A stretch of DNA of 49,567 nucleotides from a virus. Made by a program: the position numbers and the translations under genes. The stretch spans positions 1 through 49,567 of the IMG/VR virus record IMGVR_UViG_3300009504_000001. The stretch is one strand, 5' to 3'. Shown piece by piece: positions 1 to 49,567 of the stretch (position 1 is its first letter; each line of letters begins with the position of its first letter). The notes beneath the pieces are model-generated. The model worked only from the letters and a program-made list of their open reading frames with translations. It was not told the origin of the DNA and did no database searches.

Positions 1-123
1 AACAACGCATTCAACAGTTCCTCTCCTCTCTCCACCACGGCCATGACACCGAACAGTGGCGTACGGAATACATACTTCTCCAACCCTCCCCGAGTCTCCG
101 AGGTGCCCGTACTCAGGCTCAAC
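1..123. repeat. Terminal direct repeat, left copy
   Basis: Bases 1-123 are identical to 49445-49567. The repeat lies inside a gene that is intact only when the two ends are joined, which shows that the molecule is circular or terminally redundant and that the genome is complete. It may be a true packaging redundancy or only the overlap left by assembling a circularly permuted genome. Confidence 0.97.
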
Positions 124-125
124 AT
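1..125 (-). CDS. 5' end of the gene that crosses the genome join (partial)
   Basis: The ATG at 125-123 overlaps the stop of the gene at 119-343 as ATGTTGA. It begins the protein whose remainder is encoded at 49567-49171. Only about 41 codons lie here because the window was cut inside the gene. The complete description is under the 49171-49567 entry. Confidence 0.75.
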   Translation of the reverse strand, partial: MLSLSTGTSETRGGLEKYVFRTPLFGVMAVVERGEELLNAL

Positions 126-343
126 ATTCCCCAGACCCCTCTGAGAGTATGATCGTGAACGAGGATCACGATGTCCCCATCTGGTCCCTTCGGACTGGTG
201 TGCTCGAAGGGGGTGTAGTTCTCCTCAACGTCCTGTCCTGTCAGATGCAGGCTCTTCCTGCACGACAGGCACTCGACCAGCACTCCCACCGGAGTGTAGT
301 CATCGACCACCAGAATCTGATGGCCAATCTTCTTGCAACTCAT
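119..343 (-). CDS. Small hypothetical protein, 74 aa
   Basis: I do not recognise this protein. The chosen ATG overlaps the stop of the upstream gene as ATGA and is preceded by a strong AAGGAGG, so the two genes are translationally coupled. The sequence starts MSCKKIGHQ and has a second pair of cysteines (CLSCRK, about residues 25-30), giving a possible small metal-binding site. A central LVVDDYTPVG stretch is hydrophobic. It belongs to the leftward early operon, whose members are mostly short proteins of unknown function. Confidence 0.7.
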   Translation of the reverse strand: MSCKKIGHQILVVDDYTPVGVLVECLSCRKSLHLTGQDVEENYTPFEHTSPKGPDGDIVILVHDHTLRGVWGIC

Positions 344-687
344 CCCATACCTTCCTCCTTTAGGAGTGCTCTGACTCTCTCTTCCCCCGCTATGCGGAGG
401 GCGAACTGAAGTGATCCCCGAAGTCCATCGAGAACCTCCACCGCACATCGCTCTCGCTCTAATGCCGGACGCTCGTCATAGTCCCGGCAGAGCTGGATAA
501 TGCGGATGGCTGTCTCAATGGGATTGCCGGAGATGGCGAAGAATGTGTCGATCACTACTCGGTCGCGGCTGACCTTCACATCGCCGCCGACTCCCTTGTG
601 AGTGACCTCCACAGTGCGAGTGAACTTCTCTCCATGCCGCTCTGCTACTTGCGGCAGGAGCAGGGCCATGACTCTCTGCACATCCAT
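340..687 (-). CDS. Hypothetical protein, 115 aa
   Basis: No family is recognised. The start (MDVQRVMALL) is chosen because AGGAAG lies six to eight bases upstream, and an in-frame extension farther upstream would read through the tRNA-like element at 744-803. The protein looks alpha/beta, with alternating strands around residues 24-55 and a helical second half containing IRIIQLCRDY and GEERVRALLK. It ends in an ATGA overlap with the next leftward gene. Confidence 0.75.
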   Translation of the reverse strand: MDVQRVMALLLPQVAERHGEKFTRTVEVTHKGVGGDVKVSRDRVVIDTFFAISGNPIETAIRIIQLCRDYDERPALERERCAVEVLDGLRGSLQFALRIAGEERVRALLKEEGMG

Positions 688-743
688 GTCTTCCTCCCAT
701 TTCTGGAGGCTCCCGGTGACTCTCCTCGGATGTGAGGAGAGAG

Positions 744-803
744 TGGACACGGTGGGAGTCGAACCCACAGACGACCGGGAGTACGTCAGCCCTATGCGTG
801 CCC
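744..803 (-). ncRNA. tRNA-like element with T arm and acceptor stem, no normal D arm
   Basis: On the minus strand a perfect T arm (GTGGG, loop TTCGACT, CCCAC; 752-768) is followed by CGTGTCC and A. These seven bases pair with GGGCACG at 803-797 (six Watson-Crick pairs and one G-U). The 28 bases between acceptor strand and T stem are too few for both a D arm and an anticodon arm. They can form one hairpin, GACG/CGTC with a ten-base loop. Total length is 60. No CCA is encoded. This is either a D-armless or decayed tRNA, or an acceptor-T minihelix used for something else such as RNase P processing of the leftward transcript. No anticodon can be assigned. Confidence 0.5.
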
Positions 804-807
804 AAGT

Positions 808-829
808 GTGGGGGCCGTTTGGCCCCCAC
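808..829 (-). terminator. Strong GC hairpin after the 846-1223 gene
   Basis: A perfect nine-base-pair stem, GTGGGGGCC with a four-base loop and GGCCCCCAC, lies 17 bases past the stop of the leftward gene at 846. There is no T tract, so it may be a weak intrinsic terminator, an mRNA 3' end stabiliser or a processing signal just before the tRNA-like element. Confidence 0.5.
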
Positions 830-845
830 GAGGTACATCTCGAGG

Positions 846-1223
846 CTACTCCTCGACAACGATCCCGACCTCCCGAAGCGCCTGGAGCTGAGCGGGGGTG
901 AACTTGAGCGCGGCGACCTTTTCCTTCGCCATCTTCGGCCGCGCACGCACCCGACCACCACCACGGCCGCCGGCGTACGTATAGGTGTCTGCATACGCCT
1001 GCACTTCCTCGGCTCCCTCTTCGAGCCTGTCCCGACACCCACCCTGTACCTTGACGACCCAGGTCTGCCACGCCAGGTCAATCACATCAGCGGGGAAGTT
1101 CGCTACGAGGTCGAGCGCGGCGAACTCTTCGAGCGTCTCCGGCTTCCGCTTCGTGGTGACTGTGACTTTCCCCAACTCGGGGCGGGTTCGAGACGATACG
1201 GTGAAGCTGTCCTGCTTGGCCAT
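846..1223 (-). CDS. Hypothetical protein, 125 aa
   Basis: No family is recognised. The ATG has AAGGAGG seven bases upstream. The sequence is charged and lysine/arginine-rich, with a Gly-Arg-rich linker near residues 86-95 (GGRGGGRVRARP). The C-terminal segment (FTPAQLQALREVGIVVEE) resembles a small helix-rich tail. The gene has its own promoter directly upstream (1290-1318) and a strong hairpin directly downstream, so it may be an independent transcription unit within the early block. Confidence 0.75.
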   Translation of the reverse strand: MAKQDSFTVSSRTRPELGKVTVTTKRKPETLEEFAALDLVANFPADVIDLAWQTWVVKVQGGCRDRLEEGAEEVQAYADTYTYAGGRGGGRVRARPKMAKEKVAALKFTPAQLQALREVGIVVEE

Positions 1224-1289
1224 CAGGCCCTCCTTGTTCTAATATGGGGAGAAAATTGGGCGTCTCCCCGGCGCCCACCGTGGATTATC

Positions 1290-1318
1290 AATATACCATG
1301 TCGGAGGTCAGTTGTCAA
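1290..1318 (-). promoter_or_regulatory. sigma70-type promoter reading leftward
   Basis: On the minus strand TTGACA (1318-1313), a 17-base spacer and TATATT (1295-1290) give a near-consensus promoter. The spacer ends in CATGG before the -10 box, as in the promoter at 3773-3802. Transcription would start near 1283 and read the gene at 1223-846. The -35 box overlaps the stop region of the preceding gene. Confidence 0.8.
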
Positions 1319-1587
1319 CCCCTCTCATCAAGTTGTGTCTGTAGTCCGAAGATCTCGCGATTCAGAGTTTCAATCTCGTCCTTCAACGCGACGATCTCCT
1401 CGTCTCTCTCCTGTACTTCATCCCGCAGATCAGTGTTGACCTGCCGAACATCTTCGACGAGATCCATTATGTCGCAGGATTCTCTGACGAGCTTATCCTG
1501 TAGGTCTGCCACCTGATTTGCGATCTCTTCGACACGCCGGGCTGCCGACCTTATCGTATCGAGATCGCCGCAACTATACCTCGCCAT
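1315..1587 (-). CDS. Coiled-coil protein, 90 aa
   Basis: The protein is almost entirely heptad-type coiled coil from about residue 15 to 85 (for example VEEIANQVADLQDKL and EIVALKDEIETLN). No enzyme motif is visible, so an oligomeric scaffold or adaptor is likely. The ATG has GGAGGA upstream and overlaps the 3' end of the gene at 1574-1780 by 14 bases. Confidence 0.78.
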   Translation of the reverse strand: MARYSCGDLDTIRSAARRVEEIANQVADLQDKLVRESCDIMDLVEDVRQVNTDLRDEVQERDEEIVALKDEIETLNREIFGLQTQLDERG

Positions 1588-1780
1588 CGGATTCCTCCTC
1601 CTTCGCCATGTTGATGTGCCTCAGAAGTCCCCACACGTGGTCATTTATGGTGCAGAGTAGAAAGGTAGTCAGATCAGCCCTACCTATGTTCGATAGCACT
1701 TCGGTCTCATCATGCTCGAATATTGCGCGCAACGCTTCAACGCCCATCGCGATAGACCTATAGTATGTCTTGCGTTTCAT
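1574..1780 (-). CDS. Small hypothetical protein, 68 aa
   Basis: No family is recognised. It is a mostly helical small protein beginning MKRKTYYRSIAMGVEAL and ending acidic. The ATG has AGGAGG five to six bases upstream. Its 3' end overlaps the coiled-coil gene that follows, so the two are probably co-translated. Confidence 0.72.
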   Translation of the reverse strand: MKRKTYYRSIAMGVEALRAIFEHDETEVLSNIGRADLTTFLLCTINDHVWGLLRHINMAKEEESDGEV

Positions 1781-1882
1781 CTTCTCCTCCTAGTTAGACT
1801 CACAACGGATCGCCGTCATTCCACCGCCGGGGCGGGGAGGGGCGGCATCCCGGACCACACACCCTTCTCCGACACCTGATGA

Positions 1883-2251
1883 CTAATGCCGTACGTTCCG
1901 CGATCCCCACATCTTCTCATCCGCGTCGAGCTTACCCTGCACACTCCTCACCGCATCCTCGTGTGTTATCTCGAGTCCATGCTCGATCATAATGAAGCGA
2001 AGGAGAAGGAGAAGGGCAGTCGTCCCACTACAGATGTCAATGATAAACGCTTCGAATATCTCGGACGTCGATGGGTAGTTCCTCCTAACGGTTGCGATGA
2101 TGTCGGTCATATCCCGAGAGGCGGTGACTAGGTCAGTCTCGATAGCGTCGAGAAGCGCCTCCAGGTTTCGCACTGCTTCGAGTGTCTCCCCGTTGAACTC
2201 CTTAGCCAACTTGGCGAACTCTTTCTTGGGTATGTCGTCGACGTAGGCCAT
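1883..2251 (-). CDS. Hypothetical helical protein, 122 aa
   Basis: No family is recognised. The protein is predicted helical throughout. A hydrophobic stretch about residues 66-87 (IIDICSGTTALLLLLRFIMI) could be a membrane helix or a buried core helix. If it is membranous, this early protein could act at the host envelope, but that is inference. The ATG has an AGGAG-like site upstream. The 100 bases between this gene and the next one leftward (1781-1882) hold a GC-rich run with a possible short CCGCC/GGCGG stem and no gene. Confidence 0.72.
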   Translation of the reverse strand: MAYVDDIPKKEFAKLAKEFNGETLEAVRNLEALLDAIETDLVTASRDMTDIIATVRRNYPSTSEIFEAFIIDICSGTTALLLLLRFIMIEHGLEITHEDAVRSVQGKLDADEKMWGSRNVRH

Positions 2252-2282
2252 CCTAGTACTCCTGATCCACGGGTGTAATGAC

Positions 2283-2319
2283 GGGAGCCAGCCACCGTGA
2301 CCGGCTCCCCTCGGTGGCT
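2283..2319 (-). promoter_or_regulatory. Two mutually exclusive hairpins after the 2318-2518 gene
   Basis: Two perfect seven-base inverted repeats interleave: GGGAGCC (2283-2289) with GGCTCCC (2303-2309), and AGCCACC (2290-2296) with GGTGGCT (2313-2319). The 5' arms abut, so both stems cannot easily form together. This is the geometry of an attenuator or antiterminator pair. It sits at the stop codon of the leftward gene and 32 bases before the start of the next. Confidence 0.5.
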
Positions 2320-2518
2320 AGCTCCTCACCCACGACCGCCGTGACGGGGAGGTAACTCGGAACCCCGCCCGGACGATATCCAGATACTGCTCGTCAGTGA
2401 TGGGTGTGAATGGCAGACCGCGCGTCTTGTGCGCGGCGCGATGTCTACCTGTGTTCCTCTTGAAGATAGGCCCCTGAATGCGGGTGAGGAACGGCGCGAG
2501 TGGCACTGTTTTGTTCAT
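2318..2518 (-). CDS. Small basic protein, 66 aa
   Basis: No family is recognised. It is strongly basic (segments FKRNTGRHRAAHKTRG and SPSRRSWVRS), which suggests nucleic-acid contact or a structural fragment, but no fold is evident. The ATG has GGAGGAAG upstream at good spacing. The stop codon lies within the arm of the interleaved hairpins described at 2283-2319. Confidence 0.7.
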   Translation of the reverse strand: MNKTVPLAPFLTRIQGPIFKRNTGRHRAAHKTRGLPFTPITDEQYLDIVRAGFRVTSPSRRSWVRS

Positions 2519-2543
2519 GTCTTCCTCCCGGTTAGTGTACTGT

Positions 2544-2795
2544 CTACCACGCGATGAACTGCACCGGACCGTCTATCACCTCAAGGTCCGATGGAACGTC
2601 GGGATGAGGCATCGCCTCACCGTCTGCCGCGTACTGAGTGAACCCACCCATACCGTTCTCAACCTCGATCTCGAACGCCGCCGCATGAGGCTCGGAGTAT
2701 CCCGGACCGAGGCGAATGGTGAGTTCAGACCCTGCGTACTCGAACCTAAACTCATCGCCGGGTTCGAGCTTGTTCAGAATGGTGAGCTTTGGCAT
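2544..2795 (-). CDS. Small hypothetical beta-rich protein, 83 aa
   Basis: No family is recognised. Alternating hydrophobic residues (LTILNKL, FRFEYAG, LTIRLGP, FEIEVENG) indicate a small acidic beta-sheet protein. The ATG has GGGAGG upstream. Its leader carries both a promoter (2875-2903) and the GTTCAA palindrome (2827-2841) between promoter and start, so it is a likely regulated first gene of a sub-operon running to 1315. Confidence 0.75.
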   Translation of the reverse strand: MPKLTILNKLEPGDEFRFEYAGSELTIRLGPGYSEPHAAAFEIEVENGMGGFTQYAADGEAMPHPDVPSDLEVIDGPVQFIAW

Positions 2796-2826
2796 TTTCT
2801 ACCTCCCGGTTCTGGTGTATACCGAC

Positions 2827-2841
2827 GTTCAACAATTGAAC
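2827..2841. promoter_or_regulatory. Operator-like palindrome GTTCAACAATTGAAC
   Basis: This is copy 1 of 7 in the genome. The symmetry extends outward: ACCGA on the left and TCGGT on the right make a 27-base near-perfect palindrome. It lies about 30-40 bases downstream of the predicted start of the leftward promoter at 2875-2903, a repressor roadblock position. Confidence 0.7.
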
Positions 2842-2874
2842 ATCGGTGGTGGAGCGTAAGTCTGAATATACCCC

Positions 2875-2903
2875 AATATAACCCATCTGCACCCACTATG
2901 CAA
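2875..2903 (-). promoter_or_regulatory. sigma70-type promoter reading leftward
   Basis: On the minus strand TTGCAT (2903-2898), a 17-base spacer and TATATT (2880-2875). It sits between the stop at 2909 and the start at 2795. A second TATATT (2864-2869 complement) follows closely. The GTTCAA palindrome lies in the predicted leader. Confidence 0.6.
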
Positions 2904-2908
2904 GGGGT

Positions 2909-3439
2909 CTACCCAAAGTCGCCGAAGCCTAACTTCTTCATCACATCCTCTCCACTCTCGACCCTATCCACCGGGAAGCGCAACGATCCATCCGCCTGCC
3001 GATCCTCCTTCATATCAACGTAGGCCCGCCATCCGAGGTCGAGGCAACTCTGTTTAAACTTCTCGAGGTCAAACCCGGCGGAGGGGAAGAACTCGAGGAT
3101 AGCCATATTCCCTCGATACTTACCGAGGTCGGCGAGTGCCATCACTTCATTCCTCCTGCGAGGCGCACTAACTCTCCCACTCTTCGGCCGAATCAGAAGA
3201 TGATCTTTCTCCAACGTCACTCGGACCTGCCCTCTCAACTCAGCAAACCTCCCATCGAACTCCTCGATGAATACCTCGGCCGACTTCAGAAGTTGAAACA
3301 TCTTATACTGCTCGTTGGTCAGCCTCTCCGGTGCCACATCGATGTGGAGCTCTTCTCCCTTCTCCACCACCACCAGGAGGATGGCCTCGAGTATCTCCCG
3401 ATTCGTCCTCACCGTATCGACACTCAGACTATACGCCAT
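2909..3439 (-). CDS. Hypothetical protein, 176 aa
   Basis: No family is recognised. The N-terminal half is helical and acidic (residues 12-60). A basic patch (KSGRVSAPRRRNEV, about 85-98) precedes a beta-rich C-terminal half with LEFFPSAGFD and GWRAYVDMK. The ATG is two bases past the stop of the upstream gene and has only a weak ribosome site, suggesting translational coupling. Confidence 0.72.
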   Translation of the reverse strand: MAYSLSVDTVRTNREILEAILLVVVEKGEELHIDVAPERLTNEQYKMFQLLKSAEVFIEEFDGRFAELRGQVRVTLEKDHLLIRPKSGRVSAPRRRNEVMALADLGKYRGNMAILEFFPSAGFDLEKFKQSCLDLGWRAYVDMKEDRQADGSLRFPVDRVESGEDVMKKLGFGDFG

Positions 3440-3441
3440 GA

Positions 3442-3726
3442 TTATATCTTCGGTTTATGCGTGGAGGTCGGCGTACCGCGAGGCGTGCTTGGCTCCCGCT
3501 CATCACGGTCATCCGGCCCAGTGCGTGGATCGCCGCCAACTGACGCGTGTATGGCTGCATCGAGCTCCGGCATCGGATCAGCCGGGCACGTCGATATATG
3601 TTCGCCGAGATCGTAGATAATCTTCGGACTAACATAGGAGCCCTTCTTCTGGGATGACGAGGAGAAGTGATAGTTCTTCCGCGCATCGTTATCCGACCAC
3701 ACTTTCCCACACCTATGGCATCTCAT
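3442..3726 (-). CDS. Small protein with N-terminal CxxC knuckle, 94 aa
   Basis: The start is MRCHRCGKVW, chosen because AAAGGAGAG lies seven bases upstream and the promoter -10 box lies 47 bases upstream. One CHRC knuckle and a later cysteine and histidine (HISTCP, about residue 43-48) could hold zinc. The C-terminal third is Pro/Thr/Asp-rich and probably disordered. It is the first gene after the promoter at 3773-3802. Confidence 0.72.
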   Translation of the reverse strand: MRCHRCGKVWSDNDARKNYHFSSSSQKKGSYVSPKIIYDLGEHISTCPADPMPELDAAIHASVGGDPRTGPDDRDEREPSTPRGTPTSTHKPKI

Positions 3727-3772
3727 AGCTCTCTCCTTTGACACAGATAAATCCCAATTGCCCACTACAACC

Positions 3773-3802
3773 AATATACCATGTGTCAACCTCCGTTGTC
3801 AA
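3773..3802 (-). promoter_or_regulatory. sigma70-type promoter reading leftward
   Basis: On the minus strand TTGACA (3802-3797), an 18-base spacer and TATATT (3778-3773). The first bases (TTGACAAC) and the end of the spacer (CATGG before TATATT) match the promoter at 1290-1318. A second TTGACA lies within the spacer. It drives the gene at 3726 and probably those down to 2909. Confidence 0.78.
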
Positions 3803-3920
3803 CCATCGGAGTTAAGTCATACTTATATAGACCGTACACCATACGCCACGAGGCGTACGGTCAACCCCTATACTTTCCCACGGGTTGACAACGTCGGTGT
3901 GCCGTGGTTGGAGTCTGAAT

Positions 3921-4212
3921 TTCCAACCACCAACCACCAATCAACTACATATACTACTACTACTAACGCATGTCCCCGGGATGCGGGTATTGGCAATTGG
4001 AAAGACAGGGGGGTGGGCATAGAGGGGGGCTTAGATATGTATATAGATAAATATATACTATATATATAGAATATATATAAGATATATATATAGTATATAT
4101 ATAACTATACCTCTATCTTCTCCGCCCTCTCTGCCTACACATCTCGAAACCCAAATGCCAAAACCCGTATACCCGGGGGGTCCATTAGTAGTAGTAGTAG
4201 TTGTCGTTGGAA
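3921..4212. repeat. Giant imperfect inverted repeat with A+T core (candidate origin)
   Basis: The two halves are inverted copies about a centre near 4075. ACTACTACTACTAAC (3953-3967) matches the complement of the GTAGTAGTAG tract (4185-4201). CCCCGGG, CGGGT and TTGGCA (3974-3995) match CCCGGGG, ACCCG and TGCCAA (4156-4178) in mirrored order and spacing. ATATACTATATATA (4053-4066) matches the complement around 4086-4100. TTCCAAC (3921-3927) and GTTGGAA (4206-4212) may extend it. About 75 central bases (4035-4110) are nearly pure A+T. No gene fits here; the 580 bases between 3727 and 4307 are non-coding. A replication origin or DNA-end processing site is the leading idea. Confidence 0.75.
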
Positions 4213-4243
4213 CACGAAGGCGAGACGAGGGGAGGCGAGACGA

Positions 4244-4277
4244 AGAAGCGCCCACGAGTCAAACCCGGGGCGCTTCT
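4244..4277 (-). terminator. Hairpin terminator after the 4308-4673 gene
   Basis: A perfect ten-base-pair stem (AGAAGCGCCC at 4244-4253, GGGCGCTTCT at 4268-4277) with a 14-base loop lies 31 bases past the leftward stop at 4308. The strand continues TCGTCTCGCC, only moderately T-rich. It would keep leftward transcription out of the inverted repeat. Confidence 0.6.
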
Positions 4278-4307
4278 CAACTCGGACCAGGGGGAGCAGT
4301 AGTTAAT

Positions 4308-4673
4308 TTAACTCTCAGCCTGACTCTGACTGCGGCAGCAGCCGAAGTCGCACTCACCTTCGACGATCTCCCACTCGTGCACACAGACGGCGCGCTTCAC
4401 TGTCTCCACATCGTGCTTGCGGAGTCTCTCGATTGCACCGAGGATCAGACCCAACGATGTCTCATCGTCGTCATCGAGTGGGTAGCGATCTACATGGATC
4501 ACTACTGTATACATCTTCGCACCGTCGATGCCAGTGGCCTTCGGTCGGCCTACGTACGCTCTTATCATTCGACGCAGTAGTGTCGCCTCTCCGTCATCCG
4601 GAAACACACTCCTCCGACGCGCACACTTCGACAAGGCAGTGTCTCCACACTGCTTACACTCGTACTTAGCCAT
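4308..4673 (-). CDS. Zinc-finger-like hypothetical protein, 121 aa
   Basis: The N-terminus has CKQCGDTALSKC (residues 6-17), a CxxC-x8-C arrangement. The C-terminus adds a cysteine cluster (CVHEWEIVEGECDFGCC, about 97-113), together enough for a zinc site. The middle, MYTVVIHVDRYPLDDDDETS, is a beta strand with an acidic loop. No known family can be named. The ATG has AGGAGG seven to eight bases upstream. The gene is followed by the hairpin at 4244-4277. Confidence 0.72.
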   Translation of the reverse strand: MAKYECKQCGDTALSKCARRRSVFPDDGEATLLRRMIRAYVGRPKATGIDGAKMYTVVIHVDRYPLDDDDETSLGLILGAIERLRKHDVETVKRAVCVHEWEIVEGECDFGCCRSQSQAES

Positions 4674-4725
4674 AACTATCCTCCTAGTCTAGCTCCCACC
4701 TGACCCAAGTTGTCAAACATCTAAC

Positions 4726-4775
4726 GATGCCCGTAGGGATTCGAACCCCATTACTACCCCGGCGGCGGCGGGCAT
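4726..4775 (-). ncRNA. tRNA-like acceptor/T-arm minihelix
   Basis: On the minus strand a T arm with loop TTCGAAT (stem TGGGG/CCCTA; 4734-4750) is followed by CGGGCAT, which pairs perfectly with ATGCCCG (4775-4769). Only 18 bases (GC-rich, then GTAGTAA) lie between acceptor strand and T stem, so there is no room for D and anticodon arms. No CCA is encoded. It repeats the layout of the element at 744-803. Its place between the stop at 4806 and the start at 4673 suggests an RNA processing site or relic tRNA. Confidence 0.5.
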
Positions 4776-4805
4776 GTAGATCAGGACGCGCGGCTCACGT
4801 TACGA

Positions 4806-5156
4806 CTAGATGACTGTATTTCCCAGCGACTTGAGATACGCGATCTGTTCGTCACTGAACGCTATAACCTTCGTATCGACCGGCAGATGCGGTTCCGCGA
4901 CAGGCTTGTTATCCAGCCGCTTCATCAGACAGTCCTGCGCGTGCTCCTTCAACGCCTTGCCCTGTAGGCCGGCCTTCATGGCCTTCCGTAGATCGCCCTG
5001 TACGTCTACACGCAGGGTCGACCCGGCGAAAGCCTTGTAGTAGCATGTGCGCTTCCTTGCTTCGAGTGCTTCGTCGTAAGTGGGATAGGTTATGCTTATC
5101 TCCACTTCGGGCGAATGTTCGTCCTTCGAGCACTTGAATTTCAGATCCATTGGCAT
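4806..5156 (-). CDS. Hypothetical protein, 116 aa, first gene of leftward early unit
   Basis: No family is recognised. The start MPMDLKFKC is chosen because GAGG lies eight bases upstream and the in-frame sequence farther upstream looks non-coding. The first 50 residues form beta strands (VEISITYPTYDEALEARKR), the rest is basic and helical (GDLRKAMKAGLQGKALKEHAQD). The C-terminal FSDEQIAYLKSLG resembles a short helical cap. It is the first leftward gene next to the divergent control region, so it is probably expressed very early. Confidence 0.75.
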   Translation of the reverse strand: MPMDLKFKCSKDEHSPEVEISITYPTYDEALEARKRTCYYKAFAGSTLRVDVQGDLRKAMKAGLQGKALKEHAQDCLMKRLDNKPVAEPHLPVDTKVIAFSDEQIAYLKSLGNTVI

Positions 5157-5641
5157 ACGAACCTCACATGTGAAAGACCTTGTTTCGTTGACACAAGTAT
5201 GGCTCGTGTGCCGCGCGCCCCAACCCAAATTGTGAAACAGCCTATGGAGCTTTGGTGTCAAGCTCACCCACAATCCATTGCACGACTCATGCCACAATGC
5301 CAAAAAGTGAAGGAAACCCATGTGCGCCTTGCGAAAGCGCTTGCGGCATGAACCTTGCATTGACCATGCAAAAATTGCCGTGAGCCGGCAATGTTTACAC
5401 ACCCCACGAAACCCATTGGGGCGCAAGGCTTCGAGGCGCGTTTCAATGGTGGAAACATACCTTCCCTATGCAATCTTTTCCGAATTCAAGAATCATGCCA
5501 AACCTACACAAGTAAATCGTGATTTACTTAACGGCGGACGCCAATGGGTGGCCTTGTGTCGTGGCGCCGTGTTTGATTCTCATTCTCACCTACGACCGCC
5601 AATTGAAATGGCTTCGTGACAATTGAATTCGACCCCGGGCA
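5157..5641. other. Non-coding half of the divergent control region, unusual composition
   Basis: About 480 bases without a convincing gene. Word use differs from the rest of the genome: rich in CAATG/CATTG, TGCC and TTG, poor in the GAG/CTC runs seen elsewhere. It holds short hairpins, for example ATTGCCG/CGGCAAT (5374-5392) and the near-perfect palindrome AAGTAAATC-GT-GATTTACTT (5510-5529). No consensus leftward promoter is clear; TTGACA at 5247-5242 (minus strand) lacks a good -10 box. It may hold binding sites for the early leftward gene or be acquired DNA. Confidence 0.5.
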
Positions 5642-5665
5642 GCCCCCCATCAGGCGAAGGGGGGC
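5642..5665. terminator. GC hairpin in the divergent control region
   Basis: GCCCCCC (5642-5648) and GGGGGGC (5659-5665) form a perfect seven-base-pair stem with a ten-base loop. No gene ends beside it on either strand, so it would act as an insulator between the two diverging transcription units rather than an ordinary operon terminator. Confidence 0.45.
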
Positions 5666-5775
5666 GCCCTATGATCCTCACACAAATTTACCGTCTTGAG
5701 ACTCTAGAGAAAATTTTTCGGAGGAGGTCAAAATAGCCATGCATTTGCACCAGCACGGTATATATTATATCAGGC

Positions 5776-5811
5776 CGCGGGAGAACATGGACTGTTCGCG
5801 GGAGAACATGG
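5776..5811 (+). repeat. Two direct repeats of 15 bases, 21-base period, upstream of the late promoter
   Basis: CGCGGGAGAACATGG occurs at 5776-5790 and 5797-5811. The 21-base period puts both on the same face of the helix. The copies end 60 and 39 bases before the -35 box of the promoter at 5850, where paired activator sites are expected. Confidence 0.6.
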
Positions 5812-5849
5812 GTGAAATTACATCGAGTATACCTCATGTACTCCTAACC

Positions 5850-5879
5850 TTGACAACGGACCACTGTTCATGTTATATT
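5850..5879 (+). promoter_or_regulatory. Main rightward (late operon) promoter
   Basis: TTGACA (5850-5855), an 18-base spacer and TATATT (5874-5879). Its TTGACAAC start and CATG before the -10 box match the leftward promoters at 1290 and 3773. Transcription would start near 5886 and read all rightward genes from 5938 on. The GTTCA palindrome at 5902-5916 lies in the leader. Confidence 0.82.
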
Positions 5880-5901
5880 CCAGGTAGATCGGGGGACTGT
5901 T

Positions 5902-5916
5902 GTTCATTTATTGAAC
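5902..5916. promoter_or_regulatory. Operator-like palindrome GTTCATTTATTGAAC
   Basis: Copy 2 of 7, with one mismatched pair (CAT instead of CAA). It begins about 16 bases after the predicted start of the main rightward promoter, so a protein bound here could block the late operon. Confidence 0.65.
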
Positions 5917-5937
5917 GAGATAGGCGGCCGACGTGGT

Positions 5938-6168
5938 ATGAGAATCCCTGCAGAGATACCTGAGCGTATTGCAGCTCTCGCCGCTGATCGCATCGAGCGC
6001 GAAGATAGCCGTCTCGAGTATTTCCTCCTCCTTTGGGGGCCGGGAGAGGATGATGCACTGGTGTTTCATGCGACCGCGCCGCCCGAGGAGATAATTCAGA
6101 TGCTCACCGAGACTCGGTGGAAATCCGTCGGAGGTCGGGGATGCGATAGAGGTCGGGATGCCAAGTAG
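5938..6168 (+). CDS. Small hypothetical protein, 76 aa, first gene of rightward operon
   Basis: No family is recognised. The ATG at 5938 (MRIPAEIPERIAAL) is chosen because an in-frame TTG upstream lies inside the palindrome. AGGCGG 10-12 bases upstream is a modest ribosome site. The protein looks like one helix (IPERIAALAADRIERED), then strands around FLLLWG and ALVFHATAP. Its end overlaps the small terminase start by 11 bases, so it may be a terminase partner or regulator. Confidence 0.65.
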   Translation: MRIPAEIPERIAALAADRIEREDSRLEYFLLLWGPGEDDALVFHATAPPEEIIQMLTETRWKSVGGRGCDRGRDAK

Positions 6169-6685
6169 AGAGAACTTGAGCTTGCTCCCGCTCCCCGAGG
6201 AGAAGGAGAGATCGTGGCAGCCAGACGCGTGGATGCCTCGGCATAACCTCGCAGTTCAACTCCACGCCCTCGGACATACGAATAAAGAGATAGCCCTAAT
6301 TACGGGGTATACCGAGAATCGCGTCTCGATCATCATCAACGATCCGCGGGCGAGGGAGATCATACAGGATACGCTCGCGAGTATCTCGGGGAATATCACC
6401 GATCTCCACACCCGCCTTAAGATACATGCCGTCGAGGCCCTCGATGAGATCGTGAATGAACTCCGGCATTCGAGAGATGAGAGGGTTAAGCAGAAAGCCG
6501 CCTTCGGTCTTCTCGACCGGGCAGGGTACACCCCGGTGCATAAGCAAGTCATAATCGGGGCATCTATATCGGAGGTGGTCGCCAAGAGGATGGAAGCGGC
6601 GCAAGCCAAACTAGAGGCTATTGACGCCGAGTACCTGGTGGTAGAGGCAGATACGAATGGAGACAGCGGCCAATCCCATTCCTAG
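6158..6685 (+). CDS. Probable small terminase subunit, 175 aa
   Basis: It would bind the packaging site and recruit the large terminase. Position directly before, and overlapping, the large subunit gene is the main evidence. Residues about 28-55 form a helix-turn-helix (LGHTNKEIALITGYTENRVS), the usual DNA-binding part of small terminases. Residues about 75-125 are helical (HAVEALDEIVNELRHS, then KQKAAFGLLDRAGY), fitting the oligomerisation core, and the length is typical. The C-terminal tail is disordered. A general HTH regulator is possible but less likely given the context. Confidence 0.8.
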   Translation: MPSRENLSLLPLPEEKERSWQPDAWMPRHNLAVQLHALGHTNKEIALITGYTENRVSIIINDPRAREIIQDTLASISGNITDLHTRLKIHAVEALDEIVNELRHSRDERVKQKAAFGLLDRAGYTPVHKQVIIGASISEVVAKRMEAAQAKLEAIDAEYLVVEADTNGDSGQSHS

Positions 6686-8288
6686 CCCCAGCGTACCTGC
6701 AGGGGCAGATGAGAAACTTCGGCAACGGATGCGTGCGTCCGCCAAGAAGGATCTCTTTTACCTCGCCACGGTTGTCCTGGGGTATGAAGACCTCACCCCA
6801 CATACACATGGGGCGCTCTGTCGCTTCCTGACGCAAGCCCGATATGCCCGGCGTATGATCCTCATGCCGCGGACCCACTTCAAGACAACTCTCGCTATCG
6901 TCGCTCATTCGATTCAACTTATCCTCGAGAATCCGAATATCCGCATTCTGATAGTGGGGGATAATGAGAAGAACACCCAACTGACGTTAGGGGAGATCTC
7001 CTCCCATTTCAAGTATAATGAACTCCTCCAATGGTTATTCCCCGAGCTTATCCCCGATAATTTCAATAAAGTGCGGTGGAATGTAGAGGAGATCGAGGTG
7101 GTTAGGACCCGGCGATGGAAGGAGGCTACCGTGACGGCGGCGGGCGCTTTCGGAGGCGTCGAGTCCAAGCATTATGACGTTATCAAAGCCGATGACCTTG
7201 TAGTCGAGAAGCATATCCACTCGAACACCGAGTTGGATAAGCTGAATAAGTGGGTCGGGGGTCTCGAGCCTCTCCTCATCAAGGAGGAAGATCAGATCGA
7301 CTTCATTGGCTCGAGGAAGCGTAAAGGGGATACCTACGAACACATCCTCAAGTTCTACGAGGGAGATGGTACTCGGGTGGCGCTCGGGCCCTACGCGGAA
7401 CTTCGAGGAGATATCGCCGTCTTCTCCCGTTCAATCGTAGAGAACAACGCCCCGATATTCCCCGAGCGGTTCGGTTGGAAGTTTATTCGGCGGATGATGA
7501 AGAATGACCCCGAGCGCTATCACGCACAGTTGGCGAACGATCCGAAGGCATCGGGGTTGAATTACTTCAACGACCAGGATCTCCGCTACTTCAGATTGGA
7601 TGAAGATAGTCACATAGTAACCCCGGAAGGGGAGCGTATCTCCATATGGGATTTGGAGAGGATCATCCTATATGATCCGTCGGTGGCTGAGAAGACTAGC
7701 TCCTCCCAACAGGCGATTATAGTCGCCGCCAAGGGAAGTGATCCTCGCAGATTCATCCTCGAAGCCCTCATCGGGCATTTCTCCCCGACGGATGCCATCG
7801 ACCTCCTATACGATCTCAACGAGCGTTTCATGCCGGCGTTCATATCTATCGAGAGCCGAGGCTTCCAGGGATGGGTGAAGTATGCCCTCGAGGAGATATC
7901 TGAGGCCCGAGGGCTCCCCTCACTCCCGTTAATCGAGTGGCCCCCGGAAGGGGCGATGAAGGGGAACTGGGCGAAGAAAGAGCATATTCGCGGTCTCCAA
8001 CCCATCGTCAAGAGACATATGTTGTGGGTGCAAGAGGAGCAACTAGAGCTCATCGAGCAGATCGGATACTATCCGAATGTGCGATGGGATGATGGTCTTG
8101 ATGCTCTGGCGCAAGGTCTGGATTATTGGCCCTACGTTGAGGATGCAGAGGCGAGGAGTGCGAGGATCTCCAGTGAGGACCGTTGGTTGGCTCAGGTGGC
8201 GGGAGATCGGTTTGCGAAGCCAGATAGAGAGTGGGATGAGGAGAAGTTTCTGCGGAGGTTCACTCACACCGGGTACGGGTTGAAATGA
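6657..8288 (+). CDS. terL: Terminase large subunit
   Basis: DNA-packaging motor ATPase and headful or end nuclease, acting at the portal vertex. The ATPase domain has a Walker A-like MPRTHFKTT (residues 70-78), and a Walker B with catalytic acid in YDVIKADDLV (about 173-182). The C-terminal RNase H-fold nuclease is marked by ILYDPSVA (D340), SIESRG (E399) and DDGLDAL (478-484), the usual acidic triad. The 543-residue length is normal for TerL. The gene overlaps the small terminase by 29 bases and shares ATGA with the next gene. Confidence 0.95.
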   Translation: METAANPIPSPSVPAGADEKLRQRMRASAKKDLFYLATVVLGYEDLTPHTHGALCRFLTQARYARRMILMPRTHFKTTLAIVAHSIQLILENPNIRILIVGDNEKNTQLTLGEISSHFKYNELLQWLFPELIPDNFNKVRWNVEEIEVVRTRRWKEATVTAAGAFGGVESKHYDVIKADDLVVEKHIHSNTELDKLNKWVGGLEPLLIKEEDQIDFIGSRKRKGDTYEHILKFYEGDGTRVALGPYAELRGDIAVFSRSIVENNAPIFPERFGWKFIRRMMKNDPERYHAQLANDPKASGLNYFNDQDLRYFRLDEDSHIVTPEGERISIWDLERIILYDPSVAEKTSSSQQAIIVAAKGSDPRRFILEALIGHFSPTDAIDLLYDLNERFMPAFISIESRGFQGWVKYALEEISEARGLPSLPLIEWPPEGAMKGNWAKKEHIRGLQPIVKRHMLWVQEEQLELIEQIGYYPNVRWDDGLDALAQGLDYWPYVEDAEARSARISSEDRWLAQVAGDRFAKPDREWDEEKFLRRFTHTGYGLK

Positions 8289-9454
8289 ACGATGATCCGA
8301 ATCCTCTTCGCCGTCTCATAGCGGCGTTGACCGGGGCGCAGAAGTATGCCGCCGGTCCCTCTCAGGCCACCCCTCCTGATATTATGGCCATCTTGGGCAT
8401 GTTGGATGAGGGGCAGAGGTTCGCCGCCGGTCCGACAGCGGGCACCCCGGATATGGCAGGTCTGATGGATCTGCTTCGGGGCGCCGACGTTGAAGCGGAG
8501 ATCGGTATGCCCGTCACCCGAGGGGAGGTTCCGGACTATCTCAGCCCAGCTCAGTTCAAGTTCATCGCGAACTTCATGCGGGGTGGGAGGTTCCGCCCGA
8601 CGCACTTCGCCGCCGGACCTGGCTCGAAGGACTTCTGGACGGGGATGAAGACCGCCACCACCGAGGATATAGTTTCGCTCCTACGGCAGGTCGACAAGAC
8701 CGGGGCCAAGGGGGCGGAGGCGACAGACTGGACCGCCTCGCTTGTGATGCGCAAAGGCCTCGGAGAGGAATTGGCGAAACGGGCTGGCGCCGGTGATGAG
8801 TTGGCTGCCACCGTGCATAAAGGGATGCGGCTGGGGGAGACGATGACGCCTCCCGCAGAGGACCTAGCTCGGCTGTTCTCCCCAGGCGTACCCACGGTCA
8901 ATCCTCCCACGATGGCCCCCCGAGGGTCAGTTGAGAAGATGGCGGGATTGAAGGGGAAGGAGATGATCGCCGCCGGACGGCTTGGGCCGTCGGCGCCTTC
9001 GCCGTCGAAGATTGAATCTGTCAAAGGAACTGGAGCCACAGTAAAAAACTTTGACGCTTTGCTCGATCATGTGAGAACTTTCAAAACTGAAGCAAGTATA
9101 GAGTTAGCTGTCAACAATGCTCTCCGGCTTCCTCACGCCTTGACTAAGGCGTCTGTAGATGATATATTAGGACTACATAAGAAGAGCCAAAGTCTTCGGT
9201 TTCCTGAGGGAATACCTTCGGAGACAGATTTTAAACTCCTATATCAAACATATCTCCAACGTGCAGTAGTTCAACGAGTACTGGCAGGAGATAAAGAAAT
9301 TATCTCGGCATTACAATCGGACAAGCTCAGGAGTTTAGTCGGTCAGAATCTTCACAAGCCTAATATAGATCCAGAATGGCTCACCAAATTGTTGGGGCAT
9401 TTAGATAAAGGTATTGCAGATATTCTCACTAGGCTAATGACGTCTTGGTCATAA
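8285..9454 (+). CDS. Unknown protein of chimeric composition, 389 aa
   Basis: No family is recognised. Residues about 20-115 hold three copies of a motif, KYAAGP, RFAAGP and HFAAGP, spaced 28 and 62 residues apart, perhaps short binding tags. The middle is Pro/Gly-rich (MTPPAEDLARLFSPGVP), the C-terminal 150 residues helical. At about 9010 the DNA turns abruptly A+T-richer for the rest of the gene, which suggests that the C-terminal part was exchanged by recombination. The ATG overlaps the terL stop (ATGA). A virion or decoration role is likely from position only. Confidence 0.7.
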   Translation: MNDDPNPLRRLIAALTGAQKYAAGPSQATPPDIMAILGMLDEGQRFAAGPTAGTPDMAGLMDLLRGADVEAEIGMPVTRGEVPDYLSPAQFKFIANFMRGGRFRPTHFAAGPGSKDFWTGMKTATTEDIVSLLRQVDKTGAKGAEATDWTASLVMRKGLGEELAKRAGAGDELAATVHKGMRLGETMTPPAEDLARLFSPGVPTVNPPTMAPRGSVEKMAGLKGKEMIAAGRLGPSAPSPSKIESVKGTGATVKNFDALLDHVRTFKTEASIELAVNNALRLPHALTKASVDDILGLHKKSQSLRFPEGIPSETDFKLLYQTYLQRAVVQRVLAGDKEIISALQSDKLRSLVGQNLHKPNIDPEWLTKLLGHLDKGIADILTRLMTSWS

Positions 9455-9466
9455 ATAGAGAGGGTG

Positions 9467-9667
9467 ATGATAACATCAAGAGACATATCCACCGCGGTCA
9501 CCACCAGCCGGCTCGACCACTCGGCGTTATGCACTGCATTCCGCCTCGTTCTCCCGGTGCTCCGGAGCATCCGATATAACTCTGGCGGATGGAAGTTCTG
9601 GGTTCGCCCTGTGTTGAGCGGGTTGATCGCGGCGATTGAAGCCTATGTGGAGGAATCGTGTCACTAG
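9467..9667 (+). CDS. Small hypothetical protein, 66 aa
   Basis: Not recognised. An ATG at 9467 follows GAGAGG. The protein is basic with two hydrophobic stretches (ALCTAFRLVLPVL and FWVRPVLSGLIAAI). It could be a small membrane-associated protein. It overlaps the next gene's GTG start by ten bases. It lies right after the A+T-rich end of the previous gene, so this small gene could be an insertion product. Confidence 0.4.
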   Translation: MITSRDISTAVTTSRLDHSALCTAFRLVLPVLRSIRYNSGGWKFWVRPVLSGLIAAIEAYVEESCH

Positions 9668-10308
9668 CTCGCATCTCCTCCCCGCTTGTGAATCGCGACG
9701 TTCTCGGCAGGCCGAGGCGCAGCGAAGGCCCTTGCACCCGCACTTCTTCTCGATGTAGTGATGCGAGTAACATGAAGCGGATGACCCGGGAGTGTTGCCT
9801 CTCCCACATATACGAGATGACGGCGGCGATCCTCGAGGTATTCGCCGACCTCGGCATATGTTGGTGGGGAGACTACGGCACGCTGCTCGGCGCTGCTCGT
9901 CATCAGGCCATCATCCCGTGGGATAAGGACGGCGATCTCGGTGCCCTTCACGCCGACCTCGATCGGATACTCTTGGCGCGGGATGCCCTGAATGACCGAG
10001 GCTATTTCGCCACGTATTGGACACGTCGGGAGCGCATGAAAGTGCGTCTCTCTCAGTTAAACCATACGAACGTAGATGTATTCCTCTGGCGGGAACGTCC
10101 CGATGGGACACTCTACCGTAAGACATATGCGGCGTGTGATCGGTTCAAAGGGAGAGAGTTCCCTCGGGAGTGGCTCGAACCCTTCGTCGAGCTTCCCTTC
10201 GGTGAGTTGATGTTGCAGGTGCCGGCAGAGTGGGAGAAACTTCTCGATTGGCGTTACGGGGACTGGCAAACTCCCCTACACAAGAACAACGATGGTGTTG
10301 TGAGATGA
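9658..10308 (+). CDS. LicD-family nucleotidyltransferase/phosphotransferase
   Basis: LicD/FKRP-type enzymes move a phospho-alcohol group such as phosphocholine or ribitol phosphate from a CDP-linked donor to a glycan. The diagnostic motif is present: WWGDYGTLLGAARH (about residues 69-82) followed by IIPWDKDGDL (85-94), with the metal-binding aspartates. The family's C-terminal FGELMLQVPAEWEKLLDWRYGD is also clear. The GTG start has GGAGGA four bases upstream; an ATG at 9772 would remove 38 poorly conserved-looking residues and remains possible. It overlaps the next gene as ATGA. It probably modifies host surface glycans or the virion's own fibres. Confidence 0.85.
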   Translation: MSLARISSPLVNRDVLGRPRRSEGPCTRTSSRCSDASNMKRMTRECCLSHIYEMTAAILEVFADLGICWWGDYGTLLGAARHQAIIPWDKDGDLGALHADLDRILLARDALNDRGYFATYWTRRERMKVRLSQLNHTNVDVFLWRERPDGTLYRKTYAACDRFKGREFPREWLEPFVELPFGELMLQVPAEWEKLLDWRYGDWQTPLHKNNDGVVR

Positions 10309-11072
10309 AGATCCTCGGGCTGAATCTCTGCGGGAAACTGAATGTGGGAGATGCGAACTGCTCCCCATTGCAGTACTTCAAGTTCTCTGGGGAGATAGAC
10401 ATGCTCGATATAGACGAGACGGAGATCATCCGTAACTATGAGCCTGATCTTGTGATCTTCGGTGGGGCCAGTTGGCCTAAGCGGGCAGAGGTGTGGGCAG
10501 AGTTCTTCGCCGATGTTCCAAAGATCGGTTGGGGAATCGGATGGACGAAGAAGAAGTCCATCTCTCTCCTCCCTCCGAAGGCGCACGTTAAGCTCTCTCG
10601 AAAGTTCATCATGTATGGACATCGAGACTGGGGATGTGTCGGGGAATACCTCCCATGTGTGTCGTGTATGTCAGAACTATTTGACGTGCATAGGAGAATA
10701 GAGCGTCCATACGTGTTCTTCGATCGTTGGCCTGACGGCCCCCTAGCGGGGTATGAGCCGAGGATGTTGAACACAACTCGGGACATGGGAGAGATTCTCG
10801 ACTTCCTCGGATCAGGACGGGTAGTCGTGACGACTGCCTATCATGGAGCATACTGGGGGACTCTACTGAAGCGACCCGTCGTGGTGGTTAACCCATATAG
10901 TAGTAAACTCTACCACTTCAAATACCCTCCGGTTGTTATGCCGAGAGAGTGGGACGAGGAGGTAGGGAGTAGACAGGTAACTAGCTATCCTTCGGCTCTC
11001 GATGACGCTCGCGGGAGGAATGTTTCATTCTATTGCCGGGTGACGCAGTGGATACGAGCGAACCTAAACTGA
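10305..11072 (+). CDS. Polysaccharide pyruvyl transferase-like protein
   Basis: A 255-residue GT-B-like enzyme. LGLNLCGKLNVGDA (about 4-17) at the start matches the family's N-terminal N-x-GD nucleotide-fold region. TTAYHGAYWGTLLKRPVVVVNPYSSKL (about 190-216) matches the family's substrate-site block (normally SxRLHxxIxA...PxIxxxYxxK). Known members transfer pyruvate or a related group to cell-wall sugars. The ATG overlaps the LicD stop. The substrate is unknown, and this copy lacks the usual arginine before LH, so the exact chemistry may differ. Confidence 0.7.
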   Translation: MKILGLNLCGKLNVGDANCSPLQYFKFSGEIDMLDIDETEIIRNYEPDLVIFGGASWPKRAEVWAEFFADVPKIGWGIGWTKKKSISLLPPKAHVKLSRKFIMYGHRDWGCVGEYLPCVSCMSELFDVHRRIERPYVFFDRWPDGPLAGYEPRMLNTTRDMGEILDFLGSGRVVVTTAYHGAYWGTLLKRPVVVVNPYSSKLYHFKYPPVVMPREWDEEVGSRQVTSYPSALDDARGRNVSFYCRVTQWIRANLN

Positions 11073-11479
11073 TCTACACCGCAGGCATCTGGGATTGGAT
11101 GCACGAAGGCCATCTGAATATTCTCCGAAGGTCGAAGGCTCTCGGCACTCATTTGATAGTGGGTGTGGTGTCTGACGACGGCGCCGAGGCATACAAGCGC
11201 CGCCCGGTGCAACATGAACTAACTCGCCTGCAAGTGGTGGCAGCGGTAAAGTATGTGGATGCCGTAGTTCTCCAACCCACCACTGACCCCACTCCCATAC
11301 TGGAGTGGTTGCGTCCTGCCGTGATGACGCACGGCGACGACTGGGATCGTCTCCTCGAGGGCAACGAGACACTGAAGGCGATGGGAATCGAATTCGTCCT
11401 AATCCCCTACACCCACGGGGTTAGCTCGACCGAAACCCTTCAACGGATGGCTGAACGACACATGGATGACGTTCAATAA
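11048..11479 (+). CDS. Cytidylyltransferase (CTP:glycerol-3-phosphate type)
   Basis: It makes a CDP-linked donor, likely CDP-glycerol or a related CDP-alcohol. The HxGH nucleotide-binding signature is HEGH (about residues 19-22), preceded by YTAGIWDWM. YKRRP and the closing THGVSSTE match the family's second signature (RTEGISTT). A GTG at 11048 is preferred because GGGTG lies upstream; a TTG at 11033 would add five residues. It overlaps the pyruvyl transferase-like gene by 25 bases. With LicD it forms a donor-making and donor-transferring pair. The last codons lie in the palindrome at 11471-11485. Confidence 0.88.
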   Translation: MDTSEPKLIYTAGIWDWMHEGHLNILRRSKALGTHLIVGVVSDDGAEAYKRRPVQHELTRLQVVAAVKYVDAVVLQPTTDPTPILEWLRPAVMTHGDDWDRLLEGNETLKAMGIEFVLIPYTHGVSSTETLQRMAERHMDDVQ

Positions 11480-11485
11480 TTGAAC
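11471..11485. promoter_or_regulatory. Operator-like palindrome GTTCAATAATTGAAC
   Basis: Copy 3 of 7. With GAC on the left and GTC on the right it is a 21-base palindrome with perfect arms, the most symmetric copy in the set. It straddles the stop codon of the cytidylyltransferase gene, inside the late operon. Confidence 0.7.
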
Positions 11486-11489
11486 GTCT

Positions 11490-11522
11490 GGGTTGGAGAG
11501 TTTCTGACACCGTTCTCCTCCA
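11490..11522 (+). terminator. Hairpin after the glycan cassette
   Basis: GGTTGGAG and CTCCAACC form a perfect eight-base-pair stem with a loop of about 17 bases, just past the palindrome at 11471-11485. No T tract follows. It may slow or attenuate late transcription between the glycan cassette and the receptor-binding genes. Coordinates are approximate by a few bases. Confidence 0.4.
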
Positions 11523-11610
11523 ACCGAGCCGAAACGGGAAGGGTGGTCCAGAAGGCCCTGAACTTCCAGATCGCCGCCGTTACACATCAGCGGCAAAAAA
11601 ATCGTGAGAG

Positions 11611-11673
11611 TTGGAATCCCCGAACCGAGCTTACCGAGCTAGATCGTCAGGGCGATCCGGCTCGGGATTCCAA
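11611..11673 (+). promoter_or_regulatory. Long leader hairpin ending at the next gene's ribosome site
   Basis: TTGGAATCCC (11611-11620) plus CGAGC (11626-11630) pairs with GCTCGGGATTCCAA (11660-11673) with a five-base bulge. The 3' arm ends directly against AGGAGG, the ribosome site of the gene at 11684, so folding could limit access to it. The 11480-11683 interval has no convincing gene. Confidence 0.5.
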
Positions 11674-11683
11674 GGAGGAAGTC

Positions 11684-11857
11684 ATGGCGTTTAGGAAAGA
11701 TTTCAAAGACCCTGGTGATACGGCCATCCCTGGACGTCGGATGCCTCCGCCAGACACTAGCAAGGGGCCTATCCCTCCGCAGCCGAGAACACCGCCGAGG
11801 ATAGTCCCACAGAAGCCCACTGCTCCTCTCGGGCCGGATAAGCAGAAGGAGAGATAG
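11684..11857 (+). CDS. Small proline-rich protein, 57 aa
   Basis: MAFRKDFKDP starts after AGGAGG at ideal spacing. About a quarter of the residues are proline (PPPDTSKGPIPPQPRTPP), and the chain is basic and surely disordered. No family is recognised. It opens the receptor-binding gene block, so a linker or assembly role in the tail is possible, but this is inference. Confidence 0.65.
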   Translation: MAFRKDFKDPGDTAIPGRRMPPPDTSKGPIPPQPRTPPRIVPQKPTAPLGPDKQKER

Positions 11858-12181
11858 ATGTCAATACAACTTGGCATTCTCATCGATCTCCTCAAAGCAG
11901 AGTTAGTAGCTCTTGGGGGAGAGATGATCACGGTCGGGAATACTGCGGTGGGACTAACTCCTGCGGCATACGCCGGAGCAGACTTGGCTATAGTATCTGT
12001 CGAGGATGCTCCGATCAGGTATTGGGAACACGGTGCTAATCCTACTGCTACCGTAGGGCAACTAGTAGATTTCGATGAGAGATTCCCTCTTCTCTCTCCT
12101 GCAATTCTAGTCGGATTCAGAGCTATCCGCGCATCGGGCAGCGATAGCAGCATAGCAGTCACATACTACCGGAAGGGCTAA
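11858..12181 (+). CDS. Small hypothetical virion protein, 107 aa
   Basis: No family is recognised with certainty. It has a short N-terminal helix and then a beta-sheet domain ending in SDSSIAVTYYRKG. Strand patterns such as LAIVSVEDAPIRYWEHG recall small structural proteins that trim phage heads or fibres. The ATG follows a GGAGA site and begins one base after the upstream stop region. Confidence 0.65.
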   Translation: MSIQLGILIDLLKAELVALGGEMITVGNTAVGLTPAAYAGADLAIVSVEDAPIRYWEHGANPTATVGQLVDFDERFPLLSPAILVGFRAIRASGSDSSIAVTYYRKG

Positions 12182-12182
12182 C

Positions 12183-12866
12183 ATGACAACGACCAGAATC
12201 GCCTCACAACGCGCTGCCCAACACTGGGTGGATAACGCAGACCTTCGCATGGGCATCCTTGTGGGGTATTCGGACACGGCCTCCGAGTGGCACGACGAGG
12301 CCACCGCACTCGCAATCGAGTACATGGACGAACTCGCGGACGATCTACACGGCGACGACCCGCGTGTCGCGCTCTCCATCGATACGGTCACGATCGACGT
12401 GCCTGAGAACCGAAGTGAGATCCGCATCAACCAGACCAACTTCCCGAACCTCGACCCCGACATCTTTGCCGGTGTGACGATCGGGGACGACTCAACGGCG
12501 CTGTCTGGCCCTCCGGACACGTTCGCGGCCACCGATCTCTACAAGATCATATGTATCCCAGGCGCAGGCGATGGCACTGACCACTACTGCGAAATAACCG
12601 CAGTCACCGATGACGAGAACGTGGTCGTGACGCCCGGCACTCCGGTCGGCGGCGGCGCAGGCCCGGTCGATGCAAGGGTCGCCATCTCGGGTTTCGTGAT
12701 CTACGAACATCTCGGCGCTGACGACAGCGCGAACCCGGTTATGAAGCTCGTTGATGCCCGTCCGATCACACCGGACCTCGGACTGTTCCCGAACGGCGCG
12801 ACGCTGATCGTGACTCAGGGCACCGACGGTGTGTGGCACTACCGGCTCGTGTTGGCTGGCCCGTAA
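12183..12866 (+). CDS. Hypothetical structural protein, 227 aa
   Basis: No family is recognised. The first 60 residues are helical with many acidic residues (SEWHDEATALAIEYMDELADDL). The rest is beta-rich with Asp/Gly turns, ending WHYRLVLAGP, as in fibre-tip or adaptor proteins. From this gene to about 16.8 kb the DNA is richer in GCG/CGG codons than the virion genes that follow, which suggests a separately acquired receptor-binding module. Confidence 0.65.
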   Translation: MTTTRIASQRAAQHWVDNADLRMGILVGYSDTASEWHDEATALAIEYMDELADDLHGDDPRVALSIDTVTIDVPENRSEIRINQTNFPNLDPDIFAGVTIGDDSTALSGPPDTFAATDLYKIICIPGAGDGTDHYCEITAVTDDENVVVTPGTPVGGGAGPVDARVAISGFVIYEHLGADDSANPVMKLVDARPITPDLGLFPNGATLIVTQGTDGVWHYRLVLAGP

Positions 12867-12879
12867 GGGAGGCTAGGTC

Positions 12880-14691
12880 ATGAGCTTCGTCCCTCGCCGT
12901 ATGGTGAGCATCGGGCACGGTGAGCCCCAGTTCGGGCTGTTCCCGCCGATTGTGCCGCCTGACCCGGACCCCGATCCCGGTGAGCCGGGGCAGTACGATT
13001 ATCTTGCGCCGATCTATGACCTACCGGCAGGGATGACGTACAACCCGGACACAGGGTTCGTGGTTGGCACGGTGATGGATACAACCTACGACCCGCCAAG
13101 CACGACCGTCACATTAACCGACCAAGGCAGTCGTTCCGCGAACGCGGCGGCACTCGCTTCGGCCATAACCACTGCCGCTGCTGGCGGTACAGGCACCCGC
13201 ATCAGGCTTGCTGCTGGTGCTGACTACGGCGGCAACTATAGCCTGCCAGCCAACAACTCCACCGGCTGGATATACATTGAGTCGGACGCGCTTGCGGAGA
13301 TGCCGGCGGGTACGCGGGTCACGCCTGATGATCTGGAGCATATGCCGCTGATGTACATGACGGCGGTGAATACTCCCGTATTCACCTTTGGCGACCCGAC
13401 GGCGACAGGTCGGAGTCGATACAGGTTCGTTGGGCTGGCGTTTACCTTCGCACCGTCCGGTGTTTCGTGGAATACCATAGCGCAGACAGTGGACAATTCG
13501 GCGGGCGGCTTCGTCAGTTCCACGCTCAACCGCGAAGACGCGGCCGAGATGGTGTCGGACATCGTGGTGGATCGCTGCTACTTCCACGGCGGGCCGCTTG
13601 ACGCCAACCGTAACTGTCGCCGGTTCGTGTTCCTGAACGGATCGTACATCGCCATGATAGACTCGTTCCTTGAGGACAGCTTCTGGCGCGGCTCGGACGG
13701 CCAGTGCTTCCTCGCCACCTGCGGGGCCGGGCCGTACAAGGTCGTGAACAACTACCTTGCGGCGGCAGCGCAGGGTGAGAACATCATGTTCGGTGGATCG
13801 TCAAATCACATTGTCTGCTCGGACATCGAGTTGCAACGGAACCACTTCGACATGCCGCGCCGCTATCATGACGCTATCGTGGATGGCGTGCTAGGCGGGC
13901 AGAAAAACCTGTTCGAGACGAAGCAGGGCATCCGCTTGTTGATGCAGGGCAACCTGTTCACCAACTACCGCAGCGATGCCATTGGCTCTCAGTTCTTCCC
14001 GATTGGCCTCAAGTCGAGCGATGACAGCGGCGGCGACTGGCCGAACACGGACACGCGGGACGTGACCTGGCGCCTGAACGAGTTGAGGGATTGCGGTGGC
14101 ACGAGCTACTATTTCTCGTGGATTCGCGGCTTCGGCATTCAGTTCGACGGCTGTGACCTGACCTGCAACCGCCAACTAATACCGTCCTACGTCAGCGGCA
14201 CACAACGGTCCTTCTCGATGCAGTTCAACCTTATCACACGCCTTCGCCTGCTGCACAATACCTTCTGGGCGCACACAGCCGAAGCTGGCGAATACGCCAC
14301 GGCGATCCTTGATACGTCGGGGCCGAGTGAACCGCTTGAGGGTTATCAGATACTTGATAACATCTTCGCCATAGCCGACTTCATGTACGCGAATTACTGG
14401 TTCGCGGTGGACAGCGGCAGCAATGGGTTAACCGGGTGGGAGTCGGTCGCAGACGAGGATTGCGTCTTTGAACACAACGTCGTCACGCGCACCACGTCTT
14501 TGCCCGCGAACAATACCAGCATCGCGTCAATAGCGACGGCGGAACTTGAGGGCGCACGTTTGGAGCTAGGCGAGGAATCGCCATGCCTCGGCGTGGCACG
14601 CGAGGGACGCGATCCCGGTGCGGTACATTCATTGATCGACGCGGCGCTCGTCGGTGTCGAACATGAGTACGACTATGACCCGCCAGAGTAG
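12880..14691 (+). CDS. Right-handed beta-helix tail spike-like protein, 603 aa
   Basis: A Pro/Asp-rich linker (PPDPDPDPGEPG, about residues 27-40) follows a short N-terminal segment. From about 60 to 560 the chain has beta-helix coil patterns typical of pectate-lyase-like proteins: IVVDRCYFHG, RFVFLNGSYIAMIDSF, IELQRNHFD, RLLMQGNLF, RLRLLHNTFW, YQILDNIFA. Such proteins bind or cut host surface polysaccharides. I cannot assign catalytic residues, so binding only is possible. Its place beside a second beta-helix protein supports a receptor-binding role. Confidence 0.78.
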   Translation: MSFVPRRMVSIGHGEPQFGLFPPIVPPDPDPDPGEPGQYDYLAPIYDLPAGMTYNPDTGFVVGTVMDTTYDPPSTTVTLTDQGSRSANAAALASAITTAAAGGTGTRIRLAAGADYGGNYSLPANNSTGWIYIESDALAEMPAGTRVTPDDLEHMPLMYMTAVNTPVFTFGDPTATGRSRYRFVGLAFTFAPSGVSWNTIAQTVDNSAGGFVSSTLNREDAAEMVSDIVVDRCYFHGGPLDANRNCRRFVFLNGSYIAMIDSFLEDSFWRGSDGQCFLATCGAGPYKVVNNYLAAAAQGENIMFGGSSNHIVCSDIELQRNHFDMPRRYHDAIVDGVLGGQKNLFETKQGIRLLMQGNLFTNYRSDAIGSQFFPIGLKSSDDSGGDWPNTDTRDVTWRLNELRDCGGTSYYFSWIRGFGIQFDGCDLTCNRQLIPSYVSGTQRSFSMQFNLITRLRLLHNTFWAHTAEAGEYATAILDTSGPSEPLEGYQILDNIFAIADFMYANYWFAVDSGSNGLTGWESVADEDCVFEHNVVTRTTSLPANNTSIASIATAELEGARLELGEESPCLGVAREGRDPGAVHSLIDAALVGVEHEYDYDPPE

Positions 14692-14700
14692 GAGGTAGGG

Positions 14701-16206
14701 ATGGCAACGGAAGTTGTTTGTATTGTAGATACCGACGGCGAGATAGATGTCGATTGCGACTACCTCACTCTCGCGGCGGCGATAGCGGGCGAGTCGGGTG
14801 TTAGTCCCAAGGTTGTCACAGGCGCTGACCTTGTAGACAATGATGAGCAACTGACGATTCAATGTCGGGCGAGCGATGGGACGGTGGATTCGGCACACGT
14901 CACTGTCGCAGGATTCACGACGGATGCGGATTGTTACGTCAAAATCACGTCAGTTGGAGCGCACCGGCACACGGGCGAGTGGAGCGATTTGCTCTATCGG
15001 CTTGCGGTGAACGATGTGGATGGTGCCATTCAAGTTGCGGGTGTCCGCACTGTCATAGAAGGGCTGCAAATTCGTAGCACAAACTCTTATCGTCATGGTG
15101 TGAAGGTGACCGACGCCGGCCGCGTGGTAACGATTGACGGCTGCATTCTACTCGGCCCCGGCGGCACCGATGGCGCGCAGGCGATCAATATCCAGGGGCA
15201 CGCGGACCAGGTTATCACCGTTCGTAACTCCATAATCGACAACTTCGCGCGTGGCTTCGGTCGCACGAACGTCGTGGCAAGCACGTGGAATTTGTACGCG
15301 AATACCGTGGTAAACTGCACCGAGTATGGCATAGGGCAAATCTCCTACGTCGGCACGATTAACGCGCGCAACAATATCGTCGTCGGTAGCGGCGACGACG
15401 ACTTTGATCTGTCGGACATTACAACGCTCAACGCAACACACAACATCTCCAGCGACGACACCGCGCCGGGGACAGACTATGTGCGTGGCGCGCTTATCAA
15501 GTCCGCCGAGACGGACACGCTGACCGCCGCGCAGAAGGTCATCGACGATGCTCCGTGGGTGATCTTCACCGACCCGGCGGCGGGCGACTACAGCCTGCAC
15601 TCTGAGGACGACGGCGGCGAGCTAAACGACGCCGTTGACGCCGGCACGGACCTGAGCGCCGTCATGGACTCGGTGGACATCATCGGCACTGAGCGGCCAC
15701 AGGGCGACGAGTGGGACATCGGCGCGTTTGAGGCGCTGGGTGAGCCTGGACCTGATCCCGAGCCCCAGACCGAGTTCTTCCCGCAAGGCTGCCCACAGAC
15801 CGGCGGCTGGACGGACCAACTCGATAGCGACACGCCTGCCGATCTCGTGGCCGCAGTTGTTGACGATGATGACGACACCTTCATCCAGAGCACCTTCGAT
15901 CCTGAGCACGAGGAATGCGTGTTCAAGCTCGAAAATCTGCGGGTGCCCGAGAGCGCGAACGACCGCTATCGTATCAGAGTCCGCATGAAGGCTGAGGCGG
16001 ACAACGGCATGACGCCGGTCATCTGGACTGTCGCTCTCGTCGAGGATTGGGGTGAGATCGGTGAGTCCTATGTCGCGATTGACGCGAACGAGACGACGAA
16101 CCCTGACTTCTTCGTCGTGACGCTCACGTTGACATCCGAGCAGATGCAGGCGGTCGGTGATTGGGACAACCTCTATCTCGTCATCGAAGCCGATACGGGG
16201 ACATAA
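14701..16206 (+). CDS. Beta-helix fibre protein with C-terminal sandwich module, 501 aa
   Basis: Residues about 20-340 look like a parallel beta-helix (TVIEGLQIRSTNSYRHGVKV, VTIDGCILLG, ITVRNSIIDNF, LYANTVVNC, INARNNIVVG). The segment ends in the DIGAFEAL signature found at the end of many such folds. After a PGPDPEPQ linker, residues about 360-501 form a separate module (DTPADLVAAV, RIRVRMKAEAD, DWDNLYLVIEA) that recurs in the next gene. It is probably a host-binding fibre or spike subunit. Confidence 0.75.
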   Translation: MATEVVCIVDTDGEIDVDCDYLTLAAAIAGESGVSPKVVTGADLVDNDEQLTIQCRASDGTVDSAHVTVAGFTTDADCYVKITSVGAHRHTGEWSDLLYRLAVNDVDGAIQVAGVRTVIEGLQIRSTNSYRHGVKVTDAGRVVTIDGCILLGPGGTDGAQAINIQGHADQVITVRNSIIDNFARGFGRTNVVASTWNLYANTVVNCTEYGIGQISYVGTINARNNIVVGSGDDDFDLSDITTLNATHNISSDDTAPGTDYVRGALIKSAETDTLTAAQKVIDDAPWVIFTDPAAGDYSLHSEDDGGELNDAVDAGTDLSAVMDSVDIIGTERPQGDEWDIGAFEALGEPGPDPEPQTEFFPQGCPQTGGWTDQLDSDTPADLVAAVVDDDDDTFIQSTFDPEHEECVFKLENLRVPESANDRYRIRVRMKAEADNGMTPVIWTVALVEDWGEIGESYVAIDANETTNPDFFVVTLTLTSEQMQAVGDWDNLYLVIEADTGT

Positions 16207-16215
16207 GGAGTAACG

Positions 16216-16767
16216 ATGGCAACCAAACTGATAGTATCAAGGGCGTCTCTTGAGTTCTTCGAGTGGGCCGAGGGCGGGCATCAGGTTATCCCGGTCGTCG
16301 AGCTTCGGGACCACTCGGGCTGGTGGGACCACGACGATAGCGACCTGCCCGCCGATCTCGTCGCGGCTGTGGACTTCGGGGAAGGACATACGGACGAGGA
16401 GTACATCAAGTCCGTGGAAGGCCCCGACGGTATCGAGGGCGACCCGCCCAACTGGGCCGTGTTCAAGCTCGGGGAGATGCTGCCGCCGGGCGAGGGCCAC
16501 CCGCTCTCGGTTCGTGTCCGGTGCTACGCCAGTGACGACGATTCACCGCTCCGCTTGACCGCTCGGCTCTACGAGGGGTTCGTGGACATAGACAACATGG
16601 GCACTCCACGGTCGGACGACACATACATCGACCGGGGCGACCCGTCGTACTCGTTGCCCCTAGTGCCGGACACCTTCACCATCGCGTTCTCGAACGTGGA
16701 TTATGAAGGTGTGGAAGACTGGGATGATCTCTATGTCCTGATAACTGCGGGCATTGCTTGGGTGTGA
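16216..16767 (+). CDS. Paralogue of the preceding C-terminal module, 183 aa
   Basis: It matches the last 140 residues of the protein before it in order: DLPADLVAAV, YIKSVEGP, AVFKLGEM, LSVRVRCYASDDDS and a closing DWDDLYVLITA. The fold is probably a beta sandwich. As a free-standing copy it could cap or trimerise the fibre, or be a spare binding domain produced by duplication. The ATG follows AAGGAG. Confidence 0.7.
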   Translation: MATKLIVSRASLEFFEWAEGGHQVIPVVELRDHSGWWDHDDSDLPADLVAAVDFGEGHTDEEYIKSVEGPDGIEGDPPNWAVFKLGEMLPPGEGHPLSVRVRCYASDDDSPLRLTARLYEGFVDIDNMGTPRSDDTYIDRGDPSYSLPLVPDTFTIAFSNVDYEGVEDWDDLYVLITAGIAWV

Positions 16768-16775
16768 GGTGAGAC

Positions 16776-17642
16776 ATGGCTCGTGCCATCATCACAGGGC
16801 TAGAATTACTTTCTGAGCCGGTGCGGGCGCGTGTAATCGTCACCGGCTTGGAAGTACATGTCGGTGAGTCAGAGCCACTACACTTCCAACTTCCCGATGT
16901 TGGGGCTTTCGAGTTCGACGGTCTAGGGTTGGAAGGGGAGATCGAGGACGCTCCTGAGACCCGCGTCATCATAACAGGGTTGGAAGTCCTGTCCGGCGAT
17001 CTGGATGCACAACTCTTCGTCCTGCCCGATGTCGGAGTGTTCGAGTTCGACGGCGGGATGCTCACGGCAGAACTTGAAGAGCCAGAGGCGATCGAAACCC
17101 GCGTCATCATAACGGGCCTAGAGGTTCTTGCTGCGGAAGTAGAAGTCGAGCCGCTCGAATACCAGTTGCCCGCTGAGGACGTAGGTGAGTTCGAGTTCGA
17201 CGGTGGTGGCTTCCTTGGGTACATCACCGAGTCTGATCCCTCGGACGCCCAGGAGTTCGTGCTTCCCGACGTGGGCGCGTTCGATTTCGTGGGGATGGAC
17301 GTTGAAGCCGAACTCGAACCGACGATCTTCTACCAACTCACCGACGTTGGCGAGATCCTCTTCGTCGGCATGGACGACATCGAGGGCTACATCCCGGCGA
17401 TTCAAGAGCATGAGCTGGGGGACGAGGGCGTCTTCGAGTTCACTGGTCTGGAGATGGAGGGCGACATTCCCCCGATCCAAGAACACACGCTGGTCGGCGA
17501 GGGGGTGTTCGAGTTCACTGGCCTGGACCTAACTGGTCGCCTGCGCACCGCTCGTAAGCGTGTTCTCCATCCGCTTATGATATTCGTAGGTAAACCTCTG
17601 ATCCTTAACCGATATTGGCATAAACTGTGGAAGGAAAGATGA
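16776..17642 (+). CDS. Repeat-containing beta protein, 288 aa
   Basis: The chain is built from two interwoven repeats. RVIITGLEVL-like units occur at least four times in the first half. A unit of the form LPDVGAFEFDGL followed by an L-x-G-E-I-like strand occurs about seven times from residue 37 to 260. It is very acidic except for a basic C-terminal tail (TARKRVLHPLMI and HKLWKER). No family is known to me. The position suggests a fibre shaft or adaptor. The stop overlaps the portal ATG (ATGA). Confidence 0.65.
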   Translation: MARAIITGLELLSEPVRARVIVTGLEVHVGESEPLHFQLPDVGAFEFDGLGLEGEIEDAPETRVIITGLEVLSGDLDAQLFVLPDVGVFEFDGGMLTAELEEPEAIETRVIITGLEVLAAEVEVEPLEYQLPAEDVGEFEFDGGGFLGYITESDPSDAQEFVLPDVGAFDFVGMDVEAELEPTIFYQLTDVGEILFVGMDDIEGYIPAIQEHELGDEGVFEFTGLEMEGDIPPIQEHTLVGEGVFEFTGLDLTGRLRTARKRVLHPLMIFVGKPLILNRYWHKLWKER

Positions 17643-19747
17643 GCTACGTGCCTGAGATGCAGGGTCGAGAGCTCGGCTCTAACGATGAAGGTAAAGCGGC
17701 TCGTCTCCGTAAAACCGAGCCGATAGGGATTGATCTGGAACCTAATCAGTTGGTCCGATCGGTCCGGCAGATTCCCACAGAACTCTGGGGAGCGATAGCG
17801 GATGAAATCCTATTCTTCCTACAGGATGAACTCCAAGCCGCACATAACGAACGTCAGGAGTTCGTTCAGAAGATCGCACGTTGGAAGATAGCCTACCGTG
17901 CGCCGCTCCCCACTGAGCCCAAGCACTTCCCTATCTGGAACGCTGCCAACTCGACCTATCCGTTGATTAAGGAGACGGTCAACACTATGGCGGCGCAGAT
18001 AGCTCAGTCCACCCTCGTAGTCCGCCCTCGTTGGGTGTTGAAGGACTTGGCTGCAGAGTGGAAACCCTTCGTCGATCCTATTGAGAACTTCCTAGACATC
18101 GCAGCCGACCGCGACATGGATCTGAAGAAAGTAGCCGTACCTTGGTTGATCGAAGGGGCTAAGCTAGGCACGTCTATGCTCGAAGTCGGATACGATGTCG
18201 ACGTCCGTCGCATATATAAATACACGCCCGACGGACGAGACGCCTACCCTTCGAGGATAGTGCATCGCGACGGTCCTCGTGCTCTCCACTTCCCGTTGCA
18301 GGATTTCTGGATCAGGTTCGGAGAAACCAACGAGCAGGAAGCCAGATGGTGTGCCCGTCGTATGTTGCTCACCGAGCATGAACTACGCGAGGCCGCAGCA
18401 CAAGGGAAACTATTCAACCTCAAATCGCTGGAGGGGAGACAGATAACCTCCCGCGATCGTGCTGTTCGCATCGACGAGGACATCGAGAAGACTCGCCCAG
18501 GTAGCCAGGATCTCTGGGAAATCTTCAAGGTTTGGGTATCTTGGGACATAGACGGCGATGGCACGAGAGAGGAACTGCTTCTATACTTCTCTCGTGATGC
18601 TCTCTCATTCCTATCGAAGAAGTTCAACCCATACTGGCATGGGCGTCGTCCCTACGTCCCATTCAGATACTTCCCGGTCGAGCATAGGTTCTACGGTGAA
18701 GGTCTATGTGAAATGCTGGAGGGCCTCCAGATAGGCATAACTGACATGCACAATCGCCGGGCGGACAATCACACCCTGGCGAATGCGGCGATGATTATCA
18801 AGAGGAAGATGTCTAAAGGCCTCCTCCCGGGTGATCCACTATACGCAGGGAAAATAATCGAGACCGCAGACATCTGGAACGACATACGAGAATTCCGCCT
18901 CTCTGAGCCATACCAGAGCACAGTACAAGAAGAAGCAATCCTGAGGCAGATCGCTGACAATCTCGCTGGCATGAGTGATGCACAGCGTGGTTCAGCTATG
19001 CCAGTTACTCGCACCACAGCGTCTGCTCAGATCGCTCTTCTCCAGGAGCAAGCGAAGCGGGTAGACCTAACCGTGCAGGCGGCGCGAGAAGCTCTCGATT
19101 CTATCGGACTATACACCGTAAATCTCTACTATCAGTTCGGCACCAACGGTAAAGCTATCGAGTGGCTCGGCGAACGCGGACGTATAGTCGAAGCAGTCTT
19201 CCGTCTACCCAAGCGGGTGGTAGAAATCGGCCATGCACTGAGAGTCTCCACCCCGACGTCTCTACAAAATCGTCAGGTTAAGCGAGAGAATGCCATAGCT
19301 CTCTTCAACCTCTTAGTGCAAATGTACGAGCGAATAATGCCATTTGCACAGTTACTCTCACCTGAACAACTACCTGAGGTGGCTCATGCGATGGTTCGCT
19401 CTGCTAATCGTTTCATGCAGGATGTCCTGGAGACGTTTGAAGTTACGGATGCTGAGGATGTTCTCGCGGGTCTCGCAGTCCTCGAGAAAGTCCTACCTGC
19501 ACCAGAAGACCTTGGAGGAATGGACGCTTTCCGAAGAGCAACGGAAAGCTCTCAGATCATTGACAAGATCGGCAGGCTGGAGGATCTATATAGAGAGGCT
19601 GCAGCTTCTCGAGGAGGAGTCGAGAGACTTCTTGGAGAGGGCGCAGACGGAGCCCGAATGGCGACACGCCAAGGGGTTCCTGGACGGAGTACGCCAGGTA
19701 CAGGGCCTGGTGGAGGTACTCATTTCCGTAGCGGAGGAGGGAGGTAG
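17639..19747 (+). CDS. Portal protein, 702 aa
   Basis: Forms the dodecameric ring at the packaging vertex. The order terminase, portal, scaffold and capsid, the roughly 700-residue length and the pattern PIWNAANSTYPLIKETVNTM (about 97-116) fit portal proteins of short-tailed phages such as the P22-like group. The chain is rich in helices, with a long helical C-terminal crown (EREN... to VLEKVLPAPEDL). The last 40 residues are Gly-rich and probably flexible. ATG at 17639 is chosen for the ATGA overlap and AAGGA upstream. The last 290 bases also carry a second frame (see 19458-19850). Confidence 0.88.
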   Translation: MSYVPEMQGRELGSNDEGKAARLRKTEPIGIDLEPNQLVRSVRQIPTELWGAIADEILFFLQDELQAAHNERQEFVQKIARWKIAYRAPLPTEPKHFPIWNAANSTYPLIKETVNTMAAQIAQSTLVVRPRWVLKDLAAEWKPFVDPIENFLDIAADRDMDLKKVAVPWLIEGAKLGTSMLEVGYDVDVRRIYKYTPDGRDAYPSRIVHRDGPRALHFPLQDFWIRFGETNEQEARWCARRMLLTEHELREAAAQGKLFNLKSLEGRQITSRDRAVRIDEDIEKTRPGSQDLWEIFKVWVSWDIDGDGTREELLLYFSRDALSFLSKKFNPYWHGRRPYVPFRYFPVEHRFYGEGLCEMLEGLQIGITDMHNRRADNHTLANAAMIIKRKMSKGLLPGDPLYAGKIIETADIWNDIREFRLSEPYQSTVQEEAILRQIADNLAGMSDAQRGSAMPVTRTTASAQIALLQEQAKRVDLTVQAAREALDSIGLYTVNLYYQFGTNGKAIEWLGERGRIVEAVFRLPKRVVEIGHALRVSTPTSLQNRQVKRENAIALFNLLVQMYERIMPFAQLLSPEQLPEVAHAMVRSANRFMQDVLETFEVTDAEDVLAGLAVLEKVLPAPEDLGGMDAFRRATESSQIIDKIGRLEDLYREAAASRGGVERLLGEGADGARMATRQGVPGRSTPGTGPGGGTHFRSGGGR

Positions 19748-19850
19748 AGACAGATGGATAACGTCCCAGATAACCCAGGTGCAGCAGGAGACGGAGGAAC
19801 TGGAACGGCTCCTACTGGAGGACAGCAGACGAGCGGAGGTGAGACTGTAA
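19458..19850 (+). CDS. Overlapping gene in the +1 frame of portal and scaffold
   Basis: From 19512 to 19850 a second frame reads as an ordinary protein: LEEWTLSEEQRKALRSLT, GWRIYIERLQLLEEESRDF, HAKGFLDGVRQVQGLVEVLIS, then a glutamate-rich helix ending at a TAA. The G/C bias at third positions and balanced residue use look coding. It overlaps the portal 3' end and the first 97 bases of the scaffold gene. The start is unsure: ATG 19458 (used here), ATG 19449 or TTG 19512; none has a good ribosome site. It resembles small helical proteins encoded beside portals in other podoviruses. A frameshifted portal extension is the alternative. Confidence 0.55.
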   Translation: MFSRVSQSSRKSYLHQKTLEEWTLSEEQRKALRSLTRSAGWRIYIERLQLLEEESRDFLERAQTEPEWRHAKGFLDGVRQVQGLVEVLISVAEEGGRDRWITSQITQVQQETEELERLLLEDSRRAEVRL

Positions 19851-20551
19851 CCCACGGTGGTTCAGTCCTGCCTATAGACGCTCTACCGGAGCAGTTGCGG
19901 GGTCTCCCGTTGAACCAGATCAAGTATCTGCTCACCAACATGGTCAGTGCAACGCAGAACACTGCGAAGGAGAATCGAGAGTTGAAGCAGAAACTCGAAG
20001 AACTGTCGAAGTCTTCTCCTAAGGGAAAGACATCCAGGCGTGAGCCGGACGAGGAGGGGGACGATTCAGATGAGAAGCCCTTGGAGGAGTTGATTCTCGA
20101 GAATCCTGAGGAGGCAATCTCTAGAGTCATCGAGAAGCGATTCGGTAAGGACATCTCTCAATTCCGCGAGGGGTTCGGTGAGAGTGTGATGCACTCTGTG
20201 CGCGCAGAGATTCCCGACTTCCGCGAGCATGAGGATGCAGTGAGGGAGATTCTCGTCGAGTCCAGGACTCCCATGACTAGGGAGAATGTGATGGGGGCGT
20301 ACCTGATGGCTCTCGGCCAGCAGCAGTTCACGTCACGCCGTCAAGCTATGCTAGAGGCGGAGAAGATGGAGAAGGGGCGGAGTGACGCAGACGACACCAA
20401 GCCCAAGAGGACACTGAGTTCATTGCAAAAGGAAGTGGCGCGCGGACTCGGTATGAGTGAAGACGAATACATCAACGAGCAAGACAAGTGGGAGGCTGGC
20501 ACGTTTGATGTACGCATCCCCACCGGCCAGGCCAAAGCGGAGGCTAAATAA
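19754..20551 (+). CDS. Capsid scaffolding protein, 265 aa
   Basis: Guides capsid assembly and is later removed. Typical features are all visible: a Gly/Ala/Thr-rich disordered start (residues 1-38), a coiled coil (about 65-90, NTAKENRELKQKLEELS), highly charged middle segments and helical C-terminal third ending in Lys/Ala. It lies between portal and capsid genes. The ATG follows GAGGGAGG at about six to eight bases. No protease is visible nearby. Confidence 0.82.
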   Translation: MDNVPDNPGAAGDGGTGTAPTGGQQTSGGETVTHGGSVLPIDALPEQLRGLPLNQIKYLLTNMVSATQNTAKENRELKQKLEELSKSSPKGKTSRREPDEEGDDSDEKPLEELILENPEEAISRVIEKRFGKDISQFREGFGESVMHSVRAEIPDFREHEDAVREILVESRTPMTRENVMGAYLMALGQQQFTSRRQAMLEAEKMEKGRSDADDTKPKRTLSSLQKEVARGLGMSEDEYINEQDKWEAGTFDVRIPTGQAKAEAK

Positions 20552-21039
20552 TGGCTAAGGAGAAGAAAGATCCGCCCGTAGTCAGAGTGCGTAGCGTCGG
20601 GCAGGTCACCAGTACTCTGGAGAAGTATGCCGCCCTATATCGGGTCGGCCATCCAGACAGAGATGTACGGTATGTTTACGATCCGACACACAAGCCAGAA
20701 CTTAGTGCGGTTCTGGAACGAGCTTCGGATGGATATGAGATGGTCACCCTCGGTGAGATCGGGATGGCTAGTATCAGTGACGACGAGAATAAGCCCGTTA
20801 GAGTCGGGGATCTCGTCCTCATGTCTATCGACAAGGAGACACTGTCGGAGCTTAAACAGATTGAAGCTGACAGAGCCACAGAGCAGAGGATGTCAGTGAG
20901 TAGGGCTTATCGAGATGCCATAGAGGCGGCAGCCAGTGAGAGCCAGAAGAGTGGAACCCGCTCTCCTATACGGTCTGTCGGGAAGGTCTCGATTGACCTT
21001 AAGGAGAAGGAGTATGAGTTTGAACAACGCGAGGAGTAG
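20551..21039 (+). CDS. Hypothetical head-region protein, 162 aa
   Basis: No family is recognised. The first half is beta-rich (VVRVRSVGQV, YEMVTLGEIG, GDLVLMSIDK), the second helical and charged (ELKQIEADRATEQRMS). It sits between scaffold and decoration-like genes, so it may be a head assembly factor. The ATG overlaps the scaffold stop. Confidence 0.7.
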   Translation: MAKEKKDPPVVRVRSVGQVTSTLEKYAALYRVGHPDRDVRYVYDPTHKPELSAVLERASDGYEMVTLGEIGMASISDDENKPVRVGDLVLMSIDKETLSELKQIEADRATEQRMSVSRAYRDAIEAAASESQKSGTRSPIRSVGKVSIDLKEKEYEFEQREE

Positions 21040-21042
21040 AGG

Positions 21043-21480
21043 ATGAGATTTCCTGCTTACCCCAATGAGGGGAGGACTATCAGGGAATATCCGCTTAGCT
21101 CGTATGCCGACTTCATCCAAGGAGCGTTCGTTGTTATCGACTCGGGTGAGGTAGACGAGTGCGGAGCCAACCCTGCGGCGATTCTCGGCGTTGCCCTATT
21201 CGACTCCGGCGCACTTCCTCTGGTGGATAAGATGTCAGTCGCCGTCGCTAAGGCGAAGAGCACCTTCATCCTCCAGGGTAATGCTGCTCCGGTAGCCACC
21301 GATGAGGGCGAGACGTACGGGATCACCAAGGACGCCGATGGCGTCTGGCACGTAGACAAGACGAAGACCGGCGCGAATGCTCGGGTTTTCGTCGAGAGAG
21401 TGTTCATCGGGAATAACCGGAATCAGTATGAGGTCTCGGTCATCCCTGCGTATCGTCAGTTGGATATCACGCCGAGCTAG
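21043..21480 (+). CDS. Probable capsid decoration or head-stabilising protein, 145 aa
   Basis: A compact beta-rich protein immediately before the major capsid gene. Segments FIQGAFVVIDSGEVDECGANPAAILGVAL and YGITKDADGVWHVDKTKTG resemble the small trimeric decoration fold (DUF2190/head-stabiliser type) by pattern, not by a clear motif. Its location fits that role. The start follows GAGTAGAGG. Confidence 0.6.
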   Translation: MRFPAYPNEGRTIREYPLSSYADFIQGAFVVIDSGEVDECGANPAAILGVALFDSGALPLVDKMSVAVAKAKSTFILQGNAAPVATDEGETYGITKDADGVWHVDKTKTGANARVFVERVFIGNNRNQYEVSVIPAYRQLDITPS

Positions 21481-21489
21481 GAGGAACAG

Positions 21490-22395
21490 ATGGCCGTATT
21501 TCGCGGCGCTTTTGACGACCTCCTGGTCCCAGGCGCCAACAAGGTATACGTAGACAACTACAACGAGCTTCCCTCGTTGTATGACCAGATCTTCAACATC
21601 GACACCTCGGGCAAAGCGTTCGAGGATGACCTGGTGCTGACTGGCATCGGGATCGTAGTCGAGAAGCCGGAAGGTGAGGAGATCGCATTCGATCGTCCGA
21701 AGTTCCGGGGGAAGGTTCGCTACATCCACACCACCTTCGGTCTCGGTTACGAGATCACTCGTGAATCGGTGGAGGATGAGCTCTATGGGGTGTTGAACTC
21801 CAAGGGCGCGGCAAACCTGGCGAGATCACAAAGAGAGGCGGAGGAGATTTCCGCCGCCGCTATCCTCAACGGCGCTTTCACCACAGTGACTGCGTACGAC
21901 GGTGTGGCTCTGATTCACGCTGCACATCCGACGGGTTTCGGTACGACTCAGGCCAACCGAGCTGGCACCGATACCGATCTCTCGGTGACCGCTCTCAAGG
22001 CGGCAATGGAGAGGTTCTTCGCACTGACCACAGATCGTGGGATGCGGATCTCTGTCGCTCCGTCTCAGTTGATCGTGCCAACGGCCAACTGGTGGACTGC
22101 GCAGGAGATTCTCGGTGCACCGTACTTCTCCGGCGGCGGTCAGGGGCAGTATACCCCGAACGTGACCATGCAGATGGGCCTCACCCCGGTTATGTGGAGG
22201 TACTTGACCGGAGCGAAGTCGTGGTATCTGCTCGCCCCGAAGGCTCAACATACGTTGAAGTTCTTCTGGAGGCGTAAGCCCGATCCGGCCAGTGGGTATG
22301 ATGGTCGGGCGCAGATCGCGTGGTACGGGATCACCTCGAGGTTCTCTTGCGGTGTGACCGATTGGCGTGGGATTGACGGTTCTCCGGGAGCATAG
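21490..22395 (+). CDS. Major capsid protein, HK97 fold, 301 aa
   Basis: The shell subunit. The arrangement fits the HK97 fold as seen in Mu gpT-like capsids: an N-terminal arm, KFRGKVRYIHTTFGLGYEITRESVEDELYG (about 77-106), ADLARSQREAEEISAA-like spine helix, DGVALIHAAHPTG (about 139-151), PSQLIVPTANWWTAQEIL P-domain strand (about 197-214) and a closing strand-rich end. The length is normal for an uncleaved HK97-type subunit without a delta domain. The ATG follows AGGAGG. The palindrome at 22398-22412 begins three bases past the stop. Confidence 0.88.
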   Translation: MAVFRGAFDDLLVPGANKVYVDNYNELPSLYDQIFNIDTSGKAFEDDLVLTGIGIVVEKPEGEEIAFDRPKFRGKVRYIHTTFGLGYEITRESVEDELYGVLNSKGAANLARSQREAEEISAAAILNGAFTTVTAYDGVALIHAAHPTGFGTTQANRAGTDTDLSVTALKAAMERFFALTTDRGMRISVAPSQLIVPTANWWTAQEILGAPYFSGGGQGQYTPNVTMQMGLTPVMWRYLTGAKSWYLLAPKAQHTLKFFWRRKPDPASGYDGRAQIAWYGITSRFSCGVTDWRGIDGSPGA

Positions 22396-22397
22396 AC

Positions 22398-22412
22398 GTT
22401 CAACAATTGAAC
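22398..22412. promoter_or_regulatory. Operator-like palindrome GTTCAACAATTGAAC
   Basis: Copy 4 of 7, flanked by GAC and GAG. It lies between the capsid stop and the ribosome site of the next gene, inside the late operon where no promoter is visible, a stoperator-like position. Confidence 0.7.
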
Positions 22413-22426
22413 GAGAGGAGCATGAA

Positions 22427-22681
22427 GTGAGAATGGTCCTGCTGGGGAGTCGGAAGCCTGGATATACTTCTTGGGCAATCACTAGATTGTCCAAGAAGGC
22501 CAGGATCAGCGGCATGATGGAGGGAGATATAGTGGCCATCTCCTTCCGGCTGTCTGACGGGGAGAGGATAGTTCAACAATATACCGCCGACGGTATTATC
22601 TCTATACCACCTAACTGCGACGCCATCCGCGTCGAGCATACTGAAACTAGTGGTAATCGGGTGTCAGTAGATCTACTCTAG
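22427..22681 (+). CDS. Small hypothetical protein, 84 aa
   Basis: GTG start at 22427 has GAGAGGAG seven bases upstream; an ATG two codons later is the alternative. The protein is a small basic beta sheet (MEGDIVAISFRL, GERIVQQYTA, DAIRVEHTETS). It follows the capsid and may be a minor capsid, fibre-like cement or head-completion protein. No family is recognised. Confidence 0.68.
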   Translation: MRMVLLGSRKPGYTSWAITRLSKKARISGMMEGDIVAISFRLSDGERIVQQYTADGIISIPPNCDAIRVEHTETSGNRVSVDLL

Positions 22682-22690
22682 GAGGCCACA

Positions 22691-23365
22691 ATGGGGATGT
22701 ATACTCTCGAGGATTACCGAGAAGAGTTGTCCTCTACCCTTGGACATAGAGGGACAAGCAGTAAGCGGCTAGACCGTTGGATCAACATAGGGTATATGGA
22801 TCTGACTGGCGCTCTTGACTTTGATGAGTTGAACGACATATATGATCTAGCCTTGACCCCTGGGGAGAATGCCTACGACGTTCCTGAAGGAACGCGTATG
22901 GTGAAGGCGGTCATTGATGACTATGAGGATCGCCTTCTCGACTACGTTGATCCCACGGAGTTCTTCCGGCTCAACCGTGCGCAGGAGGGTGATCCGATTA
23001 GGTGGACTCGGTACGCCAATCAGATCTTTCTACATCCTACACCGGACGGTGATCCGGAGTATATAATCATGAGGAAGATGGATCCTGCGCCACTAGTTCT
23101 CGATGGCGATACCACCCCACTATCGGCGACGTGGGACGCCGCAGTTCTCATGCTAGCAGTGTATCACGGCATGTTGGCGATAGCAGAGAATGAGCAGCGT
23201 GCGAACTCTTGGATGATTCGTGCTGTCACCTACATTCAGACTCGGGCTACCCAGGCTGAGATGTTCACCAAGGAATCCGGATTGGGATTAGCGTATGCTC
23301 TCCCGTTGGAGAAGAGAATGTCCGCCATGAGCGGGGGGAATGTAGCAGGTCTCGGAGGTGGATAA
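22691..23365 (+). CDS. Head-tail connector (tail tubular A-like), 224 aa
   Basis: Proteins of this form build the ring between portal and tail in podoviruses. Features: N-terminal TLEDYREELSSTLG helix, LDRWINIGYMDLTG (about 27-40), a central beta region (VDPTEFFRLNRAQEGDPIRWTRYANQIFLHPTP) and a helical end. The next gene is a diverged copy with the same landmarks. AGGAGG precedes the ATG. Confidence 0.75.
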   Translation: MGMYTLEDYREELSSTLGHRGTSSKRLDRWINIGYMDLTGALDFDELNDIYDLALTPGENAYDVPEGTRMVKAVIDDYEDRLLDYVDPTEFFRLNRAQEGDPIRWTRYANQIFLHPTPDGDPEYIIMRKMDPAPLVLDGDTTPLSATWDAAVLMLAVYHGMLAIAENEQRANSWMIRAVTYIQTRATQAEMFTKESGLGLAYALPLEKRMSAMSGGNVAGLGGG

Positions 23366-24006
23366 TGGGATTGAGGACACTGGCAGAATTTAGAGAGGAT
23401 CTATCTCTCGCTATCGGTGGGCGCGGACCATCGAATAGATGGCTAGACCGGAGGATCAATGCGGGGTATATGGATCTGGCCACGACCATTCTCCACGCTG
23501 CCCTTCGTTCTACCATCACATTGGAAGCAGAAGAAGGTGTACACGACTACCTCATAGGGGATGTGATAGGAATATCTACCGTGTATCATGATGATAGAGT
23601 CTTGATGTATATTGATCCGAGTAACGCTGCTCGGATCGAGTCGGTAGAGGGACCTCCGCGTATGTGGACTGATGTTCCAGGGGGCTTCCGGGTGTATCCA
23701 GCGCCGGAAGATACTATGGATCTACTGGTAGATTACTATAGTGAACCTCCGCCGTTGGTAGCAGACGATAGCACAACCGTACTGGAGGCGCGCTGGGATC
23801 ATGCGATACATCTCCTTGCCGCGCACTTTGCTTTCCTCGACCTCGGTATCACAGGTGAAGGGAGTGCGTCTCAGGAGTTCCTCCAGCGGGCACACCACTA
23901 CATCCAGACGAGAGTGAAGGATCACGATGTGAGGACGGCGCCGCCGATGCCCCTCAACGTGGCGCGCTCTTTCGATGATTTGACCCGACTGCGTAGAATG
24001 CCATGA
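23365..24006 (+). CDS. Second head-tail connector, paralogue of the preceding gene, 213 aa
   Basis: It matches its neighbour in order: TLAEFREDLSLAIGGRG, LDRRINAGYMDLAT, a YIDPSNAARIESVEGPPRMWT centre, FRVYPAPED, WDHAIHLLAAHFAF and an HYIQTRVK helix near the end. This shows tandem gene duplication, with the two products perhaps forming successive rings or a mixed ring. The stop and start of the two genes overlap as TAATG. Confidence 0.75.
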   Translation: MGLRTLAEFREDLSLAIGGRGPSNRWLDRRINAGYMDLATTILHAALRSTITLEAEEGVHDYLIGDVIGISTVYHDDRVLMYIDPSNAARIESVEGPPRMWTDVPGGFRVYPAPEDTMDLLVDYYSEPPPLVADDSTTVLEARWDHAIHLLAAHFAFLDLGITGEGSASQEFLQRAHHYIQTRVKDHDVRTAPPMPLNVARSFDDLTRLRRMP

Positions 24007-24221
24007 ACGATCGTGCCTCGCTTGAGTTAGCCCTTAGGTCATTGGCGGCGGGGAGAAATCCTACCGTGGGAGACGCTCTCGTGTTTACCTCGAATGGATG
24101 GACCTTCGCTCCAGGCTCTGGTGGGAATATAGAAGTAATAATCAGCGAGGACGCTCCTCCGGTAGATCCGCCAGTCGGGGATAAGATAGTTCTCTGGTTA
24201 CGTGTAGCTCCGGTAGATTGA
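24003..24221 (+). CDS. Small hypothetical protein, 72 aa
   Basis: It starts at an ATGA overlap with the connector gene. A short helix (SLELALRSLAAG) is followed by strands and a Pro/Asp-rich linker (SEDAPPVDPPVGDK). The pattern DALVFTSNGWTFAPG occurs in short fibre-attachment proteins, so it may anchor the repeat protein encoded next. No family is assigned. Confidence 0.65.
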   Translation: MNDRASLELALRSLAAGRNPTVGDALVFTSNGWTFAPGSGGNIEVIISEDAPPVDPPVGDKIVLWLRVAPVD

Positions 24222-26380
24222 TGAGTGAGGCGCCAGCAGGGTCTGTCAAAGCTATAGGCGAGAGCCTCTATAAGCTAATATCATACATCAATGTATGGGA
24301 CAGCTTAGGTCGCAGGCGTCTCACTCTCCAAGCTTGGGTGTCTGGTGAAGGAGACCCCTGGAGGCTGTGGTATGATCTTAGTATGCCGAGTGTGACTAAG
24401 CGTTGGCTCGATGGGATTAGTGCTCTCGGTGAACTGCAAAGGTTAGAAGAGAAGAGATACTTCCTCTCCGCGATATCTACTATACGAGAAGATTGGAACC
24501 GGGAAGTCGATATATCTGTGCGGATGAAGGTGTGGAGAGATATGATCGGCGGCCATGCTGATCTATCTGTCCTCACCGAGGACATCATAAATATCGAAGC
24601 GCTCGCGAAGGTATTCGAGTCTTGGGAGAGAAGTGCCGAAGATCGGACTCGATTCAAACGGTGGCAACACGGATTCGATGGGTCGGCGGAGCTATCTCGG
24701 ATCATCGAACAGACGATACCCATATCGGCATACGCTAGCGTTGGAGAGGATTGGGAGAAGAGCGCAGAGGATAGAACTCGATTCAAGCAGTGGGTGGAGA
24801 TACTCCTAGCTTCGGCCAGTTTGGCGGTGGTGAGGGAGAAGAGGATAATTATAGATGCCTACGCAAATGTGCTCGAGGCGTGGGAGAAGAGCGAGGAAGA
24901 TCGGACTCGTCTCAAGAGGCTGATAGATAGGGCCAACGCACATGCGGCTCTTGCGGTGTTCAGTGAAGATACTATCTACTTGATGGCGTACGCGTCAGCA
25001 CAGGAGTATTGGGGCGGGGAGATAGAGAGTCGGACTAGCTTGAAGAGGATTATAGAAAGTATATCTAATCATGCGTCACTCTCTATAACGACCGAAGACA
25101 TTATAAACCTCCTTGCGTACGTATCGATAGATGAGAGTTGGGCTAACAGATCTGACAGTAGGACTAATTTACGAAGGATATTAGAAGGGCTTAGTGCGCG
25201 GTCTTCGTTGAATCTATCTACCGAGGATATTATAAATCTACTTGCGCGTGCGTCGATAGAAGAGGGTTGGGACAGTTCTCCCGCTGATCGTACTAACCTA
25301 CGGAGGATACTCGAAGCTCTCGGAACGCATTCTTCGTTGAACATATCAACCGAAGATATTATCAACCTCCTAGCGTATGTGTCGATAGATGAAGGTTGGG
25401 ATAACCAGCCTGAGAGTCGGACTAGTTTGAAGCGGGTGTTAGAAGGTATCTCTAATCATGCGGCTATTTCTATGCTGACCGAGAAGATAATCTCTCTCGC
25501 AGCCAATGCCATCGTGCAAGAGGATTGGACTAGATTGGCCGAATCTCGCGAAAGGATAAAGGCGTGGATCGAAGCCGTTGGCGCTCACGCAGATATCTCT
25601 ATGACAATCGAGGACACTATAAATCTCCTCGCATACGCTTCTCTCGAGGAGATCTGGTCGAATAACCCCCAGGAGAGGAATCTCTATCGAGTTTGGCGGG
25701 AGGGAGTAGATTCCCACGCAGCTATCTCTCGACAGTTGGAGGAGATTATAAATCTCGAGGCGCACTCTAACCTAATTGAAATTTGGAGCAGGGATGTCGC
25801 AGGCCGGTCGCTATTGCGTGGATGGTTAGATGATATAACCACGGTTGCAAGTGTCGAAGTTCAACGAGAGCGGAAGATAATTCTCGATGCCTTCTCGGTC
25901 CTCTTGGAATTGTGGGATCGAGAGATCGACAGTCGAGAAGTTCCTGGTAGACCTTGGGCAGATGGTATCGGTGCAACCTCCGCCGTGTCTGTGTTGAAGG
26001 ATTCGAGATTCAGCCTCACCGCATATACCAGTGTTAGTGAATTCTGGGAAGCGTACGCCGACCCCGAGATTCTCTTTGTCGAGACCATCAACACGTCGTT
26101 CGGAGACACAACGCAGGGCCGGGCACGGTTCGATGTCAATGGCGGTGTGCGATCGGTTGAGATAGAATATCGTATCGGGACTGCGGAGTGGGACCCTCTA
26201 CCGGGCGGCGGTGGGTTGATGAACGTAGATCCTGGATCGACCGAGAATGATAGCCCTGACGTAGAGGCATACCCCGATGATACTCTCCAATTCAGAGTGC
26301 GGGGATACACGAAGCAAGATCAAGAAGGCGTACAGAGTGACTGGCTCGAAGGTGAACCGTTCGATGAGTGGGAGGAGTGA
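24221..26380 (+). CDS. Tandem-repeat virion protein, about 13 units of 43 residues
   Basis: Residues about 20-620 consist of a repeated unit of roughly 43 residues. A typical unit reads TEDIINLLAYVSIDESW, then a short acidic linker, then SRTNLRRILEGLSA and a small strand. Conserved positions are a tryptophan after the EDIINL helix and an arginine before the next helix. Units in the middle (about 25060-25450) are closest to each other, so the array has been expanded or homogenised there. The last 95 residues form a separate beta domain (IEYRIGTAEWDP, LQFRVRGYT). No family is known to me; a tail fibre, shaft or measuring protein is likely from location. ATG 24221 overlaps the upstream stop. Confidence 0.75.
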   Translation: MSEAPAGSVKAIGESLYKLISYINVWDSLGRRRLTLQAWVSGEGDPWRLWYDLSMPSVTKRWLDGISALGELQRLEEKRYFLSAISTIREDWNREVDISVRMKVWRDMIGGHADLSVLTEDIINIEALAKVFESWERSAEDRTRFKRWQHGFDGSAELSRIIEQTIPISAYASVGEDWEKSAEDRTRFKQWVEILLASASLAVVREKRIIIDAYANVLEAWEKSEEDRTRLKRLIDRANAHAALAVFSEDTIYLMAYASAQEYWGGEIESRTSLKRIIESISNHASLSITTEDIINLLAYVSIDESWANRSDSRTNLRRILEGLSARSSLNLSTEDIINLLARASIEEGWDSSPADRTNLRRILEALGTHSSLNISTEDIINLLAYVSIDEGWDNQPESRTSLKRVLEGISNHAAISMLTEKIISLAANAIVQEDWTRLAESRERIKAWIEAVGAHADISMTIEDTINLLAYASLEEIWSNNPQERNLYRVWREGVDSHAAISRQLEEIINLEAHSNLIEIWSRDVAGRSLLRGWLDDITTVASVEVQRERKIILDAFSVLLELWDREIDSREVPGRPWADGIGATSAVSVLKDSRFSLTAYTSVSEFWEAYADPEILFVETINTSFGDTTQGRARFDVNGGVRSVEIEYRIGTAEWDPLPGGGGLMNVDPGSTENDSPDVEAYPDDTLQFRVRGYTKQDQEGVQSDWLEGEPFDEWEE

Positions 26381-27225
26381 TGAACGTTAAGTCTAAGACT
26401 AGTGGCACTTGGAGAATCATCCGGCAGAGCCGGGAGACAGGTGAGATTCTCGGAGTAGTCGAGAAGAAGAACTCTATAACCGAGGCAGGCTTCTTCCTGT
26501 GGATGGATATTCTCACAGGCGTAAGCACTGCGTATTTCGACACGAACAACAGTCGGCTTCGGCTATACGATGACACCCCAGATCTCATCAAGACGTTCGT
26601 CGGGGCAGACGCGAACTTTCCTCGTTATGAAGCAGACTATAACGAAGAGGGTAGACACGTCGTCATCTGGCAGTGGTCGGATATATCAGTTGACGTGTAT
26701 GAAGTCGACTCGGTGACGTTCGATAATAGTCCGAGAGATCCCGTCGTGACGTTCTCCGAAGCCTCTCCTATCTTCGACGGCGGGAACTCGAAGCCAGATA
26801 CGGAGAACTGGATCTATCAGTACATTCTCGAGACGGCTATAGCTGGCGGGGAGGACTATCTGCAACTCGCCGCTATGGCTCTGGCCGCCCTCCACCTCGG
26901 GAATGTCACGGGCAAAGGGCCGTTGTGGAATACTACCAACATCAAGTTGAGTGTGCGACAGGGTGTTCCGGAGGAGATTACCACACTCGATTGTACTGCT
27001 ATCCTTACGCCCACTCATAGCCCTGTCGAAGGCTCTATTGGGTGGAGGTTCATCTCATCCTATCAAGATGGCGCGCACCACGCGTGGAATGATCTCGCTG
27101 TGCTCATAGCTACCGGCAACGGTCCTCTCACGCTGTGGTTGCATACTGGGATCGATCTCGGAACACAGGTTGAGGAGGAAATGCAGTGGACTGTGAACTT
27201 CACCACCTTCTTCGAATTCGACTGA
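26380..27225 (+). CDS. Hypothetical tail protein, 281 aa
   Basis: Not recognised. It starts MNVKSKTSGTWRIIRQSRETGEI and is beta-rich throughout, with aromatic strands (HVVIWQWSDISVDVYEV and EMQWTVNFTTFFEFD). The pattern suggests a fibre head or baseplate-like component. The ATG overlaps the upstream stop. Confidence 0.68.
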   Translation: MNVKSKTSGTWRIIRQSRETGEILGVVEKKNSITEAGFFLWMDILTGVSTAYFDTNNSRLRLYDDTPDLIKTFVGADANFPRYEADYNEEGRHVVIWQWSDISVDVYEVDSVTFDNSPRDPVVTFSEASPIFDGGNSKPDTENWIYQYILETAIAGGEDYLQLAAMALAALHLGNVTGKGPLWNTTNIKLSVRQGVPEEITTLDCTAILTPTHSPVEGSIGWRFISSYQDGAHHAWNDLAVLIATGNGPLTLWLHTGIDLGTQVEEEMQWTVNFTTFFEFD

Positions 27226-27234
27226 GGGGGGAGC

Positions 27235-27498
27235 ATGGCAAATCTAATCAAACTTATAGACTGCTTGCCAGCTAACGTTCGCGCGACGGTAGTATTGCTT
27301 CTTATCGTCCTGTCAAGTTTCACTACGGCATGGTCCATAAAAGATTCTGGAGTTGAAACTAGGTTGACGATTCTGGAGAACAATCAGTTTGCTATAGTGT
27401 GTCTAGTTTACATTATAGCAGATGATGGCCGGCCAAGTGCATGTGAAGCGTTCATGGACGATAATATGAAGAAATTCGTTCAGGCGTTGTTGAGATGA
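27235..27498 (+). CDS. Small membrane protein, 87 aa (holin candidate)
   Basis: Residues about 16-36 (ATVVLLLIVLSSFTTAWSI) form a clear membrane helix; a second hydrophobic stretch (FAIVCLVYIIAD, about 53-64) could be a re-entrant helix. A charged C-terminus follows (DDNMKKFVQALLR). One- or two-helix proteins of this size include holins and antiholins. The endolysin lies far away at 48.9 kb, so a virion or entry role is also possible. GGGGGAGC precedes the ATG. Confidence 0.65.
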   Translation: MANLIKLIDCLPANVRATVVLLLIVLSSFTTAWSIKDSGVETRLTILENNQFAIVCLVYIIADDGRPSACEAFMDDNMKKFVQALLR

Positions 27499-29219
27499 AT
27501 AAATATCGAAACGTCCAACCGTTCCCGATGCAGGGGTCTAGCCACGAGCAGACTCCTCTCATAGGATTCTCCGGTGGATTCAGGGGCGATGGACCGTCGA
27601 TCGAGATGCCACTGGATGCTGCGGCGAATATTGTCAACCTACGACATGATCGCCGAGGGATACGAAAAGACTTCGGGACTACAAACCTCGGTGATCCTGC
27701 ACCTGGGTTGATAGGGTATATCGGCCCGTATAAGGTCATCACAGACTCAGAGGTTCTCGAGAGAACTATCAGAGTGTATCGCAGAGCTGATGGTTACGGG
27801 GTATTCGAGTTCCTGGCTCCCGATGGTTGGGAGGAGTTGAGCGTCTCCGATAGGGTGATCTCAGCAGACTATCTATCTGCGGTCAACATCCATAACGTGA
27901 TGACGTTCGCTGATGGCTTCGGCATCCTCATGGCGAATCTAGACGGCGACTTCGAGGAGATAACCGGCGCACCTCAGGCAAGATTCATCTTCCCCTTCGG
28001 TGATAGGATCGTCGCTCTGCAGGACGGTCATGATAAGCAGGTTATGTCTTGGTGCGTATCTGGAGATGTCACTGATTGGTCAGGGATAGGTTCGGGGAGT
28101 TCAGCCCTGACCAACCCTCGGATGGATCAAGTAGACGCTCTGATGTGTGGTGCGCCTCTCGGATCTAACATCGCCGCCATCATCCGTAAGAGATCCATCA
28201 TGAGGGCCTTCCTCACCGGCGATCCGACTATGGCCATAGGCGCCACCCACTGGATCGAAGGTGTCGGGACGGAATCACCGTTCTCGATTCAGGTAATCCC
28301 CGGTGGGGTTATCTTCCTCGGACACAATCTCACCGCATATGCACTCTCCGAGGCTGGCCCTGCGCATATCGGATCGGTTATTCGAGACAAGCTTCGTCGA
28401 GATGTGAAAGGCAATCTGCATCTGGCAGACTCGGTATATGATCCACTTCGTGGTGAGTACTGGTTGGGGCTGGCTGAGGAAGATAAGAGTAACATATCTA
28501 CACTCTGGATATTCGACGTCACTAGATTCCATGAGTACCAAGATCTAGTCTGGAGAAATCGAACCGCGAACCTTCGCCTGCTGGGCATGGCAGGAGGCGC
28601 AGTAGTCGCCATACCCGCGGCACCGAGCATAACCTCCGCGGTGTGGAGCAGGACTGCCTCTGATTCTCAGCGGGTTACGGTAGTTGCAGAGTCTCACCCT
28701 CTCCATACCGGCGACGTCCTTCAACTCCTGAGGAATGGAGCGGTGGTCGATTTCGCCCCGGGACCACACGGAGAGAGTGTGACCCTCTTCGACGTTGATC
28801 CTCCGATGTACGAGCATCATAAGTACACCGTACGCCATACCACCGTCGGTGAGCAGTCCGCTGAGACTACCTGCTTCACCGGACTCTTCTCGCCGTCGAA
28901 CCTCGCTACGCCCGAGGAACATATTACTCTATGCAGCTACAGGATAACTTTCACGACTGCCAATCCAGCTTACGGATTGATCGCAGAAGATGACTACCCG
29001 GATGGTAGTAGTTATGTAGTTCGAGCAAGCATGGAGCTTACCCCAGAGGGGCCATTCGGGAGCTACATCACTGTGTCTCACGGCGCATCGTCGGAACCAT
29101 GTTTCAAGGTTCAGGTAGACTACAGAGTTCGGCACTACCAGGAGACCTTCGGCGTCACAGACTATAGCGAATATGTGTATGGTTCGCAGTCCGTCATGCT
29201 TTGTGGAGACTGCTCATGA
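27495..29219 (+). CDS. Tail nozzle / tail tubular B-like protein, 574 aa
   Basis: Residues about 40-300 match the beta-propeller of podovirus tail nozzle proteins (T7 gp12 or P22 gp10 type): IVNLRHDRRGIRKDFG, RFIFPFGDRIVALQDG, WSGIGSGSSALTNPRMDQVDAL, ATHWIEGVGTESPFSIQ, ADSVYDPLRGEYWLGL. The C-terminal half is beta-sandwich-like. It fits the place after the connectors. It begins with an ATGA overlap. Confidence 0.8.
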   Translation: MNKYRNVQPFPMQGSSHEQTPLIGFSGGFRGDGPSIEMPLDAAANIVNLRHDRRGIRKDFGTTNLGDPAPGLIGYIGPYKVITDSEVLERTIRVYRRADGYGVFEFLAPDGWEELSVSDRVISADYLSAVNIHNVMTFADGFGILMANLDGDFEEITGAPQARFIFPFGDRIVALQDGHDKQVMSWCVSGDVTDWSGIGSGSSALTNPRMDQVDALMCGAPLGSNIAAIIRKRSIMRAFLTGDPTMAIGATHWIEGVGTESPFSIQVIPGGVIFLGHNLTAYALSEAGPAHIGSVIRDKLRRDVKGNLHLADSVYDPLRGEYWLGLAEEDKSNISTLWIFDVTRFHEYQDLVWRNRTANLRLLGMAGGAVVAIPAAPSITSAVWSRTASDSQRVTVVAESHPLHTGDVLQLLRNGAVVDFAPGPHGESVTLFDVDPPMYEHHKYTVRHTTVGEQSAETTCFTGLFSPSNLATPEEHITLCSYRITFTTANPAYGLIAEDDYPDGSSYVVRASMELTPEGPFGSYITVSHGASSEPCFKVQVDYRVRHYQETFGVTDYSEYVYGSQSVMLCGDCS

Positions 29220-29614
29220 ATAGATTAATCTTTGCCGGGGTTAACAATGACGTTCAATTATTGAACGAGTTGTTCCTTATCGGGGAAACCGGAGTATGGC
29301 TAACCCACACGATCAATCGCCATAACCCCGGGCATGAGTACACGCTCCAACGAGTCACTCTTTTCTACGAGGCGGACTATGACACTCGAGTTATAGTCCG
29401 AGGGAGTGGTAACGGAGGACATACGTTTCTCGAATCGTACGAGATCGACCTGCCGGAGTCTCCCGATGGGATATGTTCTATGGGATTCGACATCACCGGG
29501 CCTGATATTCGGCTACAGTTCGAGATACCCGATGACGCTGAGGGGAATCTGATGTTGAACCATTTCACCGCAACGATCGCCGACAGAGGTCCATATGTCT
29601 TCCCAAGACTCTAG
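29216..29614 (+). CDS. Small hypothetical tail protein, 132 aa
   Basis: No family is recognised. The chain is beta-rich (VWLTHTINRHNPGHEYTLQRV, IRLQFEIP), as in small tail-capping or adaptor proteins. ATG 29216 overlaps the stop of the nozzle gene. The palindrome at 29252-29266 lies inside codons 13-17, so an operator is embedded in coding sequence here. Confidence 0.7.
   Translation: MNRLIFAGVNNDVQLLNELFLIGETGVWLTHTINRHNPGHEYTLQRVTLFYEADYDTRVIVRGSGNGGHTFLESYEIDLPESPDGICSMGFDITGPDIRLQFEIPDDAEGNLMLNHFTATIADRGPYVFPRL
29252..29266. promoter_or_regulatory. Operator-like palindrome GTTCAATTATTGAAC
   Basis: Copy 5 of 7, flanked by GAC and GAG like copy 4. It is the only one located within a gene body, 36 bases from the start codon. 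Confidence 0.68.
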
Positions 29615-30182
29615 CATCATCCTTCGGGTGCCCTGCTCCGATAAGTCGGGGGAGCACATCTATGAGGCTGAACTCCTCTGGGAAGGCGGGAGGAATCTCG
29701 GACTGACTCCGCAGAAGATAGCTGAGATCTGGCGGCAGGCGAAGGATTTCGACGTGCTCTTCTCCGATGAGACTAACGGGAAGTTCGAACCATTCTTCTA
29801 CGCTCTCATCAACCCGAGTTCGATATGGTTCGAGTTGCGTAGAGTCGGAGAGCCTACTTCTATTGGTCTCGCCTACTTCACTAACATCATCCCAGGGTTC
29901 GATATGCACGGGCACTTCACATTCTGGGACTCCATAGCTAGAGGTCGTGAGCCGATTCTCCTCTTCCTTGCAGAGTGGGTTGCAGATAGATATAAGATCA
30001 GGAGGATCACCGCTCATGTTCCTCCGTATCAAGCGGGAGTGGTTAGGTTCTTGCGTAACCTCGGCTTCATCCCTGAAGGTGAGATGAGAGAAGCCGTCAA
30101 GTATAAGGATAGGTGGTGGCCACTGCTCACCTTCGGGATGACTCGGAAAGACCTTGATCGCTCCATGAGAGCATTGTACTAG
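29595..30182 (+). CDS. GNAT-fold protein, T7 gp13-like position, 195 aa
   Basis: The second half has GNAT acetyltransferase form: SIGLAYFTNIIPGF strand, FLAEWVADRYKIRRITAHVP, then VVRFLRNLGFIPEGEMREAVKYKDRW (about 152-177), the usual C-terminal NxGF and variable strand. The acetyl-CoA loop (Q/RxxGxG/A) is not evident, so it may be a structural relic. T7 gp13, a morphogenesis protein in the same gene position, has such a fold. It overlaps the upstream gene by 20 bases. Confidence 0.7.
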   Translation: MSSQDSSIILRVPCSDKSGEHIYEAELLWEGGRNLGLTPQKIAEIWRQAKDFDVLFSDETNGKFEPFFYALINPSSIWFELRRVGEPTSIGLAYFTNIIPGFDMHGHFTFWDSIARGREPILLFLAEWVADRYKIRRITAHVPPYQAGVVRFLRNLGFIPEGEMREAVKYKDRWWPLLTFGMTRKDLDRSMRALY

Positions 30183-30191
30183 GAGGGGGAT

Positions 30192-30848
30192 ATGTCGGAA
30201 TTTCTCGGTAACACTGCTAGAGGGGTAGGCAAAGCGTTCCAGCCGCGAGAACTCTCCGGCACTCCTAAGGAGACTAGAGCTGGAACACAGGAGTTGGCGA
30301 ATCTATTTCGCTCCATGTTCGGTGGCGGTCCCGAAGGATTAGTTGAGGGTCTCGCTCCGTTCACTCGCCTCGGTTCACAGTCGTTCCAGAGCATGTACGG
30401 AGTTGATCCGAGTATGCTCGGTATAGGAGAGATAGCGCAGGAACTCCTGGCCCATCCAGAAGACCTAACCGCGGGACTGTTTCGCTCTATGGTACCCTTC
30501 GAGGAGCGAGAGACCTCACGCCAAGTGGCGGGACTGCGGGAGATGTACGGTACAATGGGAGGCAGGTTCAGCCGGAATCTCATGCAGGGGGAGTCAGAGC
30601 TGCGAGGCGAACTAGGTGGGCAGTTCGCAAGAGAACGGCAGCGTGCTCTCCTCGAAGCTGGCGGACAGAGGGCGCAGACTCTCCTCGGTCTCATGAATCA
30701 GATGCAAGCGTCTCAAGCTATGGGTCAGCAGGGTCTGGGAATGATTATGGACTTCTTCAGGCCAGGCGCTCCGGTTTACCAAGAGGCTATGCTACCCTAT
30801 CTCATCGCAGCCGCTGGTAGAGTAGCTGCCGCCAAGATGGGAGGATAA
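30192..30848 (+). CDS. Internal virion (ejection) protein A, 218 aa
   Basis: Gly/Met/Gln-rich and helical with little sequence identity to any family that I can name. By position it corresponds to T7 gp14: first of three proteins between the GNAT-like protein and the very long one. Such proteins leave the capsid on infection to form a channel. Hydrophobic segments such as AMLPYLIAAAGRVAAAKM at the C-terminus could insert into membrane. AGGAGGGG precedes the ATG. Confidence 0.65.
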   Translation: MSEFLGNTARGVGKAFQPRELSGTPKETRAGTQELANLFRSMFGGGPEGLVEGLAPFTRLGSQSFQSMYGVDPSMLGIGEIAQELLAHPEDLTAGLFRSMVPFEERETSRQVAGLREMYGTMGGRFSRNLMQGESELRGELGGQFARERQRALLEAGGQRAQTLLGLMNQMQASQAMGQQGLGMIMDFFRPGAPVYQEAMLPYLIAAAGRVAAAKMGG

Positions 30849-30849
30849 C

Positions 30850-32208
30850 ATGGCTACTGTAATTCCTAGCAGCGGAGGTCGGGCGTTTCTTGACATGATC
30901 GAAGGGATCATGCAGGATAAAGAATCGCGAGAACGCCTTAACCTCATGCGGGAGCAGCTCGCTCTCAGTGAAAGAGGAACTGCACTCGCCGAACGACAGC
31001 AGACGTTAGGAGAGGTTACACAGCTGATGGAGCTAGGCACTCCAGGCTCGTCCATTGCCGACATGCCTTGGCTACATCCGCGTCTCTCTACACTGTTTCC
31101 CGAGGTAGACCTCGCTGACATCGAGGGATTCGGTGGACTCGTACCGACGCCGCAGACGTTCCAGTCGATGGTGGATACCCTGGGCCTCGAAGCGTTGAAG
31201 AACCTATCGAGAGAAGACTTGCAGCTGATATCCGACGATATAGTCCGATCGGCTATATCAGCGCAACTAACCGGGGAGGCGATACTGCCTGATGAGTTGA
31301 AGGTCAGACAGCAGACCGCCCAAGCGTGGATGCACGCCCTCGAGTCCTATGCTCCAACCCCTGAGGATCTCACTCGCATGGCGAGAGACAGGTTTGGCCT
31401 AACTACAATAGACGTCTTCGATCCCGTCACAGGGGCGACCAGATCTTTCGACACTCAGGCGGCGGCCGAGTTGTCCACCCGGCTTCTCATGCAGCAGAGA
31501 GAACAGGGCTTCATGTTCTGGCAAACTGGTCAACTTCCGCCCACCGATGTAGTTGGGGAGTTCATGGATCAGTTGCAAACCGCGGGACTGATTGTGCCTA
31601 GACAGATAGCGCAGAAACTGGTGAGCGCAGCGCACGGGACGAGAGAGGATGTCAGGAAGTTCATCGAGACTTACGCCGCGTCACCTGATGTTATCTCTGC
31701 GATGAACATCTATCTCCATGCAATCTCTCTTGCCGAGGAGAGTGTTTTTGACTTGCTTGACCAACTCCCGGGCGGAGCGGAGTTCAGTAAGACTCTCCAA
31801 CTCCTCGGACACGTGTCTGACGCCTTAGGTAAGGAGGAGACGGGGAAGATTGCCTCCGGACTAATTAAAGCGTGGTTAAGTGCAGGGTGGCCTGTTGCGC
31901 CGTTGACTCGCGGAATATTCGGAGGCAGAAGTGCGACGTGGAATACTCTGACAGAAATCGGAGGCCAACCTGGTCGTCATGAGCAGGATCTACTCCGACT
32001 CCTACAGTCTATCGGACTAGATCCCGCAGAGGTCGGTGTAGCACAGGTCGACGAACGTGCTGCAGCACTCGGCACTGTCATGCGGGAAGTGGGCTCAGGT
32101 CAGGTCGATCCATGGAGAGACGCCGCTGCGTTGATAGCGAGAGGATACACTATGGAAGATATAGCGATCCTTCGTGAAGGCGCAGAGCGGATGGGTATAA
32201 GGAGGTAG
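30850..32208 (+). CDS. Internal virion (ejection) protein B, 452 aa
   Basis: Mostly helical, with N-terminal coiled coil (residues 14-60, EGIMQDKESRERLNLMREQL) and repeated acidic helices. It occupies the T7 gp15 position. No motif identifies an enzyme. GAGGATAAC precedes the ATG. Confidence 0.65.
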   Translation: MATVIPSSGGRAFLDMIEGIMQDKESRERLNLMREQLALSERGTALAERQQTLGEVTQLMELGTPGSSIADMPWLHPRLSTLFPEVDLADIEGFGGLVPTPQTFQSMVDTLGLEALKNLSREDLQLISDDIVRSAISAQLTGEAILPDELKVRQQTAQAWMHALESYAPTPEDLTRMARDRFGLTTIDVFDPVTGATRSFDTQAAAELSTRLLMQQREQGFMFWQTGQLPPTDVVGEFMDQLQTAGLIVPRQIAQKLVSAAHGTREDVRKFIETYAASPDVISAMNIYLHAISLAEESVFDLLDQLPGGAEFSKTLQLLGHVSDALGKEETGKIASGLIKAWLSAGWPVAPLTRGIFGGRSATWNTLTEIGGQPGRHEQDLLRLLQSIGLDPAEVGVAQVDERAAALGTVMREVGSGQVDPWRDAAALIARGYTMEDIAILREGAERMGIRR

Positions 32209-32210
32209 TG

Positions 32211-32369
32211 GTGGAGCAAGATCCTCTCGACTACTGGATTCGATTGAAGTTAATGGAGAGCGACGAGCATGTCTCGCAAGAAGAGAAAGCTGTCGCCTTC
32301 GTTCAACGTCGGGCGTTGGAACAGAAAATCTTCCCTGCTGCCCCTACTCCACCGTCCTCAGGGAGATAG
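32211..32369 (+). CDS. Small protein, 52 aa, GTG start
   Basis: A GTG at 32211 follows AAGGAGG at ideal spacing, right after the preceding stop. The product reads EQDPLDYWIRLKLMESDE, then an acidic/basic helix and PAAPTPPSSGR, ending TAG at 32367-32369. It may be a linker chaperone for the giant protein encoded next. No family. Confidence 0.6.
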   Translation: MEQDPLDYWIRLKLMESDEHVSQEEKAVAFVQRRALEQKIFPAAPTPPSSGR

Positions 32370-32386
32370 ACGCTCCTCTAGCCTCG

Positions 32387-35300
32387 GTGGAGGACATCCG
32401 CGGGATGACGCCGCCGGGAGAAGAGGATAGGACTCTAGCCCAACTAGCCTCAATGGGGCCTGATCCGACAGGGGCTAAGATAGACGCCGTATTGGCGGGC
32501 TTCGGGCAGAGCACTATCCAACTCGCCCGGGGTCCGATACACCTGGCTAGCGACATCGCTAAGTTCTTCACTGAGCAGGACGTACTCCGCGCTGCAAGAG
32601 AACTAGTCGACCAGGTTCACCGCGGTGCAGGTATGACCGCAGACGTTGCCGCCCTTAACGCAGGGCTAACTCCGGAGGAGATCGCCCCATATAAGCTAGC
32701 AGGGAATCTCATAGGTTATATGGCTCCTATCCTCGGCAGCGTCAAATTGGCCTCGCTCATTCTTCGCTCCCCGGTAGCGCTAGAGAAGTGGCCCTTCATC
32801 AGTAGTGTCATCACCGACTCAACCGCAGGGTTGATCTTCGGTGGCGTCTTTGAGGAAGCGGAGGACTGGCGCCAGCGCGGTCATCATATGGTTAGAGAGA
32901 GCGGACTATTCGGTGCCGGCCGCATAATCATCGGTGGACCGATAGTGGCCAAGACCTGGCGGGATAAGCGGTTCCTCTCCTCCGTCGCCCATAAGGAAGT
33001 CGCCTCGATCTTCAAGCAACTCGAAGCCGGGGTGCCGGTGCACTCTCTGACGAAGAAGCAGAACCGTATCCTCAACGTGATGATGAACGAGGAGCAGTAC
33101 CTCTCATCTTCAGTGGCCGCGCAGGATATGTTCAACCGCTCGGGGCCACACGCCGCCATGATACAAGCGATCGTAGACGTAGGAGATCGTCTCACACTCG
33201 GTGGCGTGTTACGTATGGCCACTGACAACGCAGCAGGTACGCGGGAGATCATTAAGAGTGCCCGCGCTGCGTTCCCCTATCTCAAGTTTACCCCGATTAA
33301 GAGAACCCTGACAGGCGTCCCTGGGAAGCCCACACACTATGATATATTCTTCGGCACCCGCGGACTCAACAACGCGCAGAAAGCGCAACTCAAGGCAGAA
33401 GGTAGATTCACTGGGCAGATGGTGAGAACCCAGGGAGGAGAGGCAGACTATCTCTACCTCGGCTTGAGCAAGAAAGGCAGAGCTATCCTTGAGAGGCTCG
33501 ATGGGTCGGGGAAGAAGCGGTACGTTAAGCAAGACAATCTAGTGGATTTGCCTAACTTCCTTGAGAAGCCCCTCGTTGCGTGGGACGCACCGTTCAAGGA
33601 CTTCCGGGCGTTCTACTACGAAACACTCCGGCGACTGCGAGACACTCGCACGGGGTGGACATCAGAAGGAGATGTGATCGAAGCTATCCGCACTGGCACT
33701 ATGGCACTAGACGACGGTGCACGTCGCGCATTCGACGTGTCGGGAGCTATAGTGTATCCCGAGGAGTTGGGCTACGCGTCTATGCGACGCGCGGTCTCGG
33801 GGAGAGAAGTGAGTGAAGCTATCCTCCGTGAAGGTGCGGCCGCCGCTGGTCCTACGGAGACACTCACGTATCTGACCTTCGATGACATCTTCATGGCGTG
33901 GGCGAGGGAGCGGGGGATCGGATCGGCCAAGGATATGGTCGCAGCGAAGGAGGCGTTCACCGGACGTCTACGGAGAGAACTATGGGAGAGCGTGCCTCAA
34001 GCAGATCGCCTGCTTTATGAGAAGGTACTAGCCGAACAGATCAACCTGATCGACAATATGAGGCTGCCGCCGAAACTCCTTGCACATCAGAAGGGGTTCT
34101 CGTGGGAGACGCTAGGAGATGACACGATCATGCTCCGCGAGATAAACTCCGGGGCGCGGATGGTGTTTGCCAAGACCGACGATGCTCTCGGTTGGCTGAA
34201 GGGGATCGTGCGTACCGAAGCAGAACTCCCCACTATCATACCCTCTATGCGCCTAAGCATGGGTCTCTACAACGCAGGTATGCCCGATCCGGGGAGCCTG
34301 TATAAGTTTGAGAAGCTAGCCTCGTTGAACCCTGCGGAACTCCCCACAGCTGGAACCAGAAACATGTGGAACTGGTTGCAGGACGTGGAGAACCTCGCAC
34401 AGATACCCTTCTGGTCGAAAGGTATGTATCACGTCGACCAAGGGGTCAACCTCATGCGAGCAGAGATGACCCCATTCGCCAAGGAGATAGAGAGCATCTG
34501 GCGTGGGGTGAACTATGAGAACAAGGTCAAGTTGGTCGAGGTCTGGCGTCGAGCAGAGAAAGAGAAGTGGTCCACGGCGCAGACTGCTAGAGCTATGAAG
34601 AAGGAGGGTGTACCCACGGCTGGCGTCTCCGCCTATATCAGAGCTAGACGGATCAACGATAGGTTGTTCAAGGAGACTGGCCTCGACGCGAATGCCTACG
34701 TGGATAACTACTACTCTCGCATTCTCCCCTTCCTCGAGTCCACCCACAAGCGGGATGTGTCTATAGCTCTACGCGGCGCGAAGGGGTCTCCCTCGGACAA
34801 GGACTTCTGGTTCGAGTATACCCGCACGGGGGATCTAGCGAAGGTCGAGATGGACCCCGAGCTGGTCATGCAACTCTATACCCGGTCGGTGTTCTGGAAG
34901 AAGCACGTCGACGAGTCCTGGCGCGGACTTAAGAGGATGGCGGGACTGGATACGAAAGATGCCCCCCTTCGCTTCAAGGATCTTCCTGACGGGAAAGAGT
35001 TGTTGGCGTTGAGGAAGAAGATAGACCCTTACGCCAAGATGGACTCTCCGGTAGTCCCCGGGTACGTGAGGAAGATCGTAGCAGAATATCTCAATGCCGT
35101 CAAGGGGACACCACACGCCTCCTACAAGAGTCTCGGAGAGTCGTTCGAGCGGATGTTCAACAAGCTCGGGGTGGCGGTTCGACCAGAGATCATACAGGAT
35201 ATGGTGCACTGCCTGACGGCGGCGCAGTATGGAGCGTATATCGGCATACGCCCGTGGCATATAGCTCGGAACATGACTCAGGTACCCTGGCTGATGTTCG

Positions 35301-36589
35301 GCCGACTCGGTAATAGGCACATGGGTAAGGGACTTGAGCACGCTATGTCTAACGCAGGTATTGAGGAGGCATTCAGCGAGGGGGTTCTCCGCTTGGCCGA
35401 AGCAGCCGTACCTGCGGGCGATGCCGTGTTTAGGTCTCTCCATCATATACCTATTACAGGGAGTACCCTCGCTGGGCAGGCTATCGCAGGGACTATATCA
35501 GCTATGCACCGTGGCGGACAACTCAGCCGGAAAGTAACTCAGAGTATGCTCGCCGGTTATACCAGCAGTGACTCGCTGAACCGCGGGTGGGCATACTTCT
35601 GGCACAAACTCCACACCGGAGAGGCTCTAACTAAGTTCGAGACGGGGAAGATCGGATGGGATAAGTTCGTTGATGATGGTCTACCGTTCTTCGCCCCTGC
35701 GGTCAGGGATAAGTTCAGAGAAATCTACCGCATACATGGTAGAGAGGGCGCACTGCGGTTCATCGGGAAGACGGCATCAGATCAGGTTAACTTTATCTAC
35801 GGCGGCGGCGTCCAGCCTCCGTGGATGCAATCGGTATACGCTCGGGTACTCGGGACGTTCGGTACATGGCCACTGTGGGCCATTGAGAACACCATGACTC
35901 AGGTGCTGAAGCATGGTACACCGCAGCAGGTCGCCGGGTATTACCTACGTACCGCCACCATGTTGGGGGTGTACGGGAACATAATGCTACAGACCGGCTA
36001 CAATCTATTTAGTTGGATTCCGCCGTTGTCGGTCCTCTGGGCAGGAGGACCCTATATGGACTTGTTGGATGCAGCCAGACGGGTGATCTCCGGGCCTATG
36101 GATCAGAAGCTCGCCGCATTGCAGGAGCTAGGCAGACTAGGTTTGCGAGTCACTCTCCCCGGGCAGTCATTCTACCGCGATATGAACCGGGTGTTCACCG
36201 GAGAGGAACCTCCCGAGATTCGTGCTCTAGGCGTATTCCTCGGACGTACATTCGACGACTATCATTGGGCGACGAATATCATCTACGATCCCACCATACC
36301 GGATTTCGAGCTACCCGCAGTGGATCGTATGCGTATGGAGGATGCAGGAGTAAACCGGCTAAACATCCCACGGTTCCCGCCGCCATCTACTCCTCCTCCT
36401 GCTCGTCCCGGGTTGATCGGTGGGCCTCCTCCGGGAGGTCCCACCGGATTGCCTTCGCAACCGATGCCGAATCTACCTATGGAGACTGAACGACCCGGCA
36501 TCCTCGGTCCTCCCGGCGCGATGAGATTAGACCCTGGGTTCTGGGAAAGCATTCGCCTACCTATAGAACGGGAAGGTGGGGAATGGTAG
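32387..36589 (+). CDS. Giant internal virion protein, 1400 aa
   Basis: The largest gene; by place and size it corresponds to T7 gp16 (ejection protein with optional peptidoglycan-lytic part). It is helix-rich with hydrophobic stretches in the last third. A segment YARVLGTFGTWPLWAIENTM (about 1145-1164) and the surrounding helices resemble domains found in large polyvalent proteins of phages and plasmids. The C-terminal 80 residues are Pro/Gly-rich (PPPSTPPPARPG). No lytic transglycosylase motif is clear in residues 1-200. GTG 32387 or ATG 32405 may be the start (GGAGG 11 bases before the latter). The end overlaps the convergent gene by 29 bases. Confidence 0.78.
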   Translation: MEDIRGMTPPGEEDRTLAQLASMGPDPTGAKIDAVLAGFGQSTIQLARGPIHLASDIAKFFTEQDVLRAARELVDQVHRGAGMTADVAALNAGLTPEEIAPYKLAGNLIGYMAPILGSVKLASLILRSPVALEKWPFISSVITDSTAGLIFGGVFEEAEDWRQRGHHMVRESGLFGAGRIIIGGPIVAKTWRDKRFLSSVAHKEVASIFKQLEAGVPVHSLTKKQNRILNVMMNEEQYLSSSVAAQDMFNRSGPHAAMIQAIVDVGDRLTLGGVLRMATDNAAGTREIIKSARAAFPYLKFTPIKRTLTGVPGKPTHYDIFFGTRGLNNAQKAQLKAEGRFTGQMVRTQGGEADYLYLGLSKKGRAILERLDGSGKKRYVKQDNLVDLPNFLEKPLVAWDAPFKDFRAFYYETLRRLRDTRTGWTSEGDVIEAIRTGTMALDDGARRAFDVSGAIVYPEELGYASMRRAVSGREVSEAILREGAAAAGPTETLTYLTFDDIFMAWARERGIGSAKDMVAAKEAFTGRLRRELWESVPQADRLLYEKVLAEQINLIDNMRLPPKLLAHQKGFSWETLGDDTIMLREINSGARMVFAKTDDALGWLKGIVRTEAELPTIIPSMRLSMGLYNAGMPDPGSLYKFEKLASLNPAELPTAGTRNMWNWLQDVENLAQIPFWSKGMYHVDQGVNLMRAEMTPFAKEIESIWRGVNYENKVKLVEVWRRAEKEKWSTAQTARAMKKEGVPTAGVSAYIRARRINDRLFKETGLDANAYVDNYYSRILPFLESTHKRDVSIALRGAKGSPSDKDFWFEYTRTGDLAKVEMDPELVMQLYTRSVFWKKHVDESWRGLKRMAGLDTKDAPLRFKDLPDGKELLALRKKIDPYAKMDSPVVPGYVRKIVAEYLNAVKGTPHASYKSLGESFERMFNKLGVAVRPEIIQDMVHCLTAAQYGAYIGIRPWHIARNMTQVPWLMFGRLGNRHMGKGLEHAMSNAGIEEAFSEGVLRLAEAAVPAGDAVFRSLHHIPITGSTLAGQAIAGTISAMHRGGQLSRKVTQSMLAGYTSSDSLNRGWAYFWHKLHTGEALTKFETGKIGWDKFVDDGLPFFAPAVRDKFREIYRIHGREGALRFIGKTASDQVNFIYGGGVQPPWMQSVYARVLGTFGTWPLWAIENTMTQVLKHGTPQQVAGYYLRTATMLGVYGNIMLQTGYNLFSWIPPLSVLWAGGPYMDLLDAARRVISGPMDQKLAALQELGRLGLRVTLPGQSFYRDMNRVFTGEEPPEIRALGVFLGRTFDDYHWATNIIYDPTIPDFELPAVDRMRMEDAGVNRLNIPRFPPPSTPPPARPGLIGGPPPGGPTGLPSQPMPNLPMETERPGILGPPGAMRLDPGFWESIRLPIEREGGEW

Positions 36590-37751
36590 TCTTACGCTTA
36601 ACTGGGGTATAGGCAGAGGTACCGTCCTCTCGCTTCGTCCGCTCTATCTTCCCCATACGAATCAGCATATGTAGGAGACGGCCGAGGGTCTGGTCGTCTC
36701 CTACCGCTGCGTTCCGGTTCAGAATATCTTGCGTGGTCATCCCCCCGGTGTCTATGATCTGATTGAGAATTCTCTCCATATCCGGGGCATACTCGAACTT
36801 ACCCACCGAGGAGAACGTCCGAGCCATCTTATCCTCGATGCTCCCTAGAACCTCCCACGCCAGCTTTATGTCTCGAGGTTCCACCACGAGATCATTCTTC
36901 TCCGACATTGATAGAAGCATCGCCGTCTTTAGAAGATGCACCTTCGCCTTGCGCCAGTGATACCCTTCGATGCGGTAGTCTGCGGGTACAGACTCTCCGA
37001 CCTCGATGTAGAGTTTATCATACAGTTTCCATGCCTCCGGGGTTAACGTGAACTCGCCACGGAGATTAGCTATCACGTTCAGATCCTCCTGGAGAGCTTC
37101 GACGAGTGGACCAGGAGGAGCTTTCGGATGAGGATTGAGGAACCTCGGCTTGTCCTCGAAGATGAATATAACCCGAGCGGTGAAACCGTGTTCAATCACC
37201 CCTCTTGGCATTCCCTCCGAGATCCACGAAGGGGTAGTACCGCCGAGGATGTTCAACACAGGGTTGTGGATTACGTCCTTCCCCTGATGTTTGGTAGAGT
37301 ACCTCCACCCCTTCGGATTCCACTCACAGTCATATATGTCGGTAAGGAACTGGATCATGGAGAGACCACTCGGATCGATCAGGCTCGATAGTTCTGTACT
37401 ATGAATGGTCATGGCGGCCACCTTCCCTGAGCCACCGATCTTACCTAGACTCTGAATCAGATCTTGAGACGTGACCGCATCCGGACCGAAGATGATCTCA
37501 GGCACTCCGAGAAGTATCCTCCTGCCCGCACGGATAGACGTACTCTTAGCTACCTTCCCCGGCGGGCCGACCAGGATGACATATAGATTAGGATACAGGA
37601 GGTAATGCCCCTGGTCTATCCAGACATTCCTCCTAGCCACACTAGCCAGGACGGACAGACCACACCAAAGATGGAATGAATCCGGAGACTCAAGTTCCTT
37701 GGTGTATTCTGCATATGCCCTGAGCCAGTTACCTGCTACCCGGTCGCTCAT
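36561..37751 (-). CDS. DUF3987-type phage replication ATPase, 396 aa
   Basis: A RecA-like ATPase of the DUF3987 kind, often paired with DNA replication genes. A P-loop variant GPPGKVAKST (about residues 61-70) follows NLYVILV. MTIHSTELSSLID (about 113-125) is a probable Walker B region. The C-terminal 70 residues are winged-helix-like (MTTQDILNRNAAVGDDQTLGRLL). It is likely a helicase or helicase loader; no DnaG-like primase is visible elsewhere. The 3' end meets the giant virion gene tail to tail with no terminator between. Confidence 0.78.
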   Translation of the reverse strand: MSDRVAGNWLRAYAEYTKELESPDSFHLWCGLSVLASVARRNVWIDQGHYLLYPNLYVILVGPPGKVAKSTSIRAGRRILLGVPEIIFGPDAVTSQDLIQSLGKIGGSGKVAAMTIHSTELSSLIDPSGLSMIQFLTDIYDCEWNPKGWRYSTKHQGKDVIHNPVLNILGGTTPSWISEGMPRGVIEHGFTARVIFIFEDKPRFLNPHPKAPPGPLVEALQEDLNVIANLRGEFTLTPEAWKLYDKLYIEVGESVPADYRIEGYHWRKAKVHLLKTAMLLSMSEKNDLVVEPRDIKLAWEVLGSIEDKMARTFSSVGKFEYAPDMERILNQIIDTGGMTTQDILNRNAAVGDDQTLGRLLHMLIRMGKIERTKREDGTSAYTPVKRKTTIPHLPVL

Positions 37752-37974
37752 GACCTATGACTTGTTTCAGGTTAACCCACCCTATCAACACACACCGACG
37801 GAGAACTACACTTTGGTCTATCCCGTGAGTGTGAGATAAGAACTCCGCGATCTCATCAAGAATCCTCTCAGGCAACCGTATGGTCTTAGGTATCATGGGT
37901 CTACGTTGTCTAGTCTCCTCCCGTAGGTCTCGGAGGACTTCGTCTCTACTGTTCGTCATCGTCCTGTTCATCAT
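37729..37974 (-). CDS. Ribbon-helix-helix DNA-binding protein, 81 aa
   Basis: PKTIRLPERILDEIAEFLS, then a turn and GIDQSVVLRRCVLIGWVNLK (residues about 29-70), is a ribbon-helix-helix pattern. RHH dimers bind short palindromes, so this protein is one of two candidates for the GTTCAA palindrome regulator. The start is ATG 37974 or an internal ATG at 37959. It overlaps the upstream small gene by 29 bases and the ATPase gene by 23. Confidence 0.7.
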   Translation of the reverse strand: MMNRTMTNSRDEVLRDLREETRQRRPMIPKTIRLPERILDEIAEFLSHTHGIDQSVVLRRCVLIGWVNLKQVIGHERPGSR

Positions 37975-38119
37975 TCTTCGGAATGACCGAATCGTGTTGA
38001 ATCAAGGTACACCCAGGAGAGAGAATCACTGCCTTACCTCTGTTGGCCCACTCGGCCTCGACGAACTCGATTCGATGTATTACGCCACAGTAGTCGCAAC
38101 GTATCTTGATTCTAGACAT
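37946..38119 (-). CDS. Small zinc-ribbon-like protein, 57 aa
   Basis: ATG 38119 lies in the last codons of the polymerase gene (overlap of eight bases) with AAGGAGATGACGT upstream. The product begins MSRIKIRCDYCGVIHRIEF, has one CxxC, a third cysteine (SPGC, about 34-37) and a very acidic end (NDEQDDDEQ). Metal binding or an acidic-tail mimic of DNA is possible. It stands between the polymerase and the RHH regulator. Confidence 0.7.
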   Translation of the reverse strand: MSRIKIRCDYCGVIHRIEFVEAEWANRGKAVILSPGCTLIQHDSVIPKNDEQDDDEQ

Positions 38120-40421
38120 ACGTCATCTCCTTCCAGTTTCTCCCGACCTTTACATCGATCGGAATAGTCAAGGCATGACGATCGATATAGATCGTACGGA
38201 GCATACACGAGCGGATGATCTCAACGCTCTCCTCCAAGGTTTCCTCCCTTACCTGTAGGAGGCCGCCGTCGTGCATATGAGCGAAGAAGGTATGTTGAGC
38301 AGCAGGCAGGTCAGACAAGAGGCGATCTGCGGCGGCTATCGTCGTTGTAGTCAGATCAGACACGGTAGACTGCGGCTCGTATGACACGGCTTCGGTAAGG
38401 GAGTTGTGTATAGACCCGGTGAATCTCCTCACTCGCCCGAAGGAGTTAGTCAACGTACCAGTCTTCTTCAACTGCGACTTGACCTGCTCCCACCACCACT
38501 TGAGACCAGGGTGAAGTTCGTGGTAGGCAGCGTGGATTCTTCTCGCGCCTGACACGTCGAGACCGATGTTGGTATCGAGATACTCCTTGTTGACGGCGAG
38601 ACGGAACACATCCGGACCCATCACGTAGTTAAGGGCGTGTCGGCAACGCTTGGCGATATATCTCTGTGGGACGTGATCTTTCCCGAGCTCGTCACACATG
38701 GCGACCAACTCTTCGTAGGTCAGGCCGAACGGCAGGCGAGAAGCCAACTGGAGATGGATGTCGATTCCCTTCTCCATGTCCTCCAAGAGATCGTAGTCCT
38801 TGGTCTTCACTGCAACTACACGTGCCTCAGCCTGCGCCTGGTCCCACCCGAGGAAGATGAAGCCGTCGTCAGGGATCAGACACTCGCGCAGATCATCTGG
38901 AGCAGTCTGGAGAGCGACGCCATTCCACCAAGGTATGGTCGAGGAGAGCCGTCCGCTACGTGTCCCCGCCAGGTTCCAGTTGGTGCGAACCCTGTTGTCC
39001 TTATCGATCACCCCGTCGTGTAGGTATCTGGAGACCACGTTCAGATCTTGACGTACTCGGATCACCGCGGTTAAGACCGCCCGGATTGTGGGATCGGACA
39101 TACCAGCGGTGATGTCCATGAGTTCTTTCTGCTCAGTACTCCTCGATGCGCGCTTGACCCCGAGGTCGTCATACACCAAGCGGGCCACTTGCGCCCCAGA
39201 TCTACAATTGATCTTCCTCCCGATAGCCTCAGCTAGCTTCTCCTCGGTTTGCGCCGCTCGTTCCAGGTAGAACTTCTTCTTCCTATTGAGCAGGTCGGCG
39301 TCAATCCGAATACCCTCGGACGAGGCGCGGCAGAATATATCGAATATGGACATGGAGATGTCATACCCCTGCCTGCCGCCGGTGTAGTCGAACTCTCGGG
39401 TCTCGATCTTCTCCATCGCCTCCGCAGTCACTACACTATCCCGACAACAGTATGTCTGTCCTCTTACGTCATCCCTCCCGACGAAGTGTAGCTCATCCTT
39501 GTAGTAGGGCCAACGGGTTAACACCGACCCTATGACGGCGAGACTCTTCTCTCGGATGTCCTGCCAACACGAGTGCCATGCTATCATCGTGTCGTCCCGC
39601 ACGTTTTTAACTTCTATCCCGATCCGATTGAGCGCGACGACATCGAACATAGCGTTTTGCCACACCTTCGGCACATCGGATCCGAGGAGCTTCCGATGAG
39701 CGTCGATGTATTCCATCGGGATGCAGATAGCCCAACTGGGATCGTTAGTATAACTAATATAAGCTATGTCTTCCGGAGCATACCACTCGGTGTCAGCCAC
39801 TATCACACTCCCCGAGAGTAGACGATCAACTGCTTCGTCTACGTCAAACCTACTCGGCTGCACGATGAGGTTAGCCTCGGGGAGAATGATGTCGGGGAAC
39901 TCAGACTCTTCTCGAACCCTGGTCAGATCCCATATCCCCAGAGGTTCTTTGAATAACATCGCGTCATAACCGTGGATATAGAACGCCGGGTGGATAGTGG
40001 GGATTACCTTCAGGTCGGGGACCAGAGTGGAGGATAGAATCGATCCTCTCCATCGCATGATCTGGAGATTACCCGTGAGCGCCCAAAGAGCGTAGTTTCC
40101 CAGAGGGACGACCACGTTCGGCTTAACCGATTTGATCTCCGTCGCCAGCTCTATTATCCCATCCATGTACTCTTGAGTAGGGGAGCCGCTTCGGAAGAAG
40201 AATGCTTCCTTCTCCTTGGGCTTCTGAGGGATCATATACTTTATCACGTTCGTGATGTATACGCTCTCACGACGTATGCCCGCTGCTGCGAGTAGGCGAT
40301 CCAACTGCCCGCCCGCAGGGCCGACGAACGGAGCGCCGTGCTTAACCTCATCCCAACTAGGCGCCTCGCCCACTAGCATTATGTCTGCGTTCTTCGGGCC
40401 GATGGCAGGAACTCGGATCAC
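38112..40421 (-). CDS. DNA polymerase A fused to a uracil-DNA glycosylase domain
   Basis: Replicative polymerase, 769 aa. Residues 1-165 are a family 4-like uracil-DNA glycosylase: GEAPSWDE (18-25), PFVGPAG (31-37), ITNVIKY (56-62), VVPLGNYALWAL, IHPAFY (143-148). Residues about 200-345 are a 3'-5' exonuclease with all three motifs: DTE (210-212), NAMFD (256-260), YCCRD (324-328). The polymerase has TRSGRLSS (487-494), motif A DQAQAEAR (527-534), motif B around K591 and motif C HDG (717-719), in which the usual HDE glutamate is glycine. The GTG start overlaps the upstream stop as GTGA with AAGGAGG upstream. It might remove uracil during copying. Confidence 0.92.
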   Translation of the reverse strand: MIRVPAIGPKNADIMLVGEAPSWDEVKHGAPFVGPAGGQLDRLLAAAGIRRESVYITNVIKYMIPQKPKEKEAFFFRSGSPTQEYMDGIIELATEIKSVKPNVVVPLGNYALWALTGNLQIMRWRGSILSSTLVPDLKVIPTIHPAFYIHGYDAMLFKEPLGIWDLTRVREESEFPDIILPEANLIVQPSRFDVDEAVDRLLSGSVIVADTEWYAPEDIAYISYTNDPSWAICIPMEYIDAHRKLLGSDVPKVWQNAMFDVVALNRIGIEVKNVRDDTMIAWHSCWQDIREKSLAVIGSVLTRWPYYKDELHFVGRDDVRGQTYCCRDSVVTAEAMEKIETREFDYTGGRQGYDISMSIFDIFCRASSEGIRIDADLLNRKKKFYLERAAQTEEKLAEAIGRKINCRSGAQVARLVYDDLGVKRASRSTEQKELMDITAGMSDPTIRAVLTAVIRVRQDLNVVSRYLHDGVIDKDNRVRTNWNLAGTRSGRLSSTIPWWNGVALQTAPDDLRECLIPDDGFIFLGWDQAQAEARVVAVKTKDYDLLEDMEKGIDIHLQLASRLPFGLTYEELVAMCDELGKDHVPQRYIAKRCRHALNYVMGPDVFRLAVNKEYLDTNIGLDVSGARRIHAAYHELHPGLKWWWEQVKSQLKKTGTLTNSFGRVRRFTGSIHNSLTEAVSYEPQSTVSDLTTTTIAAADRLLSDLPAAQHTFFAHMHDGGLLQVREETLEESVEIIRSCMLRTIYIDRHALTIPIDVKVGRNWKEMTYV

Positions 40422-41821
40422 GTCTCCTCCTTCGCCATGATGTGGCTCTGTAGCACCATGTTACCTCGTGCACAGAACTCCTCGTCAAGCTCGAAGCCGA
40501 GGAACTCACATTGGTTGTTCAGTGCGCCGACGCCTATCATACCCGAGCCAGCGAACGGATCGAGGATGCGAGACCCACCGAGGGCCACCATGCCGACGAG
40601 TTCTGTACATAGATCCTCGGGCATCTGCACTGAGTGTACGCGCTCACTCGGTAGAGGCGTATCATAGATGAAGATATTCTGCCTCCCTCTCTTGAGGAAA
40701 GCCGGATCGCCCTTGGCGGCGAAGATGAACGACTCCGACGCTATGATGATACCCTTCTTCGGATCGCCAAGCGTGCCGAAGGTCTTGTTTGGTTTGACCC
40801 AGACCGATGGGACTAGCTTGACATGATTGAAACCTGCCTGTTCTAACCAGAACGCCAATCCCATAGAGTCGAATGCGAGCTTCGCTATCTCCTTATCCTT
40901 GAAGGCGCCAGAGTCTCGAAGCCGCCGATAGAGATCCAGTTGCCTCTGTGAGTAGGTCAACTTCCGTACATCGAAGAACCCCACAAACCAAGCATCAGGG
41001 CGCATCACACGATAACACTCCTTCACCACAGCCTGCACCAGGTCGATGATGATCTGCTCATCGTCCTCATACACCTTGAGATTGGTTTTCTGGGAGGTCT
41101 TCTTATACTCAAGGTCGATACCGAAAGGGAAGTTGGTGATGACCGCATCGATCGAACTGTCAGGCACATCCCTTATCAACTCCGCGGCATCCCCTTGGAT
41201 GATCTTAGCGGCGAAGCCTTCGATTCTCCCCTCTGCCTTGAGTCGCACGACCTCCTTCCGCCGCTCCATCTTCTTCTTGTCTTTCACCATAGTCAACGCG
41301 GTGACGTAGGACTTATTCTCCTTAAGTCCGGGGTCTTCCTTCAATTCCTGGGAGAGTTTAATCATCTGATTAACTGTCCCGACGGACGCTCCTATCATCT
41401 CCGCCGTTTTCCTCTGATTCCAGTCGGGATGGAGTTGACGTTGGAGGGTGTCTATCTCCGCGATGGCGGCGGCCTGCATCCACCACTCGATGTCCATCCG
41501 TTGGATGTTCTCCTCAAGTTCCAGCACCTTCCTCTGCATGGAGTCCAGACCACCGCGCCGGACGAAGGGAATGTCTTCATGCCCCAGTTTGAGAAACGCT
41601 TGGACCCGACAGAAGCCTGCCACTAACTCATTCGACTCATCCTCGAGAGTAATCGGATGTATCAGACCTGCGCGGGAGATAGATTCCGCCAGCCTGTTGA
41701 TGTGCTCGAAGAACTTGTCGTCATCGAGAGTCACTCTTCGTTGTCGCGAAGAGATCTTGATGTCGGAAATCTTTATCCTCCCGACTGTCTGCCCTGCCAG
41801 GGCGAATGCCGTATCGCTCAC
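40418..41821 (-). CDS. ParB-like domain fused to a beta-class DNA methyltransferase
   Basis: Residues about 10-185 form a ParB/Srx-like unit: a ParB box (AGLIHPITLED, LVAGFCRVQAFLKLG, ELEENIQRMDIEWW) and a helix-turn-helix (NQRKTAEMIGASVGTVNQMI). The second part is an amino-methyltransferase of beta order: motif IV TNFPFGI (instead of the common [DSN]PP[YFW]) comes before motif I DPFAGSGMIGVGAL near the end. It would methylate adenine or cytosine amino groups at a site chosen by the ParB part, to dodge host restriction or mark replication. GTG 41821 overlaps the co-chaperonin stop. Confidence 0.88.
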   Translation of the reverse strand: MSDTAFALAGQTVGRIKISDIKISSRQRRVTLDDDKFFEHINRLAESISRAGLIHPITLEDESNELVAGFCRVQAFLKLGHEDIPFVRRGGLDSMQRKVLELEENIQRMDIEWWMQAAAIAEIDTLQRQLHPDWNQRKTAEMIGASVGTVNQMIKLSQELKEDPGLKENKSYVTALTMVKDKKKMERRKEVVRLKAEGRIEGFAAKIIQGDAAELIRDVPDSSIDAVITNFPFGIDLEYKKTSQKTNLKVYEDDEQIIIDLVQAVVKECYRVMRPDAWFVGFFDVRKLTYSQRQLDLYRRLRDSGAFKDKEIAKLAFDSMGLAFWLEQAGFNHVKLVPSVWVKPNKTFGTLGDPKKGIIIASESFIFAAKGDPAFLKRGRQNIFIYDTPLPSERVHSVQMPEDLCTELVGMVALGGSRILDPFAGSGMIGVGALNNQCEFLGFELDEEFCARGNMVLQSHIMAKEET

Positions 41822-42363
41822 CAATCCTCCAGTACTGCTAAGATGTCATCCTCGTGGACCCTATAGTACATCCTATTGTTGAGGTAGAAGATATTAACTC
41901 CGATAGGATAGAGTATAGAGAACCCCGGGGAGTTACCTTCTGCCCACTGATACGTCAATACATCTGAGGCCAGGAATTGGAAGCCCTCTCCCATTAGATC
42001 CTGTAGGGTGATGCGCTTCTCGTTCCCGGTGCTCCGAGATTCCTTAATCGTATCGACAAACAACGGCTCGACATCGGGAGAGCAGAAGATAGACAACGGC
42101 GTCCCGGCATCGTCGAGAACTATCTCGAATACTCGGTAATAGGTAGGAACAGCGTCGTGACTCTCGACATTGATTAGAATAAAATCCCCAGGTCGAACAT
42201 CCTCCTTGGCCGCAGAAGATGCTACTACCCTACCACTCTGCGGGTACTCTTGGCGATAGTTCGTGATAAGACCAGAAGGGAGTCGATCGCCTCGGACTGC
42301 CTCTACTATGACATAGCCCTTCGGTGGCTTCATGAGTTTACCGTCTATGATGCCCCGCCCCAC
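41818..42363 (-). CDS. GroES-like co-chaperonin with a large insertion
   Basis: GroES lids cap host GroEL to fold large phage proteins. The first half matches the GroES barrel: KPPKGYVIVEAV, LPSGLITNYRQEYPQSGRVVASS, VRPGDFILIN. The C-terminal NRMYYRVHEDDILAVLE is the family's end signature. About 80 residues are inserted between these parts, giving 181 rather than the usual 95-110. The mobile loop with its IVL-like tripeptide is not the normal GGIVL; here SGLI stands there. GTG 42363 is the start. It overlaps both neighbours. Confidence 0.8.
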   Translation of the reverse strand: MGRGIIDGKLMKPPKGYVIVEAVRGDRLPSGLITNYRQEYPQSGRVVASSAAKEDVRPGDFILINVESHDAVPTYYRVFEIVLDDAGTPLSIFCSPDVEPLFVDTIKESRSTGNEKRITLQDLMGEGFQFLASDVLTYQWAEGNSPGFSILYPIGVNIFYLNNRMYYRVHEDDILAVLEDW

Positions 42364-42773
42364 CCCCCAGCGGTGGAATGCGGCGTTTTGTGAGGAATGA
42401 TAGTTAGTTCATTCTCGAGTCGTTGTTGATGTTCGATCGTGTACCACAGCTCGGGCGTGTCCTCGGTGAGCATAGCACTATGTGTGTCATCGAAAGCTGC
42501 TATCACGAGCTTATACTCCTTTGGACCAGTGCTGCGGCACGTGATTGTGGCGAAGGATTCATTGTCGGGATTCCTTCCGCGTAGTATTCCTTCTGTTTTT
42601 GAGTCTATATACACAGTCTCAGCCGTGTGAGAGTTCAACCTCGGAAACTGAGAGTGAGTGAATACTTTCTCGATCGTGAGTCGTGCCAGATCCTTTACCA
42701 GAACTAACTCTATGTGGATGATAGTTCTGGTAGCTTCGGCGTTTTTCATTACGAACTTCGGCGTCGTGCTCAT
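42345..42773 (-). CDS. Hypothetical protein, 142 aa
   Basis: No family is recognised. A beta-rich protein (TIIHIELVLV, FATITCRSTGPKEYKLVIAAF) with a Gly-rich end. It lies between the intergenic 14-base-pair inverted repeat and the co-chaperonin. Translation may begin at ATG 42773 with a weak GAAAGAG site. Confidence 0.65.
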   Translation of the reverse strand: MSTTPKFVMKNAEATRTIIHIELVLVKDLARLTIEKVFTHSQFPRLNSHTAETVYIDSKTEGILRGRNPDNESFATITCRSTGPKEYKLVIAAFDDTHSAMLTEDTPELWYTIEHQQRLENELTIIPHKTPHSTAGGWGGAS

Positions 42774-42803
42774 AATAGTATCTCTTTCTGTGAGGGAGGG
42801 AAG

Positions 42804-42890
42804 TGGGCTACCCTATATTCCACCGATCGGCTTCGCTTCGCAGGACATCACCCCCGTAAGCCTAGGCCGAATGTTGTATAGGGTAGCCCA
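42804..42890 (-). promoter_or_regulatory. Long RNA hairpin between the SSB-like gene and the next gene
   Basis: TGGGCTACCCTATA (42804-42817) and TATAGGGTAGCCCA (42877-42890) are a perfect 14-base-pair inverted repeat enclosing 59 bases. Inside, on the minus strand, TCGGC/GCCGA or GGCTT/AAGCC can pair as alternatives. The element fills the 124-base gap between stop 42897 and start 42773. It could be an attenuator, RNase III site, terminator or small structured RNA. Confidence 0.6.
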
Positions 42891-42896
42891 GTGTGT

Positions 42897-43289
42897 TTAC
42901 GCCCTGAGTATCTTCTTGACGTCAGTCACGTACTCCCCCGAGTTGTCGGGGTACTCACGCAACTTCACCACCAACGAGCATGTCAGCCCGATGAGGTCAT
43001 CGGTGTCGAAGACGAAATCGCCGCTGGCGTCTCTCTCCGGTGGCTCTCCGGTGAGCTTCTCAAAGAGTTCCTCGAACATCCCCGCGCCTGCACCTTCGAC
43101 CGGGGTGTTATGGAAGATCTTCCGGCCCTCGTACTCCCCATCTTCGTCGACGTTGAAGATGAACGTGAGGTAGGATGCCTTCGGCCCTTTCGTCGGTCCG
43201 CGAACCTCATGGACAGAACACTCATAGGTGCCTTCGGGCAGAACGCTGCGAACTTCGGCGTCCTTCAGGGATACGGTTACTCTCGGCAT
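42897..43289 (-). CDS. DUF669/SSB-like single-strand DNA-binding protein, 130 aa
   Basis: The beta pattern with LPEGTYECSVHEV, SYLTFIFNVDEDGEYEGRKIFHNTPVEG (about 39-66), FEELFEKLTG and DDLIGLTCSLVVKLREYPDNSGEYVTDVKKI fits the phage DUF669 (OB-fold SSB) group, usually located beside a Sak4-type ATPase as here. AGGAGG precedes the ATG. The palindrome copy at 43345-43359 is upstream in the leader. Confidence 0.78.
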   Translation of the reverse strand: MPRVTVSLKDAEVRSVLPEGTYECSVHEVRGPTKGPKASYLTFIFNVDEDGEYEGRKIFHNTPVEGAGAGMFEELFEKLTGEPPERDASGDFVFDTDDLIGLTCSLVVKLREYPDNSGEYVTDVKKILRA

Positions 43290-43344
43290 TACTTCCTCCT
43301 AGTGTGAGTTTGGTTGACGTTGTATTCGTGTCGCCGGGGTAGAT

Positions 43345-43359
43345 GTTCAATTATTGAAT
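43345..43359. promoter_or_regulatory. Operator-like palindrome GTTCAATTATTGAAT
   Basis: Copy 6 of 7, with the last base changed. It lies at the stop of the ATPase gene and 56 bases before the start of the SSB-like gene, within the replication operon. Confidence 0.6.
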
Positions 43360-44318
43360 CAGATAGCCTCCACTTCACGAGCCGACTCTTCCTCTGCGAG
43401 GCGCTTACCTTCCGTACCGTGGTAGGCCCGCCAGAGGTCATCTTCCGGACGCTTGTAGAACTTCGCTACCTTCGCTCGGAGCACGTTGAAGTCCGCCGGC
43501 TCCTCGTGGTCGAGACATCCGAGGCGTGTGCGTGCTTCCCGCTTCGCATCCGGGGCGACACGAAGAACTACATCCACGTCCTTCGCCGTCGCCTTGATCT
43601 TGGTGTACCAAACCTCGTCGAATGCCGCCGGGAGTTTCTGCCGAAGCTGTCCAACTACATTCGGTTGGATGCCGAGCAGTGTACCGGCGTCGTCGAAATT
43701 ATAATACTCATGCGCGGTGATGATCAGATTCTTCCCGAGCTTCTTCCACTGTCGGATACACTTCAGGAACAGATTCCCCGCACTACCCCAATCCTGTATC
43801 CTCATCGGGACGATATACAGACCCCGCTCCCGCCGTGCTTTCGACAGCCCCGCACGCCCGACGCTCAGAGACTTCGACAGTTCCACCCGCTGATTCTCGG
43901 TCAACGCGAGGCCGAGAGCACCATCCATCATGAACGAGGCACTGTCGATCACGAGAGTGTCCCAGAACTGTGGGTACGCTCGATCCCATTCCTCCGGTGG
44001 GATGTCCTCGTCGCGAATCCACTCATCCTCCACGTCACACGCATGGTTGAGCATCTCTGCCATACCCTCTTCATTGATCGAATTAGGCAGGACAGTTTCA
44101 TACACTATCTCTTCCAGACTCTTCCCCAACACGCCTGCCAACACTGCCCACTCCACGCTCTGCATCCCGTCGTCGAAGTCTATAGTTCGAGTGCGCGGCA
44201 TGGAGTGAGAGATGACTGTCTTCCTCGATCCCGGTGCGCCGACAAGGAGTACCTGGAGTCGCTTTGGATGAGTGCGCTCAGCCGAGGAGAGTCCGCTCTT
44301 CGCCAATGTAGTTGTCAT
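43359..44318 (-). CDS. Sak4-like RecA-type ATPase, 319 aa
   Basis: Phage annealing or recombination ATPase. Walker A is GAPGSRKT (residues 27-34), with SRK where GxGK is usual. FWDTLVIDSASFMMD is the Walker B strand; ERGLYIVPMRIQDWG and KKLGKNLIITAHEY follow as in the Sak4/AAA_24 kind. Start ATG 44318 is chosen for its ATGA overlap with the nuclease gene. It pairs with the DUF669 SSB as in many phages. Confidence 0.85.
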   Translation of the reverse strand: MTTTLAKSGLSSAERTHPKRLQVLLVGAPGSRKTVISHSMPRTRTIDFDDGMQSVEWAVLAGVLGKSLEEIVYETVLPNSINEEGMAEMLNHACDVEDEWIRDEDIPPEEWDRAYPQFWDTLVIDSASFMMDGALGLALTENQRVELSKSLSVGRAGLSKARRERGLYIVPMRIQDWGSAGNLFLKCIRQWKKLGKNLIITAHEYYNFDDAGTLLGIQPNVVGQLRQKLPAAFDEVWYTKIKATAKDVDVVLRVAPDAKREARTRLGCLDHEEPADFNVLRAKVAKFYKRPEDDLWRAYHGTEGKRLAEEESAREVEAI

Positions 44319-45241
44319 TCCTCTTCCGCCTCTCTTGATGGGTCCCAACGGTCAACGATGTAGTCCTCAGCTAGGATGCGAAGCCGAGTTGTAGGTTGCG
44401 GGTCGATCCAGTGTATGTCAGCGAAGGTGCACGCCCGGTTCCACATAGTACAATGATTCCAGTTCTTCACCCACGCCTCAGGCTCCTCAAGGTGGTTGTC
44501 GCGGAGGTAGTACATATAGTTCAGGATATTCCTGACGTTTGTCCCCCACTCGGTCAACCTCTGCGGAGATATGGGGATGGATCTACGGAAGAACTCGTGT
44601 TTGTTCTTCAAGGTATAGAGCACATCCACAATCACATCGTTCACCGGCTCGGTCAACATGCCTGCGACCGCCCGAACATACCCCGGAATTTGAAATGAGA
44701 ACTCGTGCTGCTCGAAGTAGTACTTCGTCATCCATGCGGTAGTTTTGTAGTCCCAGAGGATTATCTTCTGCCCCTTGCGGACTACTCGGTCTATCCTTCC
44801 TGCCCAACGAATGCCGAACTCCTCGTCGAACGTGTCGAAGAAGTGCTCCGCCGCCACCGGGGTGTAGACCTTCAAATCCTGTACGCCGAACGTCTCGATG
44901 TAATTGAAGAATATCTCCGCCATCCGCATCTGCGTGCGGCCGTGACGATCGGTCTCTCCGACCAGACTGTTCGGCCAAGGAGAGAGATGTACGAGGGCGG
45001 CATCAGTAGCCTCAGCCACACTCATCCCATTGGCTATACTCCCGTTATAGGTTTCTAGGAGCTTATGCCACATGGAACCCCAGTCTCTCCCAGCGTCCTC
45101 GATCAGATCATACTTCTTCTTCACCAATCCTAACACTCTCCGGAGGTAGAAGTACGATGGGCAGAACATAAAGTCCTTCACCATCGTCGCGTCGAGCACC
45201 GGGGGGAATGTCGGAGTCAGCCCATAGTCTTTCAGATTCAT
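44315..45241 (-). CDS. PD-(D/E)XK nuclease, Cas4/RecB-like, 308 aa
   Basis: The nuclease core is intact: MWHKLLE (H59), GRIDRV (D151), ILWDYKTT (D164 and K166) and QIPGY (Q184, Y188). C27 near the N-terminus and C264 and C271 near the C-terminus recall the Fe-S cluster of Cas4/AddB nucleases, although the fourth cysteine is not obvious. It likely resects DNA for recombination or degrades host DNA. AGGAGG lies 11 bases upstream of the ATG, which overlaps the small RHH gene stop. Confidence 0.88.
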   Translation of the reverse strand: MNLKDYGLTPTFPPVLDATMVKDFMFCPSYFYLRRVLGLVKKKYDLIEDAGRDWGSMWHKLLETYNGSIANGMSVAEATDAALVHLSPWPNSLVGETDRHGRTQMRMAEIFFNYIETFGVQDLKVYTPVAAEHFFDTFDEEFGIRWAGRIDRVVRKGQKIILWDYKTTAWMTKYYFEQHEFSFQIPGYVRAVAGMLTEPVNDVIVDVLYTLKNKHEFFRRSIPISPQRLTEWGTNVRNILNYMYYLRDNHLEEPEAWVKNWNHCTMWNRACTFADIHWIDPQPTTRLRILAEDYIVDRWDPSREAEEE

Positions 45242-45429
45242 TCGTCTAATATCCTCCTGATAGGTTCAGCGATGTAGGTGTCAGGCATGGGTAGACGCCC
45301 CTTCTCCACAGCTAGTCGGAGGTAGTAGAAACATCCCTCAATGAATCCTTGCTTGCTCATCCAGTGGCAATGTTCTTCGAACCACTCCAGGAGTTCTTCG
45401 TCTACCCTGGCCTGCACGTGTCGTTTCAT
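45238..45429 (-). CDS. Small RHH-like DNA-binding protein, 63 aa
   Basis: KRHVQARVDEELLEWFEEHC, then FIEGCFYYLRLAVEKG, fits a ribbon-helix-helix fold. It is the second RHH candidate and sits near the front of the replication operon, a classic place for an autoregulator. It shares stop/start overlaps with both neighbours. Confidence 0.62.
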   Translation of the reverse strand: MKRHVQARVDEELLEWFEEHCHWMSKQGFIEGCFYYLRLAVEKGRLPMPDTYIAEPIRRILDE

Positions 45430-45785
45430 CGTCTTGCCATCTCACTCTCGATGATGTTTTCGATATGCTCCTTTGTTAGAGTATAATGCCGGTACTCTCC
45501 CTTAGTGCTCCATTGGAGTATGTTGCACTTCCCGTGCATGGTGAGCCAGAGGAGCAAGGCAGCGGCCGGGATCAAGATAGTCCCACTGAGAATGAGATAG
45601 TCGTCCGGTCGGACGTAGCGTACTATCCCCCTCGCCAGGTTCCATATCAGGCGATCAACCTGGTATGTGTTTACGTTCCCCACAGTCAGCGGACGTACTA
45701 CGGCATCCGGGCCGACAATGTCTTTGGCCTTCTCATACCCCGGATGCCCGGCGTCGTTCGCAACCCAGATTGTTGGTATCTCCAT
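45426..45785 (-). CDS. Hypothetical protein, first gene of the replication operon, 119 aa
   Basis: ATG 45785 (MEIPTIWVANDAGHPGYEKA) is used because GGGGAGG lies upstream and the promoter -10 box is 22 bases before. An in-frame extension upstream would cross the promoter. The chain looks Rossmann-like: TIWVAND, VVRPLTVG, DDYLILSGTILIPAAALLLWLTMHG, then a charged helix. No known family; a phage nucleotide- or host-takeover protein is possible. Confidence 0.7.
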   Translation of the reverse strand: MEIPTIWVANDAGHPGYEKAKDIVGPDAVVRPLTVGNVNTYQVDRLIWNLARGIVRYVRPDDYLILSGTILIPAAALLLWLTMHGKCNILQWSTKGEYRHYTLTKEHIENIIESEMARR

Positions 45786-45806
45786 AACCTCCCCAGTGTT
45801 GCATGG

Positions 45807-45835
45807 AATATAACCATTCTGGTCTATGTTGTCAA
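45807..45835 (-). promoter_or_regulatory. Replication operon promoter reading leftward
   Basis: On the minus strand TTGACA (45835-45830), a 17-base spacer and TATATT (45812-45807). The TTGACAAC start matches other promoters of the genome. No GTTCAA palindrome is near it. It serves genes from 45785 down to 36561. Confidence 0.8.
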
Positions 45836-46884
45836 CCCTCGGTTTCAGGTTGTTCTCTTGGGATAGACAGTCTGACTTCGGTTGCATCAGGTGGGACGCT
45901 TACGTCGAACACGGTGATGCCGTAGTCATCGCCGCCTCCCTTCGCCTCATCCTCTGTGTCGTGCTTCGCGCAGTGCCACGATACGCATCGAGGATTGGCA
46001 CAGACAAAGCCGAATCGACCACGCATTGTTGCTCGCAGTCTGTGATTATCGCCTCGCAGCCGTTCGTTCTCCATCTTCAAGTCCTCATTCTCCTCCCACA
46101 ACTCATCGAGTTCCTTCTTGGTATGTTTCATAGTTTCATCTAGCTGTTCCTTACAATCCTCATGAGCCATTTTGAGATTGGCCTTCCGCATCTCGATGTC
46201 CTTCCGCAGTCGCTCGTTCTCCTGGGTTATACGCCAACAGCCAGTTTCAGATTTAGTCAACGACTCCCGCAACCGCTCACAATCAGCATTTACTTCTCTA
46301 AAGTGGCTGTCTAGCTCACTCTCCCTTCGCAGCAGCTCTGTATTTATCCTATCGCTTATTGATAGTACCCTCAGAAGCTCATCTCGTTCTCGTCGCAGCT
46401 CCGTCAACTCACAGTAGGGACAGTCCGGCGAGTTGTTTCCGTCATCAATCCTCGTCAGTCCGCAGCGCTCGCACCAGACTCGTTGCCCGCTGAGCCGCCT
46501 GATGTCCCTGCGTAGTACTTGGTTCTCATCCCGCAGCACACCGTACTCTCGATTGCGACGCTCGATGGTTGAATCGAGTTCCCCTCGCCACCATGCGTGA
46601 GCATTTTCGATTTCGTCCGTCAACTTCGTAATCTTCCGTCTCAGTTGTTGTTCTGTTTCCCACCGCTCATCGCGGTACTTATGGAATTGTTCGACAGTTT
46701 CTTCGTGCTGTTCTCGCCACTCTCTCCGAATCCTTTCGATCTCACCTTCAAGCGCCTTGATCCTGGCCTCGATCCTGTCTATCACTGGAGCGAGAACGGC
46801 GGTATATGTATGAGGTACATTTGCTCGGCAGAGCTTCCTCAACCTATCTATCAGATCATCGATGTGGGGCTTGTTCTCAGTCAT
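45832..46884 (-). CDS. Long coiled-coil protein with a zinc finger, 350 aa
   Basis: Nearly continuous coiled coil over residues about 15-125 and 170-290. Between them CERCGLTRIDDGNNSPDCPYC (about 137-157) is a two-CxxC zinc ribbon. A second Cys/His group (CANPRCVSWHCAKH, about 301-314) lies near the C-terminus, followed by a strand-rich end. The architecture suggests a rod-like adaptor or nucleoid/membrane organiser; no family can be named. GAGGAGGAGAG precedes the ATG. Confidence 0.8.
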   Translation of the reverse strand: MTENKPHIDDLIDRLRKLCRANVPHTYTAVLAPVIDRIEARIKALEGEIERIRREWREQHEETVEQFHKYRDERWETEQQLRRKITKLTDEIENAHAWWRGELDSTIERRNREYGVLRDENQVLRRDIRRLSGQRVWCERCGLTRIDDGNNSPDCPYCELTELRRERDELLRVLSISDRINTELLRRESELDSHFREVNADCERLRESLTKSETGCWRITQENERLRKDIEMRKANLKMAHEDCKEQLDETMKHTKKELDELWEENEDLKMENERLRGDNHRLRATMRGRFGFVCANPRCVSWHCAKHDTEDEAKGGGDDYGITVFDVSVPPDATEVRLSIPREQPETEG

Positions 46885-47183
46885 CTCTCCTCCTCGTTTT
46901 CGTCCTCATCAGGACCAGCCAACCAATTCTTCACTGCCCTGAGCGAACCCCAACAGTCACCCGGAACCTCGTTGTAGAGATAGAACACGATCCACGGTAA
47001 TGCTATGAAGTTCTGATCGTCAGCCCTATTGTACGCCTCCCTCAGGTCGTTACACAGCACTGCCTCCAAGAAGCCACCAGTCGGAACCCTTTCCTTGACG
47101 TAGCGGTCGATTATGTCGAGGATGTGCTCGTCCACTACCTCGTCCACCGCCAAGCCACGCAGCACGATTGATCGCCTTAGCAT
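46881..47183 (-). CDS. Hypothetical protein, 100 aa
   Basis: Not recognised. Helical N-terminus (LAVDEVVDEHILDIIDRYVKERV), a central LCNDLREAYNRADDQNFIALPWIVFYLYNEVPGDCWG and an acidic end. It has stop/start overlaps with both neighbours (ATGA with 46884 and TGATG with 47183). Confidence 0.7.
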   Translation of the reverse strand: MLRRSIVLRGLAVDEVVDEHILDIIDRYVKERVPTGGFLEAVLCNDLREAYNRADDQNFIALPWIVFYLYNEVPGDCWGSLRAVKNWLAGPDEDENEEER

Positions 47184-47398
47184 CAGAGTTCCTCTTCCAG
47201 CATCTCGTTGTGTGCTTCTAGTTCTTTGTTTCTGGCTTCCAAATCTGCGATGTCTTTCTCCAGCACTTTGATTCTCCTATCTGCAAGCTCAAGTGCATTG
47301 ATGAACTTCTGCAATAGGAAAATCAGATATGATTCACCATCTTCTACAGTACCTATCGCACCCCGTGCTACCGCCATCAGTTCCTCATTCTTGTACAT
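47183..47398 (-). CDS. Small coiled-coil protein, 71 aa
   Basis: Residues 30-71 are a perfect coiled coil (ALELADRRIKVLEKDIADLE onward). The first 30 residues form a separate short helix pair. It could pair with the coiled-coil protein encoded two genes downstream. No family. Confidence 0.7.
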   Translation of the reverse strand: MYKNEELMAVARGAIGTVEDGESYLIFLLQKFINALELADRRIKVLEKDIADLEARNKELEAHNEMLEEEL

Positions 47399-47399
47399 C

Positions 47400-47642
47400 T
47401 CACTTCTCCTTCATACGTTCAAGGTCAGGTCGAATACGGTCAAGGAATGGTGCTTCAACGACCACGCCCCGTCCTTCCTCTCTCTTCTCCTTCTCTCTCA
47501 GTTCATCGTACAGCTTCGTTAGTTCCTTGCTCTGCCTGCTCAAGTTCCGAATGTCTACTATCAGGAACACTGCGATGACGAGGCAGGTCACCGCCACCCC
47601 TGCGCTGAATCCTAGCATGAGTCCATCAAGAGTTATGTCCAT
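47400..47642 (-). CDS. Single-span membrane protein with coiled-coil tail (spanin-like), 80 aa
   Basis: Residues about 8-30 (LMLGFSAGVAVTCLVIAVFLIV) are a membrane helix; residues 32-55 form a coiled coil, and the rest is charged. This N-anchored plan with helical domain is that of inner-membrane spanins (Rz) and of some phage holin partners. An outer-membrane partner is not seen, so the spanin idea depends on the host being Gram-negative. It lies in the block with the M15 lysin. Confidence 0.62.
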   Translation of the reverse strand: MDITLDGLMLGFSAGVAVTCLVIAVFLIVDIRNLSRQSKELTKLYDELREKEKREEGRGVVVEAPFLDRIRPDLERMKEK

Positions 47643-47646
47643 CGGT

Positions 47647-48162
47647 TCATCCCTCCGGTGTCCAGAGCCGCACCACCTGCTCGGCGTAGTCGAGCCACAG
47701 CCGGGCGTGCTGCTCATACTCAGTGGCGTGGTTGGGTTCGTACCCTCGGCAGTGCTCCGCCAGATCGCGGCGCACCTCACCAATCTCACCCTCCACGCAG
47801 CCAATCCGCACCCAGAGCCGCCCGTCTCGCAGCCAGTGGGCGCAGGCGACATATTGCAGCACCTGGCCGACGCAGTAGCCTCGGGAGCGCGGCCCGATCC
47901 ACGCACCCTGCCTGATCTGCGCACCCTGCCCGATCCGCGCACCCTGCTCGATCCATGCACCTCGCTCGATCCGCGCACCCTGCTCGATCCATGCACCTCG
48001 CTCGATCACCGCACCCTGCTCGATCCATGCACCTCGCTCGATCCGCGCACCCTGCTCGATCCATGCACCTCGCTCGATCACCGCACCTCGCCCGATCCAC
48101 GCAGTGCGGTGTGCGGTGTAGGTGCCTCCGTCGTAGGCGGGATGCTCGATGTAGTCGTTCAT
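47647..48162 (-). CDS. Left-handed beta-helix (hexapeptide repeat) protein, 171 aa
   Basis: Residues about 20-92 are 11-12 hexapeptides of the form I-[GE]-x-G-A-x: AWIGRG, AVIERG, AWIEQG, ARIERG and so on, the signature of LbH folds. Residues about 93-171 are a helical domain with LWVRIGCVEGEIGEVRRDL, as in phage members of the hexapeptide family that lack a transferase catalytic histidine in the coil. The repeat DNA has an exact 72-base duplication. ATG 48162 lies beside the previous stop. Function unknown; acyltransferase activity is not supported by a visible active site. Confidence 0.75.
   Translation of the reverse strand: MNDYIEHPAYDGGTYTAHRTAWIGRGAVIERGAWIEQGARIERGAWIEQGAVIERGAWIEQGARIERGAWIEQGARIGQGAQIRQGAWIGPRSRGYCVGQVLQYVACAHWLRDGRLWVRIGCVEGEIGEVRRDLAEHCRGYEPNHATEYEQHARLWLDYAEQVVRLWTPEG
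47943..48086 (-). repeat. Exact tandem duplication of 72 bases inside the hexapeptide gene
   Basis: 47943-48014 is identical to 48015-48086. Each 72-base unit is itself four 18-base hexapeptide codon blocks in an A-B1-A-B2 order. Perfect identity even at third codon positions shows that it was duplicated recently. It is in frame and adds 24 residues, that is four beta-helix rungs' sides. Confidence 0.9.
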
Positions 48163-48163
48163 G

Positions 48164-48370
48164 TCAGTCCTCCATCCCTTCGATCTGCTCGCATAGCGCA
48201 TCGAGATAGTAGTCATACGGCGCCAGCTCACTCGGTAGACTCTGCAAGAACTCCTCGCACTTGCATTGGTACGCCCAATCGAGGGTCGTCCGCGGATCTT
48301 TCGGATCGAACTCTATCTCGAACGGCTGTCCGCAGCACGGACAATCAATGGTCTTTTGTAGTAATGGCAT
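48164..48370 (-). CDS. Small zinc-finger-like protein, 68 aa
   Basis: MPLLQKTIDCPCCGQPFEIEF, then QCKCEEF (about 36-42), gives a CxCC...CxC cluster fit for one zinc. The C-terminus is acidic. It overlaps the upstream membrane protein gene by 26 bases. No known family. Confidence 0.65.
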   Translation of the reverse strand: MPLLQKTIDCPCCGQPFEIEFDPKDPRTTLDWAYQCKCEEFLQSLPSELAPYDYYLDALCEQIEGMED

Positions 48371-48611
48371 CCCACTCTCCCTCCGTCGGCTCACCAAGGT
48401 AACCTGCTGCCTCGATGAGCATCTCGTAGATTTCATTCTCAAGCTCGATGACATCTCGAAGCGTCTCCATCAACTCATTGAATGGCGCACTCCGCTCGAC
48501 GATGACTTCGGTCTTCTGCCTCGCACCGATCACAGCGAGCGAGGCAAGCCATCCGAAGCACACTGCTTGTCCGAGGAGAGCCAAACCAACGATGATCTTC
48601 CAGTGTTTCAA
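48345..48611 (-). CDS. Small membrane-anchored protein, 88 aa (holin/spanin candidate)
   Basis: A TTG start with GGGGGAGG eight bases upstream. Residues about 4-30 (WKIIVGLALLGQAVCFGWLASLAVIG) are a signal-anchor-type helix. The rest is acidic and helical (APFNELMETLRDVIELENEIYEML). It lies two genes from the lysin and could be a holin regulator or inner-membrane spanin. The GTTCAA palindrome lies 20 bases upstream. Confidence 0.65.
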   Translation of the reverse strand: MKHWKIIVGLALLGQAVCFGWLASLAVIGARQKTEVIVERSAPFNELMETLRDVIELENEIYEMLIEAAGYLGEPTEGEWDAITTKDH

Positions 48612-48630
48612 TTTACTTCCTCCCCCTCTC

Positions 48631-48645
48631 GTTCAATAATTGAAC
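48631..48645. promoter_or_regulatory. Operator-like palindrome GTTCAATAATTGAAC
   Basis: Copy 7 of 7, with GTC on the right and CTC on the left. It sits between the stop at 48648 and the TTG start at 48611, beside the lysis genes. Confidence 0.7.
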
Positions 48646-48647
48646 GT

Positions 48648-48821
48648 CTACCAATTCCCGCCGGCGGTGTCCGCCTCGCCGAACGTGCATGGCCCGCACA
48701 TCCCGGTGATCGGTACGATAGGACGTGCTCCACACACTTCACATTCACACGTCCAATCTGGATCGAGTTCCTCGTCCGCCGGCCGCTCCGGCTCCGGTAT
48801 TTCTCGACGACGGCGCCGCAT
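48648..48821 (-). CDS. Small zinc-ribbon protein, 57 aa
   Basis: ATG 48821 overlaps the lysin stop (TGATG). MRRRRREIPEPERP is basic, then CECEVCG, a hydrophobic turn and CGPC (about 31-49), a compact two-knuckle zinc ribbon. It is coupled to the lysin gene but its function is unknown. Confidence 0.65.
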   Translation of the reverse strand: MRRRRREIPEPERPADEELDPDWTCECEVCGARPIVPITGMCGPCTFGEADTAGGNW

Positions 48822-49195
48822 CACTCTTCTTCCTCCGAGGACGTGCCGACCCACATCGTAGGTACTTCCCGGTCATCCAGATGCACATGACTATCGTATA
48901 CCCCGATGCCTCTGAACCCCATCCGAATAGCTGCCTCGACGATCTTGAACGCATGACTGCGCCAATGACACCGGATGTCCACCGCTCTCCCCTGCCCATG
49001 GAATCCAGCATCACCCGGACGATAGCTGTCAGTCACAATGAATGCTACGCCTGCCTGCTCTCTCGTCATATCCAGCCGCCGCATGAATCGCGTCTCCATT
49101 AGCTCTGGATATGGAAAGGACTTCTTCATTCTCCCACTCACCACGACTTCCTCGTCTGGATGGAAGTACTTCAATCCCTCGAACGCCTTTGACAT
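48821..49195 (-). CDS. Endolysin-type M15 peptidase, 124 aa
   Basis: Cleaves cell-wall peptides to free progeny. M15_3 signatures: TDSYRPG (about 55-61), FHGQGRAVDIR with H66 and D73, then IGVYDSHVHLDDRE with H105, which complete the zinc-binding HxxxxxxD...H set. About 125 residues fits a one-domain lysin without cell-wall-binding repeats. The ATG follows GGGAGG and overlaps the gene before it by 25 bases. Two membrane proteins downstream may form the release apparatus. Confidence 0.88.
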   Translation of the reverse strand: MSKAFEGLKYFHPDEEVVVSGRMKKSFPYPELMETRFMRRLDMTREQAGVAFIVTDSYRPGDAGFHGQGRAVDIRCHWRSHAFKIVEAAIRMGFRGIGVYDSHVHLDDREVPTMWVGTSSEEEE

Positions 49196-49567
49196 ATCTC
49201 CCTCCCGTACTTAGGTAAACTCTCTCTCACCACCCACTCTACTTCCTCCGGATGGCAAGAGCACGTGACTCTCCCGCTCGCCTCGATCCTGACCTCTCCC
49301 TCGTGTTCATCCAGAATCCTGGCGATCTCATAGTGTCCCCGACGGATAATCAACTCCACTTCGACCTCCTCCCCTTCAACTCTAAGAGTCGAGGAGAGAA
49401 TGTCTCTCGGATCTGGTCGTGGGGAGAGAGTGTATAGACCGCAGAACAACGCATTCAACAGTTCCTCTCCTCTCTCCACCACGGCCATGACACCGAACAG
49501 TGGCGTACGGAATACATACTTCTCCAACCCTCCCCGAGTCTCCGAGGTGCCCGTACTCAGGCTCAAC
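49171..49567 (-). CDS. Hypothetical protein crossing the genome join (main part)
   Basis: On the circle the gene starts at the ATG at 125-123 and runs through 49567 to 49171, about 133 residues. It is not recognised. It starts LSLSTGTSETRGGLEKYVFRTPLFGVM and is beta-rich (VEVELIIRRG, EVRIEASGRV) with a charged helix near the end. It is directly upstream of the lysin. As the window is cut here, its first codon appears only in the left copy. Confidence 0.72.
   Translation of the reverse strand, partial: LSLSTGTSETRGGLEKYVFRTPLFGVMAVVERGEELLNALFCGLYTLSPRPDPRDILSSTLRVEGEEVEVELIIRRGHYEIARILDEHEGEVRIEASGRVTCSCHPEEVEWVVRESLPKYGREICQRRSRD
49445..49567. repeat. Terminal direct repeat, right copy
   Basis: Identical over its full 123 bases to 1-123. 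See the left copy for the meaning. Confidence 0.97.

Follow-up and report, generated by a model that had tools for sequence, protein, structure and literature searches.

What is a gene-free, roughly mirror-symmetric stretch of 268 bp doing amid the early genes of a tailed virus? The question arises from a virus record of 49,567 bp, the whole of which was analysed here (the window). The ends of the record are an exact 123-bp repeat (1-123 and 49445-49567), and it therefore represents a circular assembly of ~49.44 kb. Late genes occupy the plus strand from the terminase region to 36.6 kb. Early and replication genes lie on the minus strand and extend leftwards from 5.4 kb, across the junction, as far as 36.6 kb; the minus-strand replication set comprises a primase, a DNA polymerase A, a ParB-methyltransferase, a Sak4-like protein and a PD-(D/E)XK exonuclease. 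The DUF3987 primase/helicase is encoded at 36561-37751. The element sits in a 580-bp gap of the early block, past the first two early genes (Table 1).

Table 1 Features in and around the palindromic element, and palindromes across related genomes. Positions are window coordinates or, for palindromes by genome, distances from the terminase large subunit gene (TerL).
Feature	Position	Strand	Remarks
Left arm	3942..4075		inner part G-rich, CTA tract at outer edge; complementary to 4076-4209
Right arm	4076..4209		inner part pyrimidine-rich, TAG tract at outer edge
A+T core across dyad	4033..4117		holds the genome's most A+T-rich 60-bp segment; candidate DNA unwinding element
Outer CTA block	3953..3965		13 nt, 100% pairing with 4189-4201
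Outer TAG block	4189..4201		partner of 3953-3965
Two imperfect direct repeats, left arm	3998..4029		TGGAAAGACAGGGGGG / TGGGCATAGAGGGGGG, 75% alike; candidate initiator-site array
Early gene	2909..3439	-	homologue in L106 (6932-7477), 31% identity, E 4e-23
Early gene, small	3442..3726	-	starts MRCHRCG..., zinc-ribbon-like; function from sequence only
Sigma-70-like promoter TTGACA-18-TATATT	3773..3802	-	11/12 matches; serves early gene adjoining palindrome
Early gene, small, cysteine-rich, other side of element	4308..4673	-	no Pfam match
First early gene past early/late divergence	4806..5152	-	longer ORF: no Pfam match
TerL	6657..8288	+	phrog_38, E 3.8e-53; reference point for palindrome position across genomes
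SU10-like portal	17627-19747	+	late gene
Palindrome, window	-2.58 kb		268 bp
Palindrome, L011/MW202554	-1.35 kb		247 bp
Palindrome, vir526	-2.51 kb		398 bp; two arms with unpaired middle, not continuous
Palindrome, MW202489	-2.85 kb		209 bp; two arms with unpaired middle, not continuous
Palindrome, Microcystis phage Mel-JY34 (PP438425)	-3.07 kb		189 bp; two arms with unpaired middle, not continuous
Palindrome, G016	-2.93 kb		440 bp
Palindrome, G002/L106	-2.11 kb		218 bp; two arms with unpaired middle, not continuous
Palindrome, G006/L188	-5.56 kb		253 bp
Palindrome, G014	-2.25 kb		245 bp; two arms with unpaired middle, not continuous
Palindrome, G001/L104	-5.99 kb		262 bp
Palindrome, G004/L130	-2.56 kb		338 bp
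Palindrome, G007 and G008	-4.60 and -4.40 kb		420 bp
Palindrome, G003/L107	-2.22 kb		345 bp; two arms with unpaired middle, not continuous
Palindrome, G010/L232	-1.42 kb		172 bp

A repeat search returned an ungapped inverted repeat, with two arms of 134 nt each that are 72% complementary and separated by 0 nt of spacer. The initial annotation had described a giant imperfect inverted repeat centred near 4075, and the centre indeed lies at 4075/4076; the limits it gave, 3921-4212, were too wide, the actual outer limits being 3942-4209. The blocks it named are present (the CTA/TAG tract, CGGGT, TTGGCA and TATATACTATATATATA), with CCCCGGG lying one base out of register, and its remark that no gene fits agrees with the lack of a convincing ORF across 3790-4307. 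Two of the checks it had put forward, a shuffled-sequence control and folding of both strands, also came out in its favour. Thus, the palindrome score is 52.6, against at most 23.4 in 200 local dinucleotide shuffles in which left arm, core and right arm were shuffled separately, and folding gives z = -10.2 and -10.5 for RNA, one value per strand, and z = -9.1 for DNA. The element is the genome's top palindrome at 190 bits, the runner-up reaching 33 bits, and the core includes a 60-bp segment of 92% A+T that is exceeded nowhere else in the genome. An A+T-repeat artefact was ruled out as the source of the symmetry: with the central 80 bp cut out, 66 of 94 outer positions still pair where 24.3 are expected (z = 10; z = 10.9 by gapped alignment), showing that the symmetry is not created by the A+T core. 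A 10.5-bp periodicity was not seen among the paired positions.

That the palindromic feature exists can be stated with high confidence. An assembly artefact was rejected because fold-back chimeras would be nearly perfect and because separate assemblies (L117 and L119; L229 and L230) contain the same palindrome; the vir526 palindrome, moreover, is unchanged in the published record. A transposon or MITE is ruled out by the single copy, the sequence differing from genome to genome and the similar map position.

Single-protein scans with TerL and DNA polymerase found no relatives; profile scans succeeded and, with alignments of terminase and of DNA polymerase as queries, gathered ~240 loci that had not been selected for palindromes. 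Palindromes spanning 170-440 bp are present in related podovirus-like genomes whose terminase is 21-40% identical, and their carriers include a Microcystis phage, a Desulfofustis phage and the methanogen virus vir526. The element recurs in a broad lineage of tailed viruses with bacterial and archaeal hosts; its letters differ and its place is about the same. As to conserved structure in relatives, which the initial annotation had suggested looking for, the top palindrome spans at least 170 bp and lies 1.3-6.0 kb upstream of TerL, usually on the early-gene side, in 15 of the 23 whole genomes, which amount to 14 independent cases since G007 and G008 are near relatives. Palindrome centres cluster 1.3-3.1 kb upstream of the terminase, with G001, G006 and G007 at 4.6-6.0 kb; the Desulfofustis phage OP947158 has a weaker palindrome at about -2.6 kb. 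Palindromes of at least 50 bits lie upstream of TerL in 12 cases and downstream in 3 among 39 loci, and in 14 and 2 cases, respectively, among 64 loci, both sets including some near relatives. Local-composition shuffles of 60 loci reached a maximum of 37.9 bits, a range that the Mel-JY34 (38 bits) and G014 (41 bits) palindromes barely exceed. Not every relative has the feature: a majority of the TerL-related loci score below 50 bits, and a strong palindrome was not found in the relatives A-4L, TR020 and G011-G013 (weak or none).

The dyad coincides with the genome's most A+T-rich 60-bp segment in nine of the 15 palindrome-bearing whole genomes (the window, L011, L301, L303, G004, G006, G007, G010 and G014); A+T cores are less extreme in G001, G003, G016 and L211. 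In 21 genomes or loci, the outer arms still match with z of 5.8-13 once the central 80 bp is removed. L106, the closest relative found, has a TerL 40% identical to that of the window, and a homologue of the window's early gene 2909..3439 adjoins its palindrome; the same early gene thus stands beside the palindrome in both, and the position is orthologous.

The recurring traits are symmetry, place and, often, the genome's A+T maximum at the dyad. Arm sequences are mostly unrelated between genomes, DNA similarity being limited to near relatives and (TA)-type cores, and a DNA search of the region against phages and plasmids returned one chance 29-base match and nothing more. Such turnover fits a site of no specific function, namely an inverted-duplication hotspot at which polymerase template switching at a stall site lets palindromes form, decay and be replaced. 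L211 and L214, where the palindrome region has been rebuilt between flanks that are 78-92% identical, fit it as well, as do pairs lost and gained at ordinary rates between near relatives. We nevertheless find a mere hotspot improbable, given a dyad that is repeatedly the genome's A+T maximum, a similar position across a lineage with ~25% terminase identity, and the fact that no giant member is a nearly perfect, young palindrome. The arms are, moreover, strongly conserved in L117/L119: 1 of 138 arm sites differs, versus 27 of 260 spacer sites (Fisher p 1e-4), a contrast that shows purifying selection on the arms in this one near-relative pair.

Several arms hold internal repeats. Direct-repeat arrays within arms reach p <= 0.02 in eight of the 21 palindromes tested and fall short of significance in roughly half the members; those at this level, in the window (p ~0.02, both arms together), vir526, G006 (L188), L186, L224, L155, L222 and G016, run in opposite orientations in the two arms. 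The arrays are strong in L224 and clearest in L186/L188, in which one arm carries successive copies of an ~11-bp unit, TTTCCCATGG, and the opposite arm copies of its complement. Both L188 arms at first seemed to share a symmetric 11-bp insertion, but this is unclear in the direct pairwise alignment and is given no weight here.

Do these arms pair as single strands, or are they read as duplex DNA? Over 21 palindromes, with G016 left out, the mismatches comprise 147 G-T and 153 A-C, i.e., no G-U preference on either strand. A G-U bias pooled over all 22 palindromes (p 0.036) was dismissed, since it stemmed from the CA-repeat core of G016, which adds A-C pairs. Compensatory changes between close relatives number 0 in L229/L230 and 2 in L186/L188, leaving a base-paired hairpin unsupported. 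The unbiased mismatches and the near absence of compensatory changes point to symmetric duplex-DNA sites rather than a base-paired hairpin, and the comparisons as a whole fit a hairpin less well than protein sites arrayed in mirror order on either side of an A+T-rich core. The same counts weigh on a structured RNA or transcription element, whereby the early transcript would fold into a very long hairpin that acts as terminator, RNA-stability element or decoy. The location within the early transcription unit and fold z-scores of about -10 on both strands would suit such an RNA; however, folding is equally strong on both strands, a G-U preference is absent and compensatory changes nearly so, the window has no Rfam match, and a scan for T-run terminators was empty at the palindrome. 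We give this explanation a slim chance.

We propose instead that the element is a replication origin, in which inverted arrays of initiator sites would flank an A+T core that unwinds, a proposal that we judge to have about an equal chance of being right or wrong; our confidence in the assignment of function is moderate. The element would be the origin (replicator) of this tailed virus and of the wider related lineage. The ~80-bp (TA)-rich dyad core would serve as the DNA unwinding element, and the arms would be bound, at sites in mirror order, by an initiator or helicase loader that the phage encodes; complexes assembling from both sides would melt the core, whereupon two forks would be loaded outwards. 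Symmetry, extreme A+T at the dyad, recurring position, repeat arrays in some arms and the purifying selection on the arms of L117/L119 are the observations from which we infer replication initiation, initiator binding by the repeats and bidirectional firing. Perfect DnaA-type boxes occur at the palindromes of L011 and vir526 (two of the eight boxes in 14 genomes, versus 0.15 expected near palindromes); that of MW202554 (L011), TTATCCACA, lies in the right arm near 35928. No gene adjoining the element is common to more than a few genomes, unlike TerL, the exonuclease and the Sak4-like protein, which are common to many, and a conserved initiator gene beside the element was not found. Phage origins often have their initiator gene close by, though this is no strict requirement, and the initiator could be encoded elsewhere.

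GC skew, which the initial annotation had suggested plotting, gives little help. The cumulative minimum does lie near 5.7 kb, but it falls 1.6 kb away from the centre, at the point where early-minus genes give way to late-plus genes, making it weak as evidence; among relatives, the minimum is far from the element in several and coincident in some. Because skew follows gene direction, it is uninformative for the origin. The Sinorhizobium phage AP-20-A, a podovirus that resembles this virus in size and in its early/late layout, has an Ori-Finder oriC, itself a prediction, at the skew minimum between its early and late blocks (PMC13299392).

How does such an origin compare with known ones? Herpes simplex virus oriS/oriL have inverted boxes for the initiator (OBP) around an A+T-rich spacer, and the A+T centre is destabilised by dimers on both arms (PMC12543377). 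The likeness is of architecture only; those origins are far shorter, show no sequence relation and belong to a herpesvirus, not a tailed phage, and the element is not a member of the oriS/oriL family. The annotated origin of satellite phage P4, ori/crr (alpha protein), contains short repeats that run in either direction, but the giant palindrome is absent from the P4 scan, and no P4-alpha-type initiator was identified beside the element here. In the phage lambda ori, the phage initiator binds annotated iterons, which are short direct repeats with an A+T-rich stretch adjoining them, but they form a single array in one orientation, within a gene and with no dyad. Unusually long palindromes in insect and nematode mitochondrial control regions have been studied in relation to a DNA replication origin (PMC1762429); they belong to mitochondrial DNA and are unrelated.

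We would tentatively extend the origin proposal, at somewhat less than an even chance, to a deep lineage of bacterial and archaeal tailed viruses that would use a giant, sequence-variable but structure-conserved palindrome (170-440 bp, A+T-maximal dyad) as its origin, with symmetry and position inherited and the letters, and presumably the initiator recognition sequence, turning over fast. If true, this would place a herpesvirus-like origin architecture in Caudoviricetes, and the fast turnover of the arms, with map position staying much the same, would clearly illustrate origin-initiator co-evolution. For most environmental tailed viruses no replication origin is known; if the element is an origin, it is one that can be found from symmetry and the A+T maximum alone, even without conserved letters, and it offers a directly testable site in named phage records, e.g., Microcystis phage Mel-JY34 (PP438425). 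The literature on phage palindromes, with subscription journals mostly outside coverage, yielded no description of a recurrent giant palindrome in this lineage.

The main rival, though in our view an unlikely one, is a genome-terminus or concatemer-processing site, at which replicated DNA would be cut by the terminase or some other nuclease, or terminal sequence copied by way of a fold-back hairpin, a mechanism that has been proposed for T7 concatemers. Similarly organised phages that have direct terminal repeats end at a like distance upstream of the terminase, 1.9-2.4 kb (A-4L ~2.4 kb, LUZ24 ~1.9 kb, phiEco32 ~2.2 kb); since the same zone holds these genome ends, position alone cannot separate origin from terminus. 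Contig ends tell a similar story: the near-complete contigs G014 and G015 break off within the palindrome, its arms lying at opposite contig ends, the G016 palindrome spans the contig junction, and L210 starts inside the palindrome of its near relative L211. On the other hand, contig breaks are expected at any A+T-rich palindrome, and the assemblies of the window, G010, G014 and G016 are circular. The element accounts for several near-complete virus contigs breaking at one place, and G014, G015, G016 and L210 may be classed as linear or as fragments only because of the palindrome break. Further points against a terminus are the palindromes of G001, G006 and G007, 4.6-6.0 kb from the terminase, and the location of the element in the window and L011, where it sits within the early operon and past the first early genes; LUZ24, by contrast, ends in a divergent promoter region. 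The phages with mapped terminal repeats that were scanned (T7, A-4L, LUZ24 and 45 kb of phiEco32) lack a giant palindrome; at a threshold of 43 bits, none was found in T7, lambda, P4, A-4L, TR020 or the first 45 kb of LUZ24 and phiEco32, while the positive control, N15 telRL, was recovered at 77 bits in the same scan.

The N15 control bears on the last explanation, a telomere-resolution site, at which a protelomerase, as in N15, or a junction resolvase, as in poxviruses, would cut replicated, covalently closed hairpin ends. An A+T-cored imperfect palindrome does look like a replicated hairpin telomere, poxvirus hairpin telomeres contain functional mismatches (PMC8956199), and telRL is, like the element, a non-coding phage site and its genome's strongest palindrome. 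However, at 56 bp and 93% symmetry telRL is far smaller and almost perfect, against 268 bp and 72% here, and it stands beside its protelomerase gene, whereas the ResT/TelK protelomerase domain (PF16684) was found neither in the window (G000) nor in 12 related records by a search in which N15 was positive. A telomere is thus, to us, very unlikely. The initial annotation had seen no protelomerase and had preferred an origin or DNA-structure switch to a telomere; the first point stands, and the preference is favoured, though not proven, by the A+T maximum at the dyad, the long symmetry, the recurring position, the arm arrays and the protelomerase absence.

Several minor observations were made along the way. 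The early promoter region has a near-copy in the window (1285-1320 and 3767-3804: AATATACCATGT...GTTGTCAACC as read on the plus strand), the two driving minus-strand early genes. The minus-strand gene at 40418-41824 fuses a ParB N-terminal domain to an N6/N4 DNA methyltransferase, and ParB-like or methylase genes adjoin the DNA polymerase in relatives. The DNA polymerase A itself (38112-40421, minus strand) has an N-terminus, IMIVGEAPGE...G.PF.G.SG, that is kept in relatives and that we take to resemble a uracil-DNA glycosylase motif. A hexapeptide-repeat (left-handed beta-helix) protein is encoded at 47647-48231 (minus strand) by a visibly repetitive coding stretch. Arthronema virus TR020 (L173) has a weak palindrome at 8135-8193 that coincides with the genome's most A+T-rich 60-mer and lies in a large intergenic gap upstream of a primase/helicase gene, a possible origin in Saffermanviridae. 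Finally, an 86-kb virus contig (L154) carries, downstream of the terminase, a perfect 46-bp palindrome (11701-11746, 100%), a candidate telomere-resolution or regulatory site.
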